Positions 1 to 64,000 of a stretch of 64,000 bases of DNA are shown in pieces. The notes beneath the pieces are model-generated. The model was not told the origin of the DNA, ran no database searches, and was given only the letters and a program-made list of their open reading frames with translations. Where the stretch lies: NCBI GenBank assembly GCA_036004685.1, contig DASYRE010000043.1, positions 1 to 64,000 of the forward strand, read 5' to 3'. This stretch comes from Candidatus Polarisedimenticolia bacterium. Lineage in GTDB: Bacteria > Acidobacteriota > Polarisedimenticolia > Gp22-AA2 > AA152. Position numbers and translations under genes: made by a program. Each line of letters opens with the position of its first letter. Within the stretch, counting starts at the first letter, position 1.

Positions 1-138
1 CGAGGTCGCCGAGGCGCCCGGATCGCAAGGCGCGCCAGAGCGTCGCGTACCCAAGGCGGTACGCAAGCGAGGCGCAACGCGGCGAGCCGGGATGGATCGG
101 GGGCCGAATGTAACATGATTTTTGAGACGCGACACTAG
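1..138 (-). repeat. MITE-like CTAG-ended repeat, copy 1 (cut by window edge)
   Basis: Read on the minus strand, this stretch is nearly identical to 17159-17292. It starts with CTAG at 138-135, followed by TGTCGCGTCTCAAAAATC, and runs to the window start, where about 30 bp of the far end are missing. The only difference from copy 2 that I see is a 4-bp insertion near position 45. The extra bases create a short GCGTAC/GTACGC inverted repeat. There is no room for a transposase. The CTAG end contains the TAG stop codon of the BCCP gene on the same strand. Confidence 0.85.
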
Positions 139-641
139 GGAGAGTCCTCGGCGGGGTGAATCTCCACGAGAACCTGGCCGCGCTCGACCCGCTCTCCCTC
201 GCGGCAGCGGATGCGCGCCACGACCGAGGCCTGCGGCGCGGTCATGCGGATCTCCATCTTCATCGCCTCCAGGACGACCAGCGTCGCCCCCCGCTCCACG
301 CGATCCCCCTCTTGGACGACAACCGAGCGCACCAGCGCCGGCATCTGCGCTTCGAGCGGCTTGTCGGCGCCCCGCGCGCCCGCGGCGCGACGGATCGGAT
401 CGACGCGCTCCAGCCGGTAGGAGCGCCCCGCCGAGAAGACGAACAGACGCTGCGGATCGGAAGCCACGTGGAACCGGCGGATCCGGTCCCCGACCCTCAG
501 ATCGAGAACCCCTTCCTCGAAGCGCAGCACGCGGACCGCATGCGCCCGGCCGTCGACTTCCGCCAGGTGCCCTCCGCCCGAGGGCTCCAGGCTCACGCGG
601 AACTCGGCGCCCTCGGCGCGGTATCGGCGCTCGAACGCCAT
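135..641 (-). CDS. Biotin carboxyl carrier subunit of an acyl-CoA carboxylase
   Basis: This 168-residue protein carries biotin between the carboxylase and carboxyltransferase subunits. The C-terminal half is a biotinyl/lipoyl domain with the motif LEAMKMEI, and Lys128 is the expected biotinylation site. The first 80 residues form a beta-rich linker seen in stand-alone carriers of acyl-CoA carboxylases. It is the last gene of a three-gene minus-strand operon: its ATG lies one base after the stop of the biotin carboxylase gene, so translation is probably coupled. The stop codon TAG falls in the CTAG end of a dispersed repeat. Function is firm, but the acyl-CoA substrate can only be guessed from the carboxyltransferase partner. 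Confidence 0.9.
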   Translation of the reverse strand: MAFERRYRAEGAEFRVSLEPSGGGHLAEVDGRAHAVRVLRFEEGVLDLRVGDRIRRFHVASDPQRLFVFSAGRSYRLERVDPIRRAAGARGADKPLEAQMPALVRSVVVQEGDRVERGATLVVLEAMKMEIRMTAPQASVVARIRCREGERVERGQVLVEIHPAEDSP

Positions 642-642
642 G

Positions 643-2160
643 CTACGTCCCCATACGGAAGCCGTCGGAGCGATCCCAGGGATCGTGGAGGTCGGCCGCG
701 TCGCCGGCGCTTCCCCAGCCCGCCGATCGAGAGGAACCCGCGCCGATCTCGGCCACCGCCGCCGCGATCAGGACCTCGTCCGGAACCTCCCCCCCGCTCC
801 CCTTCCAGCCGCCCATCCGCCGCCCGATGAAATCGGTTCCGGCCCGGCCTTCGCGGAAATCGGGCTCGGCCAGAAGGGCGCGCAGGAAGTCGATGTTGGT
901 GATCACGCCCAGCACGACCATCTCCGCGAGGGCCCGGTCCATGCGACGCAGCGCGGCCTCCCGATCTGCCGCGCAGACGACGACCTTCGCCAGCATCGCG
1001 TCGAAGTGTCCCGAGACCTCGTCGCCGGCGGCGTAGCCGGCGTCGACGCGCACTCCCGGCCCCTCCGGGAGAACCAGGCGCAGGATGGGGCCCGCCGACG
1101 GGAGGAATCCCGCCGCCGGATCCTCGGCATAGACGCGGCATTCCAGGACGTGCCCCCGGGGGCGCAGATCGGCCGTCTCGAACGGCAGCGCGTCTCCGGC
1201 AGCGATCCGGATCTGCGCCGCGACCAGATCGACTCCGGTCAGCAGCTCCGTGACCGGATGCTCGACCTGCAGGCGCGCGTTCACTTCGAGAAAATGGAAT
1301 TCTCCGGTGCCGGTGTCGAGGAGGAACTCCACCGTCCCCGCGTTTCGATACGCCGCGGCTTCCGCCAGCCGGACCGCCGCCTCCCCCATCCGCTCGCGCA
1401 GCGCCGCGGAGAGGGCCGGCGACGGAGACTCCTCGACGAGCTTCTGATGCCGGCGCTGCAAGGAGCAGTCTCTCTCGAAGAGGTGGATCGCCCGGCCGCG
1501 GCCGTCGCCGAGGATTTGGAACTCGACGTGGCGCGCCGACTCCAGGTACTTCTCCAGGAAGACGCGATCGTCGGCAAAGGCCCCCTCCGCCTCCCGGCGC
1601 GCCGATTCGAGCGCCGGCTCCAGCTCCGCCGCCGACGCGATCCGGCGCATCCCCCGGCCTCCGCCGCCGGCCGCCGCTTTGATCAGGACGGGATAGCCGA
1701 GGCGTCCGGCTTCCCGGGCGAAGTCCTTTTTCTTGGACGACCCCTCGAATCCGGGAACGACCGGAACGCCGATCGCGCGCGCCAGCGCCCGCGCCTCCGT
1801 CTTGTCGCCCAGGCGGCGCATCGTTTCGGCGGAGGGCCCGATGAAAGCCAGGCCGGCCTCCTCCACCGCCTTCGCGAACCGCGGATTCTCCGAGAGGAAC
1901 CCGTAGCCGGGATGGACGGCCTGGCAGCCGCCGCCGATCGCCGCGCCGACGATGCGCGGGATGTTCAGGTACGACTCGACGGGAGAGGGGCCGTCGATCG
2001 CGACCGCCTCATCGGCCTCGCGCGCGTGCCGGGCGTCCGCGTCGGCCTCCGAATGGATCGCCACGCTCCGGATCCCCAGCTCGCGGCAGGCGCGGATGAG
2101 ACGCACGGCGATCTCGCCGCGGTTGGCGATCAGGATTCGGGTGAAGGGGGGAGGCGGCAC
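643..2160 (-). CDS. Biotin carboxylase subunit (methylcrotonyl-CoA carboxylase alpha type)
   Basis: ATP-grasp biotin carboxylase that carboxylates protein-bound biotin with bicarbonate and ATP. The N-terminus FTRILIANRGEIAVR, the glycine-rich ATP loop KAAAGGGGRGMR and the EVNARLQVEHPVTE segment are family hallmarks. I place the start at GTG 2160, seven bases after the upstream carboxyltransferase stop. Reading frame extends further upstream, but those 38 codons overlap the neighbouring gene and do not resemble the family. The resulting length is about 505 residues, lacking the fused biotin domain, which is encoded separately by the next gene. The C-terminal 40 residues are low-complexity Gly/Ser-rich and probably disordered. 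Confidence 0.9.
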   Translation of the reverse strand: MPPPPFTRILIANRGEIAVRLIRACRELGIRSVAIHSEADADARHAREADEAVAIDGPSPVESYLNIPRIVGAAIGGGCQAVHPGYGFLSENPRFAKAVEEAGLAFIGPSAETMRRLGDKTEARALARAIGVPVVPGFEGSSKKKDFAREAGRLGYPVLIKAAAGGGGRGMRRIASAAELEPALESARREAEGAFADDRVFLEKYLESARHVEFQILGDGRGRAIHLFERDCSLQRRHQKLVEESPSPALSAALRERMGEAAVRLAEAAAYRNAGTVEFLLDTGTGEFHFLEVNARLQVEHPVTELLTGVDLVAAQIRIAAGDALPFETADLRPRGHVLECRVYAEDPAAGFLPSAGPILRLVLPEGPGVRVDAGYAAGDEVSGHFDAMLAKVVVCAADREAALRRMDRALAEMVVLGVITNIDFLRALLAEPDFREGRAGTDFIGRRMGGWKGSGGEVPDEVLIAAAVAEIGAGSSRSAGWGSAGDAADLHDPWDRSDGFRMGT

Positions 2161-2167
2161 GGAGGGG

Positions 2168-3778
<1,611 letters not shown>

Positions 3779-3833
3779 GGCGACGGAGTGTAACACAGGA
3801 ATTCGCCGGGTCGCCGCGCGGCGCGCGACGCCG

Positions 3834-4547
3834 TCAGGAGGCCCGGAGCGCCTGGCGCGTGTCCGGGATCTGGAGCCAGATCTTCTTGTGGAAGAAGCTG
3901 TTCTCGTGCCCGATGAGGAAGCGCGTGAGCAGATCGTCTTCGCCGATCAGCAGGCGGAGACGCTGCGGCGCGCCGGGCAGGTCGAACACCAGGCTGGTGC
4001 TGTACGCCTCGCCGGGACGCAAGGGGCGATCCAGGGGGATGCCGGTCATCCGGTCGGAGGCCAGGGCCCGGAGTCCTTCCCGGGAGGGATGGTAGACGCG
4101 CCCGCGCTCGTCCTGCACCACGACCCGCCGCGGGTTCGGCCAGAGCGCCGGGCTGCCGCGGCGCGGTGAGATCGTCTTCTCGTCGAACCAGGTCCGGACC
4201 GTCACCACGTAAAAGACTCCGTGAGCCGGCGTTCGGTGCGCTCCCGAGCCGAGCGCCGAGGCGGTCGAGACGCTGGCCACCGAATAGGCCAGGTGGCAGT
4301 CGAGCTCGCAAAGATACTTCTGCTGGCCCGGCTCCAGGATCCTTTCCCGGCTGGTCAGGGAATGGGTGAGCAGGGCGCCCCAGTACAGGACGAGGACGAC
4401 GATCATTCCCTCCAGGATCCGCCGCGCCCGCCGCCTGCCGCCCCGGCCGAGCGACCAGAGAAGGGCGGCGGTAGCGGCCGCGAGAACCGCCACGGTGAGC
4501 AGAAAGAGCAGGACGATGGCGTAGGAATTCTCCGGCATGAGCGCCAT
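3834..4547 (-). CDS. Uncharacterised two-helix membrane protein with a beta-rich outer domain
   Basis: I do not recognise a named family. The protein (237 residues) has two hydrophobic helices at roughly residues 8-33 and 44-62 separated by a short arginine-rich loop. A soluble domain of about 165 residues follows with phrases such as [18 protein letters not shown] and [18 protein letters not shown] that look like a beta-sandwich. The chosen ATG (4547) has a GGGGAG ribosome-binding site five bases upstream; an in-frame codon 14 residues earlier lacks one. It lies just downstream of the tRNA-Glu terminator on the same strand, so it needs its own promoter. Its stop is 55 bases before the carboxylase operon start. 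Confidence 0.7.
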
Positions 4548-4585
4548 GAAACTCCCCTTTTCCGCGGGACCGGCCGGCGGACGCC

Positions 4586-4622
4586 CCAAAAAGAAGAGGC
4601 CCGCTTCTCAGACGCGGGCCTC
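4586..4622 (-). terminator. Rho-independent terminator after tRNA-Glu
   Basis: A perfect 9-bp inverted repeat, GAGGCCCGC/GCGGGCCTC, spans 4596-4622 with a 9-base loop. On the minus strand the hairpin is followed by TTCTTTTT. It lies 9 bases after the tRNA-Glu gene and would end transcripts coming from the tRNA-Gln/tRNA-Glu side. Confidence 0.85.
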
Positions 4623-4631
4623 GAACAAGGC

Positions 4632-4706
4632 TGGTAGCGCTACGGGGATTCGAACCCCGGTTTGATGGCTGAGAACCACCCGTCCTAACCCCTAGACGAT
4701 AGCGCC
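4632..4706 (-). tRNA. tRNA-Glu (CTC)
   Basis: Cloverleaf on the minus strand: acceptor arm GGCGCTA/TAGCGCT, T arm CGGGG-TTCGAAT-CCCCG, and anticodon stem GGTGG/CCATC with loop TTCTCAG, so the anticodon is CTC. The CCA end is encoded. It has its own promoter upstream and a terminator immediately downstream, and follows tRNA-Gln and gltX on the same strand. Confidence 0.95.
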
Positions 4707-4747
4707 TCCCAGGACGCCCCGAAGGATCTTCCCTCCGAGCCGCCAAA

Positions 4748-4777
4748 AGTCTACCGACGCGACGCGAAAGCTGTCAA
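4748..4777 (-). promoter_or_regulatory. Sigma70-type promoter of tRNA-Glu
   Basis: On the minus strand TTGACA (4777-4772) and TAGACT (4753-4748) are separated by 18 bases and point to tRNA-Glu, whose 5' end lies about 42 bases downstream. Confidence 0.75.
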
Positions 4778-4822
4778 GAGACGGGGCCCGCGGAGACGCT
4801 CCGCCGGCGCCTATTAATAAGG

Positions 4823-4896
4823 TGGATCCGGGACAGGGATTCGAACCCCGATACCATGGTCCAGAGCCATGTGTCCTACCATTGGACGATCCCGGA
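4823..4896 (-). tRNA. tRNA-Gln (CTG)
   Basis: Minus-strand cloverleaf: acceptor TCCGGGA/TCCCGGA, T arm with GTTCGAATC, anticodon stem CATGG/CCATG around loop CTCTGGA, giving anticodon CTG. CCA is encoded. It sits between gltX and tRNA-Glu. Confidence 0.95.
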
Positions 4897-4907
4897 TCGG
4901 AGCGGGG

Positions 4908-4937
4908 ATTCTAGCCAATGCTCCCGCGGGGTGTCAA
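4908..4937 (-). promoter_or_regulatory. Sigma70-type promoter of tRNA-Gln
   Basis: On the minus strand TTGACA (4937-4932), an 18-base spacer and TAGAAT (4913-4908) end 11 bases before the tRNA-Gln 5' end. It lies in the gltX-tRNA-Gln gap, so the tRNAs can be made independently of gltX. Confidence 0.8.
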
Positions 4938-5019
4938 CAAAACCGGTCCTCCCGTGGTGGATCGAGTATCGCGCCGACCTCCCCCGGCTCCGGGGCGGAA
5001 GGGGCGCCGGCTTCGCCGC

Positions 5020-6462
5020 TCAGCACCGGTCGCCGGCGAGATGACTTAGGAGCCGATCGATGCGCGCCAGGGAGCGATCGCGGCCGATGAGAACCAGGAC
5101 GGTGAAGATCCCCGGGGAGACGGCTTGCCCCGTGAGGGCGACGCGCAGCGGATGAATGAGCTTCGCCGCCGCCACCCCAAGGCGCTCGGCCGTTTTCCGC
5201 AGCGCCTCCTCCGTCGAGGGCTCGTCGAAGGGCGACACCGCGGCGAGCGCTTCCTTCAACGCCGAGATGCGTTGGGCGGTTTCCGGATCCTTGAGGTGCT
5301 TGGCGACCGCGTCGGGATTGTATGCCCAGCTCTCGCTGAGGAAGACGGCGCTGTCGCGGGACAGATCGCTCAGCTTTCGCGACCGGGGCTTGAGCATCTC
5401 CAGGACCTTCTCGAACCACTCCTGCCTCTCCTTCTCCAGGGAAGGATCCCACCCTCCGGCCCGCTCGAGATCGTCGCGGATCGCCTCGCGGATCGCCGCC
5501 GCCGGCATGGCGTTGATGTACTGGCTGTTGAGCCATTCAAGCTTCTGCTCGTCGAAGACCGCCCCCTTTTTCCCGACGCCGTCGAAGGAGAACAGGCGAA
5601 TCAGGTCTTCGCGAAGCAGGTACTCGCGACCGTCGCCGGGCGACCATCCCAGAAGGGCCAGGAAATTGAACAGCGCCTCCGGCAGATAGCCGGCCTCGCG
5701 GTACTCGGTCACCGCCACCGCGCCGTGCCGCTTGCTCAGCCGCTTCTTGTCCGGCCCCAGGATCAGGGGAAGGTGCGCGAAGGTCGGGATCGGCTGCTCG
5801 AGCGCCTGGTAGAGGAGGATCTGCTTGGGCGTGTTGCTCAGGTGATCGTCGCCGCGGATGACGTCGGTGATCTTCATCTCGACGTCGTCGGCCACGACGG
5901 AAAGATGGTAGGTCGGCGTGCCGTCGGAGCGCGCCAGGACGAAGTCCTCGATCGTCTCGTTGGCGAACGAGGTCTCGCCATGGACCCGGTCGTCCCACCG
6001 GGTGCTGCCTTCGGGGACCCGGAACCTCAGGCAGTGGGCTTCGCCGGCGACGGCGCGCCGCCGCGCTTCCTCGGCCGGAAGTCCCAGGCAGACGCGATCG
6101 TATTTCCAGGCGGCGCCGCGCCGCTCCGCTTCCTCCCGGCGCCCCCGGATCGCCTCCGGATCGCAGAAGCAGGCGTAGGCCTTGCCGCTTTCGTGGAGCT
6201 TCAGCGCCATCGACCGATGCAAGCCGCGGCGCTGCGACTGGTAGAAGGGCCCTTCGTCCCAGTCGAGCCCGAGCCAGCGCATTCCGTCGAGAATCGCCTC
6301 GGTCATCTCCTCGCGAGAGCGCTCGACGTCGGTGTCCTCGATCCGGAGGATGAAAGTGCCGCCGCGGCCGCGGGCGAAGAGCCAGTTGAAGAGCGCCGTC
6401 CGCGCCCCTCCCACATGCAGGTACCCCGTGGGACTCGGGGCGAAACGGACCCGCAGCGTCAC
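5020..6462 (-). CDS. gltX: Glutamyl-tRNA synthetase
   Basis: Class I aminoacyl-tRNA synthetase that charges tRNA-Glu with glutamate. The 480-residue protein starts with the HIGH-equivalent segment PSPTGYLHVG (residues 10-19) and has the KMSKS-equivalent KRLSKRHG at 241-248. A CFC pair near residue 100 and a later Cys fit the zinc-binding insertion. The start is GTG 6462, whose GTGA overlaps the pgi stop, so it is translationally coupled to rpiB-pgi. Two of its candidate tRNA substrates, tRNA-Gln and tRNA-Glu, lie directly downstream on the same strand. Whether it also charges tRNA-Gln, as non-discriminating enzymes do, cannot be told from these motifs. Confidence 0.97.
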   Translation of the reverse strand: MTLRVRFAPSPTGYLHVGGARTALFNWLFARGRGGTFILRIEDTDVERSREEMTEAILDGMRWLGLDWDEGPFYQSQRRGLHRSMALKLHESGKAYACFCDPEAIRGRREEAERRGAAWKYDRVCLGLPAEEARRRAVAGEAHCLRFRVPEGSTRWDDRVHGETSFANETIEDFVLARSDGTPTYHLSVVADDVEMKITDVIRGDDHLSNTPKQILLYQALEQPIPTFAHLPLILGPDKKRLSKRHGAVAVTEYREAGYLPEALFNFLALLGWSPGDGREYLLREDLIRLFSFDGVGKKGAVFDEQKLEWLNSQYINAMPAAAIREAIRDDLERAGGWDPSLEKERQEWFEKVLEMLKPRSRKLSDLSRDSAVFLSESWAYNPDAVAKHLKDPETAQRISALKEALAAVSPFDEPSTEEALRKTAERLGVAAAKLIHPLRVALTGQAVSPGIFTVLVLIGRDRSLARIDRLLSHLAGDRC

Positions 6463-8144
6463 AACGCCTTCTCCACCTGCTCGGCGAGCGACGCCAGGCC
6501 CGCCTCCACCTCCCTGAGCCGGACCCGCAGCGCCGGGCGGCCGTGACGGCGCAGCGCCCGGAAGTCCCCCAGGGCCTGGGCCTGCTCGAGGATGGAGAAC
6601 CCGAACGGCTTGCCGGGAATCGCCGCCTCCTCGCCGCCTTCCGCCACGATCTGCAGGAAGACGCCGCGCGGCGGGCCGCCCTTATGAAGCTGCCCCGTGG
6701 AATGGAGGTAGCGAGGCCCGTAGCCCAAGGTGGTGGCGGTCTTCCGGGTTTGCCGGACGGCGTCCCGAAGCCGTCCCAGCGGCCGCTCCAGAGCTTCGCG
6801 CGTCGGCAGATAAGCCTGCAGGGCGAAGTAATCGCCCGGCCGGAGCGCTTCGAGAAACGAGCGGAGGATCGCCCGGGGACTTCCCCCTCCTTTTTCGCCG
6901 TAGAACGTGGCGACCTCGTCGCCCCCCAATGGCTCTTCTTCCTGGAACGACCCGGTCTTCACGAATTCTTCCAGCAGGGCCCGGGTGTTGTCCTTGCTTT
7001 CCTGAACGTTGGGCTCGTCGAACGGATCGACCCCCAGGATCGACCCGGCGACAGCGGTGGCCAGCTCCCAGCGCAGGAACTCCGCCCCCAGGTCGCACGG
7101 CGCCGCCACGGGGATCCGCACGACGGGATGCCCGGCCTCCTCCAGGGCGCGAATCCGGCGGCCCCAATCCTCGGCGACCCTCTCCGGCTCGAGGACCACG
7201 AAGAGCCGGTCCTCGCCGTAGCTCTCCGGATCGCCCGGCGGCTCGCCGGCGACCGGGATCAGGCCCTTCCCTTCCTTCCCGGTGCTCTCCGCGACCAGCT
7301 GCTCCGCCCAAATCGCGAAGCTGTCCAGGGGCGGAGGACCGAGAATCGTCAGCTTGTCGCGGCCGGCGAGCGCCGCCTCCCCGAGGATCGCCCCGAGGAT
7401 CATCCCGGGGCAGCGCTCGGGGGGGCTGTCGGCCGCCGAGAGCTTCAGCATCTCGCGCGCCCGGTCGAGGATTCCCTCCGCGTCCAGCCCCGCGAGCGCC
7501 GCAGGGGCCAGCCCGAAGAGCGAAAGGGCCGAATACCGGCCGCCTATGTCCGCCGGGTTCAGGAACACCTCCCGGTACCCGGCGCTCCGGCCCAGCTTCT
7601 CGAGCGGCGTCCCGGGGTCGGTGATGGCGGCGAAGTGGCGCCCCGCGCCGTCAATGCCGGCGGAGCGGAGGTAGGCGTCGAACCGCCTCTGAAAGCACTC
7701 CGTCTCGATCGTCGTCCCGCTCTTGCTGGAGACGACGAAGAACGACTTCCCCGGATCCAGATCCCGCTCGAGATCGAGAATGGAGGCGGGATCGGTGGAA
7801 TCGAGGACCCGGAGACGCGCCGCTCCCGGCGGCGGCGGAAAAACGCGGCTCAGCACTTCCGGGCAGAGGCTCGATCCTCCCATCCCCAGGACGACGACGT
7901 CGCGCACCCCCTCCCCTCGGAGCGTCTCCCCCAGACGCTGGGCCCGCGGAATCTCCCCGCCCATCGCCTCGACGACGGGGAGCCAGCCGAGACGGTTGCG
8001 GATCACGGCCGCGTGGGCCGGATCGCTCTTCCAAAGCGTCGAGTCCTTTTTCCAGATTCTCTCGAGGAATCGATCGTATTGCAGCCGGCTCAGCCGGCTC
8101 CGGACGGCTCTCTCAAGCGCGCCGAGCTTCGTGAGGGGACTCAA
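6459..8144 (-). CDS. pgi: Glucose-6-phosphate isomerase (type usually fused to transaldolase)
   Basis: Interconverts glucose-6-phosphate and fructose-6-phosphate. Two sugar-isomerase (SIS) domains are visible: VVVLGMGGSSLCPEVLSRVF, then SSKSGTTIETE and later the C-terminal region ending GYGPRYLHSTGQLHKGG. The sequence resembles the isomerase half of the bifunctional transaldolase/isomerase proteins rather than classic Pgi, but here it stands alone. I choose a TTG start at 8144 (about 561 residues) because it overlaps the rpiB stop as TTGA and has a GGGAGGGA site six bases upstream. The upstream extension of the reading frame lies inside rpiB and is arginine-rich shadow. The stop overlaps the gltX start. 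Confidence 0.9.
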   Translation of the reverse strand: MSPLTKLGALERAVRSRLSRLQYDRFLERIWKKDSTLWKSDPAHAAVIRNRLGWLPVVEAMGGEIPRAQRLGETLRGEGVRDVVVLGMGGSSLCPEVLSRVFPPPPGAARLRVLDSTDPASILDLERDLDPGKSFFVVSSKSGTTIETECFQRRFDAYLRSAGIDGAGRHFAAITDPGTPLEKLGRSAGYREVFLNPADIGGRYSALSLFGLAPAALAGLDAEGILDRAREMLKLSAADSPPERCPGMILGAILGEAALAGRDKLTILGPPPLDSFAIWAEQLVAESTGKEGKGLIPVAGEPPGDPESYGEDRLFVVLEPERVAEDWGRRIRALEEAGHPVVRIPVAAPCDLGAEFLRWELATAVAGSILGVDPFDEPNVQESKDNTRALLEEFVKTGSFQEEEPLGGDEVATFYGEKGGGSPRAILRSFLEALRPGDYFALQAYLPTREALERPLGRLRDAVRQTRKTATTLGYGPRYLHSTGQLHKGGPPRGVFLQIVAEGGEEAAIPGKPFGFSILEQAQALGDFRALRRHGRPALRVRLREVEAGLASLAEQVEKAL

Positions 8145-8626
8145 GGCTTCCCTCCCCTTTCCATGGCCAGCACCTTCTCCAGGCGCCTGCGGTGGCGCGG
8201 CTCGCCGCTGAACCGCGCCTCCACGAACGCCTCCACCAGCTCCCGCGCCAGCGACTCGCCGATCACGCGGGCGCCCAGGCAGAGCACGTTCGCGTCGTCG
8301 TGCTCGACGGCCTGGTGGGCGGTGTAATGGTCGTGACAGAGTGCCGCCCGGATTCCCTTGACCTTGTTCGCCGCGATGCACGCCCCGGCGCCGCTGCCGC
8401 AAATCATGACGCCGACGTCGGCGCGCCCGTCGAGTAGCGCCCGGCAGAGTCGGAAGGTGTAGTCGGGGTAGTCGACCGGCCGCGTGTTGCGCGTCCCGAC
8501 GTCGACGAGGGGATAGCGCTTCTCGCCGAGACAGCTCAGGAGGGCTTTCTTGAGATGGAATCCGGCGTGGTCGCAGCCCAGCGCGACCCGGGGCCGCCTC
8601 GGCCTCTTGGAGGAAGCGACTGCCAT
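8141..8626 (-). CDS. rpiB: Ribose-5-phosphate isomerase B
   Basis: RpiB/LacAB-family sugar-phosphate isomerase converting ribose-5-phosphate and ribulose-5-phosphate. Family landmarks: VALGCDHAGFHLKK at the N-terminus, MICGSGAGACIAANKVKGIRA (substrate loop; the catalytic Cys equivalent is in CGSG) and DDANVLCLGARVIG. Start ATG 8626 has the site GGGAGGA just upstream and gives 161 residues; 25 further in-frame codons upstream are not family-like. First protein gene of a coupled rpiB-pgi-gltX operon, preceded on the same strand by tRNA-Ser(GCT) only 89 bases away, so cotranscription with that tRNA is plausible. Confidence 0.92.
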   Translation of the reverse strand: MAVASSKRPRRPRVALGCDHAGFHLKKALLSCLGEKRYPLVDVGTRNTRPVDYPDYTFRLCRALLDGRADVGVMICGSGAGACIAANKVKGIRAALCHDHYTAHQAVEHDDANVLCLGARVIGESLARELVEAFVEARFSGEPRHRRRLEKVLAMERGGKP

Positions 8627-8710
8627 CGATCCTCCCTCTGCGCGCCCGGCGCCGGCGCGCGTCCTCACGTTACGCGGCGTCGCCGTGAAGCCGAGCGGCA
8701 ATCGGAAACT

Positions 8711-8806
<96 letters not shown>

Positions 8807-8836
8807 GCAACCTTCAAGGCTGGCCCGGGAGCGCCT

Positions 8837-8866
8837 AGTCTAGCGTGAGATCGCTTTTCTTGTCCA
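8837..8866 (-). promoter_or_regulatory. Sigma70-type promoter of tRNA-Ser(GCT)
   Basis: On the minus strand TGGACA (8866-8861), an 18-base spacer and TAGACT (8842-8837). The 18-base spacing matches the two other tRNA promoters in this region. Confidence 0.65.
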
Positions 8867-8906
8867 CGCGTCGAGTCCGCGCGTCGAGTCGGCCCGAAGC
8901 GCCGCC

Positions 8907-8935
8907 TTGACCCGCCCGTCCGGCGCCCGTAAAAT
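8907..8935 (+). promoter_or_regulatory. Sigma70-type promoter for the barrel protein gene
   Basis: TTGACC (8907-8912), a 17-base spacer and TAAAAT (8930-8935), about 45 bases upstream of the gene at 8988. Confidence 0.75.
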
Positions 8936-8987
8936 CCCGGCGAATCGTTCGACATCCGAGCCGGTCGCCGACCACCAGGGAGGGATC

Positions 8988-9563
8988 ATGAAGCTCAAGG
9001 CTCCGCTGCTCGCCGCCATCTTCGTCGTCTGCGCGCTGGCCGCTCCCGCCGCGCGCGCTCAGAACCGCTCCGAGTCCTGGGAGTTCGGCCCTTATCTCGT
9101 CGGTTTCGATTTCGATCGCGACATCGAGATCGAGGACAAATGGGGCGGAGGGTTTCGTTTCGGCTACAACTTCGTGCCGATGCACGAGGTCGAGCTTTCC
9201 TTCGAGGGCGTCGAGACCCAGGACGACGTCTTCAACCAGATCGACGTCTCGGTGACCCAGTTCCAGGCGAATTACGTCTTCAACTTCATCTTCGACCGGC
9301 ACCAGCCGGTCGTCCCCTACTTCACGGCGGGAATCGGGGCGATCCGTCTCGAGGTCGACGATCCGGTCTTCGGCAGCGACGAGGAGACCGACCCGCTGTT
9401 CAGCATCGGCGGGGGTGTCCGGTTCTTCATCACCAAGGTGTTCAATTTCCGGATCGACGCCCGGGCCGTCTCCTTCAGCGGCGACAACGTCGTGCTCAGC
9501 GATCGGGATTTCACCAACAACCAGCTCTCGATCGGCGTCGGCTGGGTGGTCGGGGGGCGCTAA
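8988..9563 (+). CDS. Small outer-membrane beta-barrel protein
   Basis: A 191-residue secreted protein: signal peptide MKLKAPLLAAIFVVCALAAP with cleavage near ARAQ, then alternating hydrophobic strands (YLVGFDFDRDIEIEDKWGGG, FQANYVFNFIFD, PYFTAGIGAIRLE, FSIGGGVRFFITKVFNFRID). This pattern is typical of OmpA/OmpW-like eight-stranded barrels. Start ATG 8988 follows a GGGAGGG site. It is monocistronic with a good promoter 50 bases upstream. Specific function, such as porin or scaffold, is unknown. Confidence 0.8.
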   Translation: MKLKAPLLAAIFVVCALAAPAARAQNRSESWEFGPYLVGFDFDRDIEIEDKWGGGFRFGYNFVPMHEVELSFEGVETQDDVFNQIDVSVTQFQANYVFNFIFDRHQPVVPYFTAGIGAIRLEVDDPVFGSDEETDPLFSIGGGVRFFITKVFNFRIDARAVSFSGDNVVLSDRDFTNNQLSIGVGWVVGGR

Positions 9564-9753
9564 CCCACTTTGTTTTCAGACTGATCTTCGAGTCGCGGCC
9601 GCCCAGCCCGCCGATCCACTGCTGCATGGGCTTGCGCGGGCCCGGTTTGGCCTCTAAATTCCCACCCAGCCGGAGTTTGTCTGGAGTCGGTCCGCGGGGG
9701 ACGGCGCCGCGGACCGAGCGTATTGGACGGGCACGCCACGGAAGGGAAAGCCG

Positions 9754-10242
9754 ATGAACGGAGAAGAAATCTGCCGCCAGCTGGAGGCCTCGCAGGCCCA
9801 AGGCGCCCGCTTCGAGCGGCTCCTCGCTCAGGCGGTGGAGCTGATTCACCAATCGAATCCGCGCTTCCACTGGACCGGAATCTACGAGCTGTTCCCCGAC
9901 AACATGCTGCGTCTCGGACCTTTCATCGGCGCCCCGACCGATCATGTGTTCATCGCCGTCGGGCGCGGGATATGCGGGACGGCGGTGGCGGAGCGGCGGA
10001 ACATCAACGTCCCCGACGTCAGCCAGGCTCCGAACTACCTCGCCTGCTCCACACAGACCCGCTCGGAGCTGGTGGTCCTCATCCGGAAAGGGCCGAAGAT
10101 CTTCGGTCAGATCGATATCGACAGCCACGAGCTCGATGCGTTCGACGGCGATGCGGTCGCCCAGGTCGAGAAGGTGGCCGATTTCCTCGCCGGCGCCTAT
10201 GAGAACGCCTCCCACGGCGGCCCTCCGAAGAGTTCCGCCTAG
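9754..10242 (+). CDS. GAF-domain protein, free methionine-(R)-sulfoxide reductase-like
   Basis: 162-residue single GAF domain. The arrangement FHWTGIYELF, GRGICGTAVAER, NVPDVSQAPNYLACSTQTRSELVV closely follows the YebR/fRMsr family, which reduces free methionine-R-sulfoxide. The Cys in GICGT and the Cys in YLACS correspond to two of the family's redox cysteines; the third conserved Cys between them is absent (region ERRNIN). Start ATG has a GAAGGGAAAG site. The hybrid kinase gene begins 28 bases downstream, so the GAF protein could instead be a sensory partner. Catalytic activity is likely but not certain given the missing cysteine. Confidence 0.78.
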   Translation: MNGEEICRQLEASQAQGARFERLLAQAVELIHQSNPRFHWTGIYELFPDNMLRLGPFIGAPTDHVFIAVGRGICGTAVAERRNINVPDVSQAPNYLACSTQTRSELVVLIRKGPKIFGQIDIDSHELDAFDGDAVAQVEKVADFLAGAYENASHGGPPKSSA

Positions 10243-10270
10243 CCCACGACGGTTCGCGGGAGGTTCCCCT

Positions 10271-12691
10271 TTGGAAGATCGCGCTACCGTAGAGCCCGAA
10301 GAGAGCGTCGACTCGCTGCGCTGCAGAATCGAGGAATACGAGCGCCGCTTCCGGCTGCTGGACGAGCAGATGCGCATCCTGGAGCGGGAGCGCCAGAAGC
10401 TCTCGGCCGTCGTCCACCAGACCGACGCCGGCTTCCTGGTCATGGACTCGGCGCCGAAGGTCATCTGGGCGAACTCGGTCTTCGCCCGCCGCTTCCTCGA
10501 CAGCTCCCATCCCGGCGCGCTGCTCGGGCAGCCGTGCCATCGCGTCCTGTGCGGCCGCGACGCCGCCTGCGAGGAGTGTCCCGCCGCACGCCCGTTCCAG
10601 TCGGCGCAGGTCGCGCATCACGAGCTCAAGATCGAGATCCACGGCCGTCCCCGCTATCTGTACGCCACGGCGATGCCGATCAAATCGATGACCGGGGAGA
10701 CCGATCAGGTCATCGTCATGGTCCAGGACGTCTCCAACCTCACGGTGCTCCAGCAGTCGCAGCAGGCGCTCCGCGCCAGCGAAGAGAAGTTCCGATCGAT
10801 CGTCCTCAACGCCGCCGCCGGGGTCGTCATGGTGAACCCCGAAGGCCGCCTCATCATGGTCAATCCCGCCTACTGCCGCTTCCTCGGCTACACGGAGGCG
10901 GAGCTTCTCGAGCGCACCGTGATGGACATCACCCATCCCGAGGATCTGGAGAAGACCCACAACGCCTTCCCGCAGCCGGACGGGAGCTATCCGCGCACCA
11001 TCGAGTTCGAGAAACGCTACATTCGCAAGGACGGCACGATCGCCTGGGCCCACGTCAGCGCCTCGTGGCTCGTCGACGAATCGGGCCGCCCGCGCAACGC
11101 GGTCGCGCTGATCCTCGACGTGGGGGAGCGGAAGCGCGCCGAGCAGGAGCTGCGCAGCAGCGAGGCCAGGAAGGGGGCCATCCTGGTCACGGCGCTCGAC
11201 GCGATTATCTCCATCGATCACGAGGGTCGCATCACCGAATTCAACCCGGCCGCGGAATCGCTCTTCGGCTACTGCCGAGAGGAGGCTCTGGGCTCCCGGA
11301 TGGCCGAGCTCGTCATTCCGCCTTCCCTGCGCGAAGCGCATCAGAAAGGCTTCCACCGCTACCTCGCGAGCGGCGAGTCCAACCTCATTGGGAAGCACAT
11401 GGAGCTGACGGCGCGGCGCAAGGACGGCTCGGAAGTCCCGGTCGAGATCGCGTTCAACCGGGTGCCTCTGACCGGACCTCCCGCGTTCACCGGCTACATC
11501 CGGGACCTGACCGAGCGCAAGCGCACGGAAGCGGCGCTGCGCGAGCGCGAGGAACAGCTGCGCCACTCCCAGAAGATGGAGGCCGTCGGAACGCTGGCCG
11601 GGGGGATCGCGCACGACTTCAACAACATCCTGACGGGGATCCTCGGCTACGCCGATCTCCTGCAGATCCAATCGAACCCGGGTGACAAGGTGCACCACGC
11701 GGCGGAAGTGATCGCCAAGGGGGCGACCCGCGCGGCGAAGCTCACGCAGCAGCTCCTCGGCTTCGCCCGTAAGGGGAAGAACCAGAACATACCGATCGAT
11801 CTCCATGCCGTCGTCCAGGAAGTCGTGACGCTCCTGACCGGCAGCCTGCCAGCCGACGTCCGCGTCCAGGCGGACCTCGCGGTCGATCCGTTCTGGGTGC
11901 GCGGCGATCCGGTCCAGCTCAGCCAGGTGATTCTCAATCTGGGGATGAACGCCGCCGATGCGATGCCGCATGGAGGCGTTCTCTCGATCCGGACCCGGCG
12001 TGTCGAGCCTTCCGCGGAAATACTGCGCCGCCACCCCGGCTTCGATCCCGGCAGCCGCCTGCTGCTTCACATCGCCGACACCGGGACCGGCATTCCCGAA
12101 TCGATTCGCGGGCGAATCTTCGAGCCGTTCTTCACCACCAAGGCGGACGGCAAGGGAAGCGGCATGGGGCTGGCCATGGTCTACGGAACCGTCCAGAACC
12201 ACGGCGGCTTCATCGAGGTGGACAGCCGGATCGGGCAGGGCACGGAGTTCTTCATCTACCTGCCCGAGGCCTCTCCGAAAGCCGGCGTGGATCGCCGCCC
12301 GCCGCGAGGCCAGGCGATTCAGGGAACCGGAAGGATTCTCGTGGTGGACGACGAGGAGACGGTCCGCGGCGTCGCCCGGGAGTTCCTGAAGCGCCTGGGA
12401 TATCAGGTGCTGACGGCGGCGGACGGGCAGGAGGCGGTCGAGACCTACCGGGCGTCCGCCGAGGAGATCGACCTGGTCATCCTCGACCTGGTGATGCCGC
12501 GGCTGGGAGGACGGGAATGCTTCCGGGCGCTGAAGGAGATCAATCCCGAGGTTCGCGCCGTGTTGTGCACCGGGTACGGTTTCAACGTCGCCGCGCAGGA
12601 AATCCTGGATGAAGGGATGGCGGGGTTCCTGCAAAAGCCCTATCAGATGAGCCAGCTCTCCGAAGTCGTGGCCTCCGCCCTGAAGTCATGA
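10271..12691 (+). CDS. Hybrid sensor histidine kinase with three PAS domains and a C-terminal receiver
   Basis: An 806-residue soluble kinase. PAS1 (about 45-155) carries an unusual cysteine cluster, [15 protein letters not shown] (Cys89, 94, 100, 103). PAS2 (about 172-290) and PAS3 (about 300-415) follow. The HisKA box GGIAHDFNN puts the phosphorylated His at 448; ATPase boxes are [28 protein letters not shown] and [12 protein letters not shown] receiver domain (688-806) has Asp739 in VILDLVMP. I choose TTG 10271, with GGGAGG seven bases upstream, because the frame upstream overlaps the GAF gene and is not protein-like. No membrane segment, so it senses a cytoplasmic signal, possibly redox through the cysteine cluster. 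Confidence 0.88.
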
Positions 12692-12767
12692 GCCTCTCGC
12701 CGTCGGTCTCGCGCCGGTAGCTCCCCGAGTACTGCCGCTCGCGCGGTCGGCCACCCGCCAAGCCAGT

Positions 12768-12793
12768 CGCCTCCTTCCCTGACTCAGGAGGCG
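12768..12793. terminator. Bidirectional terminator candidate between convergent genes
   Basis: Inverted repeat CGCCTCCT (12768-12775) and AGGAGGCG (12786-12793) with a 10-base loop, followed on the plus strand by CTTTC. It lies between the convergent kinase gene and the small gene ending at 12797. Confidence 0.5.
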
Positions 12794-12796
12794 CTT

Positions 12797-13108
12797 TCAC
12801 TCCAGACGGAACTCGATCCGGTAGATGAGATCGCTGGCATTCCGGAGGATCCAGCCGAGGAAGGCTCCGGTGAGCATCCCGTTGGACCGATCCTGGATCC
12901 GGCCCCGGAACTTGCCGCCGCTCTGGATGAGCTTGACGTCCCCTTTGTGCGTCACGGCCTGCTTGTGACGCCACAAGGCCCAGCCCTCCTTGCCGCGCTT
13001 CCTCTTGTCGATCCAAAAGACGAAGCGGGGATTGGCGCGCAGCCGATCGTTGAGGTCGTCCAGCCCCTTTCCCTGCACGAACACCAGATCGCAATTTACC
13101 GAGAGCAT
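12797..13108 (-). CDS. Uncharacterised small protein (103 residues)
   Basis: I do not recognise this protein. It is basic in the middle (FVFWIDKRKRGKEGWALWRH) with a C-terminal stretch GMLTGAFLGWILRNASDLIY that is moderately hydrophobic. The start is convincing: ATG 13108 preceded by GGAGGTGG five bases upstream. Composition is less GC-biased at third positions than the overlapping frames, and a hairpin separates it from the convergent kinase gene. No signal peptide. Probably a real cytoplasmic protein of unknown function. Confidence 0.6.
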   Translation of the reverse strand: MLSVNCDLVFVQGKGLDDLNDRLRANPRFVFWIDKRKRGKEGWALWRHKQAVTHKGDVKLIQSGGKFRGRIQDRSNGMLTGAFLGWILRNASDLIYRIEFRLE

Positions 13109-13690
13109 TTGGCCACCTCCACGGTTCCGTCCGCCGGGCCCAGCCCGGTTTCTGTAATTCTACGCCTATGTTTCTGGTTGTTGTTTTCTTCGCGCTGAAA
13201 GAAGACCTTGGCGAATCACTTCCGAGAATCGGCCTTCAATCTTCCAGACCGAGGATTGTCCTCGGGTTCCTTGTGGACTTGCGAAGGAGAGGAGAACCCT
13301 CGTGATTTCTATGCGACAGGCCCCCGGCCCGACCTGCGTTCTCAGTCCGAGGCAGCTCCCGACGGATCACGACCATGACGGCGGACCCCCCGATCCGCGA
13401 ATATCAGAGTGATCAACCGTCGAAAGAAGCTCCTCGATCGTCTTCCGCCCCGCCTATGCCCGCAAACGGAGGAGTCGGCCCCAATGACCGCACCAACTTG
13501 ACCGGTCGTTCCATATCAGAAATAGAGCGTGCTTGCGCGCGCTAGGTTGGTGTACACTAGGCGTCATCTTGCATACTGGCGGACAGTTAGGCAGCGGGGC
13601 CTGCCTGGCCGCAATGTCGCTGCCCCGGCCGGAGCAGAGGCTGAACCAATCATTGCGGACGCAGTGCCCATCGCGCGTCTGGATGAAGTG
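13109..13690. other. 582-bp intergenic region before kaiC
   Basis: No convincing gene or RNA. A TTGACC at 13498-13503 could be a -35 element for the kai operon, but no good -10 follows at the right distance (AATAGA at 13521). The sequence is less GC-rich than the coding regions. Confidence 0.4.
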
Positions 13691-15472
13691 ATGAGTAAAA
13701 GCACAGTCAAGCAGAACCCGGCTATCCGTTCCCTCCCCAAGACACCGACCGGGATCGAGGGTCTCGATGAAATCACCGGCGGCGGGCTGCCGCGCGGCCG
13801 GCCCACGCTCATCTGCGGCAGCGCGGGCTGCGGCAAGACCCTGTTCGCCATGGAGTTTCTCGTTCACGGGGCCACCGAGTTCGGCGAGCCCGGCGTCTTC
13901 ATGGCCTTCGAGGAGACTGCCGGGGAGCTGGCCCAGAACGTCCGTTCCCTCGGCTTCGACCTGGAGGAGCTGGCTGCCCGGAACAAGCTGCTGGTCGATT
14001 ACGTCCACGTCGAGCGGAGCGAGATCGAGGAGACCGGCGAGTACGATCTCGAAGGCCTGTTCATCCGCCTGGGCCACGCGATCGACACCGTGGGAGCCCA
14101 GCGCGTCGTGCTCGACACCATCGAGACGCTCTTCGGCGGCCTGTCCAACTCCACCATCCTGCGCTCGGAGCTGCGGCGGCTGTTCCGCTGGCTCAAAGAC
14201 AAGGGAGTGACCGCGGTCATCACCGGCGAGCGCGGCAGGGGAGAAATGCTCACCCGTCAGGGACTGGAAGAGTACGTCTCCGATTGCGTCATCGTGCTCG
14301 ACCACCGCGTCACCGAGAACCTCTCGACCCGGCGGCTGCGCATCGTCAAGTACCGGGGCACGTTCCACGGCACCAACGAATACCCGTTCGTCATCGGCGA
14401 GACTGGGATCTCCGTCCTGCCGATCACTTCGCTGGGCCTGCGGCACAAAGTATCGGAGGAACGGATCTCCACCGGCGTCCCCCGGCTCGACGCCATGCTC
14501 GGAGACGAGGGAGTGTACCGCGGCAGCACCGTGCTCCTCTCCGGTACGGCGGGCACCGGCAAGACGAGCCTGGCGGCCTATTTCGCCGACGCCACCTGCC
14601 GGCGCGGCGAGCGCTGCCTCTATCTTGCCTTCGAGGAGTCGGAAAGCCAGATGGTCCGCAACCTGCGCTCCATCAGCCTCGACCTGGCGCCGTGGCTCGA
14701 GAAGGGCCTTCTGCGCTTCCACGCCACCCGCCCCACGTCCTACGGGCTGGAGGCGCATCTGGCTATGCTGCACAAGCTGGTCAACGACTTCCAGCCGCGC
14801 GTGGTGATCGTGGACCCAATCACCAACTTCCTCAAAGCGAGCACGCAGACTGAATCCGTGGCGATGCTGACGCGGCTGATCGATTTCCTCAAGGACAAGC
14901 AGATCACCGCCCTGTTCACCAGCCTGACCCACGGCGAGGACGGCATCGCTCTGGAGCAGACCGGAGTCGGCATCTCCTCCCTCATCGACACCTGGATCTT
15001 GATGCGCGACATCGAGCTGGGCGGCGAGCGCAACCGCGGCATTTACGTCCTGAAGTCGCGTGGCATGGCCCATTCCAACCAGATCCGCGAGTTCCTCCTG
15101 ACGGACCACGGCGTCGATCTGCAGGACATCTACGTCGGTCCGGAGGGAGTGCTCACCGGATCACTGCGGCTTGCCCAGGAGGCGCGCGAGCTGGCCGCCG
15201 CGCTGAGCCGGCAGCAGGAGATCGACCGTCGCCAACGCGACCTGGAGCGCAAGCGCCGGTCCGTGGAGGCCCAGATGGCCGTCCAGCGACGAGAGTTCGA
15301 CGCGGAGGAGGAAGAGCTGAAGCGGTTCATCGCCCAGGAGCAGGCGGCCATTGCCCAGATTCGGCAGGAGCGTGAACAGATGGCCCGCAGCCGCAAGGCC
15401 GACGCGCCGGCCAAGACCAAAAGGAACCGTACTCCTCGAATTGCGTCCCAGGAGGATGCCCATGGAAGATGA
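13691..15472 (+). CDS. kaiC: KaiC-family circadian clock ATPase/autokinase with coiled-coil tail
   Basis: Two RecA-like domains. CI has Walker A GSAGCGKT (43-50) and the glutamate pair in FMAFEET (74-75). CII has GTAGTGKT (285-292) and LAFEESES. The CII phosphorylation segment reads [11 protein letters not shown]: Thr424, Ser429 and Ser430 align with Thr426, Ser431 and Thr432 of Synechococcus KaiC, so the third site is Ser. An Arg/Glu-rich coiled coil (about 491-565) and basic tail follow, making it 593 residues against the usual 519. Start ATG 13691 gives [10 protein letters not shown]; the site is weak and upstream in-frame codons exist. kaiB overlaps its end by 11 bases. No kaiA is seen. 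Confidence 0.93.
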
Positions 15473-15797
15473 GCGCAGCATACCGCAGAGCCTGGACGAT
15501 CTGACTGCCGCCAACCCGGACGTGTGGGAGCTGAGACTGTACGTCGCCGGCAAAACGGCCAAGTCGGTCGCCGCCTTTGAGAACCTCACCAGGCTGTGCG
15601 AGGAGCACCTTGCCGGCAAGTACAAGATCGAAGTGGTGGATCTGCTGATCCACCCGCAGCTGGCCAAGGGCGACCAGATCATCGCCATCCCCACCCTGGT
15701 CCGCAAGCTGCCCGAGCCGATCCGCAAAGTAATCGGCGATCTGTCGAACACGGAACGGACCCTGGTAGGTTTGCAACTGCGTCCAGTCAATACCTAG
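15462..15797 (+). CDS. kaiB: KaiB-family clock protein
   Basis: 111-residue thioredoxin-like protein matching KaiB along its length: [66 protein letters not shown]. In cyanobacteria, fold-switched KaiB binds the KaiC CI ring. The start ATG 15462 has AGGAGG six bases upstream, located inside the 3' end of kaiC, which indicates translational coupling; an ATG two codons earlier sits on the ribosome site itself. An N-terminal extension of about 20 residues precedes the core fold, as in KaiB2-type proteins. Confidence 0.95.
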
Positions 15798-15859
15798 GAG
15801 CAACACGTCACGCACCCGACGAAACTTCCGCGGCGGGCGATATTCAAGAGGACCCGACC

Positions 15860-17104
15860 ATGACGCCCATCAGCGACGATTTGCAGCGCGACAACGAGGA
15901 ATTGCGCCAGCGACTGGAAGAAGCCGAGCAGGCCATCCAGGCCATCCGGGCCGGCGAAGTAGACGCCGTCCTCGTCGAAACCGAGCGGGAGCAGGTCTAC
16001 ACGCTGGAGACAGCCGACAATCCGTATCGCCTGCTGGTCACGCGGGTGCCCTACCCGGCGGCCACCCTCACCGACGACGGGTCGATCATCTGCTGCAACG
16101 GCCGCTTCGCCGACCTGCTCCAGCGGCCGCCCGCCTCCCTGCGCGGCCGCCCAATCGGCGACTTCGCGGCTCCCGAGAGCATCGCCAGCCTCAAAGCGCT
16201 GCTGCACGACGGCAGAACGATTGAGGTCCACGATACGGTCACCCTGCTGCGCGACGACGGCTCGCCGGCTTCGGCCTGCCTCGGCGTCAGCCCGTTGCGC
16301 GAAGGCGCTCTGGGCCTGTGCCTGATGGTCACCGATCTGACGGAGCGGAGGCATTACGAGGAGCTGCAGCGCACCCAGGCGGCCCTGCACGCCAGCGAAG
16401 AGCGGCTCAAGGACGCCGACCGCAAGAAGGACGAGTTCCTCGCCACCCTCGCCCACGAGCTGCGCAACCCGCTCGCCCCGCTGCGCAACGCCGCGCAGAT
16501 TCTCAAGGTCAAGTGCCCGCCCTTGCCGGAGCTGCAATGGGCGCAAGGAGTCATCGACCGTCAGGTGCAGCTGATGGCCCGGCTGCTCGACGACCTGCTC
16601 GACGTGTCCAGCATCTCGCGCAACACCCTCGAGCTGCGCACCGAGCCGATCGAGCTGGCGTCCGTCCTCGAAGCTGCCCTGGAAACCAGCCGTCCGGTCA
16701 TCGAAGCCTGCGGTCACGAGTTCGACGTCGCCCTGCCGTCCGAGCCGATCCACTTGAAGGCCGACCCGGTGCGACTGGCCCAGGTTTTCGCCAACCTCCT
16801 GAACAACGCCGCCAAGTATACCGAGAAAGGCGGCCGCATCTGTCTGAGCGTCGAGCGGAAGGGAAATGAAGTGACCGTGTCGGTCAAGGACAACGGCATC
16901 GGCATCATGGCTGAGATGCTGCCACGCATCTTTGACATTTTCTCACAGGCGAAACGGGGTCTGCTGCGGTCTCAGGGCGGGATCGGCATCGGCTTATCGC
17001 TCGTCAAGGGGTTGGTCGAGCTGCACGGGGGGAGCGTCGAGGCTAAAAGCGCCGGTCTGGGCCGGGGGAGCGAGTTCGTCGTCCACCTGCCGGTCGCCGC
17101 GTAA
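15860..17104 (+). CDS. PAS histidine kinase of the kai operon
   Basis: A 414-residue cytoplasmic kinase, probable output or input partner of the KaiBC pair. An N-terminal coiled coil (about 8-40) leads into a PAS domain (about 55-165). The HisKA box LATLAHELRNPLAPLRNAA has His199; ATPase motifs are VFANLLNNAAKYT, DNGIGI and GIGIGLSLV. The start ATG 15860 follows GAGGA by nine bases, 62 bases after kaiB. It lacks the KaiB-like sensor domain of cyanobacterial SasA, so direct KaiC binding through that fold is not expected. kaiC-kaiB-kinase sets are known from several non-cyanobacterial phyla. A MITE-like repeat follows 54 bases after the stop. Confidence 0.88.
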   Translation: MTPISDDLQRDNEELRQRLEEAEQAIQAIRAGEVDAVLVETEREQVYTLETADNPYRLLVTRVPYPAATLTDDGSIICCNGRFADLLQRPPASLRGRPIGDFAAPESIASLKALLHDGRTIEVHDTVTLLRDDGSPASACLGVSPLREGALGLCLMVTDLTERRHYEELQRTQAALHASEERLKDADRKKDEFLATLAHELRNPLAPLRNAAQILKVKCPPLPELQWAQGVIDRQVQLMARLLDDLLDVSSISRNTLELRTEPIELASVLEAALETSRPVIEACGHEFDVALPSEPIHLKADPVRLAQVFANLLNNAAKYTEKGGRICLSVERKGNEVTVSVKDNGIGIMAEMLPRIFDIFSQAKRGLLRSQGGIGIGLSLVKGLVELHGGSVEAKSAGLGRGSEFVVHLPVAA

Positions 17105-17158
17105 GACGCCCATCCGGAAACCGGCTCGTCCCAGCCGGATCCTCTGACCCAAAGCCTG

Positions 17159-17325
17159 CTAGTGTCGCGTCTCAAAAATCATGTTACATTCGGCCCCCGA
17201 TCCATCCCGGCTCGCCGCGTTGCGCCTCGCTTGCGTACCGCCTTGGGCGACGCTCTGGCGCGCCTTGCGATCCGGGCGCCTCGGCGACCTCGGTGTTTAA
17301 CATGATTTCCGAAACGCAACACTAG
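17159..17325 (+). repeat. MITE-like CTAG-ended repeat, copy 2 (complete)
   Basis: A 167-bp element flanked by CTAG at both ends. Imperfect terminal inverted repeats: left TGTCGCGTCTCAAAAATC and, read from the other end, TGTTGCGTTTCGGAAATC, both continuing into ATGTTA. Copy 1 is almost identical over 134 bp, and a diverged copy 3 lies at 49753-50018. No reading frame large enough for a transposase. CTAG flanks could be target duplications of an IS5-like (YTAR) or IS630-like (TA) transposase acting in trans. It fills the gap between the convergent kinase and M28 genes. Confidence 0.85.
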
Positions 17326-17364
17326 TCGGGGGGCGCGGTATCGGCACGCGCCCCGAAACGGCCT

Positions 17365-18354
17365 TCAACGCCTCGGGTCGTTTGCCAGGTGGACGGCGGT
17401 GTTGGCGATGCCATCGACGACGCCGGCCATCCGCCGATAGTCGAGCGTGTCGGCCGTGTCGGTCTTTCCATGGTAGTTCGGGTTGCGCATGAACGCCGTG
17501 TCGGTGACCATCAAGCCCGGATATCCCAAGGCCCAATAATTACGCTGGTCGGAGAGGTCGGAACCCAGGCTCACCGGTCCCGAATAGCTGACTGCCTGTA
17601 CCTCCGTGGCGCCGCGGAAGCATTTCTTGGCCGTGCGAACGAGGTCTCGATCGTCCCACCGGCCGACGAGCGCGATGAAGCGTCCGTTTCCCGGATAGAG
17701 GAGATGGATGAGCGGATTGACCTTCGGCTGCGTGGGACTGAAATAGCCGATCATCTCCAGGGAGATCATGGCTCGCACCTGCGCCGCCGACTTGGACAGC
17801 GCTCCCGCATGAATCGCGCTTCCCATGTCGGGGCTGCCGAAATAGGGGGGCTCTTCCGTGGAATAGGCGACCAGCTCCACGGGAGTGGCCAGGGTCTGCG
17901 GATCCAGCAAGCGGGTCAGCTCGAGGATTCCGGCGACGCCGCTGGCGTTGTCGTCCGCCCCCGGAAAGTCGCCGAAAGCGTCGTAGTGGGCGCCGACCAC
18001 GACCCGCGGCCCGGCGGCGGGACCCAAGAGGGCGATGAGATTGCGCATCGGGCGCCCTCCGGCTTGATAGACCTGCTCCGAGACCCTGGCGCGCGTGCGG
18101 CGGAACGCGGAAGCGATGTAGGTCGCGGCCCTCTCGAGCCCATCGGCGTCGTCGGCGCAGCGCGAATGATCCGGAGAGGCGAGGAAGCGCACGTGGGCCT
18201 CGAGGCGGCCGGGATCGGCGTGGAGCGCCGCCGAGTAAGGGACAGCGCCCAGGTTCGGCTGGCGAAGCGCCCATCCAAGCGCCAGCCCCAACGCGGTCGT
18301 GACGACGATTACTGCGGACGTGATTCGAAAGAGGCTCTGAAGGAACTTCCTCAT
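17365..18354 (-). CDS. M28-family zinc metallopeptidase, membrane-anchored or secreted
   Basis: 329 residues with an N-terminal hydrophobic helix (about 8-30) that is a signal anchor or signal peptide. The M28 metal ligands are visible: His and Asp in VVVGAHYDAFGDFPGADDNA, the Glu pair in YSTEEPPYFG, Asp in the SDLSDQ region and a C-terminal His in PNYHGKTDTADTL. Members are aminopeptidases or glutaminyl cyclases acting outside the cytoplasm. It is transcribed from the PAP2 gene 13 bases upstream. Confidence 0.88.
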   Translation of the reverse strand: MRKFLQSLFRITSAVIVVTTALGLALGWALRQPNLGAVPYSAALHADPGRLEAHVRFLASPDHSRCADDADGLERAATYIASAFRRTRARVSEQVYQAGGRPMRNLIALLGPAAGPRVVVGAHYDAFGDFPGADDNASGVAGILELTRLLDPQTLATPVELVAYSTEEPPYFGSPDMGSAIHAGALSKSAAQVRAMISLEMIGYFSPTQPKVNPLIHLLYPGNGRFIALVGRWDDRDLVRTAKKCFRGATEVQAVSYSGPVSLGSDLSDQRNYWALGYPGLMVTDTAFMRNPNYHGKTDTADTLDYRRMAGVVDGIANTAVHLANDPRR

Positions 18355-18367
18355 GCGCCGTTGGCTG

Positions 18368-19378
18368 TCACCAGGAATAGTTCCAGGCGAGGCCCACCTG
18401 ACCGGGGTCCGGGCCGATGATGGGCTGAAGGCTGGAGCGCGGCGGGTCGGACCCGTTCCTCCGGGCGAGCACCATTCGTCCCATGCTGTTGCCCAGCAAG
18501 GCGCCGGCGATGACGTCCGAAGGAAAGTGCCGGGCGAGCGCCACTCGCGAGACGCCGATCAAGCCTGCCGTGCCGTAGGCCAGCCAAGACACCCATTTAT
18601 GATCGGAGTACACGCCCGAGAAAACCGTGGCTACGGCGAACGCCCCGGTGGCATGTCCCGAGGGGAACGAGCCGACGTGCTCCCCTCGGGTCCGGTCGTA
18701 GTCGCCGAAGTCCCCGACGCCGGACGAGGAGGGACGGTTCCGTCCCGTCACGGCTTTGAGGACTGAGCTCCACAGTCCGGCGCTGAGGGCGGCCTCCGCC
18801 GAGAGGCTCGAGGCTTCGGCGAACCGGTCGTGTCCGCTCCACCGGCCCGCAAAGTAGCCAACCCCCAGCAGCACGATCCCCGTTCCCGCGTCCCCCAAGT
18901 CGGAAAAATAGCGCGCCCATCGCCTCGGAGTTCCCTGGGTATCCAAATGGAAATCGGCCTCGAGCTGGGCGTCGACGCCGCCGTTCTCGTCCCGGCTGGA
19001 GGCATAGGCAAGCGCGGTCGTCACGACGAACGGGGCGTAGAAAGCCGGGTTCCTGGCCTCTGAAGGAGCCCAAGTCCTGAAGAAAAATCGCTGATCTGTG
19101 AAGAAGCGCCGGAAGAAATTCGTCCGCCAGTAGGGCTTTTCCAGTGCAGGTTCGGAAGTTTCGGCGGCCTCGGAAGGATCCACCGCATCTTGCCCTGGGT
19201 TGGCGGGATCGATCGAATCCTCCTCTAATGATCCAGGAGGAGCAGGCGTCGCGTTGTCCGGAACGGCAGCCGGTGGCTCCGGGTCGACGGGGGCAGCAGC
19301 TTCGCCAGAAGGCGGCTCGCCAGCTCGGGCCAAATCATGCGGGAAGCCGGCCAGCAGAAGGGTGGCAATCAACGTCAT
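18368..19378 (-). CDS. PAP2-family phosphatase with acidic N-terminal linker
   Basis: Exported membrane phosphatase of the acid-phosphatase/lipid-phosphatase family. All three PAP2 motifs are present: KAVTGRNRP, PSGHATG and SRVALARHFPSD. A signal peptide MTLIATLLLAGFPHDLARA supports the start at ATG 19378; another ATG at 19438 gives 20 extra residues with no better ribosome site. A Pro/Glu/Asp-rich linker (about 20-80) precedes the catalytic region. The likely substrate is an isoprenyl or phospholipid phosphate. First gene of a two-gene operon with the M28 peptidase, divergent from the TonB receptor operon. Confidence 0.85.
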   Translation of the reverse strand: MTLIATLLLAGFPHDLARAGEPPSGEAAAPVDPEPPAAVPDNATPAPPGSLEEDSIDPANPGQDAVDPSEAAETSEPALEKPYWRTNFFRRFFTDQRFFFRTWAPSEARNPAFYAPFVVTTALAYASSRDENGGVDAQLEADFHLDTQGTPRRWARYFSDLGDAGTGIVLLGVGYFAGRWSGHDRFAEASSLSAEAALSAGLWSSVLKAVTGRNRPSSSGVGDFGDYDRTRGEHVGSFPSGHATGAFAVATVFSGVYSDHKWVSWLAYGTAGLIGVSRVALARHFPSDVIAGALLGNSMGRMVLARRNGSDPPRSSLQPIIGPDPGQVGLAWNYSW

Positions 19379-19678
19379 GACTGAGATTCTTCGACAAGCT
19401 CGGGCGTGTGGCTTCACAACAAACATTCTCGGCCTCATCGTCGCAGAAGACCAATTCCGAACTGGTGTCGAGCGGTGCGGATACAGCAGCGCGCCGGGGC
19501 GAGCGAGCCCGCACCGAGCAGGGACGTCGGGATTTTGACGTGAGCCGAGCGACCCGCTTGGCGGAGGCCGCGTCCCCTAGGCCGTGGAATAGAACCCGTC
19601 CCGCATTTCCTTTGCCTTCCGAAAGATGCGGTGGCAGGAGGATACTTCGTCGGGTATTGCGCAAATTCATGTTCCGCC

Positions 19679-19706
19679 TTGACTTGGCGGCCTCGCCGAC
19701 TAGATT
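19679..19706 (+). promoter_or_regulatory. Promoter of the TonB receptor/YfiR/kinase operon
   Basis: TTGACT (19679-19684), a 16-base spacer and TAGATT (19701-19706). This would give a leader of about 148 bases before the GTG start at 19861. I see no recognised riboswitch in the leader, though it contains several GC-rich inverted segments. Confidence 0.6.
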
Positions 19707-19860
19707 ACAACCTCATCGGACGCCCGTGAGGATGCGAAACGGTGCGGCCGTCCGGGTTTGCCGAATTCTACGGGGAAACTGCGTCCCGATAGAGGTACCA
19801 GGTGGGCCGGGCCATATCGTTGACTGGTTTCGCATCTGGAGAGTGAGGGAGACAGCCAAA

Positions 19861-21876
19861 GTGCCAGACTTCCGCTTCGGCAGCCGACATCGGTGCCATC
19901 CGAACCGGATTCTGACCCTTCTCCTGCTCGCCCTCGCCGGCACAACCGGCGCGGCCCGAAGCCAGGATTCCTCGGTCGATCTCACCTCCATCGGCATCGA
20001 GGCGGTGATGAACATGGAGGTAACCTCCGTCTCCAAGAAGCCGGAGACGCTCCGGGACTCGCCTGCGGCGGTCTACGTCATCACCTCGGAGGATATTCGA
20101 CGTTCGGGAGCGACGAGCCTTCCGGACCTGCTTCGCCTGGTGCCCGGCGTCCAGGTGGCGCGGGTCAACTCGAGCACATGGGCCGTCGGAGTCAGGGGCT
20201 TCACCAGCTCCCTGTCCCGATCGCTGCTTGTTTTGATTGATGGAAGAAGCGTCTACTCGCCGCTGTTCGCGGGTGTCTATTGGGACGCCCAGGACACGCT
20301 CTTCAACGACATCGAGCGGATCGAAGTGATTCGGGGTCCCGGGGCGACGCTCTGGGGGGCCAACGCAGTGAACGGCGTCATCAACATCATCACCAAGAGC
20401 GCGCAGGCCACCCAGGGAGCGTACGCGTCGCTGCGGCTCGGAAACGAAGATCGCTTGGTGGCCACCGGGCGGTTCGGAAGCAAGACGTCGGGGAATGTGG
20501 CCTTCCGGACGTTCGCGAAATTCTCCGATCGCGACGCGCAATTCCATGCGGACGGGGACGACTACGACGGCTGGCACATGGCGCTCGCGGGATTCCGCCT
20601 GGACGCCGATCCCCAAAACCAGGATCACCTCTCCTTTCAGGGAAGCGCCTATAGCGGCAGCGCGGGTGCCCGTTCGACGATCACGACCTACACTTCTCCT
20701 TACCTCCGGATTGACGAGGAAGACACCGATCTTTGGGGTGCGGATCTCCTCGGACAGTGGAAGCACCGGCTCGGGGGGAATTCCGAAACGACGCTGCAGC
20801 TCTATTACGACCGCACGCACCGAAGCCAGTCCGCCTTTCAAGAGGATCGAGACACCTTCGACGTCGATTTCCGGCATCTGATTCAAGTCGGATCGCGCCA
20901 CGATCTCCTGTGGGGCGCCGGATATCGCATCACGTCCGGGGACACCGAATCGGTGCCGACCATCCAGTTCTCTCCTCCCGATCGGACCGACGACGTCTGG
21001 AGCGCTTTCGTGCAAGACGAAATCAGGCTCGTCCCGTCGCGCTGGACCCTCACGATCGGGTCGAAATTCGAGCACAACGACTACAACGGGTTCGACTGCC
21101 AACCGAACATCCGGCTCCTTTTCAGCCCCGGGCCGAGACACGTGCTCTGGTCGGCTATTTCGCGCGCCTTGCGGATTCCCTCGCGGGTCGAGAGCGACCT
21201 CAGCATCACTGCGCTGCTCGAGCCCACGACCCCGACGTTCATCCGCGTCGTCGGGACGAAGGACTTCGAGCCGGAGCGCCTCGTCGCGTACGAAGCCGGC
21301 TACCGGGTCGAGGCGGCCAAGCGCCTGTTCCTCGATTTCGCCGTCTTCTACAACGATTACGACCAGCTCCTGAGCTTGGAGCCCGGTACCCCCTTCACCG
21401 AGACGTCTCCTCCGCCGAATCACACCGTCATCCCGATTTTCTTCCGGAACAAGATGACGGCGAAAGCCGGCGGCGCCGAGCTGGCGTACGAGTGGCAGCC
21501 CCTCGACGTCTGGCGCCTCAGCGGCTCCTACTCCTACCTCCGATTGAACGCCGTCAGCGCCGCGGATAGCGGAGACACCACGACCGCGGGCTCCATCGAA
21601 GGATCGAGTCCAAGGCACATGGCAGGCCTCCGCTCCGCCTTGGATCTTCCTCGAAGCTTCAGCCTGGACATGACGCTCCGATACGTCGGCAGCCTGCCGC
21701 GCCAACGGGTCGAAGGCTACACCGAGATGGACGTCATGTTCAGCCGGCGTCTGACGCACGGCATCGAGGTATCGCTCGCCGGGCAGAACCTTCTCTCGCG
21801 TCACCACGCGGAATTCGCCGGAGGCGCCACCGAAATCGAGCGCAGTTTCCTGGGAAGGTTCGTACGGCGATGGTAG
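19861..21876 (+). CDS. TonB-dependent outer-membrane receptor
   Basis: 671 residues. Signal peptide with hydrophobic core LTLLLLALAGTTGAA ends near ARSQ; a short EVTSVSKK segment may serve as TonB box. The plug domain follows: AAVYVITSEDIRRSGATSLP, LLRLVPGVQVAR, VGVRGF, VLIDGRSVYSPLFAGVYWD, RIEVIRGPGATLWGANAVNG. The remainder is a 22-strand barrel ending in an aromatic residue (RRW), as expected. I choose GTG 19861; the frame upstream is open but not protein-like. Being followed at once by a periplasmic YfiR-like protein and a membrane kinase suggests it feeds a signalling chain rather than nutrient uptake alone. The ligand is unknown. Confidence 0.88.
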   Translation: MPDFRFGSRHRCHPNRILTLLLLALAGTTGAARSQDSSVDLTSIGIEAVMNMEVTSVSKKPETLRDSPAAVYVITSEDIRRSGATSLPDLLRLVPGVQVARVNSSTWAVGVRGFTSSLSRSLLVLIDGRSVYSPLFAGVYWDAQDTLFNDIERIEVIRGPGATLWGANAVNGVINIITKSAQATQGAYASLRLGNEDRLVATGRFGSKTSGNVAFRTFAKFSDRDAQFHADGDDYDGWHMALAGFRLDADPQNQDHLSFQGSAYSGSAGARSTITTYTSPYLRIDEEDTDLWGADLLGQWKHRLGGNSETTLQLYYDRTHRSQSAFQEDRDTFDVDFRHLIQVGSRHDLLWGAGYRITSGDTESVPTIQFSPPDRTDDVWSAFVQDEIRLVPSRWTLTIGSKFEHNDYNGFDCQPNIRLLFSPGPRHVLWSAISRALRIPSRVESDLSITALLEPTTPTFIRVVGTKDFEPERLVAYEAGYRVEAAKRLFLDFAVFYNDYDQLLSLEPGTPFTETSPPPNHTVIPIFFRNKMTAKAGGAELAYEWQPLDVWRLSGSYSYLRLNAVSAADSGDTTTAGSIEGSSPRHMAGLRSALDLPRSFSLDMTLRYVGSLPRQRVEGYTEMDVMFSRRLTHGIEVSLAGQNLLSRHHAEFAGGATEIERSFLGRFVRRW

Positions 21877-21887
21877 GGGGGGGCTGG

Positions 21888-22457
21888 ATGCGCTCGCGCG
21901 CTTTGCTGCTCTGTTTTGCGGCAGGCCTGGCTGTCGCAGACGGCCCGGCTCGCGGCGAAGAAGCACCCTCGGCCACATTGTCGGAGTATCGCGTCAAGGC
22001 AGCCTATCTCTATTACTTCACCACCTTCGTGAACTGGCCCCCGGAGGCGTTTCACAACGCCGGAGACGAAGTCGTCATTGGCGTGCTCGGGGAGGATCCG
22101 TTCGGTGCGATCCTCGATGAAACTCTGCGAGGCAAAACCGTCGGCAATCGCAAGCTCGTCGTCAGAAGGTTCGGCAACGTCAAAGACGTCCGTGAGAGCA
22201 ACGTCCTCTTTATCAGCTCTTCCGAGCGGGATCGCCTCGCATCCATCCTGAAAGTCCTGGAGGGCGCCGCGGTCTTGACGGTGGGAGAATCCGAGGGTTT
22301 CGCGTCGCGCGGCGGGCAGATCGCGTTCCGCACCGAGGACAAGAAGGTCCGCTTCGACATCAACGTCGACGCCGTAGAACGCGCCCAGCTGAAAGTCAGC
22401 GCCCAGCTCATGAAGCTGGGCAGGATCGTCCGGGAATCGGAACGCCATGGAGGCTGA
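21888..22457 (+). CDS. YfiR-like periplasmic protein (DUF4154)
   Basis: 189 residues with signal peptide MRSRALLLCFAAGLAVADG. The mature part has the DUF4154 pattern: SEYRVKAAYLYYFTTFVNWP, VIGVLGEDPFGAIL, KTVGNRKLVVRRFGN, NVLFISSSERDRL, ILTVGES-like segment and a closing IAFRTEDKKVRFDIN. In Pseudomonas, YfiR is a periplasmic repressor of the diguanylate cyclase YfiN. Here the neighbour is a histidine kinase instead, so YfiR may gate that kinase. Start ATG 21888 is 11 bases after the receptor stop, in a run of G that acts as ribosome site. Confidence 0.88.
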   Translation: MRSRALLLCFAAGLAVADGPARGEEAPSATLSEYRVKAAYLYYFTTFVNWPPEAFHNAGDEVVIGVLGEDPFGAILDETLRGKTVGNRKLVVRRFGNVKDVRESNVLFISSSERDRLASILKVLEGAAVLTVGESEGFASRGGQIAFRTEDKKVRFDINVDAVERAQLKVSAQLMKLGRIVRESERHGG

Positions 22458-22463
22458 GGCTTG

Positions 22464-23936
22464 ATGCCGTCCTTCCGCGACGCGTCGGTCAAGACCAAGC
22501 TGGTCCTCGCGAGCGTGCTCGGCTGCGGCGCCGCTCTCTTGATTGCGGGCGCCGTGATTACGAGCTATGACCTCATGGGGCTGCGCCGCTCCCTGGTGCA
22601 AAGGATGACGGTCCAGGCGGACATCGTGGGGGCCAACTGCCTCTCGGCCCTTCTTTTCAACGATTCGAAGTCCGCGGCGGACACCCTCGCGGCCTTGAAG
22701 GCCGACCCGACGGTTCTCGCCGCGGGACTCTACACGCCGGACCGACGGCTGTTCGCGACTTATTCCAGCAACCCATCGAACGCACTGGCGCCGACGGGTG
22801 AAGGACCCATCGCCGCCGCTCAAGGGCATCGCCTCGAGAAGGGACGGCTCCTGCTATCCAGGAGCATTCTCTTCGACCGGGAGGCGATCGGCACGTTGGT
22901 CATCGTCTCGGATCTCGGCGAGATTTCCGCAAAGATGACGCGCGACGTCGCGATCGTCGCGGGGGTTCTCGTCGTGTCCCTCCTGGTCGCCCTGCTCATC
23001 TCATCGAGGCTGCAGCGTCACATCTCGGGACCCATGCTTCACCTTGCGGAGACCGCCCGAAGGATCTCCTTGGAAAAGGACTTCTCGGTGCGGGCCTCCG
23101 GTGAGAGCCGCAACGAGATCGGGACCCTCGTCACCGCATTCAACGAGATGCTCGAAGAGATCCGTAAACGAGAAACCGCGCTCCGGGCCGCCCAGGACGA
23201 GCTCGAGCGGCGGGTCGCCGATCGGACCGCGCAGCTCGAAGCGGCGAATCGCGAGCTGGAGGCGTTCAGCTATTCCGTGTCGCACGACCTTCGCGCCCCT
23301 CTGCGGAGCATCGACGGGTTCAGCCAGGCGCTTCTCGAAGACAGCGCCGACAAGCTGGATGACCAGGGCAAGCAGCACCTCCAGCGGACGCGTGCCGCCG
23401 CGAAGCGGATGGGGCAGTTGATCGACGACCTCTTGAGCCTGTCGCGCTTGACCCGGGGCGAGTTGAAGCGTGGAAGGGTCGACCTCACGGAGCTTGCCAG
23501 AGCGACCGCAGCGGAAATCTTTCGCAGCGAGCCGGAGCGCAAGGTGGAGCTGAAGGTGGCGGAGGGACTGTCGGCGCAGGCGGACGGTCAGCTTCTGAAT
23601 GTGGTGTTCGAGAACCTCCTCCGGAATGCCTGGAAATTCACCCGCAAGCGACAGGTCGCGCACATCGAGTTCGGCTGCCTGCACCAGGATGGCACACGTG
23701 TCTTTTTCCTGCGGGACGACGGCGTGGGGTTCGAGATGGCTTATGCGGACAAGCTCTTCGGCGCCTTTCAACGCCTGCACTCCACGAAAGAGTTCGAAGG
23801 GACGGGGATCGGGCTCGCCACGGTGGCCCGCATCGTCCGCCGGCACGGCGGGAAGGTCTGGGCGGAGGCTGAAATCGAAAAGGGCGCCACGTTCTATTTC
23901 ACGCTCGAGGGGAGCCTTTCAAGGAGCGCAGCATGA
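22464..23936 (+). CDS. Membrane sensor histidine kinase with CHASE8-like periplasmic domain and HAMP
   Basis: About 490 residues. Transmembrane helix 1 (about 14-36) and helix 2 (about 160-182) bracket a periplasmic domain whose start, RMTVQADIVGANCLSALLFND, resembles the CHASE8 domain of YfiN-type proteins. HAMP follows (RLQRHISGPMLHLAETARRI), then a coiled coil and a phytochrome-like HisKA box SYSVSHDLRAPLRSIDGFS. The ATPase has VVFENLLRNAWKFT, DDGVGFEM and FEGTGIGLATVARIV. The start is ATG 22464, seven bases after the yfiR-like stop. The stop overlaps the next ATG as ATGA. Likely controlled by the YfiR-like partner. Confidence 0.87.
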   Translation: MPSFRDASVKTKLVLASVLGCGAALLIAGAVITSYDLMGLRRSLVQRMTVQADIVGANCLSALLFNDSKSAADTLAALKADPTVLAAGLYTPDRRLFATYSSNPSNALAPTGEGPIAAAQGHRLEKGRLLLSRSILFDREAIGTLVIVSDLGEISAKMTRDVAIVAGVLVVSLLVALLISSRLQRHISGPMLHLAETARRISLEKDFSVRASGESRNEIGTLVTAFNEMLEEIRKRETALRAAQDELERRVADRTAQLEAANRELEAFSYSVSHDLRAPLRSIDGFSQALLEDSADKLDDQGKQHLQRTRAAAKRMGQLIDDLLSLSRLTRGELKRGRVDLTELARATAAEIFRSEPERKVELKVAEGLSAQADGQLLNVVFENLLRNAWKFTRKRQVAHIEFGCLHQDGTRVFFLRDDGVGFEMAYADKLFGAFQRLHSTKEFEGTGIGLATVARIVRRHGGKVWAEAEIEKGATFYFTLEGSLSRSAA

Positions 23937-24370
23937 GGGAAAAGATGATCCTGCTCGTCGAAGACAACCCCGACGACGAAGACCTGACGATCCGGGCGCT
24001 TCGGAAGAACAACATCGCCAATGAAATCGTCGTCGCCCACGACGGCGTCGAAGCCCTCGACTACCTCTTTGGCAGGGGACGATACGCGGGGCGGGATACG
24101 CAGGAGCTTCCCGAGGTGGTCCTGCTGGATCTGAAACTGCCGAAGGTCGACGGGCTGGAAGTGCTCCGCCAGCTCCGGCAGGAAGAGGCGACCAAGCGCC
24201 TCCCGGTCGTGATCCTCACGTCCTCGGAGGAGGAGCAGGATCGATTGAGGGGCTACAACCTCGGGGCGAACAGCTACGTGCGCAAGCCGGTGGACTTCGT
24301 TGAATTCACCGAGGGGGTCCGGCAGCTCGGCCTGTACTGGCTCGTCTTGAACGTTCCGCCGCCACGGTAG
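23933..24370 (+). CDS. Single-domain response regulator, Rcp1 type
   Basis: 145-residue receiver only: LLVEDNPDDEDLTIRALRKN, phosphoacceptor Asp in VVLLDLKLPKVDGLEVL, VILTSSEEEQDRLRGYNLGA and Lys in SYVRKPVDF. This is the form that pairs with phytochrome-like kinases, matching the kinase directly upstream. Its ATG overlaps the kinase stop. It has no DNA-binding domain, so it works by protein contact or as a phosphorelay shuttle to the next hybrid kinase. Confidence 0.93.
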   Translation: MREKMILLVEDNPDDEDLTIRALRKNNIANEIVVAHDGVEALDYLFGRGRYAGRDTQELPEVVLLDLKLPKVDGLEVLRQLRQEEATKRLPVVILTSSEEEQDRLRGYNLGANSYVRKPVDFVEFTEGVRQLGLYWLVLNVPPPR

Positions 24371-24385
24371 GAGCTGAGGCCGACG

Positions 24386-25936
24386 ATGGGCACTCCGATC
24401 CGCGTTCTCATCGTGGAAGACTGTGAAGACGACGCCGACCTCCTCGTGCGGGAGCTGCGCCGGGGCGGCTACGAGCCGATCTGGGAGCGCGTCGACACGC
24501 CCGAGGCCATGGCGGCGGCGGTGTCGGGACAGTCCTGGGACATCGTCATCTCCGACTACTCGATGCCCCGCTTCAGCGCTCCGGATGCCCTTGCCTTGAC
24601 GCTGGAGCGAAAGCTGAACGTGCCCTTCATCATTGTCTCGGGAACGGTCGGCGAGGAAGTGGCGGTCGAGGCGATGCGCGCGGGGGCCCACGACTACATT
24701 TTGAAGGGTCGTCTGACCCGGCTGTGCACGGCGGTCGCGAGAGAGCTCCGAGATTCGGAGATCCGTCGCGCGCACGTGCAGTCCCAGGAGAAGCTCCGCG
24801 AAACGCGGGAGCGGCTGGACAGGGCCACGCAGCAGCTCGTCCAGGCGGAGAAGATGACCGCCCTCGGGGAGCTGGTCGCGGGAGTCGCTCATGAGGTCAA
24901 TAATCCTCTCGCGAGCATCATGGGCTACACGCAACTCGTCCTGATGCGGGAGCTTTCGGCGGACGTCCGGAGGCGTCTCGAAACCGTCTTTTCGGAAGCC
25001 GAGCGCGCCGGAAAAATCGTCCGCAACCTCCTGACCTTCGCCCGGAAACAGCCTCCCGAGCGGAAGTACCTGGGTCTCAACGGAATCATCGAGAAGACTC
25101 TCGAGCTCAAGGCGTACAGCCTGCGGAGACAGAAGATCGAGGTGGAGGTGGCCACCGCGCCCGATCTGCCGATGACGATGCTCGATTTTCAACAGATTCA
25201 GCAGGTCCTGCTCAATCTGTTGAACAACTCCGAACAGGCCATGACCGAGGCGGGCCGCGGGCAAAGAATTCGGATCGGGACGGCAAAGCTGGGGAAGACG
25301 ATCGAGATGCGCATCTCCGACGACGGCCCCGGGATTCCTCCCGACATTCAGGCTCGCATCTTCGAACCGTTTTTCACGACCAAGAAGGAAGGGAAAGGCA
25401 CGGGCCTGGGGCTGTCGCTCTGCTATGGGATCATCCAAGAGCACGGGGGGACGATCCGGGTGGAAAGCACTCCGGGTCAGGGGACGATCTTTGTCATCGA
25501 GCTGCCCATCGTGGAGGAAAAAGGCCCGGCCGGAAGCGCCGGCCCGGAAACTTCTCCAGAGTCAGGACCCAGCCTGAGGATCCTCATCGTCGATGACGAG
25601 CCCAATGTGCAAAACATGCTGGCCGAGCTGCTGGGAGGCAGGGGCTACAAGGTGGACACGGCCTCCGACGTCCCGGAGGCTCTCCGGAAGATCGAGACGA
25701 ACGGTCACAGCTTGATCATCACCGACATGAACATGCCGCGCGGCACCGGGAAAGACGTCTATCAGGCCGTTCTTGAAAAGTCCCCAAGCTTGGCGCGGCG
25801 CGTGATCTTTACCACCGGCATGGGGATAACCGCCGAGACGCAGAGCTTCGTGCGTGAGACGGGCAACGAGATGATCCTCAAGCCTTTCAAGATCGAGGAC
25901 ATCGAACGGGCCATCGCCGCAGCCATGAGCAATTGA
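24386..25936 (+). CDS. REC-kinase-REC hybrid histidine kinase
   Basis: 516 residues: N-terminal receiver (about 6-122, Asp in VISDYSMPRF), coiled coil, HisKA box GVAHEVNNPLASIMGYTQL, ATPase ([40 protein letters not shown]), an acidic linker, and a C-terminal receiver (about 395-516, Asp in LIITDMNMPRGTG). It begins 15 bases after the Rcp1-type regulator and probably completes a multi-step phosphorelay from the receptor/YfiR/kinase set. No output domain is visible in the operon, so the final target must be elsewhere. Confidence 0.9.
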   Translation: MGTPIRVLIVEDCEDDADLLVRELRRGGYEPIWERVDTPEAMAAAVSGQSWDIVISDYSMPRFSAPDALALTLERKLNVPFIIVSGTVGEEVAVEAMRAGAHDYILKGRLTRLCTAVARELRDSEIRRAHVQSQEKLRETRERLDRATQQLVQAEKMTALGELVAGVAHEVNNPLASIMGYTQLVLMRELSADVRRRLETVFSEAERAGKIVRNLLTFARKQPPERKYLGLNGIIEKTLELKAYSLRRQKIEVEVATAPDLPMTMLDFQQIQQVLLNLLNNSEQAMTEAGRGQRIRIGTAKLGKTIEMRISDDGPGIPPDIQARIFEPFFTTKKEGKGTGLGLSLCYGIIQEHGGTIRVESTPGQGTIFVIELPIVEEKGPAGSAGPETSPESGPSLRILIVDDEPNVQNMLAELLGGRGYKVDTASDVPEALRKIETNGHSLIITDMNMPRGTGKDVYQAVLEKSPSLARRVIFTTGMGITAETQSFVRETGNEMILKPFKIEDIERAIAAAMSN

Positions 25937-26087
25937 CCGGCCCTTCCGCCTGAAGACCCCAAGCCTATGCTGCCTGACTCATGGGGCGATCGAGGAACTC
26001 GTCGCTACCTCCACGGGAACCGCGACCCGGCCGGGGATCCTGACCCCGTTCGCGCCGCAGCCGGAAAGCAACTGATTGCGCCTTCCC

Positions 26088-26366
26088 CTACCACTTGAAT
26101 ACGTAAGCGATGAGGGGACCGCTGAAGGTGATCTCGGTCTCCAGCTCCGAGCCGTTGCGACCCTCCTGTTCGATTTTGCTGTGCAGGTGCCGATAGCCGA
26201 ACCGCACGCTGTGCTTGCCCGATTTGCCGACCTGGACACCGAAGGTCCCGACGGCGTTCCAGGTCAGCTCGGTGTCGCCGGCGCCGGCGTCCCCGCGGAG
26301 CACGAAGTCCCATCGCTTACCGAACGAGCGCCAACTGTCGATTGGAAGGCTACGAACCTGGATAGA
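26088..26366 (-). pseudogene. 3' remnant of an outer-membrane protein gene
   Basis: The frame reads SIQVRSLPIDSWRSFGK, continues through TWNAVGTFGVQVGKSGKHS and VRFGYRHLHSKIEQEG, and ends AYVFKW. Amphipathic strands and a C-terminal aromatic residue are typical of outer-membrane barrels. There is an in-frame stop at 26367-26369, and no start codon or signal peptide is found. The stretch looks like the last third of a barrel gene whose front was lost. A shorter internal ATG-less open frame could not produce an exported protein. Confidence 0.6.
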
Positions 26367-26429
26367 TCACACACGCAACGGTGTTGCTGAAAGCGGCCGG
26401 GACCCTTGTGTAACACGATCAAGCGCCGT

Positions 26430-29400
26430 TTACCTCCAATCACCGGCGGCGACGAAGGCGCCCCAGAAGTACGGGTGGGCGAGGGCGCCCGCCCGGCGCC
26501 GGTTCTCAAGAACGCGCAGCGACGCGGCACGGGTCGCTTCGGCCGTCGTCCCGCCCGCGAGACGGGCGCGGTATAGCTCGAGAATCCACTCCCGTGCGTC
26601 GTGATCCCCGACGGCCCACAAGCTCATGACGAGGGTCCTCGCGCCCGCAACCTGGAAGGCGCGTCGCAGCCCGAGCACGCCCTCTCCGCGGAGGGCCGGC
26701 CCGACACCGGTCTGACAGCCCGACAGGACGACCCACTCCACACCTCTCAGATCGAGCGCGGCGATCTCGTCCGACGTCAGGATGCCGTCCTCGGCCTCCG
26801 CGTGTCTGGCGATTGCGCTCCGATTGACATCGGCCAGCGCCAGCCCGAAAACGGGGAAGGCACTGCCGCTCGCCTCGGGACCGCCGGCGACTTTGTCACC
26901 ATGTGTCGCCGGGAGAGTTGGGCAGACGTCGTCGAGAGAGAATCCGTGGGTTGCCAAATGAATGACCCGGCGGCCGGCGGCGCGCTTTTTGAATTCGCTT
27001 TCGCCGCCTTGGCGCCCGGTCAGCACGAGGGCGACGCCTCGCGACGGGCTCCCGGGAGGGTCAAGGGACTCGTGCGCGACCCACAGCGCCGCGATCTCCT
27101 CGACCTCGGCTTTGGAGCCGGGCAACGGGAGAAACGTCGGAGCGCCCAACCCGGCGCAGTCCGACAGGCGAATCCCCGCGCGGGAAGCCACGCTCGTTTC
27201 AGCCACTGGCCGATCGCCGAAGTCGAGCCCTCCCAGGGCGAGCAGACCGCCGGGGCGGGCTATTCCGGCAAGGTTCCGATCACCCGCGGAGAGCGCCAAG
27301 ACATCCCGTTCGGCCGACAGGTAATGCAGGACGGGCCCCGTCTCGAGAAGATAACCGTCCTGCCCGACCGGGAGCGTGGCGAAGTTGAGAAGGTGCAGAT
27401 CGCCATCGGGCACCAGCAATACGGCGCGAGCGCCGCAGATCTTCCCCGCGAGCGGGTCCCAGACGAGCCGCCTCAGCTTCTCGCCGACCTGCCGGCAGGT
27501 CGCGAGCGATGCGACGCTCTTAGGCGGCGCGCCGACTTCACCGCGGAAGCGCCGGACGAGATCGTCGATCACGCCGGAAGACCCCAGCGTGGCCATGGCG
27601 ATGCCGCCGCGGCCAGGCGGCAGCACGAAGGCGACGTAGCGGGTCTCGGCCGCGTGATGCCCCTGGCGAGGCCTTTCGAACCGCGCGTAGGCCACGAGCG
27701 CCGTGGAGGGGGGCAGAGCCCGCCGGATATCCTCGAGGCGGGCCGAACGCGCCTGGAGATCCCGCCTGGCCGCGGCGCTGCGGACCGCCACATCGCGCTC
27801 GGCCCGGTCGGTCGCGGCCCGGGCCCGGCGAAGGAGGTCCCGGTACTCGCCGGCGGTCCCCGCGCCGGGACCGGTGGCGACGAGGGCGGCGAAACGCGCC
27901 CTGGCGTCGTCCCATGCATGCACCCATGGTGACAGGCTCGGCTCGGCCGCATCGAGGAGGAAGCGGTGCCGTGCGGCCACCTCGTCCAGGATCACGGCCC
28001 GTGACCGGATGAGCGCCTCCCAGGCGCGGCGCGCCCGCGGCGCGGTCCCGTGGCCGTCCCCGCCGCCCAACCCTGCCGCGAACGCCACGTCGAGCCCCGA
28101 CCTCTGCATCGCCTTGTAGTCGAGGGCCTGGCGATCGGACAGATAATGGGCCGTTCGCGCGATGTGGGCGCGCAGGATCTCCTCCGCCCGCAGCGCACCG
28201 TCCAGAGCCCTCTCTTCGTTCCCGGTCCTGTAGTCCAGGTTCGCGAGGTAGATCAGGCTCCGGGCGAAGAACGGGTGTTCAGTGCCGAGCCTGTTCTTGC
28301 GGATCTCGAGGGCCCGCTCGAGGAGCGGGCGGGCCTTCTCCGGTTGATCCAGCTCGATGAGCGAGCGCGCCAAGCCGGTGAGCGTAATGGCTATCAGCGG
28401 ATGTTCGGGACCGAGCGCGGCCTCGCGAATACGCAAGGCGCGTTCGAACAGCGGAACAGCCGCTGCCGCCTCTCCCACGTCGAGCAGGAGGCCTCCTAGA
28501 TTGGAGAGGCTGACGGCCACCGGCGGTCGATCCGGCCCCAGCTTCGCCTCACGGATCGCGAGGGCGCGCTCGAAGGCCTGACGCGCGGCAGCGAGGTCTC
28601 CGAGCTCCTGCAGCACGCCGCCCAGGTTGTCCAGCACCAGGGCGTAGAGCGGGTGGTCCTTGCCGAGTCCCTCACGGGCGCGGTCGAGGCCGCGCTCGAA
28701 AATCGCCCGCGCGTTCTCCAAATCGCCCAGATCATGCAGGATGGTGCCGTAGTTGCTCAAAAAACCTACGACGAAGGATGGTTTGTTCGTCGTCAATCGC
28801 TCGAGGACCGCGAGGCCTCTCTCGTAGAAGGTGCGCGCCTTCGTGTAATCGCCCGTTTCGGCATTGGTATTCGCCAGTCCTGTAAGGAGCTTGACGGTCC
28901 TCTGGTCGTCCTGGACGTGGGCCTGCTCGCGCAGGGCGAGCGCCCGCTCGAGCGCGGCCCGGGATGAGGCATAGTCGCCCCTCATGAAGTACACGTCCCC
29001 GAGGGTCTGGAGGCTCGCCGCGAGGGCGGGATCGGAGTCATTCAGATGGCTCGTCTGGATGGCGTGGGCTCGCTGAGCCCATGTGAGGGTGCCGGGCTCG
29101 GACGCTTTGCCGGCGGGCAGCACGGCGGTGACGAGCGCCATGAGCGCGTCGGCGACCGCGAGGGAATCCGGCCCCGACTCGGCCTCGGCGCGGGCGAGGA
29201 TCAGCCGCCCGTGACTCTCCGCGTCCGCGTAGCGGCCCTGGTCCACCAGGTCGTAGACGCCCGGCAGGCCGGCGACGGACGCTTCCTCGGCTGGCATCGA
29301 AGGCGACGCGGCGGGACCGCTCCACAGGAGCGCCGCCACCGCAGCGGCCGGCGCGAGAGTCCGCAGGCGCGAGCGGCGCCGACGACGATCGCCGCGCCGG

Positions 29401-29498
29401 GCCCGGCTGCTGTCGCAGCTACGGCACCGTCCGGTCCTCTCCCGCGGTCGGGGGGCCGACCCGGAATGGGTACCGATAGATACGACGTTCACCGGCAT
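26430..29498 (-). CDS. TPR-CHAT protein (caspase-like peptidase with tetratricopeptide repeats)
   Basis: About 1022 residues. Around ten TPR units (about 70-470; for example GDYASSRAALERALALREQA, LGDLENARAIFERGLDRARE) are followed by a helical linker and a C-terminal CHAT domain (about 650-1020). The catalytic His is in RVIHLATHGFS and the catalytic Cys in VVLSGCQTGVG. A basic stretch and the hydrophobic segment LAPAAAVAALLWSGPAA near residues 45-65 look like a signal peptide or anchor. I choose ATG 29498 with GAGGA upstream, overlapping the anti-sigma gene by 80 bases. The placement after an ECF sigma and anti-sigma pair suggests proteolytic control or output of that switch. The substrate is unknown. 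Confidence 0.85.
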   Translation of the reverse strand: MPVNVVSIGTHSGSAPRPRERTGRCRSCDSSRARRGDRRRRRSRLRTLAPAAAVAALLWSGPAASPSMPAEEASVAGLPGVYDLVDQGRYADAESHGRLILARAEAESGPDSLAVADALMALVTAVLPAGKASEPGTLTWAQRAHAIQTSHLNDSDPALAASLQTLGDVYFMRGDYASSRAALERALALREQAHVQDDQRTVKLLTGLANTNAETGDYTKARTFYERGLAVLERLTTNKPSFVVGFLSNYGTILHDLGDLENARAIFERGLDRAREGLGKDHPLYALVLDNLGGVLQELGDLAAARQAFERALAIREAKLGPDRPPVAVSLSNLGGLLLDVGEAAAAVPLFERALRIREAALGPEHPLIAITLTGLARSLIELDQPEKARPLLERALEIRKNRLGTEHPFFARSLIYLANLDYRTGNEERALDGALRAEEILRAHIARTAHYLSDRQALDYKAMQRSGLDVAFAAGLGGGDGHGTAPRARRAWEALIRSRAVILDEVAARHRFLLDAAEPSLSPWVHAWDDARARFAALVATGPGAGTAGEYRDLLRRARAATDRAERDVAVRSAAARRDLQARSARLEDIRRALPPSTALVAYARFERPRQGHHAAETRYVAFVLPPGRGGIAMATLGSSGVIDDLVRRFRGEVGAPPKSVASLATCRQVGEKLRRLVWDPLAGKICGARAVLLVPDGDLHLLNFATLPVGQDGYLLETGPVLHYLSAERDVLALSAGDRNLAGIARPGGLLALGGLDFGDRPVAETSVASRAGIRLSDCAGLGAPTFLPLPGSKAEVEEIAALWVAHESLDPPGSPSRGVALVLTGRQGGESEFKKRAAGRRVIHLATHGFSLDDVCPTLPATHGDKVAGGPEASGSAFPVFGLALADVNRSAIARHAEAEDGILTSDEIAALDLRGVEWVVLSGCQTGVGPALRGEGVLGLRRAFQVAGARTLVMSLWAVGDHDAREWILELYRARLAGGTTAEATRAASLRVLENRRRAGALAHPYFWGAFVAAGDWR

Positions 29499-30156
29499 GG
29501 TCCGTCCTCGAGACGACGACCTCGTGCTCTCCGGCCGCCCGCAGCAGGCCCGCCGGCACCGTCCACGAGATGCGGCCCAGCGCATCAGGCGGACCGACCG
29601 AGTCGGCGCGGGCGAGAACTTGTCCGCCGGCATCCACCAGCTCGGCCGAGTACCTGGCCTCCGGGCTGACCGGGACGAGGAATGCAAAGGTCAGCGAACG
29701 GTCGTTGAGGCGCGACGGCAGAGTCGGCGCATGGCCGTCACCCCGGTCGGGGCCGTTCCCGAGATCCAGGAAGTACGGCTCGGCGAATCGATCGGGCGGT
29801 CCGCCACCCGGCCTCAAGCGGGGCCAGAGGCCGGCCGCGATCAGGAGGATCACGGCGGCGGCCGCGAGCCAGGAGGCCCGCCTGACGGTGATGGACCGGA
29901 CTGCCACGCGTTCCGGTGCAGACCGCGCGGATTCCCCTGAGGCCGCGGGCGCCACGGCCTCCGCCCCATGCGCCTCGACGGCCCGGGCCAGGAGCAGGAG
30001 AACATTCAATTCGCGCCGGCAATCGGCGCACCGGTCGAGATGGGCGCGCACGCCCGCCGCCTCGTCCTCCTCCAGGCTGCCGTTGACGTAAAGGGGAAGA
30101 AGCCCCTGCGCGGACCGGCATCCAGGATGGACCAGGAAACGCGTTCCGAGCCTCAC
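29419..30156 (-). CDS. Zinc-finger anti-sigma factor with one transmembrane helix
   Basis: 245 residues. The N-terminal cytoplasmic part has the HxxxCxxC zinc-binding anti-sigma motif in RAHLDRCADCRREL. One transmembrane helix (WLAAAAVILLIAAGLWP, about 95-111) leads to a periplasmic beta-rich domain of about 130 residues with no family I can name (YSAELVDAGGQVLARAD, HEVVVSRTDHAGERRIYRYP). Its GTG start overlaps the sigma gene stop as GTGA, so the two are made in step. It should hold the ECF factor inactive at the membrane. Confidence 0.88.
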   Translation of the reverse strand: MRLGTRFLVHPGCRSAQGLLPLYVNGSLEEDEAAGVRAHLDRCADCRRELNVLLLLARAVEAHGAEAVAPAASGESARSAPERVAVRSITVRRASWLAAAAVILLIAAGLWPRLRPGGGPPDRFAEPYFLDLGNGPDRGDGHAPTLPSRLNDRSLTFAFLVPVSPEARYSAELVDAGGQVLARADSVGPPDALGRISWTVPAGLLRAAGEHEVVVSRTDHAGERRIYRYPFRVGPPTAGEDRTVP

Positions 30157-30719
30157 GTTCGATCCTTGGTTGCCGACATCAGCTCGGACCAGCGCCGCAA
30201 CAGGCGCGACCGGCTGCGGAAGACCCTCGCCTTCACGGTTCCCTCTCTGACACCGAGCAGGTCCGCCACCTCGGCATACGAAAGGTGCTGCGCGAAGACG
30301 AGGTCGATGAGGCGCCGATCTCGCTCCGGCAGGACCTCGAGCAGCTTCGACAGGAGATCCCGGTTCATTACTCCCGCCGGCTCATCGAGCGCCGGCATGG
30401 CCGGGCCGTCGGCCGCGAGGCGGCCGCCCCTCTCCCGATGCCGATAGGCCCGGCGCGCGAGGTCGATGGCGGCGTTGCGGCTGATTCGGTGCACATAGGT
30501 GCGCAGCGACGACTCCCCGGCGAACCGGCCGCCACGAAGGTTCGTGACGATACGCAGCCGGATCTCCTGTTTGAGGTCCTCCCACTCCTCGCGCAGCGAC
30601 CGGAAGCCGTCTCGCAGGGCGAATTCGATCCAGCCATCCACGACACGCGCGGCTTCGCGATCCCCTCGCAGGAAGGCCTCGATCAGACGCGCCTGATCCG
30701 CGTCGGGCGGCATCGACAC
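30153..30719 (-). CDS. ECF-family RNA polymerase sigma factor
   Basis: 188 residues with region 2 (EWEDLKQEIRLRIVTNL, LRTYVHRISRNAAIDLARR) and region 4 (LPERDRRLIDLVFAQHLSYA, EVADLLGVREGTVKARVFRS). The start GTG 30719 follows GGAGGAG by about seven bases; an ATG two codons inside is the alternative. It is the first gene of the sigma/anti-sigma/TPR-CHAT operon. Target promoters are not known; the operon itself is a usual first target of such factors. Confidence 0.93.
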   Translation of the reverse strand: MSMPPDADQARLIEAFLRGDREAARVVDGWIEFALRDGFRSLREEWEDLKQEIRLRIVTNLRGGRFAGESSLRTYVHRISRNAAIDLARRAYRHRERGGRLAADGPAMPALDEPAGVMNRDLLSKLLEVLPERDRRLIDLVFAQHLSYAEVADLLGVREGTVKARVFRSRSRLLRRWSELMSATKDRT

Positions 30720-30812
30720 TCACCACTCCTCCGCGAGCGCGGCGAGAAGAGAAATCGGTGAGCATCAGAGTACCGTCAACGCCTGGAAGGCGCAACGTCG
30801 CAGTGGAGCGGT

Positions 30813-33800
30813 TCAGAGATTCACGCGCACTTCCACTGAAAACGCGCCTTCCCAGCCGCCCTGGTTGCGGGCGGCCACGCGATAGTAGTACGTCCCTCCA
30901 GGAGTCAGGTTCTGATCGAGGTACGTGAGGTTGTTCGCCACCCCGATGCGCGCATAGGGACCTCCTGGGGCCAGACTGCGGTAGACGACGTAGTCCACGA
31001 CGTCCGGCTCGGGGCTCGCGCTCCAGTTGAGGCGGGCGCTCTTGTTCGTGGCGCGCGCGCCGGTCAGGTTGGCGACGGCCACCGGGAAGAGCTTCGCCGT
31101 CGCCGCATAAAGGTCGGTCGCGCCGCGCCAATCTTGCCAGACGATGCGATCTCCGGAAACCGCCGGCTGGTACTGGGCCACCTCCCCATTCGACACCTGA
31201 TAGCTGAGCCCGGCCGAGAGGTCGCGGGCGCGGATGTTCCAGTTGGAAAAGTAGCCTCCTCCAAAGTCGGTCCGCTGGGTCCAGACCACGAGGTCGCCCG
31301 ATAGGTCGAGGTCGATGCGCATCTCTCCCGGTCCCGCCGGAACAACGCTCTCAAGACCCGTGCCCAGGTCGTGGACGAACACGGTCGCTCCATCCATCCC
31401 GATCCAGGCTGCCCGCGTTCCCGAAAGTGCGGGATCCCGACCGTCCCCGATGACGAGGTCCTGCCCGGTCGTGAGATCGCGCAGGTGGATCCCTCCAGCT
31501 CCGGCATAGACGATCCGATCACCGTCGATATCGTACTGACTCGCGGTGCCGAGCGGCGTCACCTGCCGCGTGGTGAGATCCATCAGGCTCAGCTCGCCGG
31601 AACCGTACGGGTTGTTAAAATCGTAGTACGAGGCCGGCGCCTTGAACAGCACGCGATTGCCCCCGATGACCGGAAACACATAGTGCTGGGTGAAAGCGGG
31701 GTAGGGCGTCAGAAGCTCCTCCTGGCCCGTGATCATCGTCGCCGTGTCGAAGCGATAAATGTCCAGCTTGCCGTTGCGCGTGTCCTGCCAGACGATCTGG
31801 GTTCCCGAGTTGGTCGGGTTGAGCTGATTGTTCGGGTTGGCGGTGAGGACCGCGTCGAAAGAGATCGCCCTCTCCACTCCGGTCGCGAAGTCGTAGGCAT
31901 AGATGTCGCCGTTCGGGAAAGTCAGCTCGTTGCGGTGGTCTTCCCAAACGACGATGCCGCCCGACATCGACGGATTGAGCTGTTGCCCGGCGGCGGTAAT
32001 CAGCGGGCTCTCGGCGAACGAGGTCCGCGTCGTGATGCCGAGCTGGGCGGCGTGCCGGTTGTTGGCCTCGGTGAGCTCCGCGATCGTGCCGGCGCGATCG
32101 GCGAAGCCGACGAGAGCGCGCACGCCCGCGCTGGGGAAAGTGGGGTAGGCCGTGAAGGTCTGCGACGTTCCAGCCGGCAGTGAGGCCACCGACCAGGCGC
32201 GGAGCAGAACGCCCCCGAGCGCTGGGTCGCCGTCGAACAACTCCACGCTCACATTCTGGGTTCCGACCAATCCGAGGTTCTCCACTTTGACGTCGACGGC
32301 CGCCGGGCCGCCGACCGCCGCCACCGGCTTCTGAGGGGCGACCTGGACGCGTAATTCCGGCATGGTCTGGGCGTTCCCGGCGGCATTGACCGCAAGCTCC
32401 GCGTTGACCCGCCCGTACCCCGAATAGACGTCGAAGCCGGGGGCGCCGAGATCGACGGCCGTCCCCTCTACGATCGCGCGCACCAGGCCGTTGCTCGCCG
32501 CCGGCTGCCGCGACAGGACCAGGGCCGCCACTCCCGCGGCGTGCGGCGATGCCATGCTCGTTCCACGCAGACGGGAATAGCCGCCGAATATCTGCAGGGA
32601 CAGGATGTTGACGTAAGTCTCCTGCGTGTCGAGCGGATCGAAGCTGCCGCCTCCCGGCGCAGCCACGTCGATCACCTCGCCCCAGCTGGAGAAGTCGGAC
32701 TTGACGTCGTTCTGGTCGGTCGATGCGACCGCCATCACCTCCGGGTGCGTCGCCGGGGAGAACCCGGCGGCATCGGTGTTGCTGTTCCCGGCCGCCGCCA
32801 CCAGGACGGCCCCGAGGGCGTAGGCATCGGCCACCGCGTCGGCGGTCACCTGGTTCGCGGGTCCCCCCCAGCTCATGTTGACGACGTCGGCCCCGTTCTC
32901 GGCGGCATAGATGATGCTCGCCGCTCCGTCCGCCGTCGAGCCAAAACCCTGATCGTCCAGGAACTTGATCGGCATGATCCGCGCCTGGTGCGCCACTCCG
33001 ACGATGCCGAGCGCATTGTTCCCTTCAGCCGCGACGGTCCCCGAAACGTGGGTCCCGTGGTAGTGGTCGTCGGCGGGGTCGTTGTCGAGATTTTGGAAGT
33101 CCCAACCGCGCAAGTCGTCTACGTACCCATTGTGATCGTCGTCCCGGCCGTTGAAGTCGGAGGCGTCGACGACGCCGTTATGATTCCGATCCTCCCCCGG
33201 GTTCACCCAGACGCGGTTCCGGATGTCCTCGTGGTTGTAGTCGAGGCCGGTGTCGATCACGGCGACGACGACACCCTGGCCGGTCGCCTGACTCCATGCC
33301 ACGTCGGCACGGATCTTCTTCACCCCCCAGAGGTCCGCATAGGGTTGGCCCCAAGATCCCGAGGACGAGTAGTAGGGATCGTTCACGATGCTGGCCTGCA
33401 TGAGGAAATTGGGCTCGGCGTACTCGATCCCGGGGTCCTGCCGCAGATCGTGTACCGCGCGGAGGACGTCGGCTTGGCCGCCGAGCGTGACCCTATAGAT
33501 CCGGTCGAGTCCCGGCTGGCGCGACAGACCGGGCGCTCTCGCGGCCCGCGCCGGGTTGCGCCGGTCAATCTCGGCCCGATCGAGGAGGAGGGGGAAGAGC
33601 CGGTCGGTCCGGGTCCCGGGATGGCGGGTCTCCAGGGCGCGCAGCGCGGCGGAGGCGGCCGGTTCGACCCCTTCCTTCAGCTTGACGATCAGCTCGCCCG
33701 CTACGAATTTCGGGCCGTCGCCCGGCACAATATCCTTGTTTTTGTTCGGCCCGATGCCCCCCAGCGTCGAGATGGGAAGGACCAGCAAGAGCGGAAGGAA

Positions 33801-33833
33801 CACCAGGACCCACAGCCGCGACTTCGATCGCAT
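30813..33833 (-). CDS. Secreted subtilisin-like (S8) serine protease with beta-propeller and fibronectin-type tail
   Basis: 1006 residues. Signal peptide (about 1-25) and a propeptide with GELIVKLKEG precede the S8 domain. Catalytic Asp194 is in VAVIDTGLDYNHED, His259 in DHYHGTHVSG and Ser426 in RGTSMASPHAAG, with oxyanion Asn350. Two calcium-loop-like segments, DRNHNGVVDASD and DDDHNGYVDD, interrupt the domain near 215-240. A CARDB-like domain (about 475-600), TolB-like propeller blades (about 610-915, repeats such as IVWQDTRNGKLDIYR) and a C-terminal fibronectin type III domain follow. Start ATG 33833 has AGGAGGG six bases upstream. It acts outside the cell; monocistronic. Confidence 0.93.
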   Translation of the reverse strand: MRSKSRLWVLVFLPLLLVLPISTLGGIGPNKNKDIVPGDGPKFVAGELIVKLKEGVEPAASAALRALETRHPGTRTDRLFPLLLDRAEIDRRNPARAARAPGLSRQPGLDRIYRVTLGGQADVLRAVHDLRQDPGIEYAEPNFLMQASIVNDPYYSSSGSWGQPYADLWGVKKIRADVAWSQATGQGVVVAVIDTGLDYNHEDIRNRVWVNPGEDRNHNGVVDASDFNGRDDDHNGYVDDLRGWDFQNLDNDPADDHYHGTHVSGTVAAEGNNALGIVGVAHQARIMPIKFLDDQGFGSTADGAASIIYAAENGADVVNMSWGGPANQVTADAVADAYALGAVLVAAAGNSNTDAAGFSPATHPEVMAVASTDQNDVKSDFSSWGEVIDVAAPGGGSFDPLDTQETYVNILSLQIFGGYSRLRGTSMASPHAAGVAALVLSRQPAASNGLVRAIVEGTAVDLGAPGFDVYSGYGRVNAELAVNAAGNAQTMPELRVQVAPQKPVAAVGGPAAVDVKVENLGLVGTQNVSVELFDGDPALGGVLLRAWSVASLPAGTSQTFTAYPTFPSAGVRALVGFADRAGTIAELTEANNRHAAQLGITTRTSFAESPLITAAGQQLNPSMSGGIVVWEDHRNELTFPNGDIYAYDFATGVERAISFDAVLTANPNNQLNPTNSGTQIVWQDTRNGKLDIYRFDTATMITGQEELLTPYPAFTQHYVFPVIGGNRVLFKAPASYYDFNNPYGSGELSLMDLTTRQVTPLGTASQYDIDGDRIVYAGAGGIHLRDLTTGQDLVIGDGRDPALSGTRAAWIGMDGATVFVHDLGTGLESVVPAGPGEMRIDLDLSGDLVVWTQRTDFGGGYFSNWNIRARDLSAGLSYQVSNGEVAQYQPAVSGDRIVWQDWRGATDLYAATAKLFPVAVANLTGARATNKSARLNWSASPEPDVVDYVVYRSLAPGGPYARIGVANNLTYLDQNLTPGGTYYYRVAARNQGGWEGAFSVEVRVNL

Positions 33834-34135
33834 CACACCCTCCTGTCGCATCGGTGTTCGAGACGGGGGCGGACCGCCCCGATGCCAGCACGGTCGGATT
33901 GACCGGGCCGAAGGTTACGACCGAACGCGAAGTTTCTTTGGGAAACGACCGTAAAATGTCGCCGCGCCAGGCCTCTTTCAATCGGCACGCGGCTGGGTCC
34001 TTTCGAGATCCTCTCTCCGATGGCTTTCCCGAGGGAGCACGGCAATGGCCTTGGGCCATGCGGCTTAGGGCCGTTCCCTGCCTAAGAGGAGGACCTCGAG
34101 CGTGTCGGCTAGTTCATGGATTGAGAATTCGGATT

Positions 34136-34180
34136 GCGGAAGGATTCGAACCTGCGGAGCTTCTCACTCAATGTTTTCCC
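34136..34180 (-). pseudogene. Truncated tandem copy of tRNA-Ser
   Basis: The 22 bases AGGATTCGAACCTGCGGAGC plus TT are identical to the T arm and variable arm of the intact tRNA-Ser gene 74 bases to the right, and similarity continues for about 20 bases more (CTCAATG, TTTTC). The acceptor 3' strand and the anticodon half are missing. It is a decayed second tRNA copy or one end of an old attachment-site duplication. Confidence 0.7.
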
Positions 34181-34201
34181 CGGAAGGACCTCCGCGAAAA
34201 G

Positions 34202-34287
34202 TGGCGGAGGGAGCAGGATTCGAACCTGCGGAGCTTTCGCTCAATGGTTTTCAAGACCACCGCCTTAAACCGCTCGGCCATCCCTCC
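34202..34287 (-). tRNA. tRNA-Ser (TGA)
   Basis: Minus-strand class II tRNA: acceptor GGAGGGA/TCCCTCC, anticodon loop CTTGAAA giving TGA, long variable arm, T arm GCAGG-TTCGAAT-CCTGC, encoded CCA. A partial copy lies just downstream. Confidence 0.95.
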
Positions 34288-34310
34288 ACGATAGGGCGCT
34301 TCTTGTCCCT

Positions 34311-35459
34311 TCAGTCACTTGAGGATTGAGCACCCTTGCCAGATCCTACGGAAGGAGGGGCATCTCTGTCCACCGAGTGGCTACCGATGTGGACCCACGC
34401 GGGGAGAGGCATGAGAAAGCGATCGGCGAGAGCGTTGACGTACGGCTCGTAGCTCCGGCGCAGGTCTGACAGGCGCCGCGCCATCTCCTTGGAGTCGGAA
34501 GGGGGCTGGCCAGCTTCGGAGAGCAAATCGAAGATCCGTGCAAGATCCGAGGACGAGAGACGATCCGGGGACGGCGTCCGCGGATCGAGGTGAAAGACCC
34601 TGGCCAGGTCGATGACCGCGTGCCGGACCATCGCAAACGTAGCGCCCGCCTGCCAGTCTTCACCATCCCGGGCGCCGGCCATGCGCAGCGCGCAAGCATC
34701 GAGGATCGTCGTCAGGGCCCCGAGCCACGATTGATTCGCGTGCTGGGAGCGGAAATAGGCCAGGACGGGGTACGAAAGGTGGCTCTCCATCAGCTCCGCC
34801 GTCCAACGCTCCCACTCGCGCAGAAACTGGTCCAAGTGATGGAGATGGTCCCGGCCGTGGCGACGCAGCAACTCGCCGACACTCGGGGGAGAGCCAGCCC
34901 TGAGATCAAGCAGCGTAATCGGCACCTCGCGCTTGGAAAAGGCGCTGTAGAGAACGGGAAAGTACCCGATTACCAAAGCGAGAAAGCCGAAGCCGAGCCC
35001 GGACTCCAGAACGATCAGGCCGCGCGCCAGCGGCCCGCGCGGCGTCACATCGCCCAGCCCGAGGGTAAAGAAGGTCGTGCCGCTCAGATAGAGATAGGTG
35101 CCCAAGGAGGGCGGTCCGCCGGGCGTGTTCATGGTCGTGCCGAGAGACCAGTGCAGCACTCCGAACCCGAGCATCAGGTTCGTGCCCCACATCGCCAGAA
35201 GGAACAGGACCGAGAGGGGTCCATAGATGCCGAGGAAGGACTCGCGTCGCGCGCCCGGGCCGATCCGACGCGCGACGGCCGCCCAGGGCGTCCAGGTCAG
35301 CCGGTAGAACAAACGCGCCAGGCGCCAGCGGCGGGCTACTCGCCGGGGCAGGACGATCGTCTCGAAAGCGTCTCCGAGAACGATACCGATCAAGGCGATC
35401 GCGAGCAGAGCAACAGCGCAACGCATGAACATCGTCTCCAGCGGTGAGATCTCCTGCAT
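34311..35459 (-). CDS. Two-helix potassium-channel-like membrane protein
   Basis: About 382 residues. Hydrophobic helix near 12-32, a second near 80-105, then the pore region TTFFTLGLGDVTPRG with a TxGxGD-type selectivity filter, followed by the inner helix LIVLESGLGFGFLALVIGYF. The C-terminal 200 residues are cytoplasmic and helical, with no RCK/TrkA motif that I recognise. The start is uncertain: ATG 35459 is used, a GTG three codons upstream also fits. It lies 63 bases after the S9 peptidase on the same strand and may share its transcript. Confidence 0.78.
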   Translation of the reverse strand: MQEISPLETMFMRCAVALLAIALIGIVLGDAFETIVLPRRVARRWRLARLFYRLTWTPWAAVARRIGPGARRESFLGIYGPLSVLFLLAMWGTNLMLGFGVLHWSLGTTMNTPGGPPSLGTYLYLSGTTFFTLGLGDVTPRGPLARGLIVLESGLGFGFLALVIGYFPVLYSAFSKREVPITLLDLRAGSPPSVGELLRRHGRDHLHHLDQFLREWERWTAELMESHLSYPVLAYFRSQHANQSWLGALTTILDACALRMAGARDGEDWQAGATFAMVRHAVIDLARVFHLDPRTPSPDRLSSSDLARIFDLLSEAGQPPSDSKEMARRLSDLRRSYEPYVNALADRFLMPLPAWVHIGSHSVDRDAPPSVGSGKGAQSSSD

Positions 35460-35522
35460 CCCTCTCACGACGCCGTCCTGGCCGAGACGGGCCTGCGATC
35501 CCTTCCGGAGGCGCTCTGGCGG

Positions 35523-37466
35523 CTACCTCATGTGCCGATCGAGAAAGTCCGCGACGAGGGGGTAGACGACGAGGCGGTTCGAGAGCTTGACGATGCCGTG
35601 CCCTTCGTCGTCGAAGAGCTTGTATTCGACGGGGGCTCCGCGGTCGCGCAGGGCTTTGACGATCTGCTCGGCTTCCGTGTACGGCACGCGCGGATCGTTC
35701 TTCCCCTGGATCACCATGAGCGGCGTCTTGATGCGTTGCACCTTGCCCAGCGGCGAGACGGAGCGCAGGAAGGCCAGGTCGCGCGTCAGCGACCCGTACT
35801 CGACCTCGCGCAGCTTGCGCCGGTAGCCGGAGGTGTTCTTCAGGAAGGTCTCGAAGCTGGCGATGCCGACGGTGTCGACGGCCGCCGCCCACAGATCGGG
35901 GTAGAGCGTGACCGCCGCGAGCGTCATGTAGCCGCCGTAGGATCCACCCGAAACCGCGATGCGGCGCGGATCTGCCCCTCCCTCGCTCTTCAGCCACCCG
36001 ACCGCCGCCGCCAGATCCTTGACCGAATCCTCGCGCTTTTGCACGTCGTCCAGATGGGTGTAGGTCTTCCCATAGCCGGTGCTGCCGCGCACGTTGGGCG
36101 CGAGGATGGCGTAGCCGCGCGACAGGAAGTACTGGTAGACGGCGTTGAAGCCCGGTTGCTCCTGCGCTTCCGGTCCGCCGTGGACGCTGACGATGACGGG
36201 CATCGGCCGGTTCGCCTCGCCCACCGGCCGCCTGGCCGACCGGTAGTACCAGGCGGGAATCTGGCGGCCGTCGAACGTCTTGTACCGGATCAGCTCCGGC
36301 TCGACGAAGGAAGCCCGCGGAATCCCCGCCGTCGAGTTGCGCGTCACCGGCGTGAGCCGCCTCGTTTCCAAATCGTAGCGCCACACGTCGGCGTTGTAGC
36401 GCGAGCCGCTGAAGATGAACGCCAGCTGTCGATTGTCCGCGGAGAAATCGAGGCCGGTGACGACGCCTTTGCCGGGCAGCTCGAGGGGCGCTGCCCTGGC
36501 TTTCGACCTCGCCCGCGGCCCCTCCAAATCCTTCACCTCCCGGACGTACAGCTCGCTGAACCCTTCCCGGTTGATCGTGTAGGCGAACCGGCTCCCGTCT
36601 TGGGAAATCGCGGTCGCCGCCAGGTCCCAGGGCGCGTCGTCGAGCAGCGTGACTTTCTTGGTCGCCAGATCCATGCGGGAGAGCGAGTAGAACTCCCGCT
36701 TGTCGTTCGTACCGAAGAGGATCGAGCGGCCCGATGGGGTGAAGTAGACGTCGCCGAACTGCGCCGCCCCCCGATGGGGGGTCAGATGAGTCTCCCGCTT
36801 CGTCTGCGTGTCGACGAGATAGAGATCATTGTCCAGGCTCAGCTTCTCGTTGGCATGGGAGACGATCAGGCTGCGGTCATCGAACGACCACGCCAAGGCG
36901 CTGTTCGAGCCGTCCTGCCGGCGGACCAGCTCTTCGCGCCCGGTGCCAACGTCCATGACGTAGATGTCGAAATAGTCCTTGTTCCGCTGGTTCGAGGCGT
37001 AGCTGATCTTGCGGCCGTCGTGCGACCAGCCGCCGAAATTGTGCCGGACGCCAGGGGCGTTGGTCAGCGCCCTGGTGCGAGAGCCGTCGGTCGAGAGCCA
37101 GAAGAGTTGCGCGTTTTCATCGCCGCCGGAGGACTTGGCGAACAGGAGGGCGTCGCCCCGGGGCGACCCGCGGACGAAATCGACGCGATCGGCGTAGAAC
37201 GTCATCTGCTCCGGCCAGCCGCCCGCCGCGTCGATCATCCAGACCTGGGGGGTCCCGCTGATGTTGGTCAGGAAAGCGACCCGCTCCCCGCCAGGGGAGA
37301 AAGTCGGCGACGACGAGGTGCGTATGTTCAGATAACGGTCGATGGTGTATTGCTCGCTGCCGGCCTCGGGCGCGGAGTCCTGGGCCGGGAGGGGCGGAAG
37401 CGAAAGCCCCATCGACAGAACGCTCGTGAAGACGAGGCTGGCGGCGCGCGATCGCAGAATGTGCAT
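35523..37466 (-). CDS. Secreted S9-family prolyl oligopeptidase
   Basis: 647 residues with a signal peptide ending near LPAQDS. A seven-bladed propeller made of WD/TolB-like repeats occupies about 40-370 (PTFSPGGERVAFLTN, GWSHDGRKISYASN). The alpha/beta-hydrolase domain has the catalytic Ser in VSGGSYGGYMT, Asp in IQGKNDPRVP and His in FDDEGHGIVK. Members cleave peptides at the end of the protein or small peptides in the periplasm. Start ATG 37466 has a GGGGGAAG site. Confidence 0.93.
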   Translation of the reverse strand: MHILRSRAASLVFTSVLSMGLSLPPLPAQDSAPEAGSEQYTIDRYLNIRTSSSPTFSPGGERVAFLTNISGTPQVWMIDAAGGWPEQMTFYADRVDFVRGSPRGDALLFAKSSGGDENAQLFWLSTDGSRTRALTNAPGVRHNFGGWSHDGRKISYASNQRNKDYFDIYVMDVGTGREELVRRQDGSNSALAWSFDDRSLIVSHANEKLSLDNDLYLVDTQTKRETHLTPHRGAAQFGDVYFTPSGRSILFGTNDKREFYSLSRMDLATKKVTLLDDAPWDLAATAISQDGSRFAYTINREGFSELYVREVKDLEGPRARSKARAAPLELPGKGVVTGLDFSADNRQLAFIFSGSRYNADVWRYDLETRRLTPVTRNSTAGIPRASFVEPELIRYKTFDGRQIPAWYYRSARRPVGEANRPMPVIVSVHGGPEAQEQPGFNAVYQYFLSRGYAILAPNVRGSTGYGKTYTHLDDVQKREDSVKDLAAAVGWLKSEGGADPRRIAVSGGSYGGYMTLAAVTLYPDLWAAAVDTVGIASFETFLKNTSGYRRKLREVEYGSLTRDLAFLRSVSPLGKVQRIKTPLMVIQGKNDPRVPYTEAEQIVKALRDRGAPVEYKLFDDEGHGIVKLSNRLVVYPLVADFLDRHMR

Positions 37467-37641
37467 GCAGCTTCCCCCGAGGGTTTCTCCGGGACGTCGG
37501 CTCAGGATTACTCGAGACAGGCGTCACGACTGACGGTAAACTCTGGAGCGTCAGACTCCTTGACCTTCCGCCCGGCCGATTGAGGCATCTTAACGCGTTC
37601 GCGGTCTTCGGGAATACCCTCTCGCAGCCGCCAGCGACCCT

Positions 37642-38001
37642 CTAGAGGTCGACGAGCACTTTGAATCCGCCATAGATCATCCGCTTGGCGTCGAAAGGCA
37701 CCGCCTTCGGATCCATCATCGCCTCCAGGCGCGGGTCCTTCATCACCTTGGCGTTGACGCGATCCCGATGAGCCCGAGACCTGAACACGATCCATGAGAA
37801 GAAGACCGTCTCACCGCGCTTGATCTTGACGCTGCGGGGGAACGAGGTGAGCTTCCCCACCTTCACGTCGTCCGCGACGCATTCCCGGAACTCCAGCGCG
37901 CCGTGCTCGCGCCATATCCTTCCGGCCTTCTCGGCCATCCGACGATAGGTCGGGATATTCTTCTTCGGCACCGGCAAGACGAAACCATCGACGTAGGGCA
38001 T
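37642..38001 (-). CDS. DUF1428 (YbaA-like) protein
   Basis: 119 residues matching the DUF1428 family end to end: MPYVDGFVLPVPKKNIPTYR, WREHGALEFRECVADDVKVG, KLTSFPRSVKIKRGET, VFFSWIVFRSRAHRDRVNAK, DAKRMIYGGFKVLVD. The fold is a ferredoxin-like (ABM) dimer; no enzymatic role is established. Start ATG 38001 follows AAGGAGA by five bases. Confidence 0.93.
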   Translation of the reverse strand: MPYVDGFVLPVPKKNIPTYRRMAEKAGRIWREHGALEFRECVADDVKVGKLTSFPRSVKIKRGETVFFSWIVFRSRAHRDRVNAKVMKDPRLEAMMDPKAVPFDAKRMIYGGFKVLVDL

Positions 38002-38036
38002 GCAGTCTCCTTTGAGTCTAAGGTCGATTCCATAAA

Positions 38037-38666
38037 TCAGGGGCGCGTCTGAACGGACGCTCCCTGCTTCACGTGACGATCGAGGAACGTGAACACGTCC
38101 GCCTCCCACGTGGGCACGCTATGGAACAAGAAGTTGTGCCCCTCTTTGGTCGTCTTCCCCACAGGGGGATATACCTTCAGCTCGTGGGGCTTTCCCAACC
38201 GCTGCCTCTCCTCGGCGAGCGCCTTGCCCGACACCGTCGAATAGTCGTTCGCGGCGTGCATGAAAAGGACGGGGGCTGCGATCTTGCCGGCCGCGGCAAG
38301 GAGCCGCTCCCGCAGGGCCGGCGAGCGCTCCCAGCTGTAGGCGGCGCCGGCGTACACGACCGTCGCGCGCGGCGTCGAATCGCGTGCGGCGAGCAGCAGC
38401 GTGAGGGAGCCGCCGAACGAATGCCCGGCGACGGCAATCCGCTGGGCGTCGACCTCCGGCAGGCTCCGCAGGAACGCGAGGGCCGCCAGCGCTTCGTTCA
38501 TTTCGTCGTTCTCCAGCAACTGCAGCTGCACGCGGTTCCGGCCTTCCTGGCCCTCCGCGGCGAACGCCCGGTCCATGAGATCGCCGTCGGCCGTGCCCTG
38601 CCCGTCGGAGAGCCCGATGCCCTGCCGATGCAGGAAGAGGAATTCAACGATCGCTTTCCATCGGAT
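38037..38666 (-). pseudogene. 5'-truncated dienelactone-hydrolase-like alpha/beta hydrolase
   Basis: The open frame starts after a stop at 38667-38669 and reads WKAIVEFLFLHRQGIGLSDG, then the nucleophile elbow VAGHSFGGSLTLLLA, Asp in LFMHAANDYST and His in KEGHNFLF. All three catalytic residues remain, but the family's N-terminal strand, oxyanion region and any signal peptide are missing. The first ATG (38576) would delete the conserved HRQGIGLSDG segment. It is therefore either a decayed gene or one broken by an error near 38670. Confidence 0.65.
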
Positions 38667-38990
38667 TCACCGCGCCGCGATGTCAGGTGGAGCAGTTGCT
38701 CGCCCGATCCTCGGGCTTGTCCTCGAGGTTTTTCATCTTCTTCAATTCCTCGTTGATCATCCGGTCCATCGCCATCATCTCGCGGGTGGCCCGCTTGTCG
38801 CTTTTTTCGTCGCTCGATCTCGGTATTTCCCGTGCAAAGGATCAGCCCCTATTATCGCCCCGTTTCTTTCGAGCCGCGAACCGACGGCCGGTGCTTCCGC
38901 GGAGCCTCGCATCGGGCCCACGTCTTCGGCCTTGCCGAATCATACGGGCCGACGCAGCCTTTTTCTTTTCTCCGTTTTTCCTTTATCTTG
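38667..38990. other. Intergenic region with no clear gene
   Basis: On the minus strand a 31-codon frame (38778-38683, MMAMDRMINEELKKMKNLED) is visible but has no ribosome-binding site. A T-rich run near 38960-38990 precedes the promoter of the D,D-peptidase gene. Confidence 0.3.
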
Positions 38991-39020
38991 TTGCGAGGGC
39001 GCGTGACGGGACACTAGATT
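38991..39020 (+). promoter_or_regulatory. Promoter of the D,D-peptidase gene
   Basis: TTGCGA (38991-38996), an 18-base spacer and TAGATT (39015-39020). Transcription would start near 39027, immediately before a strong GAGGAGGG ribosome-binding site (39028-39035). Confidence 0.55.
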
Positions 39021-39066
39021 TCGGCGCGAGGAGGGTCTCCTGAAGCTTCGGGCGGCGGCAATCTTG

Positions 39067-40164
39067 ATGGCAATTCTGGTCCTCTCGGTCAGCGGAGGAC
39101 ATTTCTTCGCTCAAGAGGATCAGCCCGATCCGCCGGCGGGGCAAGACCAGCCCTCCAATGAACCTGAAGACCAGCCCCAGGACCAGCCCGGCGACCAGGC
39201 GGATCAGCCGGACGATCCTGGGGCACAGCCCGACGATCAGGCCGAGCCGCCCCCAGAACCCGCGCAACCTCAGGACGAACCATCCCAACGGCCGGACGAG
39301 CCACATGTCGCCCCGCCCTCCGAGCCCCCCGTGCCCGCCGAGCCTCCTAAGCCCAGGCACCCCTCGACGAAAGCCCACCATCCTTCGCACGGGGAAAGGT
39401 TCCGCCTGGATCTCAAGTCGAACGCCGCTCTGGTCATCGACGAGGCGCTCGGGGTTACTCTCTATGCCAAGAACTCCGAGCAGGTCGTCCCCATCGCCTC
39501 GATCACCAAGCTGATGACGGCGATGGTTGCGATCGACGCCCAGCTTCCCTTCGATCAGATGATCTCGATCCAGCCGGCAGACACGAGGGGGGCCCGGCAA
39601 ACCCCCTCCCGGCTGAGGGTGGGAACGAAGCTGACGCGTGGGGACGCTCTGTGGCTCGCCCTCATGGCCTCGGAAAACCGGGGCGCCGCCGCGGTGGCCC
39701 GCACCTTTCCGGGAGGGACGGCCGCGTGCGTCGCCGCGATGAACCGGAAGGCCAAGGGGCTGGGGATGCGCCATACTCAATTCGCCGACCCCACGGGCCT
39801 GTCAAGCGAGGACGTCTCCACTGCCCAAGACCTCTCCCGGCTGGTCCGGGCCGCCTACAGCTACCCGCAGATCCGCCTGTTCACGACATCCCCCTCGCAC
39901 GTCGTGTTGATGCCCGACGGGCAGCTTCTTGAGTTCCACAATTCGAATGGACTGGTGAAGAACCCCACCTGGACGATCGGCCTCTCGAAGACCGGATACA
40001 TCAATGAGGCGGGCCGCTGCCTGGTGATGCAGGCGCACATCGCCGCCCGGCCCGTGATCATCGTGCTGCTCGACTCCTGGGGAAAATACACCCGCCTCGG
40101 TGACGCTAACCGCATCCGGAAGTGGATGGAAGCGGTCCTCCCTGCCCGCACCCCGGCGCTCTAG
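39067..40164 (+). CDS. D-alanyl-D-alanine endopeptidase/carboxypeptidase (S11 family) with acidic Pro-rich linker
   Basis: Periplasmic penicillin-binding protein that trims peptidoglycan cross-links. The three serine-peptidase motifs are SITK (in IASITKLMTAM), SEN (in MASENRGAAAV) and KTG (in LSKTGYINEAG). Between the signal peptide and the catalytic domain lies a linker of about 85 residues almost only of D, E, P, Q and A. The listed ATG 39067 gives a signal peptide without a basic start. The GAGGAGGG site at 39028-39035 instead points to an in-frame CTG at 39040, which would encode LKLRAAAILMAILVLSVSGG, a textbook signal peptide. The true start may thus be CTG 39040. Confidence 0.88.
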   Translation: MAILVLSVSGGHFFAQEDQPDPPAGQDQPSNEPEDQPQDQPGDQADQPDDPGAQPDDQAEPPPEPAQPQDEPSQRPDEPHVAPPSEPPVPAEPPKPRHPSTKAHHPSHGERFRLDLKSNAALVIDEALGVTLYAKNSEQVVPIASITKLMTAMVAIDAQLPFDQMISIQPADTRGARQTPSRLRVGTKLTRGDALWLALMASENRGAAAVARTFPGGTAACVAAMNRKAKGLGMRHTQFADPTGLSSEDVSTAQDLSRLVRAAYSYPQIRLFTTSPSHVVLMPDGQLLEFHNSNGLVKNPTWTIGLSKTGYINEAGRCLVMQAHIAARPVIIVLLDSWGKYTRLGDANRIRKWMEAVLPARTPAL

Positions 40165-40258
40165 AGTCAAAACGGCTAGGCTCCCAATCGACACTCGATT
40201 CCCCGCAAAGTGCCATTCCGGAAGGTCTTGGCGTAATCAGCCGCTTTGACGTGGCCTT

Positions 40259-41536
40259 TTAAGATGTAGAGGCAATCCGCTCGAACCCCGCGTAGGGAAC
40301 GAGCGCGGGCGGGATGCGGACGGAGCCGTCGCGCTCCTGGAAGTTCTCCAGGATGGCGACGAGGGTGCGCCCGACGGCCAGGCCGGAGCCGTTGAGGGTG
40401 TGGACGAACTCGGGTTTGGCCTGGGGGCGAGGGCGGAAGCGGATGTTGGCGCGCCGCGCTTGAAAGTCCTCGAAGTTGGAGCATGAGGAGATCTCCCGGA
40501 AGGCCTGCTGGCTCGGCAGCCAGACTTCGAGATCGTAAGTCTTGGCGGACGAGAAGCCCATGTCGCCGGTGGCGAGGCAGACGACGCGATAGTGGAGGCC
40601 GAGGCGCTGGAGGATCGACTCGGCGTCCCGGGTCAGCTGCTCCAGCTCGTCGTAGGAGCTCTCGGGCCGGGCGAACCGGACGATCTCCACCTTGTTGAAC
40701 TGGTGCTGGCGAATGAGCCCTTTCGTGTCCCGCCCGTAGGATCCCGCCTCGCTCCGGAAGCAGGGGGTGTAGGCGGCGAATCGCCGGGGAAGCGTTTCCC
40801 CATCCAGGATCTCGTCGCGGTAGATGTTGGTCACCGGCACCTCGGCCGTCGGGATCAGGTAGTAGTCGGTCCCCTCGACGTGGAACAGATCGGCGGCGAA
40901 CTTCGGGAGGTTTCCGGTCCCCACGAGACTCGCGGAGTTGACCATGAAAGGCGGCAGGACCTCGGTGTAGCCGTTCTCCTTGGTCTGGACGTCGAGCATG
41001 AAATTGATCAGCGCCCGCTCGAGGCGCGCGCCGGCGCCGATCGACAGCGAAAAGCGGGCGCCGGTGATCTTCACGGCGCGCTCGAAGTCGAGGATCCCGA
41101 GCCGCGTCCCGAGCTCGTCGTGGGACAACGGCGCGAAACCGAACTCCGGGCGCTTCCCCCAGACGCGAATCTCCTGGTTGGACGACGCGTCGGGCCCGAC
41201 CGGCACGGAGGGGTGGGGAATGTTCGGGATCGCCAGGAGAAGCTCGCGCAGCGACTGCTCGATCGTGCCGAGCTCCGCTTCGATCGCTGCGATCTCGTCG
41301 CCGACGGCGCGCATCTCGGCGATCAGCGCGCCGGCGTCCTGCTTCTGCTTCTTGAGGCGGGCGATCTCTTCAGAGGACTTGTTGCGCCGGGCGCGCAGGT
41401 CTTCGGTCTGCCTGAGCAGCGCGCGGCGGCGCTCGTCCAGCCGGCGGAAATCCTGCAGGTCGGCCGCCATCCCGCGGTTCCTGAGGGCCGCTTCCAGCTC
41501 TTCCGGATGCGCCCGGACGCGGCCGATGTCCAGCAT
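40259..41536 (-). CDS. serS: Seryl-tRNA synthetase
   Basis: 425-residue class II synthetase. The N-terminal long coiled-coil arm (about 30-100, [20 protein letters not shown]) binds the long variable arm of tRNA-Ser. Catalytic motifs include [20 protein letters not shown], the motif 2 segment [20 protein letters not shown] and motif 3 [16 protein letters not shown]. Start ATG 41536. It is divergent from galU and convergent with the D,D-peptidase gene. Two tRNA-Ser genes are elsewhere in this window. Confidence 0.97.
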
Positions 41537-41627
41537 GGCGATCGGGCTCCCGACGAACGTGGCCGATGTGACGCAGGCGCCGGAGTTTATCGAATTGGAT
41601 CGGCGAGGTCAACGCGCGGCGCGATGG

Positions 41628-41633
41628 TATAAT
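41628..41633 (+). promoter_or_regulatory. -10 element upstream of galU
   Basis: A perfect TATAAT lies 29 bases before the galU ATG. No clear -35 at 16-18 bases (GAGGTC). A ribosome site CGGAGG follows at 41647-41652. Confidence 0.5.
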
Positions 41634-41662
41634 CGCGCCGATTTCCCGGAGGTCACGTCCCG

Positions 41663-42529
41663 ATGCAGATCCGCAAGGCCGTCTTCCCCGCCGCCGGGCT
41701 GGGAACTCGCTTCCTGCCGGCCACGAAAGCCCAGCCGAAGGAAATGCTCCCCCTCGTCGACAAGCCGGTGATCCAGTACGTCATCGAGGAGGCGGTGGCC
41801 TCCGGCATCGAGATCATCATCATCGTCACCGGCCGGGGCAAGAACGCCATCGAGGATCATTTCGACGTGGCGTTCGAGCTGGAGCGCACGCTGGCGGAGC
41901 GCGGCCAGAAGGACCTGCTCAAGCAGGTCCGCTCGATCTCCGATCTCATCCAGATCTCCTACGTCCGGCAGAAGGAGCCGCTCGGCCTGGGACACGCCGT
42001 CCTGTGCGCCCGTAACCTGGTCGGAGACGAGCCCTTCGCCGTCTTCCTTGGGGACGACATCATCGACGCGCGCACGCCGGTGATGCGCCAGATGATGAGC
42101 ATCTTCGCGCGCCGCCAGTCCAGCCTGCTCGCGGTGGAGAAGATCGCCCGGGAGCGCTCCCGCGACTACGGGGTGATCGCGCACGACGGACGCCCCAGAA
42201 ACTCGGTCTACCGGGTCACCGATCTCGTGGAGAAGCCGGCGCCCGAGGACGCGCCGTCGGATCTCGCGATCATCGGCCGCTACATTCTCACGCCGGAGAT
42301 CTTCCGCCACCTCGAAAAGACCGGGCCGGACGCCAAGGGGGAGATCCAGCTGACCAACGGGTTGCGGTCGCTTCTCAAAAAGCAGCCCATCGGCGCCTAC
42401 CAGTTCAAGGGGAAGCGCTTCGATACGGGCAACAAGCTGGGGTTCTTGAAGGCGACCGTCGAGTTCGCGCTCAAGCGCGGCGATCTGGGGACGGATTTTC
42501 GCGAATACCTGAGATCGCTGAAGCTCTGA
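41663..42529 (+). CDS. galU: UTP-glucose-1-phosphate uridylyltransferase
   Basis: Makes UDP-glucose for envelope polysaccharides. 288 residues with the nucleotidyltransferase signature FPAAGLGTRFLPATKAQPKE, then MLPLVDKPVIQYVIEEAV, LGLGHAVLCA, VFLGDDII and VEKPAPEDAPSDLAIIGRYI. Near the C-terminus KGKRFDTGNKLGFLKATVEF is conserved in GalU. Start ATG with CGGAGG ten bases upstream. It neighbours murA and serS and is monocistronic, facing the FmdB gene. Confidence 0.96.
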   Translation: MQIRKAVFPAAGLGTRFLPATKAQPKEMLPLVDKPVIQYVIEEAVASGIEIIIIVTGRGKNAIEDHFDVAFELERTLAERGQKDLLKQVRSISDLIQISYVRQKEPLGLGHAVLCARNLVGDEPFAVFLGDDIIDARTPVMRQMMSIFARRQSSLLAVEKIARERSRDYGVIAHDGRPRNSVYRVTDLVEKPAPEDAPSDLAIIGRYILTPEIFRHLEKTGPDAKGEIQLTNGLRSLLKKQPIGAYQFKGKRFDTGNKLGFLKATVEFALKRGDLGTDFREYLRSLKL

Positions 42530-42549
42530 GGGGTTTTCGGCGGCGGGGC

Positions 42550-42894
42550 TCAGTCGGAGGAGTCTCTCTTCTTCGGCGCTTCGGAGCTCTTCTTGTTGTC
42601 CTTCTCTCCGGACTTCTCCTTCCCTTCGGAAGACTTCGACGCCTCCTTGCCCTCGGATTTGGAGGAAGTGTCCTTGGATCCCTTCCCCCCCTTCTCGTCT
42701 CCCCCCGAGGAGCCTTTGCGCCCGTAGTCGGTGATGTACCATCCCGACCCCTTGAACTGGATCGCGGGCGCCGAGGGCAGCTTCCTCACGCGCCCTTTGC
42801 AGCGGGGGCAGCCCTTCGGCGGGGGATCCGAGAACTTCTGGATCTTCTCGAAACGGTGGCCGCACTTCTCGCATTCATATTCGTAGAGAGGCAA
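42550..42894 (-). CDS. FmdB-family zinc-ribbon protein with Ser/Lys/Glu-rich tail
   Basis: 114 residues. The N-terminus LPLYEYECEKCGHRFEKIQK with a second pair CPRCKG is the FmdB/CxxC_CxxC_SSSS regulatory-protein signature (two CxxC zinc pairs). Residues 60-114 are a highly charged, low-complexity tail (KSSEGKEKSGEKDNKKSSE). The start is TTG 42894, with GGGAG seven bases upstream; longer frames from upstream lack the family. The function of this family is poorly known. Divergent from murA. Confidence 0.85.
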   Translation of the reverse strand: MPLYEYECEKCGHRFEKIQKFSDPPPKGCPRCKGRVRKLPSAPAIQFKGSGWYITDYGRKGSSGGDEKGGKGSKDTSSKSEGKEASKSSEGKEKSGEKDNKKSSEAPKKRDSSD

Positions 42895-43004
42895 CGACGT
42901 CTCCCGGATGCCGATTCCGCCGGAAAGAGCGCCGCAATCGCTTTCCGGCGCGGGGATTATCTTTCCCGGATCGCGCCTTGTCAAGGCTCGGCGCGCCTTC
43001 CGCC

Positions 43005-43033
43005 TTGACCGCCCCGATCCCGTCTCCTATAAT
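43005..43033 (+). promoter_or_regulatory. Sigma70-type promoter of murA
   Basis: TTGACC (43005-43010), exactly 17 bases, and TATAAT (43028-43033). The murA ATG lies 48 bases downstream of the -10. Confidence 0.85.
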
Positions 43034-43081
43034 CCGGCGCACTCGATTTTCGCTCCAAACGCACTCCTGGACTCCCCGCTT

Positions 43082-44335
43082 ATGGACAAGATAAGGATTC
43101 GTGGAGGCCGGCGCCTGGAAGGCGTCCTCGCCGTCAGCGGCGCGAAGAACGCCATCTTGCCCGCGATGGCCGCCTCGCTGCTCACGCCCGAGCCGGTCGT
43201 CCTCGAGAACACGCCCGCCGTCCGGGACGTCGCGACGATGATCCGGGTGCTCCAGCGGATGGGAGCGACCGATCCGGTTCGTGAGGACGGCCGGATGGTG
43301 CTCCGGGTTCCCGAGCTCCGCTCGCCCGTGGCGCCCTACGATCTGGTCAAGACGATGCGGGCCTCCGTGCTCGTCCTGGGCCCGCTCCTGGCGCGCTGCG
43401 GAGAGGCCCGGGTGTCCCTGCCCGGAGGGTGCGCCATCGGCGCGCGGCCGGTGAACCTCCACCTCGCCGCGCTGGAGAAGCTCGGCGCCCGGCTCCGGGT
43501 GGAGCACGGCTACATCCTGGCCGAAGGACGGGATCTGCGCGGCGCCGAAATCACCTTCGATCCGAAGACTGTGACGGGGACCGAGAACGTGATGATGGCC
43601 GCCACCCGCGCGCGCGGCCTCACCGTCGTGAAGAACGCCGCCCGGGAGCCGGAGATCGAGGATCTCGCCGCCTTGCTCAACGCCATGGGGGCGCGCATCG
43701 AGGGGGCCGGCAGCGACACGATCCGCATCGAAGGAGGGGCGGCGCTCCACGGCGCCATGCATCGCGTGATCCCGGACCGGATCGAGGCGGGAACGTTCGT
43801 GATGGCCGCCGCCATCACCCGCGGCGGGGTGCGCGTGGAGCATTGCCGTCCGGCCCACCTCGAGACCGTCCTGGAGAAGCTCCAGGAGATCGGCGTGAAG
43901 ATGAAGACGGGCGACGATTTCGTGGAAGTCCTCCCCGACGGCGAGCTGCGGGCGGCCGATCTCGTCACCTCCCCCTATCCCGCGTTCCCCACCGACCTTC
44001 AGGCGCAATACATGGCGCTCGTCACCCAGGCGCGCGGGACGTCGAGGATCACCGAGTCGATCTTCGAGAACCGGCTCATGCACGTGGGGGAGCTGCGCCG
44101 CATGGGGGCCGACATCGGCGTCGAGGGACGCTCCGCGCTCGTCCGCGGCGGCACGCGCCTGGCGGGCGCCGAGGTCATGGCCACCGATCTGCGCGCCTCC
44201 GCCTGCCTCATCGTGGCGGGCCTGGTGGCCGACGGCGAGACGACGATCGATCGCGCCTATCACATCGATCGCGGCTACGAGCGCATCGAGGAGAAGCTGC
44301 GGCGCGTGGGCGCCGACGTGGAACGGATTCGCTGA
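43082..44335 (+). CDS. murA: UDP-N-acetylglucosamine 1-carboxyvinyltransferase
   Basis: First committed step of peptidoglycan synthesis: adds enolpyruvate from PEP to UDP-GlcNAc. 417 residues starting MDKIRIRGGRRLEGVLAVSG and SGAKNAILPAMAASLL. The active-site loop LPGGCAIGARPVNLH keeps the catalytic Cys, so fosfomycin sensitivity would be expected from family knowledge. The LTVVKNAAREPEIEDLAALL and GTFVMAAAITRG segments are typical. ATG 43082 is preceded by a strong promoter but a weak ribosome site. Confidence 0.96.
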   Translation: MDKIRIRGGRRLEGVLAVSGAKNAILPAMAASLLTPEPVVLENTPAVRDVATMIRVLQRMGATDPVREDGRMVLRVPELRSPVAPYDLVKTMRASVLVLGPLLARCGEARVSLPGGCAIGARPVNLHLAALEKLGARLRVEHGYILAEGRDLRGAEITFDPKTVTGTENVMMAATRARGLTVVKNAAREPEIEDLAALLNAMGARIEGAGSDTIRIEGGAALHGAMHRVIPDRIEAGTFVMAAAITRGGVRVEHCRPAHLETVLEKLQEIGVKMKTGDDFVEVLPDGELRAADLVTSPYPAFPTDLQAQYMALVTQARGTSRITESIFENRLMHVGELRRMGADIGVEGRSALVRGGTRLAGAEVMATDLRASACLIVAGLVADGETTIDRAYHIDRGYERIEEKLRRVGADVERIR

Positions 44336-44350
44336 AACCAGGAGCCACCC

Positions 44351-44695
44351 ATGGCAGACTGCCTCTTCTGCAAGATCGCCCGCAAGGAGATTCCCGCCGA
44401 CGTCCTGTACGAGGATCGGCTCGTGCTCGCCTTCTCCGACATCAATCCCCAGGCCCCCGTCCACGTCCTGATCATTCCCAAGGCGCATCACGAGACGCTG
44501 AACGACGTCTCCGCCGAGGAGCAGCAGCTCCTGGGCCACATGGTCCTCGTCGCCACGAAGATGGCGGGCGAGAAGGGGCTCAAGGAGAAAGGCTACCGCC
44601 TGGTGGCGAACTGCCTCGCCAGCGCGGGCCAGTCGGTCTTTCACGTCCACATCCACCTCCTCGGCGGCCGGACCTTCACCTGGCCTCCCGGATAG
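44351..44695 (+). CDS. HIT-family hydrolase (HinT-like)
   Basis: 114 residues with the full histidine triad HVHIHLLGG and the N-terminal zinc-type start CLFCKIARKEIPADVLYEDR. HinT-like enzymes hydrolyse purine phosphoramidates and aminoacyl-AMP. 15 bases after murA, likely in the same operon; the next gene follows after four bases. Confidence 0.94.
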   Translation: MADCLFCKIARKEIPADVLYEDRLVLAFSDINPQAPVHVLIIPKAHHETLNDVSAEEQQLLGHMVLVATKMAGEKGLKEKGYRLVANCLASAGQSVFHVHIHLLGGRTFTWPPG

Positions 44696-44699
44696 AGCG

Positions 44700-45179
44700 T
44701 TGAAAGTCTTCCGGCGATCCCTGGGGATGCGGATTCTCAGCGTCGGCTCGCTTCTCCTTTTCTCCGCGCTTTGGACGTATCACTTGCTCGCGGGGGGAAG
44801 GCTCTGGTCCCTTCCGGGAATCGCCCTGGGAATCCTGCTCCTGCTCGGCGGCTGCGCCAGCCTGCTCAACCTCGGCGATCGATTCCGGATCGACGACGAG
44901 GGGATTTCCTACGCCAACCCCGTCCTCGGGCGGCTGGGCGTGCGGCTGGATCGCCGCGTGCGCTGGGAGGAAATCGTCGCGGTCCGGACGCACCGCGCCT
45001 TCGCGCACGGCGTCCGGGAGAGCGCCCCGAGCGCTTTGTTCCTCGACATCGCCTCCGGGCCGCGGTTCGTCATCGACTCGGTGGAAGGGTTCGACGAGAT
45101 GCACCGCCTCGTCCAAACCTATGCGGGAAGCCGCCCGCGCGACGGGGCGCCGCACGTCGCGGAGAAGCCGGGCTCATGA
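44700..45179 (+). CDS. Small membrane protein with PH-like domain
   Basis: 159 residues. Two hydrophobic helices (about 11-30 and 38-57) precede a soluble part with RFRIDDEGISYANPVLGRLG, VRWEEIVAVRTH and ALFLDIASGPRFVID. This is the pattern of bacterial PH-domain (bPH/YcxB-like) membrane proteins. TTG start at 44700, four bases after the HIT stop. Function unknown. Confidence 0.7.
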   Translation: MKVFRRSLGMRILSVGSLLLFSALWTYHLLAGGRLWSLPGIALGILLLLGGCASLLNLGDRFRIDDEGISYANPVLGRLGVRLDRRVRWEEIVAVRTHRAFAHGVRESAPSALFLDIASGPRFVIDSVEGFDEMHRLVQTYAGSRPRDGAPHVAEKPGS

Positions 45180-45216
45180 CGGCAACCTCCGGCTCGCCGA
45201 AGCAGAGGCTGCCAAC

Positions 45217-46509
45217 GTGACGGCCGATCGCCGGAGCCTTTTGAAATGGGGTCTGGCTGGGCTCGCGGCGCTTCCGGCGATCCGGCGAGCGGCGGCCTCC
45301 GGCCCGGCGGGAGGGGACGAATCCCCCGACCTGTCGGGCTTCGCGGAGCGCGAGGACGAGCCCTTCTGGGAAGCGGTGCGCCGGTGCTTCCGTTTCGACC
45401 CGGGCGTCGTCTACCTGAACGACGGATCGCTGGGGCCCACGCCGCTTCCGGTCCTGAAGGATCTTGCGGTTTTTGCCGCCGATTTGGCCGGCTCCCCCTC
45501 GGAGAAGATGTGGGGGCCGCTCGGAGCGCGGCTTGAGGCGGTCCGCAAGAGCTTGGCGGGCTTGGTCGGCGTCCCGCCTGAAGATCTCGCGCTGACACGC
45601 AACACGACCGAGGGAGTCGGGACGGTCGCGCTCGGACTCGGGCTCAAGCCCGGAGACGAGGTGATCACGACCGATCAGGAGCATCCGGGCGGCGCCGGCG
45701 CCTGGCAGTACCTCGAGACTCTCGGAATCCTCAGGACGCAGGTCGCCCTGCCCCTTCCCCCCGATCCTCCCGATCTTCTCCTGGAGAGGCTCGAGAAGGC
45801 CCTTTCCTCCCGGACGCGCGTGCTCGCCTTGCCTCACATGACGTACGGAACCGGGCACCTGCTCCCCTTGCGCGAGATTGCGGCGCTGGCCTGCGCCCGT
45901 TCCGCCTTGCTCTGCGTCGACGGAGCGCACCCTCCGGGGATGCTGCCGGTGGACGTCGCGGCGCTCGGATGCGACACCTACGCCTCGTCTTCCCACAAAT
46001 GGCTCCTCGCCCCGCCGGGAACGGGACTGCTCGTCGTGCGCGACGGGGCGCGCGCCCGGATCGCCCCCAGGCTGTTCACCGGCACCGGCTTCACCCAGCC
46101 GTCCGCGCGGCGCTACGACGACTTCGGCACGCGTAACCTCGCCGAAGTCCTAGCCCAGGGCTCGGCGGCCGAGTTCCATCGGAGGATCGGCCCGGAGCGC
46201 GCCGCCCGGAGGATCCGGTCGCTCTCGGCGCATCTCCGGAATGGGCTGCTGGCGCTGCCGCGCGTGCAGATCCTGACGCCGGCGGCGCCCGGCGCTTCGG
46301 GGGGGCTCACGGCGTTCCGGGTCGAGGGAATCCCGCAGGACGCGGTGGCCGCGGCGCTGGCGCGGCGGGCGCATTTCGTCGTGCGCCCGGTCCCCGAGCT
46401 GGACGCGATACGGATCTCGACGGGTCTCCATAATTCCTTCGCCGACCTGGACCTTTTCCTCGGCGCGCTGCGCGAGGTGGCGCGTTCGAATTCCCCCGGG
46501 AAGCTATAA
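45217..46509 (+). CDS. Tat-exported class V aminotransferase-like PLP enzyme
   Basis: 430 residues with a twin-arginine signal: DRRSLLKWGLAGLAALPAIR, cleaved near AAA at about residue 24. The rest is a cysteine-desulfurase/isopenicillin-N-epimerase-like fold: YLNDGSLGPTPLPV, LTRNTTEGVGTVALGL, TTDQEHPGG, CVDGAHPPGMLPVD and the PLP-binding Lys in SSSHKWLLAPPG. The start GTG 45217 has AGAGG upstream. Export of a PLP enzyme in folded form fits the Tat route. The substrate is unknown; the 3' neighbour is an E1 dehydrogenase gene that begins nine bases later. Confidence 0.85.
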   Translation: MTADRRSLLKWGLAGLAALPAIRRAAASGPAGGDESPDLSGFAEREDEPFWEAVRRCFRFDPGVVYLNDGSLGPTPLPVLKDLAVFAADLAGSPSEKMWGPLGARLEAVRKSLAGLVGVPPEDLALTRNTTEGVGTVALGLGLKPGDEVITTDQEHPGGAGAWQYLETLGILRTQVALPLPPDPPDLLLERLEKALSSRTRVLALPHMTYGTGHLLPLREIAALACARSALLCVDGAHPPGMLPVDVAALGCDTYASSSHKWLLAPPGTGLLVVRDGARARIAPRLFTGTGFTQPSARRYDDFGTRNLAEVLAQGSAAEFHRRIGPERAARRIRSLSAHLRNGLLALPRVQILTPAAPGASGGLTAFRVEGIPQDAVAAALARRAHFVVRPVPELDAIRISTGLHNSFADLDLFLGALREVARSNSPGKL

Positions 46510-46510
46510 T
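46505..46510 (+). promoter_or_regulatory. -10 element giving a probable leaderless E1 alpha mRNA
   Basis: TATAAT overlaps the stop of the PLP-enzyme gene, and the E1 alpha ATG starts only eight bases after it. A transcript from here would begin at or next to the start codon. No clear -35 is seen. Confidence 0.4.
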
Positions 46511-46517
46511 CGCCGCG

Positions 46518-47630
46518 ATGAAAAGATATCCGGCCTACGATCCGCCCGAGTACGTGCGCTGGAAGCCCGATCCCGGGGTTCTCCGGGAATTCGACCGCGC
46601 CACCAAGCGCGATCCGCGCCGGCGGAAGATCATCGCGGCGATGGATCGGAAGGCGCTCCTTCGCCTCTACGAGGGGCTGTTGCGCGCGCGGCTCCACGAC
46701 ATCGCCTTGAAGCGCTGGGTCCGCCAGGGAGTGCTTTCCAAAGCCTGGCTGGGAACGGGCGAGGAAGCGGTGGCGGTCGGGAACGCCCATGCCCTGGAGC
46801 CGGGCGATCTCGTCGGTCCGATGATCCGGAACTCCGGCGCCTCTCACGAGCGCGGCATGCCGGTGGCCGAGATGCTCAAGGCCTACCTCGGAACGAGCGA
46901 TCAAATCACGCGTGGGCGCGACCTGCACACGGGCGACCTCGAGCGCGGCGTGATTCCGCCGATCTCCTTCGTCGCCTCGCTCGTTCCGGTCTTCGCGGGG
47001 GCGGCCCTCGCCTTCAAGATGCGCGACGAGAAGCGGGTGGCCCTCACCTGGGTGGGGGACGGCGCCTCGCACACCGCCGAGTTCCACGAAGGGTACGGCC
47101 TGGCCGCGCCCCTGCGTCTTCCCCTGGTGATCGTCCTGCAGAACAACCAGGTGGCCCTGGGGACGCGGCTGTCGGAGCACCAGCGGGGCGACCTCACCCA
47201 CCTGGCGAAGGCCTACGGCACGCCCGGGCTGACCTGCGACGGCAACAACGTTCTGGACGTCTTCGCCGCCACCCGGCTCGCCGCCGGCCTCTGCCGCCGC
47301 GGGGAGGGGCCGGTCCTCCTCACCGCCCAGACCTTCCGGATGGGAGGGCACGCCACGCACGACGAGCAGGAGGCCCGCAACCTGTTCCCCGCCAAGACCT
47401 TCGCGCATTGGGGAAAGCGCGATCCGATCGGCTGCTATGAAGCCTGGCTCCTGAAGCAAGGGAAAAACTCCCCGCGCGATGGTAGAATTTCGCCAGGTCA
47501 GCTGACGTCCATCGAGACCAAGGTGATCCAGGAAATCGATGCCGCGGCCGAGGAGGCTCTGAGAAGCCTCCGAGAGCATCCGGGCCGGCCCGAGGAGGCC
47601 GCGAGCGGCGTGACGAAGGAGATGGAATGA
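46518..47630 (+). CDS. 2-oxoacid dehydrogenase E1 component, alpha-type subunit
   Basis: 370 residues of the thiamine-diphosphate E1 alpha family: [35 protein letters not shown] and the ThDP motif [18 protein letters not shown] ending LQNNQVALG. Such subunits decarboxylate pyruvate or branched-chain 2-oxoacids. No matching stand-alone beta gene is nearby. The next gene (ATGA overlap at 47627-47630) is a fused alpha/beta E1, so the operon has two alpha-like halves and one beta half. Confidence 0.88.
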
Positions 47631-49756
47631 AGAACAAGGGAAAAGGGAGCCGGGCGGAAGTCAAGGACCTCGGCCTCGACCGGCAGGCTCTCCTCGGAAT
47701 CTACCGCAACATGGTCCTCTCCCGCCGGATCGACGACAAGCAGATTCAGCTCAAGCGGCAGAACAAGATCTTCTTCCAGATCGCCGGGGCCGGGCACGAA
47801 GCGGTGCTCACGGCGGCGGGCATGGTCCTGAAGCCGGGCCACGACTGGTTCTACGCCTACTACCGCGACATGGCGCTCATGCTCCAGCTCGGCATGACCC
47901 CCAAGGAAATCCAGATGGAGGCGCTGGGATGCGCCGACGATCCCAACTCCGGAGGGCGCCAGATGCCCTCCCACTGGGGCCATCCGCGGCTGAACGTGGT
48001 CTCCAAGTCGTCCTGCACCGGGACGCAGTACCTCCAGTCGGTCGGCTGCGCCCACGCGGGGCGCTACCTCTCGATCGTGAAGGAGTGCCGGGAGCGGGGG
48101 CTGAAGGGAGCCGACGACGAGATCACCTACGTCTCGGGAGGCGAGGGCTCGACCAGCGAAGGCGAGTTTTGGGAGGCGCTGAACACCGCCTGCAACCTCA
48201 AGCTCCCGATGCTCTTCATGATCGAGGACAACAAGTACGCCATCTCGGTGCCGGTCGAGGTCCAGACGGCGGGCGGGACGATCGGCGGGCTCGTCAAGCA
48301 GTGGCCGAATCTCCGCTACGAGGAGCTGGACGGCTGCGATCCGATCGAATGCCACCGCGTCCTCTCCGAAATCGTCTCCGACATGCGGCAGCGCCGCGAA
48401 GGGCCCGCGTTGGTCCAGGCCCACGTCATCCGCCCCTACTCGCATTCGCTGTCGGACGACGAGCGCCTGTACAAGCCGGAGCGCGAGCGGCAGGAGGAGG
48501 CGAAGAAGGATCCGATCGCCCGTTTCGAGAAGCTTCTGCTCCAGGAGGGGGTCGCCGATCAGGCCTTCCTCACCCGGATGAAGGAGAGCATCGATCACGA
48601 GGTGAACACGGCGACGGACGAGGCGATGGCGGCGGCGCCGCCCGCGGTCGAGAGCATCTACCACTACGTCTATTCCCCCGACGTCGACCCGACCTCCGGC
48701 CGGTTCGACACCGAGCCTGCGCTCGAGGGGGATCCCAAGACGATGGTGGATCTCCTCAACGCCTGCCTGCGCGACGAGATGCAGCGGGATCCGAGAATCG
48801 TGATCTTCGGGGAGGACGTCGCGGACGCCACCCGGGAGGAGGTCCTCGAGGAAGTGAAGGGGAAAGGGGGCGTCTTCAAGGTCACGCACAATCTGCAAAG
48901 GCGCTTCGGCAAGGAGCGGGTCTTCAACTCGCCGCTGGCCGAGGCCAACATCGTGGGCCGGGCGATCGGCATGGCGACCCGCGGGCTCAAGCCGGTCGTG
49001 GAGATCCAGTTCCTCGATTACATCTGGCCGGCCTTCATGCAGATTCGGGACGAGCTGTCGGTCCTCCGCTGGCGCTCCAACAACGGCTTCGCCTGCCCCG
49101 TGGTCATCCGCACCGCCGCCGGCGGCTACCTCGGCGGGGGCGCTCCTTACCACAGCCAGTCGGGCGAGGTTCTGTTCGCCCACAACCCGGGACTGCGCGT
49201 CGTGATGCCGGCGACGGCGCTGGACGCCAACGGGCTGCTGCGCACCGCCATCCGCTGCGAGGATCCCGTGATCTTCCTCGAGCACAAGCACCTCTACCGC
49301 CAGACCTACAACAAGTCCCCCTATCCGGGCCCCGACTTCTGCATCCCGTTCGGCAAGGCGCGCGTCGTCCAGGAGGGCGAGGACCTGTCCCTGATCACCT
49401 ACGGCGCCACGCTGGAGCGATCGCTGCGCGCCGCGCGGCAGGCCCAGGAGGAGATCGGAGCGAGCGTCGAGGTGATCGACCTGCGCAGCCTCTCGCCGTT
49501 CGACTGGGACGCCATCGAGGCCTCGGTGAAGAAGACGGGGAAGGCCCTGATCGTCCACGAGGACTGGCTGTCGTTCGGGTTCGGCGCCGAGATCGCCGCA
49601 CTGATCGCCAGCCGCCTCTTCGAGGATCTCGACGGCCCCGTGCGCCGGGTCGGCGCCGCGGACGTGTTCTGCGCCTACCAGCCGCTTCTCGAGGACGTGA
49701 CGCTGCCGCAGATCTCCGACATCCACAAGGCGATCGTGGACCTCGCGAAATACTAG
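47627..49756 (+). CDS. Fused E1 alpha/beta 2-oxoacid dehydrogenase
   Basis: 709 residues. The alpha half (about 1-330) has [15 protein letters not shown] and the ThDP motif [20 protein letters not shown] followed by IEDNKYAIS. The beta half (about 370-709) has [57 protein letters not shown] and [15 protein letters not shown]. Fused E1 proteins of this kind are usually assigned to branched-chain 2-oxoacid dehydrogenase. The E2 and E3 components are not in the window. The TAG stop lies in the CTAG end of a diverged dispersed repeat. Confidence 0.9.
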
Positions 49757-50018
49757 GGTCGGGTCTCCAAGAATACTTCTACATTTCGGCGGGTGTACCG
49801 CGGCGGGCTCGAGCCGGGTCCAAAGACCCGGGTTGACCCGCGGCGGTTTGCAGCCGGCGGGTCCAAGCCGGTCCCAATTCGGCCGTCGATCCATCCCGGC
49901 TCGCCGCGTTGCGCCCTCGCTCACGTACCGCTTCGGGTAAGCCACGCGATGCCGCGTCTTGCGATCCGGGCGCCTCAACGGCCTCGATGTTAGCGCGATT
50001 TCGCAGAGGCAACCCTGA
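49753..50018 (+). repeat. MITE-like CTAG-ended repeat, copy 3 (diverged, with insertion)
   Basis: Starts CTAGGGTCGGGTCTCCAAGA, recognisably the left end of copies 1 and 2. About 80 bases of hairpin-rich sequence (49791-49873) then interrupt it. From 49877 the body resumes (CCATCCCGGCTCGCCGCGTT, later GCGATCCGGGCGCCTC) and ends near 50018 in a degraded right end (GATTTCGCAGAGGCAACCC). It fills the space between the convergent E1 and YjbQ genes. Confidence 0.75.
49798..49846 (+). terminator. Strong hairpin inside repeat copy 3
   Basis: CCGGGTC (49814-49820) and GACCCGG (49825-49831) form a perfect 7-bp stem with loop CAAA, extended by an outer GCGGG/CCCGC stem. There is no T tract, so it is a transcript-end or protective hairpin rather than a classic terminator. 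It follows the E1 stop by about 40-55 bases. Confidence 0.4.
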
Positions 50019-50023
50019 CGACC

Positions 50024-50443
50024 TCAATCTCCGAGAAGCGTCAGGTCGAGAGTTCGGGAGCGGGGTCCGTCCATCTCCAGCATCAGCAGGCTCTGCCAAG
50101 TCCCGAGGACCGGCTTGCCGGAATCGACGGGCAGCGTGAGGGAGTGGCCCAGGAGGACGGAGGTCAGGTGGGCCTGGGCGTTGTCGTCGATGGCGTCGTG
50201 GCGGTAGCCGTCGCGGCCGCGGAACGGATCGAGCAGGCTCTCCCCGAGCCGCTCGAGGTCGCGCCGGAGCCCCTCTTCGTCCTCATTGACCAGAAGGGCG
50301 CAGGTGGTGTGACGGCAGCTGACAAGCAGGATCCCCTCGCGGACTCGGAGCTTGGCGCACGCCTCCGCCACTTTCAGGGTGACGTTCAGGACCTGGACCC
50401 GGCGCTCCGAACCGACCTTGATCTCGGCCCGCTTGACCGCCAT
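50024..50443 (-). CDS. YjbQ/UPF0047 family protein
   Basis: 139 residues. The family's conserved parts are VSCRHTTCALLVNEDEEGLR, YRHDAIDDNAQAHLTSVLLG, HSLTLPVDSGKPVLGTWQSL and LLMLEMDGPRSRTLDL. Members have low thiamine-phosphate synthase activity in some reports, but the physiological role is unsettled. Start ATG 50443 has GAGGAAGG upstream. Downstream of the YyaL-type gene by 32 bases on the same strand. Confidence 0.92.
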   Translation of the reverse strand: MAVKRAEIKVGSERRVQVLNVTLKVAEACAKLRVREGILLVSCRHTTCALLVNEDEEGLRRDLERLGESLLDPFRGRDGYRHDAIDDNAQAHLTSVLLGHSLTLPVDSGKPVLGTWQSLLMLEMDGPRSRTLDLTLLGD

Positions 50444-50475
50444 GACGACCTTCCTCGAGGCGACGCGCTGCTGGC

Positions 50476-52572
50476 CTATGAGCCGGCGAGGACCTTCTCC
50501 AGCATCTCGGTGTCGGTGACCGGCGCCTTGCACTGGAAATTCTCGCAGACGTAGGCGGTCGCCTTCCCCGACTTCGCCACCTTCCCCGCGAGCAGCGGGA
50601 CGATCGCGGTATGCTCCCCCGCTCCCGCGTCCCCTTCTTCCGAGAAGGCGACGACCTTGTTGGGGACGAAGAGACGGCGCACGGTTGCGAGCATCTGGCG
50701 CGCGCCTTGCGCGTCGCGGCCGACCAGGGCGATTTCGCGCGCCCGATCGACGTAGAAATCGAGGGCGCAGAGCATGGCGCTGAATCCGGCCGGCATCTGT
50801 CCGATCAGATCGCGGTAGGCGCGCAGGATCGCGGTCCCTCGGGCGGCGTAGCCCTCTTCCCCCGTGAGGCGGGCCAGGCGGTAGAAGGCGAGCGCCGCGA
50901 CCGAGTTCCCGGAGGGAAGCGCCCCGTCGTAGCCCGATTTCGAGCGGGTGATCAGATCCGCCTGGCCTTCCGGGGTGAAGAAGAACCCTTCCTCGGCTTC
51001 GTCCCAGAACCGGGCGACCATCCGATCGGCGAGCGCGCGGGCTTCCACGACCCAGACCGGATCGAAATCGCTCTCATAGAGATCCAGCAGGGCGGCCGTC
51101 ACGAACGCGTAGTCATCCAGGCAGCCGTCGAGCCGCGCCGTCCCTTTGCGGAAGGTGCGCCGCAGGGTGCCGTCGGGTGCCCGCATCGTCGAGAGCAGGA
51201 ACTGCGCCGCTTTCCGGGCGCGCTCGAGGTAACGCGGCTCGTCCAGGACCTGATAGCCGCGCGCGAAGGCCGAGATCATCAGGGCGTTCCAGGAGGTGAG
51301 CATCTTGTCGTCGAGCCCCGGCGCCACCCGCCGGCCGCGCCGGGCGAGCAGCTTCGGGCGGACTTCCGCCAGGGTCGCCTGGAGCTTCTCCGGCGTCGAG
51401 CCCAGCTCGCGCGCCACCTCGTCGATGGCGCGCGGGACGTTCGGGATCGAACTCCCCTCCCAGTTCCCTCCCGGCTGGACGTCGTAGAAGGCGCAGAAAG
51501 CCTTGCCCGCCTCTTCACCCGCCACCTCCCGGATCTCCGCGGGAGTCCAGACGTAATACTTGCCCTCCACGCCTTCGCTGTCGGCGTCCTGGGCGGAGTA
51601 GAACGCCCCCTCCGGGGAGGTCATCTCGTGCTCGACGTAGTCGAGGCATTCCCGTGCGATCCGGGAGAACAGGGCTTTGCCGGTGACCTGGAATCCGTCC
51701 AGGTAGGCGCCAACCAGCAGGGCGTTGTCGTAGAGCATCTTCTCGAAGTGGGGGACGAGCCAGCGCGGGTCGGTCGAGTATCGATGGAACCCGCCGCCAA
51801 GCTGATCGTACATCCCGCCCCGCGCCATCTTCTCCAAGGTCAGCTCGGCCATGTGGAGCGCCTCCGGATCGTGTCGCCGGCGGTGCAGGCGCAGGAGCAG
51901 CGAGATGCCGGCGGCGTGGGGGAACTTGGGAGCGGCTCCCCACCCTCCGAAGCGCCCATCGAACCGGACCTTGAAGTCGGAGAGCGCCTCGCGCAGAGGC
52001 TCCTCGTCGAGCATCTCCCGGGAAGCGGTCACGCGGCCCATCTGGGTGACGTAGCCGGTGATTTGATCGCCGCTCGACTCGACCTTCGTCCGCTGCTCCC
52101 GGTAGGCCCGCGCCACGCGCTCCAGCACGGCGCGGAACGACGGCATGCCGTGGCGCTCCTCGGGCGGGAAGTAGGTTCCCCCGTAGAACGGCTTGCGATC
52201 GGGCGTGAGGAAGACGTTCAGGGGCCAGCCTCCTGATCCGGTCATGATCTGGACCGCGTTCATGTAGATCATGTCGACGTCGGGATGCTCCTCGCGATCC
52301 ACCTTGATGCAGACGAAGTGCTGGTTCATCAGGCGCGCGGTCTCCTCGTCCTCGAACGATTCCCGCTCCATGACGTGGCACCAGTGGCAGGCGGAATAGC
52401 CGATCGACAGGAGGATCGGCTTGTCCTCGTCCCGCGCGCGGGCGAGCGCCTCGTCTCCCCAGGGATACCAGTCGACCGGATTGTGCGCGTGCTGCAGGAG
52501 ATAGGGGCTGGTCTCGCGCGCCAGACGGTTCTCCCGCCGCTCACCGCCCATTTTCCCCCGCTCACCGCTCAT
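50476..52572 (-). CDS. YyaL/SSP411-type thioredoxin-domain protein
   Basis: About 698 residues. The N-terminal thioredoxin-like domain (DUF255) has [13 protein letters not shown]-like start [19 protein letters not shown] and the CxxC motif in [16 protein letters not shown] (Cys62, Cys65), then [18 protein letters not shown]. The rest is an alpha/alpha-toroid like N-acylglucosamine epimerases ([33 protein letters not shown]). Start uncertain: ATG 52572 or ATG 52551, the second with GGGGGA four bases upstream. Biochemical role is not established. Divergent from the EVE gene. Confidence 0.92.
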
Positions 52573-52738
52573 GCAATGCCCCGAAGGCGCGCGTTCCCGC
52601 CGAAACGCCGCGCGTGGTCGGATGATATCGTCTTTCCCCAACCCTGACAACGCCTCCGCGCGGCCGTCCGGAGTCCTTCCCCGCGCGCCGGCCGGAGCGT
52701 TTGACACGCTCCGGCGGCTGGCGGAGAATGGCGGCCCC

Positions 52739-53158
52739 ATGCCCATCCAGCACTGGCTTCTGAAGACCGAGCCGACTGTCTATTCTTTCGACGACCTGCT
52801 TCGCCGGAAACGGGAGATTTGGGACGGGATCACGAACGCGCTGGCGCTGAAGCACCTACGCGCGGCGCGCCGCGGCGATCTGGCCCTCATCTACCATACC
52901 GGACGCGAGCGCGCGGCGATCGGGATCGCCCGAATCCTGGGGGAGAGCTACCCCGATCCGAAGCGCGGCGATCCGGCCCTGCACGCGATCGAGATCGAGC
53001 CCGTGAAGGCCCTGCCCCGTCCGGTGGGCCTCGACGCGATGAAAGGGAATCCGAAGCTGAAGGGCTTCGATCTCTTGCGCCTGCCGCGCCTGTCCTTCGT
53101 TCCGGTGAGCCCCGCCCACTGGGACGCGATCCTGGAGATGTCCGGCGCGCGCAACTGA
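52739..53158 (+). CDS. EVE-domain protein
   Basis: 139 residues: [58 protein letters not shown] and [14 protein letters not shown] are the EVE/PUA-like pattern of thymocyte-nuclear-protein-1 relatives. EVE domains can bind modified bases, as in some McrB-type restriction proteins; here it is alone with no nuclease near. ATG 52739 chosen because the conserved start [12 protein letters not shown] begins there. Gene 18 bases before the DUF885 peptidase. Confidence 0.9.
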
Positions 53159-53176
53159 CGTCTTCCCGGAGACCGC

Positions 53177-55144
53177 ATGAGCCGACTTCCCGTCGCACGC
53201 ATCACGGCGCTGGCGCTGCTGCTCGTTCCGCTTCCCCTCGCCTCCTGCGCTCGGAAGGCCCCCCCGCCGCCCCGCTTCCAGGCGCTTCGCGAGGAGTACT
53301 TCGTCGGGTTCCTGCAGCGCAATCCCGTGACCTCGACCTACCTGGGCGGCGACGCCTACAACCCGCGGCTCTCGCGGACCCTCCGGACGCTGCGCGATTA
53401 CTCCGAAGCGGGAATCTCGGACGAGGTCGCGTTCTACCGGAAGATCGCCGCCGAGCTCGGAAGCGTCCCGCTCGACTCGCTCTCCGCGGCCGAGAAGATC
53501 GACTGCGCCGTCATGAAATCGCAGCTGGAGTTTCTTCTCCATCAGACGGTCGACCGGAAGTATCACCGCCGCAGCCTGGACACCTACGTGGTGGAGCCTT
53601 TCCGGGCCGTCGACTGGCAGATGCAGCAGATGACCGACCTCGGCGGCGGCAATTACGGCACGGAGGAGGAATGGAGAGCCCTGGGGGAGCGCCTGGATCG
53701 CATCCCGAGGTATCTCGATCAGGCGCTGGAGAACCTGCGCTCGGGCGTCGCGGCCGGCGACTTTCCGGATCACCGCATGATCGAAACCGACGGCATCAAA
53801 GCGGCGCAGGCCAACGCCGAGTATTTCGAGAAGAAGCTTCCCGAGCAGGTGAAGACCTATCTCTCGGGGCAGCCGTACCAGGAGGCGATCGAGAGCCTCG
53901 TGGGCCCCCAAGCGCTGGAAGCCGCCTCCGCCTACGCCGATTTCGCGCACGAGCTCTCTCAGATGTTCGTCGACCGGCAGGACGGCGACCAGCTCGTTTT
54001 CAAGGAGGCTTTCCGCGCCGATCGTTACGCCTTGGGGGAGAAAGAGTACGACTGGGCGGTCGCCCACAACCTCCGCGTCGACAAGACGGCGCGGGAGCTC
54101 TTCGACGACGCCGCCGGCAAGGTGGCCGAGACCCAGGCCTTGATGGCGAGGACGGCGCGGCGCATCGGCGAGAAGCGCCGGCTGACGCTCGACTTTTCCA
54201 ATCCCACCGCGGAGCGCGCCGCGGTGCGCAAGGTCATGGACTTGCTGTCGGGCGACTTTCCTCGATCCGACGAGGAGATGTTCAAGGGCTATCGGGAGAA
54301 GGCCCTGCAGCTGGTCGAGTTCGCCCGGCAGAAAGGAATGTTCGACCTTCCGGCCGATTACCGCCTGGACATCGTGGAGACTCCGCCGGTCCTGCGGGAC
54401 AGCGTCGACGCCGCCTATTACCCGGCCCCGCCCTTTAAGAAGACCGGAGTCGGCCGCTTCTATCTCACTCCGACGGGGAACGATGCCGGCCGTCTGAAGG
54501 AGAACAACTATCACGCCATGGCCGATCTTTGCGCCCACGAGGGATTCCCGGGGCACGACTGGTACTATCAGTTCATGCGGCCGCGCAGCGCCTCGATTTC
54601 CCCGATTCGCTGGCTGACTCCGGGGGCGGTGGAAGATTCCTCGTCGATGTGGGAAGACAGCATTTCCGCCGAGGGTTGGGCGCTGTACGCCGAGGCGCTG
54701 ATGGCCGAGCCCCAGCCGGGCGCGCCGGACGGCTTCTACACCCCGGAGGAGCGCCTCTATCAGCTCCAGGGCCAGCTCTTGCGCGACGCGCGGGTGCGGC
54801 TCGACACGGGCCTCCACACCGGGCGTCTCACGTTCGACGAGGCGGTCGACTATTACACGGAGAACGTCGACTTCCTGCCGCACGCCTGCCGGGCGCCGAA
54901 GGAGGACGACGTGAGACGAGCGTCGTGCGACACGGCGCGGCGGGCCATCTATCGCTATTCCAAGTGGCCCACGCAGGCGATCACCTACCGTCTGGGCAAA
55001 TCTGCCATCCAGGATCTGAGGGCCGCCGCCCAGAAAGCAGGCGGGGCGAAGTTCTCCCCGAGGGAGTTCCACGAGAGATTCCTGATGCAGGGATCGATTC
55101 CGCCGGGCTACTTCGCCGCGGCGTTCCTGGAGGAGGCGCGATGA
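53177..55144 (+). CDS. DUF885-family lipoprotein, putative zinc peptidase
   Basis: 655 residues. Lipoprotein signal with lipobox LASC (Cys about 24). The DUF885 hallmark HEGFPGHDWYYQFM gives a His-Glu...His zinc site, followed by the Glu in SEEGWA-like segment ISAEGWALYAEAL. The C-terminal ends IPPGYFAAAFLEEA. The family resembles gluzincin metallopeptidases of the M3/M32 type. The stop overlaps the next gene start (ATGA at 55141). Confidence 0.9.
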   Translation: MSRLPVARITALALLLVPLPLASCARKAPPPPRFQALREEYFVGFLQRNPVTSTYLGGDAYNPRLSRTLRTLRDYSEAGISDEVAFYRKIAAELGSVPLDSLSAAEKIDCAVMKSQLEFLLHQTVDRKYHRRSLDTYVVEPFRAVDWQMQQMTDLGGGNYGTEEEWRALGERLDRIPRYLDQALENLRSGVAAGDFPDHRMIETDGIKAAQANAEYFEKKLPEQVKTYLSGQPYQEAIESLVGPQALEAASAYADFAHELSQMFVDRQDGDQLVFKEAFRADRYALGEKEYDWAVAHNLRVDKTARELFDDAAGKVAETQALMARTARRIGEKRRLTLDFSNPTAERAAVRKVMDLLSGDFPRSDEEMFKGYREKALQLVEFARQKGMFDLPADYRLDIVETPPVLRDSVDAAYYPAPPFKKTGVGRFYLTPTGNDAGRLKENNYHAMADLCAHEGFPGHDWYYQFMRPRSASISPIRWLTPGAVEDSSSMWEDSISAEGWALYAEALMAEPQPGAPDGFYTPEERLYQLQGQLLRDARVRLDTGLHTGRLTFDEAVDYYTENVDFLPHACRAPKEDDVRRASCDTARRAIYRYSKWPTQAITYRLGKSAIQDLRAAAQKAGGAKFSPREFHERFLMQGSIPPGYFAAAFLEEAR

Positions 55145-56559
55145 GCGATTCGAGGCCAAGACGGAAGCGGCTGCGCGGCGCGGCGATCGCGGCCTTCCTG
55201 GTCTGCGGCTTCGCCGGTCTCGCGCCGGCGGCCGAGCCGATCGATTTCAAGAAGATGGGCGCGGAAGGTCTCGAGCATCTCCGCGCCATCCTCCGGCTCG
55301 ACACGAGCAATCCGCCGGGGAACGAGGCGCGCGTGACCGCCTACCTCGCCGAGCAGCTCAAGGCGGCCGGCCTCGAGCCGCGGCTCTTCGAGTCGGCGCC
55401 CTCGCGCGGCAGCCTGATGGTCCGCTTGAAGGGGACCGGCGGCGGCAAGCCGCTCCTGATCATGTCGCACATCGACGTCGTGCCCGTGGAGAAGGACCTG
55501 TGGAGCGTGCCGCCGTTCGACGCCGTGATCCGGGACGGATTCCTCTGGGGACGCGGCACTTTGGACGACAAAGGCATGGCCGCCGCGGAGCTGACGACGA
55601 TCCTCACGCTCGCCCGCAACCGGATGAGGCTGGCGCGGGACGTCGTCTTCCTGGCCGAGGCGGACGAGGAGGCGGGCGGGACCTACGGGATGGACTGGCT
55701 CCTGGAGCATCACCCCGATCTCTTCGACGCCGAGCTGGTCCTGAACGAAGGAGGGCGGGTCATCTGGAGCGGCGGGAAGGTCCAATACGTCGCGATCCAG
55801 ACGAGCGAGAAGATCTATCAGGATTTCAACGTGATCGCGCGCGGAGTCGCCGGACACTCCTCCATCCCGACGAGCGAGAACCCCGTCTCCCGACTGGCGG
55901 CGGCGCTCGGGCGGATCGCGGCGATCGACTTCCCGGCGCGCCTCAACGCGCAGACGCGAGAGTTCTTCCGGGGGATCGCCTCCACGCTCCCGGGCGAGAT
56001 GGCCGGATGCGTCCCCAAGCTGGAGGATTCCCGGGCGGCGCTGCGCTGCGCCGAGATCCTCTCCCGGAACCCCAACTTCAACGCCATGCTCCGGACGACC
56101 TGCACGCCCACGATCCTGAAGGCCGGCTACAAAGAGAACGTGATCCCGGCCGAGGCCCGGGCCAATCTGAATTGCCGGCTCCTGCCGGGAACCGACGTGA
56201 AGGCCTTCACGGAAGAGCTCCGCAAGGCGGTGAGCGATCCCAAGGTGGAGGTCGTCCCGGCGCGCGAGTTCAATCCTCCGGCGGGCCCTTCCACGACCGA
56301 CACGCCGCTCTATGCCGCCATCCGCAAGGTCGCGGGGCAGATGGCCCCCGGCGCTCCGGTGGTTCCCTACATGTCGCCGGGAGGCACCGACTCCCAGGTC
56401 CTGCGGCAGCGGGGGATGGTCGCCTACGGAGTGCTCCCGTTTCCCATCCAGGAGGAGGACCTTCGCACGATGCACGCCAACGACGAGAAGATTTCGCTGG
56501 AGGCGTTCACCTGGGGCAACGAGATGCTCTACCGGGTCGTGGCGGAGACGGCCCGGTGA
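55141..56559 (+). CDS. M20-family metallopeptidase, secreted
   Basis: 472 residues with a basic signal peptide (MSDSRPRRKRLRGAAIAAF, cleavage near PAAEP). Metal ligands: His in LIMSHIDVVPVE, Asp in WGRGTLDDKGMAA, the Glu pair in LAEADEEAGGTYG and the late His of TMHANDEKIS. The dimerisation domain lies between about 220 and 360. ATG 55141 overlaps the DUF885 stop, so the two peptidases are co-produced and probably act in sequence on extracellular peptides. Confidence 0.93.
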   Translation: MSDSRPRRKRLRGAAIAAFLVCGFAGLAPAAEPIDFKKMGAEGLEHLRAILRLDTSNPPGNEARVTAYLAEQLKAAGLEPRLFESAPSRGSLMVRLKGTGGGKPLLIMSHIDVVPVEKDLWSVPPFDAVIRDGFLWGRGTLDDKGMAAAELTTILTLARNRMRLARDVVFLAEADEEAGGTYGMDWLLEHHPDLFDAELVLNEGGRVIWSGGKVQYVAIQTSEKIYQDFNVIARGVAGHSSIPTSENPVSRLAAALGRIAAIDFPARLNAQTREFFRGIASTLPGEMAGCVPKLEDSRAALRCAEILSRNPNFNAMLRTTCTPTILKAGYKENVIPAEARANLNCRLLPGTDVKAFTEELRKAVSDPKVEVVPAREFNPPAGPSTTDTPLYAAIRKVAGQMAPGAPVVPYMSPGGTDSQVLRQRGMVAYGVLPFPIQEEDLRTMHANDEKISLEAFTWGNEMLYRVVAETAR

Positions 56560-56602
56560 AGCGGCCGAGCCGGCGCCGCCGCCTCACGCCCCGGAGAGAG
56601 GC

Positions 56603-57457
56603 ATGATCCTCATCACCGCCGCCGGCGGAACGGTGGGAGGCGAGCTGGCCAAGCGGCTCGCCTCCGAGGGCGCGCCGTTCCGCGCCGCCTATCATTCGGA
56701 GGGCAAAGCCGCGGCGGCCCGCGCCAACGGCTGGCAGGCCGCGGCCGTCGACTTCGAAAAACCCGAGACGATGCGCTCGGCGCTCACGGGAGCGGATGGC
56801 CTCTTCCTGGTGGTTCCGGCGACGCCGGCCATGCCGGCGCAGGAAGCGGCGTGGGTCGAGCTGGCCCGGGAAGCGGGCGTGCGGCGTCTGGTGAAGCTTT
56901 CGGTATGGCGCGCTTCGGAAGAGTCCTTCACGTTCGCCCGCTGGAACCGGCAAGGCGAGAAACAGGTGGAATCCGCGGGGATCCCCTACACCTTCCTGCG
57001 GCCCAACAGCTTCATGCAGAACTTCGTGAACGTCTTCTCGGCGGGCATCAAGGAGCACGGAACCTTTTGGATCCCGGCCCCGGCGGCCCGCGTGAGCCAC
57101 ATCGACGCGCGCGACGTCGCGGCCGCCGCCGCCGTGGCCCTGACGCGGGACGGGCACGAAGGCCGCGCCTACGATCTCAGCGGGCCGGAAGCGCTGAACT
57201 ACCACCAGGTCGCGAACACGCTTTCCGTCGTCGCCGGCAAGAAGATCACCTGCGCAGGGGTCTCCGACCTGCAATTCAAGGAAGCGATGCTCCGGCTCGG
57301 GGCCCCGGAGTGGCAGCCCGACGCCGTCAACGATCTGATGCGCTACGCCCTGGACGGCCAGGCTGCCGACGTGCTGGCGTCGGTGCAGGAGATCACGGGG
57401 CGCAAGCCGACGCCGTTCGAGCGATTCGTCCGAGATTACCGCCCGTTCTTCGCTTGA
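56603..57457 (+). CDS. NmrA-like NAD(P)-binding protein
   Basis: 284-residue Rossmann-fold atypical short-chain dehydrogenase. The nucleotide loop is ILITAAGGTVGGELAKRLAS, and a typical NmrA/TMR segment is TFLRPNSFMQNFVNVFS followed by VSHIDARDVAAAAAVALTRD. The catalytic Tyr-Lys pair of classical SDRs is not evident, which is normal for redox-sensing NmrA proteins. Start ATG 56603 with GGAGAGAGG directly upstream. Confidence 0.88.
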   Translation: MILITAAGGTVGGELAKRLASEGAPFRAAYHSEGKAAAARANGWQAAAVDFEKPETMRSALTGADGLFLVVPATPAMPAQEAAWVELAREAGVRRLVKLSVWRASEESFTFARWNRQGEKQVESAGIPYTFLRPNSFMQNFVNVFSAGIKEHGTFWIPAPAARVSHIDARDVAAAAAVALTRDGHEGRAYDLSGPEALNYHQVANTLSVVAGKKITCAGVSDLQFKEAMLRLGAPEWQPDAVNDLMRYALDGQAADVLASVQEITGRKPTPFERFVRDYRPFFA

Positions 57458-57469
57458 CAGGAGGATTCC

Positions 57470-58198
57470 ATGCAGATCGACGTGCGTTATCAGCCCGCCT
57501 ATTCGCTCGCCCTGGTGGCCCTGGCCGCCGAAGAGTCGATTCAGGCGGAAGCCGGCGCGATGGTGAGCATGACCTCGAACATCGAGGTGGCGACCTCGAT
57601 GAAGGGAGGCATCCTCGGGGCGATCACGCGATCCGTCCTGGGCGGCGAGACCCTCTTCGCGAACACCTTCACCTCCCGCCGGGGCGCCGGCGAGATCACG
57701 CTCGCCCCCGCGCTTCCCGGCGACATCGGCTCGCTGGTCCTTGCGAACGAGACGCTCTACGTCCAGTCGGGCTCCTTCCTCGCCGGGGCGCCGGAGCTCA
57801 ACCTCGATCTGAAGTGGGGCGGGGCGCGGACCTTCTTCGGCTCGGAAGGGCTGTTCCTGCTGCGCGCCTCGGGCAGCGGGCCGATCATCCTGAGCTCGTA
57901 CGGCGCCATCCACAAGGTGAGCCTCGACGGGCGGCAGCCCTACCTTTGCGACACCGGCCACGTCGTCGCCTTCACGCAGAACCTCTCGTTCGACGTGCGC
58001 CGGGTCGGAAACTGGAAATCGACCCTGCTGTCGGGGGAAGGGCTCGTCTGTGAGTTCAAGGGGGCGGGCGACCTCTACCTGCAGACCCGATCCACGCAGG
58101 CCTTCCTTTCCTGGCTGATCCCGCGCATCCCGGGTCGCAGCGGCGGGGGCGGCGGACAGGGGGCGGGCGTGCTGGGGAACATCCTCCGGGGCGACTGA
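57470..58198 (+). CDS. AIM24/TIGR00266-family protein
   Basis: 242 residues: VRYQPAYSLALVALAAEESI, QAEAGAMVSMTSNIEV, GGILGAITRSVLGGETLF and the closing GAGDLYLQTRSTQAFLSWL are typical. The family forms beta-barrel trimers of unknown function. It begins 12 bases after the NmrA gene with a good AGGAGG site; the C-terminal 25 residues are glycine-rich. Confidence 0.92.
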   Translation: MQIDVRYQPAYSLALVALAAEESIQAEAGAMVSMTSNIEVATSMKGGILGAITRSVLGGETLFANTFTSRRGAGEITLAPALPGDIGSLVLANETLYVQSGSFLAGAPELNLDLKWGGARTFFGSEGLFLLRASGSGPIILSSYGAIHKVSLDGRQPYLCDTGHVVAFTQNLSFDVRRVGNWKSTLLSGEGLVCEFKGAGDLYLQTRSTQAFLSWLIPRIPGRSGGGGGQGAGVLGNILRGD

Positions 58199-58216
58199 GC
58201 CCGGACCCCACCCGCC

Positions 58217-59095
58217 ATGGGCGCCGCCTCTCCCGTCATCCGCAACATCTCCGACACCGCGCGGTGGGTCGCCATCTATCGGGCGATGGAGACGGAGCGT
58301 CCCGACTCCCATTTCCACGATCCCTACGCGCGCATGCTGGCGGGAGAGAGGGGGGAGGAAATCTTCCGCCGCATGCCGGGCGCGCGGCTCTCCGCCTGGC
58401 CCCTGGTGGTGCGGACCTGCGTCTTCGACGAGCTGATTCTGCGGTCGGTCGAACGGGAAGGGGCCGACACCGTCCTGAATCTCGCCGCCGGACTGGACAC
58501 GCGCCCGTACCGGCTTCCCCTGCCGGCGGAGCTGCGCTGGATCGAAGTCGACCTTCCCGAGATCCTGGCCTACAAGGACGAGAAGCTGGCCTCGGAAAGG
58601 CCGCGCTGCCTTCGCGAGTCGGTGATGATGGACCTCGCGGACGTCGCGGCGCGGCGCCGTCTGTTCGAGCGCGTCGCCGCTTCCTCGCGGAAGGCGGTGA
58701 TCGTCACCGAGGGATTCCTGGCTTACCTGAAGGAGGCGGACGTGGCCTCGCTGGCCGGCGATCTCAACCATCCCAGCTTCCGATGGTGGATCATCGACCT
58801 GGCCTCTCCCCTGCTCCTGCGGCGGATGCAGAAGATCTACGGAAAAACCCTCGCCCAGGGCGACGCGCGCATGCAGTTCGCGCCGGCGGAAGGGACGGAG
58901 TTCTTTCGCAAGCTGGGCTGGGCTGAAGTGGAATTCCGCTCTGTGTGGGAGGAAGCCCGGCGCCTGCGGCGGGAGATGCCGTGCGCCTGGCTCTGGCGGC
59001 TGGTCGCGCGACTCTCCCCGGCCTCGCGGCGCGAAGCGTTCCGCAGGATGGGAGCGACGGTGCTCCTGGCGCGCCTCCCCGGGAAGCAGGCCTGA
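58217..59095 (+). CDS. SAM-dependent methyltransferase (PPM1/leucine carboxyl methyltransferase-like)
   Basis: 292 residues. Pattern of the TIGR00027 group: NISDTARWVAIYRAMETERP near the N-terminus, the SAM loop VLNLAAGLDTRPYRLPLP, IEVDLPEILAYKDEKL and VTEGFLAYL. Substrate unknown. The stop TGA abuts the stop of the convergent M28 gene (TGATCA), leaving no spacer. Confidence 0.9.
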   Translation: MGAASPVIRNISDTARWVAIYRAMETERPDSHFHDPYARMLAGERGEEIFRRMPGARLSAWPLVVRTCVFDELILRSVEREGADTVLNLAAGLDTRPYRLPLPAELRWIEVDLPEILAYKDEKLASERPRCLRESVMMDLADVAARRRLFERVAASSRKAVIVTEGFLAYLKEADVASLAGDLNHPSFRWWIIDLASPLLLRRMQKIYGKTLAQGDARMQFAPAEGTEFFRKLGWAEVEFRSVWEEARRLRREMPCAWLWRLVARLSPASRREAFRRMGATVLLARLPGKQA

Positions 59096-60778
59096 TCAGT
59101 TCGCCGCTTTCCAGCTCGCCTTGCGGGCGGCGAGGAACTCGTCCCCCGGCTGCCAGGAGGGCAGCTTGTCCTGGGAGGCGACGACCCACCCGATCGCCCC
59201 GGCGATCCTCCCCAGCTTGACCAGCCCTGAGAAATCCCAGGAGGAATCGAACTCATCCCCGGGGCGATGATAGCGGTTCTCGTTGTAGTCCTCCCACTGC
59301 TTCTTTCCCCACGCCGGGTCCTTCCCCTCGAAGGTATCTCCCTGATCGATCGACACGGCGGGGATTCCGACCTTCGCGAAGTTGAAATGATCGGAGCGGT
59401 AATACGATCCCTGGCCGGGCTCGGGATCCGGAACGTTCTTGAAATTGTACTGGCGCTCCGCCCAGGCGATCACCGGCCCGAGCGTGGTCTTGTCGCTTCC
59501 CAGGAAGGTGTAGGTGAGCGCCTCACCCAGCACCTGGATGCCGTCGATGTTCAGATTGGCGGCGATCCTTCCCGGGGGGAAGGTGGGATGCGCGGCATAG
59601 TACTGCGAGCCTCGCAGTCCCCCCTCCTCCGCGGCGGCCGCCATGAAGAGGATGGACCGCGGCGGCCGGGCTCCGCGCGACGCGGCTTCCTGATAGGCCC
59701 GGGCGATCTCGAGGATGGTGCCGACGCCGGTCGCGTTGTCGATCGCGCCGTTGAAGATGGCGTCGCCGTTCTCCGGCTTGCCCACGCCGAGGTGGTCGTA
59801 GTGCGCGGTGAAGACCACCGCCTCCTTCTTCTTCGCCGGATCGGCTCCCTCGAGGAGCCCGAGGACGTTGGCGGTCTCCACCTTGCGCACCTTGGAGACG
59901 ATGTGCGACGTCACGGTGATTCCCAGGGGGATGGGGCGGAACTGCCGCCGGGCCGCCTCGTCGCGCGCCTCGTCGAGGCTCTTGCCGGCGAGCCGGAACA
60001 CCTCGCGGGCCTTCGCCTCGGTGATCCAGGACTCGAGCTTCAGCGCGCGGTCTCCCGGCGCGCGCCCGACGAACGGCTGCTCCTTCGACCAGGAGTTCTG
60101 GACGACGTTGAAGCCGTATCCCGCCGACGGCGTGGTGTGGATCAGGATGACCCCTTCGGCCCCTTTCTTGAGTCCCATCTCGAATTTGTAGGTCCAGCGG
60201 CCGTAATAGGTCAGGGCGGGACCGCCGAACAGCTTGGGATCGGGCGAGGGGGGATCGTTCACCAGCATCAAGAGAGTCTTGCCGGTCACGTCGACTCCTT
60301 TGTAATCGTCCCAATCGAATTCCGGCGCGACGATCCCGTAGCCGACGAAGACGAGGCTCGAATGCTGATCGGTGACTCTCTGCTCGGTGCGCGACCAGGC
60401 GACGTAATCGTCGAGGTACTTCAGGGGAACGCTGCCCCGCGGCCCCGCGAGCTTCAGGCTGCTTCCGGAATCGGTCGTGATTCCCATCAGCGGCACTCTC
60501 TGGAAGTAGCTTCCGTCCGCGGCCCCGGGCTTGAGTCCCAGCAGCTCGAACATGGTGGCGATGTAAGCCGAAGCGAGGACCCCGCCGCGCTGTCCCGTCC
60601 CGCGGCCTTCCAGAAGATCGCTCGAGAGGAGCTTCACGTGGGCGCGGATGCGGGCGGCCTCGATGCCGTCGAGCGCCGCCCGGGCCTTGCGGGGAAGACG
60701 AAAGCTCGCTTCCTGGGCCGTCACGCCGGTGAGCGCCACGGCCGCGATGAAGGACAAAAGAAGAGCGCTTCGACGCAT
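59096..60778 (-). CDS. M28-family peptidase with PA domain, secreted
   Basis: 560 residues. Signal peptide MRRSALLLSFIAAVALTGVT. A protease-associated domain lies between about 120 and 290 (VFVGYGIVAPEFDWDDYKGV). The M28 zinc ligands follow: His/Asp in VFTAHYDHLGVGKPENGD, Asp in GAIDNATGVGTILE, Glu pair in AAAAEEGGLRGSQYY, Asp in ANLNIDGIQ and His in YYRSDHFNFAKVGIPA. The frame is open far upstream, but the ATG 60778 is where the signal peptide begins. Distinct in architecture from the other M28 protein at 17.4 kb. Confidence 0.93.
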   Translation of the reverse strand: MRRSALLLSFIAAVALTGVTAQEASFRLPRKARAALDGIEAARIRAHVKLLSSDLLEGRGTGQRGGVLASAYIATMFELLGLKPGAADGSYFQRVPLMGITTDSGSSLKLAGPRGSVPLKYLDDYVAWSRTEQRVTDQHSSLVFVGYGIVAPEFDWDDYKGVDVTGKTLLMLVNDPPSPDPKLFGGPALTYYGRWTYKFEMGLKKGAEGVILIHTTPSAGYGFNVVQNSWSKEQPFVGRAPGDRALKLESWITEAKAREVFRLAGKSLDEARDEAARRQFRPIPLGITVTSHIVSKVRKVETANVLGLLEGADPAKKKEAVVFTAHYDHLGVGKPENGDAIFNGAIDNATGVGTILEIARAYQEAASRGARPPRSILFMAAAAEEGGLRGSQYYAAHPTFPPGRIAANLNIDGIQVLGEALTYTFLGSDKTTLGPVIAWAERQYNFKNVPDPEPGQGSYYRSDHFNFAKVGIPAVSIDQGDTFEGKDPAWGKKQWEDYNENRYHRPGDEFDSSWDFSGLVKLGRIAGAIGWVVASQDKLPSWQPGDEFLAARKASWKAAN

Positions 60779-60888
60779 CGTCGGCCTCCGAGAATTCGCG
60801 GGAATGGGGAATCGGACCGGGGCGATCGGGCGCCCCGACGCGGCGAAAGTATAGCACCACGCCCGAGGGCGGCATCGAGAGCCGGAAG

Positions 60889-61584
60889 TCATGGGGATCG
60901 GGTGAAGGGAACGAACCGGACGGGAAGAACGTGCCGCGCCTGGAGCCGGCCGTCCGAGTCCTTGGCGACCAGCTGGAGGCTCTGCACCGCGCCCGTCGGC
61001 CCGACCGGAATCACCAGCCGGCCTCCTGGTTTGAGCTGCTCGAGCAACGGCTCGGGCACTTCCTCCGGGGCCGCGGTGACGAGGATCACGTCGAACGGCG
61101 CCGCCTCGGGCCATCCCTGGAAGCCGTCGCCGACTCTCACCTGAACGTTCGCGTAGCCGAGATCCTTCAATCGGCGGGCCGCTTCGGCTCCGAGCTCCGG
61201 GACGATCTCGATCGTGAAGACCTCCTTCACGAGCCGCGACAGGACGGCGGCCTGGTATCCCGAGCCGGTCCCCACCTCCAGGGCGCGATCCCCGGGCATC
61301 GGGCGGGCCAGATCGGTCATCAAGGCCACGATGTAGGGCTGGGAGATCGCCTGGCCGTGGCCGATGGAAAGCGGCCGGTCGTCGTAGGCCGCGGCGCGCT
61401 CGGCCTCGGGAACGAAGCGGTGGCGGGGAATCTCGAGCATGGCGGAAACGACCCGCTCGTCGGTCACGCCGCGAGACTGCACCTGCTCGGAGACCATCCG
61501 CTTTCTCTCCTCCTCGAAGGAGCCCGGAGGAGCGCAGGAGGCCAGCAGAGCCAGGCCGCCGAGGATCAGGCAGGTCCGTGTCAA
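60889..61584 (-). CDS. pcm: Protein-L-isoaspartate O-methyltransferase, lipoprotein form
   Basis: Repairs damaged proteins by methylating isoaspartyl residues. 231 residues: RMVSEQVQSRGVTDERVVSA, PRHRFVPEAERAAAYDDRPL, SIGHGQAISQPYIVALMTDL and the SAM loop ALEVGTGSGYQAAVLSRLV. Unusually, the N-terminus is a lipoprotein signal, LILGGLALLASCAPPG with lipobox LASC, suggesting export. The start is TTG 61584 with GGAGG six bases upstream. Located before the M28 gene on the same strand. Confidence 0.92.
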   Translation of the reverse strand: MTRTCLILGGLALLASCAPPGSFEEERKRMVSEQVQSRGVTDERVVSAMLEIPRHRFVPEAERAAAYDDRPLSIGHGQAISQPYIVALMTDLARPMPGDRALEVGTGSGYQAAVLSRLVKEVFTIEIVPELGAEAARRLKDLGYANVQVRVGDGFQGWPEAAPFDVILVTAAPEEVPEPLLEQLKPGGRLVIPVGPTGAVQSLQLVAKDSDGRLQARHVLPVRFVPFTRSP

Positions 61585-61647
61585 AGGTTTCCTCCGGCCG
61601 CATCGTAGCGCATCGAGGCGCCGGCCGGTTGCATCGCCGGCCGGGGC

Positions 61648-61653
61648 TATAAT
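61648..61653 (+). promoter_or_regulatory. -10 element giving a probable leaderless BON-protein mRNA
   Basis: TATAAT lies six bases before the ATG at 61660, so transcription would begin at or next to the start codon. A GGGAG lies between the two. No good -35 is seen at the usual distance. Confidence 0.4.
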
Positions 61654-61659
61654 GGGAGT

Positions 61660-62538
61660 ATGAATCGATTCAGGCCCTGGCTCGCTTTTCTCGTCCTGTG
61701 GGCCGCGCTGGGCGTTCAGGCCCCGGCAGCCTCCCTGGCGCGGGAAGAGCCCGCGACCCCCCAGACCTCGCCGGCGCAGACCGCCCCTGCCGAAGCCCCT
61801 CCTGCCCCTCCGCCGCGGCCCTCCCCTTCCGGCGTCCCGTCGCTTCCTCCGCCGGGGGATGAAGAGATCCAGGCCCAGATCGAAAGAGCCCTGTCAGCGG
61901 ATGCCGCGATCGCGGGACACTCGAGCCTCTCCGTCGCGTGCGACGAGGGCATCGTCACGCTCAAGGGGAAGGCGGACACCCTGAGCGTCCTGCGCCAGGC
62001 GGAACACCGGGCCGGCGGCGTCCGCGGCGTGCTGGACGTGGTGACCACCGCCGGAATCGCGAGTTCCGGCGTCCCCGATTCGCGCATCCTCCTCGATATT
62101 CAGAGCTCCCTGGGGGTGGCGGCCTTCCGGGGCGACGCCATCTCCGTCGCGGTCGACGAAGCCCACGTGCGGCTCAGCGGCACCACCGTCACCTACGCCC
62201 GCAAGCTCCTCGCCGAGCGCAGCGCCTCGGAGGTCCCCGGCGTGGCGTCGATTCAAAACAATATCCGCGTGGTCGCCGCGGCGGAAGGGGACGACGCCGA
62301 GCTGCAGCGACGCAGCCGGCTGCTTCTCCACGGGGGGCTGACGCCGGTCCCCGGCGACTACGAGGTCGTCGTGGACAATCGCCGGGCGACGCTCTCGGGA
62401 AGAGTCCCTCTGTTCACCCACCGCATTCAAGCGGAGCGGCTGGTCCTCTCGGTGGGCGGCATCGTAGAAGTCATCAACAAGCTCAAAGTCGATCCGTCTT
62501 TAACCCTCCCCAGCTCGACCGTCGAAGTCACTCCTTAG
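61660..62538 (+). CDS. Secreted protein with three BON domains
   Basis: 292 residues. Signal peptide MNRFRPWLAFLVLWAALGVQ, then a Pro/Ala-rich linker to about 65. Three BON repeats follow: EIQAQIERALSADAAIAGHS with GIVTLKGKADTLSVLRQAEH; LLDIQSSLGVAAFRG with HVRLSGTTVTYARKLLAE; and a third with RATLSGRVPLFTHRIQAERL. BON proteins such as OsmY bind the envelope under stress. Start ATG 61660. Confidence 0.9.
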   Translation: MNRFRPWLAFLVLWAALGVQAPAASLAREEPATPQTSPAQTAPAEAPPAPPPRPSPSGVPSLPPPGDEEIQAQIERALSADAAIAGHSSLSVACDEGIVTLKGKADTLSVLRQAEHRAGGVRGVLDVVTTAGIASSGVPDSRILLDIQSSLGVAAFRGDAISVAVDEAHVRLSGTTVTYARKLLAERSASEVPGVASIQNNIRVVAAAEGDDAELQRRSRLLLHGGLTPVPGDYEVVVDNRRATLSGRVPLFTHRIQAERLVLSVGGIVEVINKLKVDPSLTLPSSTVEVTP

Positions 62539-62698
62539 ACTCGCCCATATATTTCCTATATTTTCAATAAGTTAATAGCATATTGCTATTGATGAATACA
62601 AACTTGTTTTCGTGACATTACAACTATAGATTTCACCCTCCATGCCTATATCCATAGGCATATGACTGAGTTCCAAAAACCTGGAGGAGGAGGGAGCG
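62539..62698 (+). promoter_or_regulatory. AT-rich intergenic region with two palindromes
   Basis: A 120-base AT-rich island in a GC-rich genome. AATAGCA-TAT-TGCTATT (62574-62590) and ATGCCTAT-ATCC-ATAGGCAT (62642-62661) are perfect inverted repeats, of operator or terminator type. A possible promoter lies between them (TTGTTT at 62604, TATAGA at 62625). It precedes the DUF11-like gene with its GGAGGAGGAGGG ribosome site. Confidence 0.6.
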
Positions 62699-63211
62699 AT
62701 GGACGCGTCGAGTTGGAGAAAGGGCAGGTGGACTGCCGCAATGCTGCTGCTCGGGGTGGGGCTGGTCAGCGGCGCCGGAGCCGCCACCGGACCGCAGGTT
62801 CAGATCCGGCTCAGCGGCAGCATCCAGGATCGCTCTCGCGGCGCGGCGGCCTGGACCACTCTGAAAGAGGATTCTCCGGTCGCGCCCGGCGAGCGGATTC
62901 TCTACAAGGTCGACCTGAGCAACCTCGGGGACCGCGAGGCTCGGACCCCGGCGGCGATCGGTCCCATCCCGGCGGGGACGGTCCTGGTCCCGGGCACCGT
63001 CACGAGCGGAGCGGGCCTGAAGGTCGAATACAGCGTGGACGCCGGCAAGACCTTCTCTCTCAAGCCGACCATCACCGTGAGCGGCAAGGACGGCCGGCCC
63101 CGGACGATCGAGGCGCCCGTCGAGCGCTACACCGCCATCCGATGGACCTGGGCCGCCCCGCTTGCCGCCTCCGCCACGGCGAGCGTCTCCTATCAAGTCC
63201 AGGTGAGGTGA
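62699..63211 (+). CDS. Secreted DUF11-like protein
   Basis: 170 residues. Signal peptide with core AAMLLLGVGLVSGAGAA. One DUF11/conserved-repeat immunoglobulin-like domain: ILYKVDLSNLGDREARTPAA, IPAGTVLVPGTVTSGAG and a KVEYSVDAGKTFSLKP-like segment. Such domains sit in surface or adhesin-like proteins. Strong ribosome site GGAGGAGGAGGG before ATG 62699. Four bases separate it from the next gene, also a surface-type protein. Confidence 0.85.
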   Translation: MDASSWRKGRWTAAMLLLGVGLVSGAGAATGPQVQIRLSGSIQDRSRGAAAWTTLKEDSPVAPGERILYKVDLSNLGDREARTPAAIGPIPAGTVLVPGTVTSGAGLKVEYSVDAGKTFSLKPTITVSGKDGRPRTIEAPVERYTAIRWTWAAPLAASATASVSYQVQVR

Positions 63212-63215
63212 GCCG

Positions 63216-64000
63216 ATGAAAAACACCGCTACCCTCATCCTGGCCGCGCTCGCGGGCTCGGTGCTCTTCGCCACGGTACTCTCGGCGCAATCCACGCCGG
63301 GCGGCACGGTCATCACCAACCGCGCCACCGCCACCTATTCCGACGGCACGAACAGCTTCACCACCGTCTCCAATACCGTCACGACGATCGTCTCCAACGT
63401 CGCCGGCATCTCCATCACGCCCGACGCCGGCGTGAACCCGCCGGTCGTCTCGATCCAGACGGGGGTCCTCTTCCAGTTCACCGTGAGCAATACAGGCAAC
63501 GTCACCGACAACTTCCTGTTCAAGGCCGCCGGCGCGAGCGTCCGGGCGCTGACTACCGGCGCCGCCTCCGTGACGGTGACCCGGGCGGTGATCGACGTGA
63601 ACGGCAGCAGCGCGATCGATGGCGGCGACACCGACATCCTCACGAACGCCGCCGACGTCACCTCCGCCGCGGTGGCCCAGGGCGCCAGCCTCACCGTGCT
63701 GGTCGAGCTGACCGTGCACGCCGGCGCCAATCCGGGGGACACCCTCCAGGTGATCCTGGGCGACGACGCGAATCAGGCGGTCAATCTCTCAGCCCACGAG
63801 GTGCGCACCGTCAACGGGAGCACCGTGAACTCGCGCCGGGAGGACCGCGGCGACATCACCGCCACCGTGCAGGACGACGCCCAGCTCGTCCTCACCGACA
63901 CGGTGCCGGCCGGCCCTGTCGCCCTCGGCGGCAACCTCGCCTACAGCTTGAGTCTCGCGAACCAGGGAGGGCGGGCCGCGAGCGGCAACAGCTTCAACGT
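63216..64000 (+). CDS. Secreted DUF11-like surface protein (cut by window edge)
   Basis: At least 261 residues; the 3' end lies outside the window. Signal peptide MKNTATLILAALAGSVLFAT with cleavage near LSAQS. It continues GGTVITNRATATYSDGTNSF, VSNTGNVTDNFLFKAAG and LVLTDTVPAGPVALGGNLAY, which are DUF11/conserved-repeat units (ITNRAT and TVSNTGN style). ATG 63216 has GAGGTGA just upstream. It forms a pair with the preceding small DUF11 protein. Confidence 0.85.
   Translation, partial: MKNTATLILAALAGSVLFATVLSAQSTPGGTVITNRATATYSDGTNSFTTVSNTVTTIVSNVAGISITPDAGVNPPVVSIQTGVLFQFTVSNTGNVTDNFLFKAAGASVRALTTGAASVTVTRAVIDVNGSSAIDGGDTDILTNAADVTSAAVAQGASLTVLVELTVHAGANPGDTLQVILGDDANQAVNLSAHEVRTVNGSTVNSRREDRGDITATVQDDAQLVLTDTVPAGPVALGGNLAYSLSLANQGGRAASGNSFN

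Follow-up and report, generated by a model that had tools for sequence, protein, structure and literature searches.

A TPR-CHAT peptidase gene recurrently linked to ECF sigma factor and transmembrane anti-sigma factor genes: a candidate arginine-specific site-1 protease

Background

What does a TPR-CHAT peptidase do when its gene lies beside those of an ECF sigma factor and a putative membrane-bound inhibitor of that factor? The question is raised by a locus within 64,000 nucleotides of DNA from a Candidatus Polarisedimenticolia bacterium (Acidobacteriota), the whole of which we refer to as the window. Outside CRISPR systems, few of the CHAT proteases of bacteria have a known function or substrate. 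An experimental precedent for a TPR-CHAT protein that cuts a sigma inhibitor is provided by Csx29, Csx30 and CASP-sigma, which form a cytosolic, RNA-guided system in which Csx30 is cut at residues 427-429, without an essential residue (PMC10028731).

Results

A reading of the locus from its sequence alone had described three genes joined by start/stop overlaps, and this description holds: all three are on the minus strand (Table 1), the sigma stop and the anti-sigma start share 4 bp (GTGA), and ATG 29498, which is most likely the start of the CHAT gene and is preceded by GAGGA, lies inside the anti-sigma gene, giving an overlap of 80 bp if it is indeed the start. The sigma factor consists of Sigma70 regions 2 and 4 only, within about 190 aa, as is characteristic of the ECF type. 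The protein encoded directly downstream of it combines an HxxxCxxC motif with a transmembrane helix and can be classed by that motif as a membrane-bound anti-sigma factor of the zf-HC2 type, for which binding and inhibition of the sigma factor are predicted. Hydropathy and the structure model together suggest a single-pass, RseA-type topology, with the sigma-binding side inside and the outer domain outside.

Table 1. Features of the sigma, anti-sigma and CHAT genes of the window and of the adjoining subtilase gene
Feature	Position	Strand	Evidence or remark
ECF sigma factor, 188 aa, GTG start	30153..30719	-	TIGR02937 3e-20, PF08281 (Sigma70_r4_2) 1.2e-13, PF04542 1.4e-5
Single-pass transmembrane zf-HC2 anti-sigma factor, 245 aa	29419..30156	-	zf-HC2 5.1e-10; model pLDDT 78
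HxxxCxxC zinc-binding motif (HLDRCADC), anti-sigma residues 39-46	30019..30042	-	
Anti-sigma transmembrane helix, residues ~94-111	29824..29877	-	hydropathy; model helix 96-114
Arg138 codon, predicted CHAT P1 residue (LGNGPDR↓GDG)	29743..29745	-	family alignments
Ig-like outer (periplasmic) domain of anti-sigma	29422..29742	-	small beta sandwich in structure model
TPR-CHAT peptidase, 1022 aa from ATG 29498, predicted exported	26430..29498	-	PF12770 2e-49 and TPRs
Putative CHAT signal peptide, hydrophobic core	29322..29357	-	homologues L067, L068 (lipobox), L069, L081
CHAT catalytic His851 (HLATHGF)	26946..26948	-	invariant in 72/72 linked CHATs
CHAT catalytic Cys928 (LSGCQTG)	26715..26717	-	invariant in 72/72 linked CHATs
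CHAT Asp965 (SLWxVxD), invariant, candidate S1-pocket acid	26604..26606	-	
Secreted S8 subtilase, upstream of sigma, possible fourth member	30813..33851	-	

The absence of a CRISPR gene, also noted from the sequence, is borne out by our searches: the genome to which the window belongs has no match to PF03787 and hence no recognizable RAMP protein (Cas7-11/gRAMP), and no short-spaced direct repeats of the CRISPR type occur within the window. A role of this CHAT protein as a type III-E component is accordingly rejected. The S8 subtilase was considered as a constant fourth gene and rejected: besides the window, L065 is the one locus at which it adjoins the trio, and there it sits between the anti-sigma and CHAT genes.

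We sought relatives of the CHAT protein in 60 genomes and then listed all CHAT domains in the 41 genomes that share the class of the window's genome, fetching the flanks of each gene. A CHAT gene was counted as linked if a sigma gene followed by an ORF bearing a transmembrane segment lay within 1.5 kb of it. In these 41 genomes, many of them incomplete and with genes called by our own caller, 56 of the 111 CHAT genes are linked by this rule, and four more have such a pair farther off. Under the same rule none of 34 control genes, all 2 kb or longer and taken from 400 kb of DNA of four of the 41 genomes, has such a pair (Fisher p = 3e-9); each genome carries about 2-17 zf-HC2 genes. Two of the three CHAT genes in the genome of the window are linked, the second having its sigma and anti-sigma genes upstream (contig C24); the third, at the end of contig C40, encodes a lipoprotein-type signal peptide. 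A scan of named genomes located the trio elsewhere in Acidobacteriota (L109, L112, L123, L126, L129 and L130) and, beyond that phylum, in Aminicenantes (L110), Eisenbacteria (L113), Krumholzibacteriota (L119), Zixibacteria (L136 and L160) and Desulfobacteraceae (L150). The linkage is real and recurrent, and the conserved co-occurrence in relatives on which the sequence-only reading depended is found across several phyla.

The orientation of the three genes varies between loci, being co-directional, convergent or divergent, so that it is adjacency, rather than one operon, that is conserved; many trios are convergent or divergent, and where they are convergent the CHAT gene need not be co-transcribed with the sigma gene. 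The earlier description of one overlapping operon is thus accurate for the window but does not extend to the family as a general arrangement.

Using simple rules for transmembrane segments and signal peptides, we observed a signal-peptide-like start in 46 of 57 linked CHATs, compared with one of 47 sigma ORFs. Several linked CHATs carry lipoboxes, and unlinked CHATs are also often exported by the same simple rule (30/43). The window CHAT has, after an arginine-rich N-terminus, a hydrophobic stretch (LAPAAAVAALLW) that resembles a signal peptide, but it does not pass the rule because this n-region is unusually long; we therefore infer its export from its relatives, which have clear signal peptides or lipoboxes. 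These homologues lend support to the earlier suggestion that the CHAT protein lies on the same side of the membrane as the outer domain of the anti-sigma factor.

The window protein has a caspase/separase-like fold with both His and Cys, the hallmarks of a CHAT peptidase (clan CD), and we predict from the modelled fold and the intact dyad, which the first reading had also recognized, that it is a peptidase. Its modelled fold is closest to those of DdvA, Csx29 and separase, and Arg-gingipain is among the matches. Separase requires an arginine at P1, which it recognizes through a conserved aspartate (PMC10317155). That aspartate lies at Cys+41 (human Asp2070, PMC10317155; Cys2029 according to C2029S in the title of 9hm7), and the invariant aspartate of the CHAT proteins lies at Cys+37. 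By analogy, Asp965 of the window protein is near the place equivalent to that of the separase residue, and we regard it only as a candidate for a role in the S1 pocket.

The outer regions of the linked anti-sigma factors belong to four unrelated types, Ig-like, FN3-like, TPR and DUF4384, of which the TPR and DUF4384 types were assigned by Pfam and the FN3-like type was read from its sequence pattern. Among 22 CHAT-linked anti-sigmas with 15-36% identity to the window protein, R138 is the only invariant column; in the structure model of the window protein it falls in a loop modelled with low confidence (pLDDT 61 for block 131-140). Family-wise alignments, which were built after the arginine pattern had been noticed, place an arginine in the stretch that joins the transmembrane helix to the outer fold in 33/34 Ig-like, 24/24 FN3-like, 10/11 TPR and 3/3 DUF4384 proteins, that is, in 70 of 72 linked anti-sigmas (R138-G139 in the window); one CHAT-linked anti-sigma without the arginine is that of L221. 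Of these 70 arginines, 66 have G, A, S, D or N as the next residue; L, V, Y or T frequently stands before the arginine, and prolines occur further upstream. Within the Ig family the juxtamembrane arginine is the best conserved outer column, and within the FN3 family, where it lies outside the fold, its conservation equals that of the core tryptophan.

We stress that arginine is a common residue in the linked anti-sigmas, with a frequency of 8%. When the linkers of three families were shuffled and realigned, the best arginine column was lower in every one of them, although the FN3 null of 0.71 belongs to a column that lay beyond the shuffled part, and 0.91 was reached in one Ig shuffle. Profiles built on the folds only, with the arginine left out, retrieved six further anti-sigmas, all of which have the arginine in the linker (6/6), and three homologues of the FN3 fold that are not anti-sigmas and lack it. 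Without any alignment, the pattern [LVYFTIM]R[GAS] is present in 49 of 73 linked compared with 11 of 29 unlinked zf-HC2 anti-sigmas (p=0.007), a modest enrichment whose significance depends on the pattern chosen (p about 0.002-0.06 over the same 29 proteins). De novo motif discovery in the segments after the transmembrane helix (EM, width 6) did not recover the arginine motif and returned instead LRW, a core strand of FN3, from which it follows that the arginine carries little information by itself.

On a tree of the 72 linked CHATs the type of outer domain changes at least 12 times; the outer domains have therefore been exchanged while the arginine stayed. A short site kept in otherwise unrelated outer domains is what one would expect if a shared partner recognized it, and the CHAT gene is the only recurrent partner gene whose product belongs to the outer side of the membrane. 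From the alignments we predict that this near-invariant arginine, common to four unrelated types of outer domain, is a specific cut site.

Discussion

From these observations, we hypothesize, with confidence that stands about midway between doubt and belief, that the exported CHAT protein acts as a site-1 protease with specificity for arginine, cutting the anti-sigma factor at its juxtamembrane arginine and so freeing the sigma factor by regulated intramembrane proteolysis. In this scheme, of which the cleavage, its site, its trigger and the release of sigma are all predicted steps, the zf-HC2 domain would hold the ECF sigma factor to the inner side of the membrane, and the exported TPR-CHAT protein would face the outer part of the anti-sigma factor. 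A signal would be sensed by the TPR superhelix or by a partner, the candidate activators being the TPRs, accessory domains and envelope ligands. The Cys/His dyad would then cut after the arginine (in the window, R138↓G139), the outer domain would be shed, and the remaining membrane stub would be degraded by the usual site-2 protease. We hold a little less firmly, and somewhat short of an even balance, to the broader proposal that such loci make up a large class of envelope-stress switches not described before, each with an exported arginine-specific TPR-CHAT as the dedicated site-1 protease of the neighbouring anti-sigma factor, whose outer side is fixed only at x-R↓G/A/S and whose sensory domain is freely exchanged.

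Other explanations can be offered for the same data. The CHAT protein may be an output of the switch, its gene being turned on by the sigma factor, together with S8 or M64 neighbours, as an envelope-stress effector, while a general site-1 protease cuts at the arginine motif. Divergent and convergent layouts would give CHAT a promoter of its own, the S8 subtilases that adjoin two of the trios suit such a role, and the third place can be taken by other secreted proteins with the arginine retained: two Ig-type anti-sigmas have it with no CHAT nearby, one beside an M64 peptidase (L214) and one beside an FG-GAP protein (L215). We nevertheless consider this explanation unlikely, given that the targets of a sigma factor need not adjoin its anti-sigma factor so often and that the outer regions of the 29 unlinked zf-HC2 anti-sigmas from these genomes are of other kinds; moreover, no common ECF-like promoter upstream of sigma and CHAT rose above shuffles at 13 convergent or divergent loci, although this is a weak test.

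It is rather unlikely, in our estimation, that CHAT acts as a co-sensor instead of a cutter, the Arg-Gly motif being a docking or gating site through which the access of another protease, or the conformation of the anti-sigma factor, is controlled, by analogy with a role that the CHAT portion of DdvA may have inside a single chain. The closest solved structure, that of DdvA, belongs to an anti-sigma factor which itself carries a CHAT domain, a short motif common to unrelated outer domains could serve for binding no less than for cutting, and the cutting of the anti-sigma factor is a prediction only. However, a pure binder would not need the His and Cys that are kept in all 72 linked CHATs, and the small P1' residue and flexible position of the arginine suit a cleavage site. 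That the linkage is incidental, or reflects a block of genes moved horizontally without functional coupling, seems to us very improbable: for half of the CHAT genes the flanks that we fetched contain no sigma/anti-sigma pair, but the enrichment, the spread over several phyla, the adjacency kept despite changes of orientation and the arginine kept through repeated swaps of outer domain all speak against it.

If arginine-specific cleavage by CHAT is correct, a whole family of CHAT proteins gains a likely substrate, a predicted cut site defined to a single residue and a compartment, the periplasm, all of which make the proposal directly testable. Proteolysis of the caspase/separase type would then be a regular route for trans-membrane signals in Acidobacteriota and related phyla, and it would be suggested that Csx29-Csx30 and DdvA could derive from, or arise alongside, ordinary protease-anti-sigma pairs.

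Among the papers that we searched, none describes the present arrangement, of which there may be earlier mention in the literature that defines ECF groups or deals with DdvA. The parallel drawn earlier with Csx29 and Csx30 stands as an analogy, in that a TPR-CHAT protein with a His/Cys dyad and a similar fold is genetically tied to an ECF sigma factor and its inhibitor, as in Craspase (Cas7-11, Csx29, Csx30, CASP-sigma). It is no more than an analogy: Craspase is cytosolic and RNA-guided, and here there is no RAMP/Cas7-11, the CHAT protein is predicted to be exported, the inhibitor is a zf-HC2 transmembrane protein, and the predicted site is a conserved arginine, unlike the cut in Csx30.

By fold and by profile alike, the best PDB matches of the window CHAT are 8rot and 8rw5 (DdvA, in which the molecule is named CHAT domain-containing protein). 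DdvA is a protein of Myxococcus xanthus, and its ECF sigma partner is DdvS. Both systems associate a transmembrane anti-sigma factor of an ECF sigma factor with a CHAT domain; in DdvA the latter is part of the anti-sigma chain, whereas here it is a separate exported protein and the anti-sigma factor has an Ig-like outer domain of its own. No DdvA-type fusion of CHAT and anti-sigma domains in one chain was seen in the window or the linked loci listed, in which the genes are separate.

The ECF54 group, whose named example is actinobacterial, has CHAT, subtilase and carboxypeptidase genes in its context and no anti-sigma factor, and proteolytic control has been proposed for it (PMC8999054). Judged by that description, the present locus shares with ECF54 the CHAT and subtilase genes in the neighbourhood of the sigma gene and differs in having a transmembrane anti-sigma factor. 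With RseA-DegS-RseP it shares a single-pass anti-sigma factor whose outer domain is periplasmic, together with a site-1 protease that is proposed to work in the periplasm. Here that protease would be not a PDZ-regulated serine protease but a cysteine peptidase of clan CD, with its gene next to that of its target and a predicted cut at an arginine.

Gene neighbourhoods of the trio

The presence of a secreted S8 subtilase at the trios of both the window and L065, a compared locus, recalls the surroundings of the ECF54 sigma factor group, whose neighbourhood has been reported to contain CHAT plus subtilase genes (PMC8999054). Since an ion-channel-like gene lies near the trio both in the window and in a second compared locus, L088, our comparison suggests that gene order is partly common to these two loci.

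Features in and around the sigma/anti-sigma/CHAT trios
Feature	Locus	Coordinates	Placement
Histidine kinase, response regulator and hybrid kinase cluster, adjoining a YfiR/HmsC-like protein (DUF4154)	Window	22461-25936	Downstream of CHAT, opposite strand to CHAT
Secreted S8 subtilase	Window	30813-33851	Beside trio
Two-TM ion-channel-like gene	Window	34311-35468	Near trio
Homologue of the window two-TM ion-channel-like gene	L088	1-411	Few kb from L088 trio
Secreted S8 subtilase	L065	5199-7220	Between anti-sigma and CHAT
Three tandem CHAT genes	L160 (Zixibacteria)	4469-15141	Directly behind single sigma/anti-sigma pair
Secreted M64 (IgA-type) metallopeptidase	L214	3171-6188	Third gene, replacing CHAT

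The sigma factor and anti-sigma of L214 are of the same type as those of the trio, and its anti-sigma carries the juxtamembrane Arg motif in the form LRGQG. In L150, L119 and L125, the outer domain of the linked anti-sigma is DUF4384, a domain to which caspase-like domains are frequently fused.

At L095/L157, L104, L121 and L159, an ECF sigma gene lies near CHAT genes, and behind the sigma gene comes a long ORF whose TM segment is distal and whose sequence resembles that of a Ser/Thr kinase; the combination of CHAT, ECF sigma and kinase-like ORF is possibly a second CHAT-sigma arrangement.
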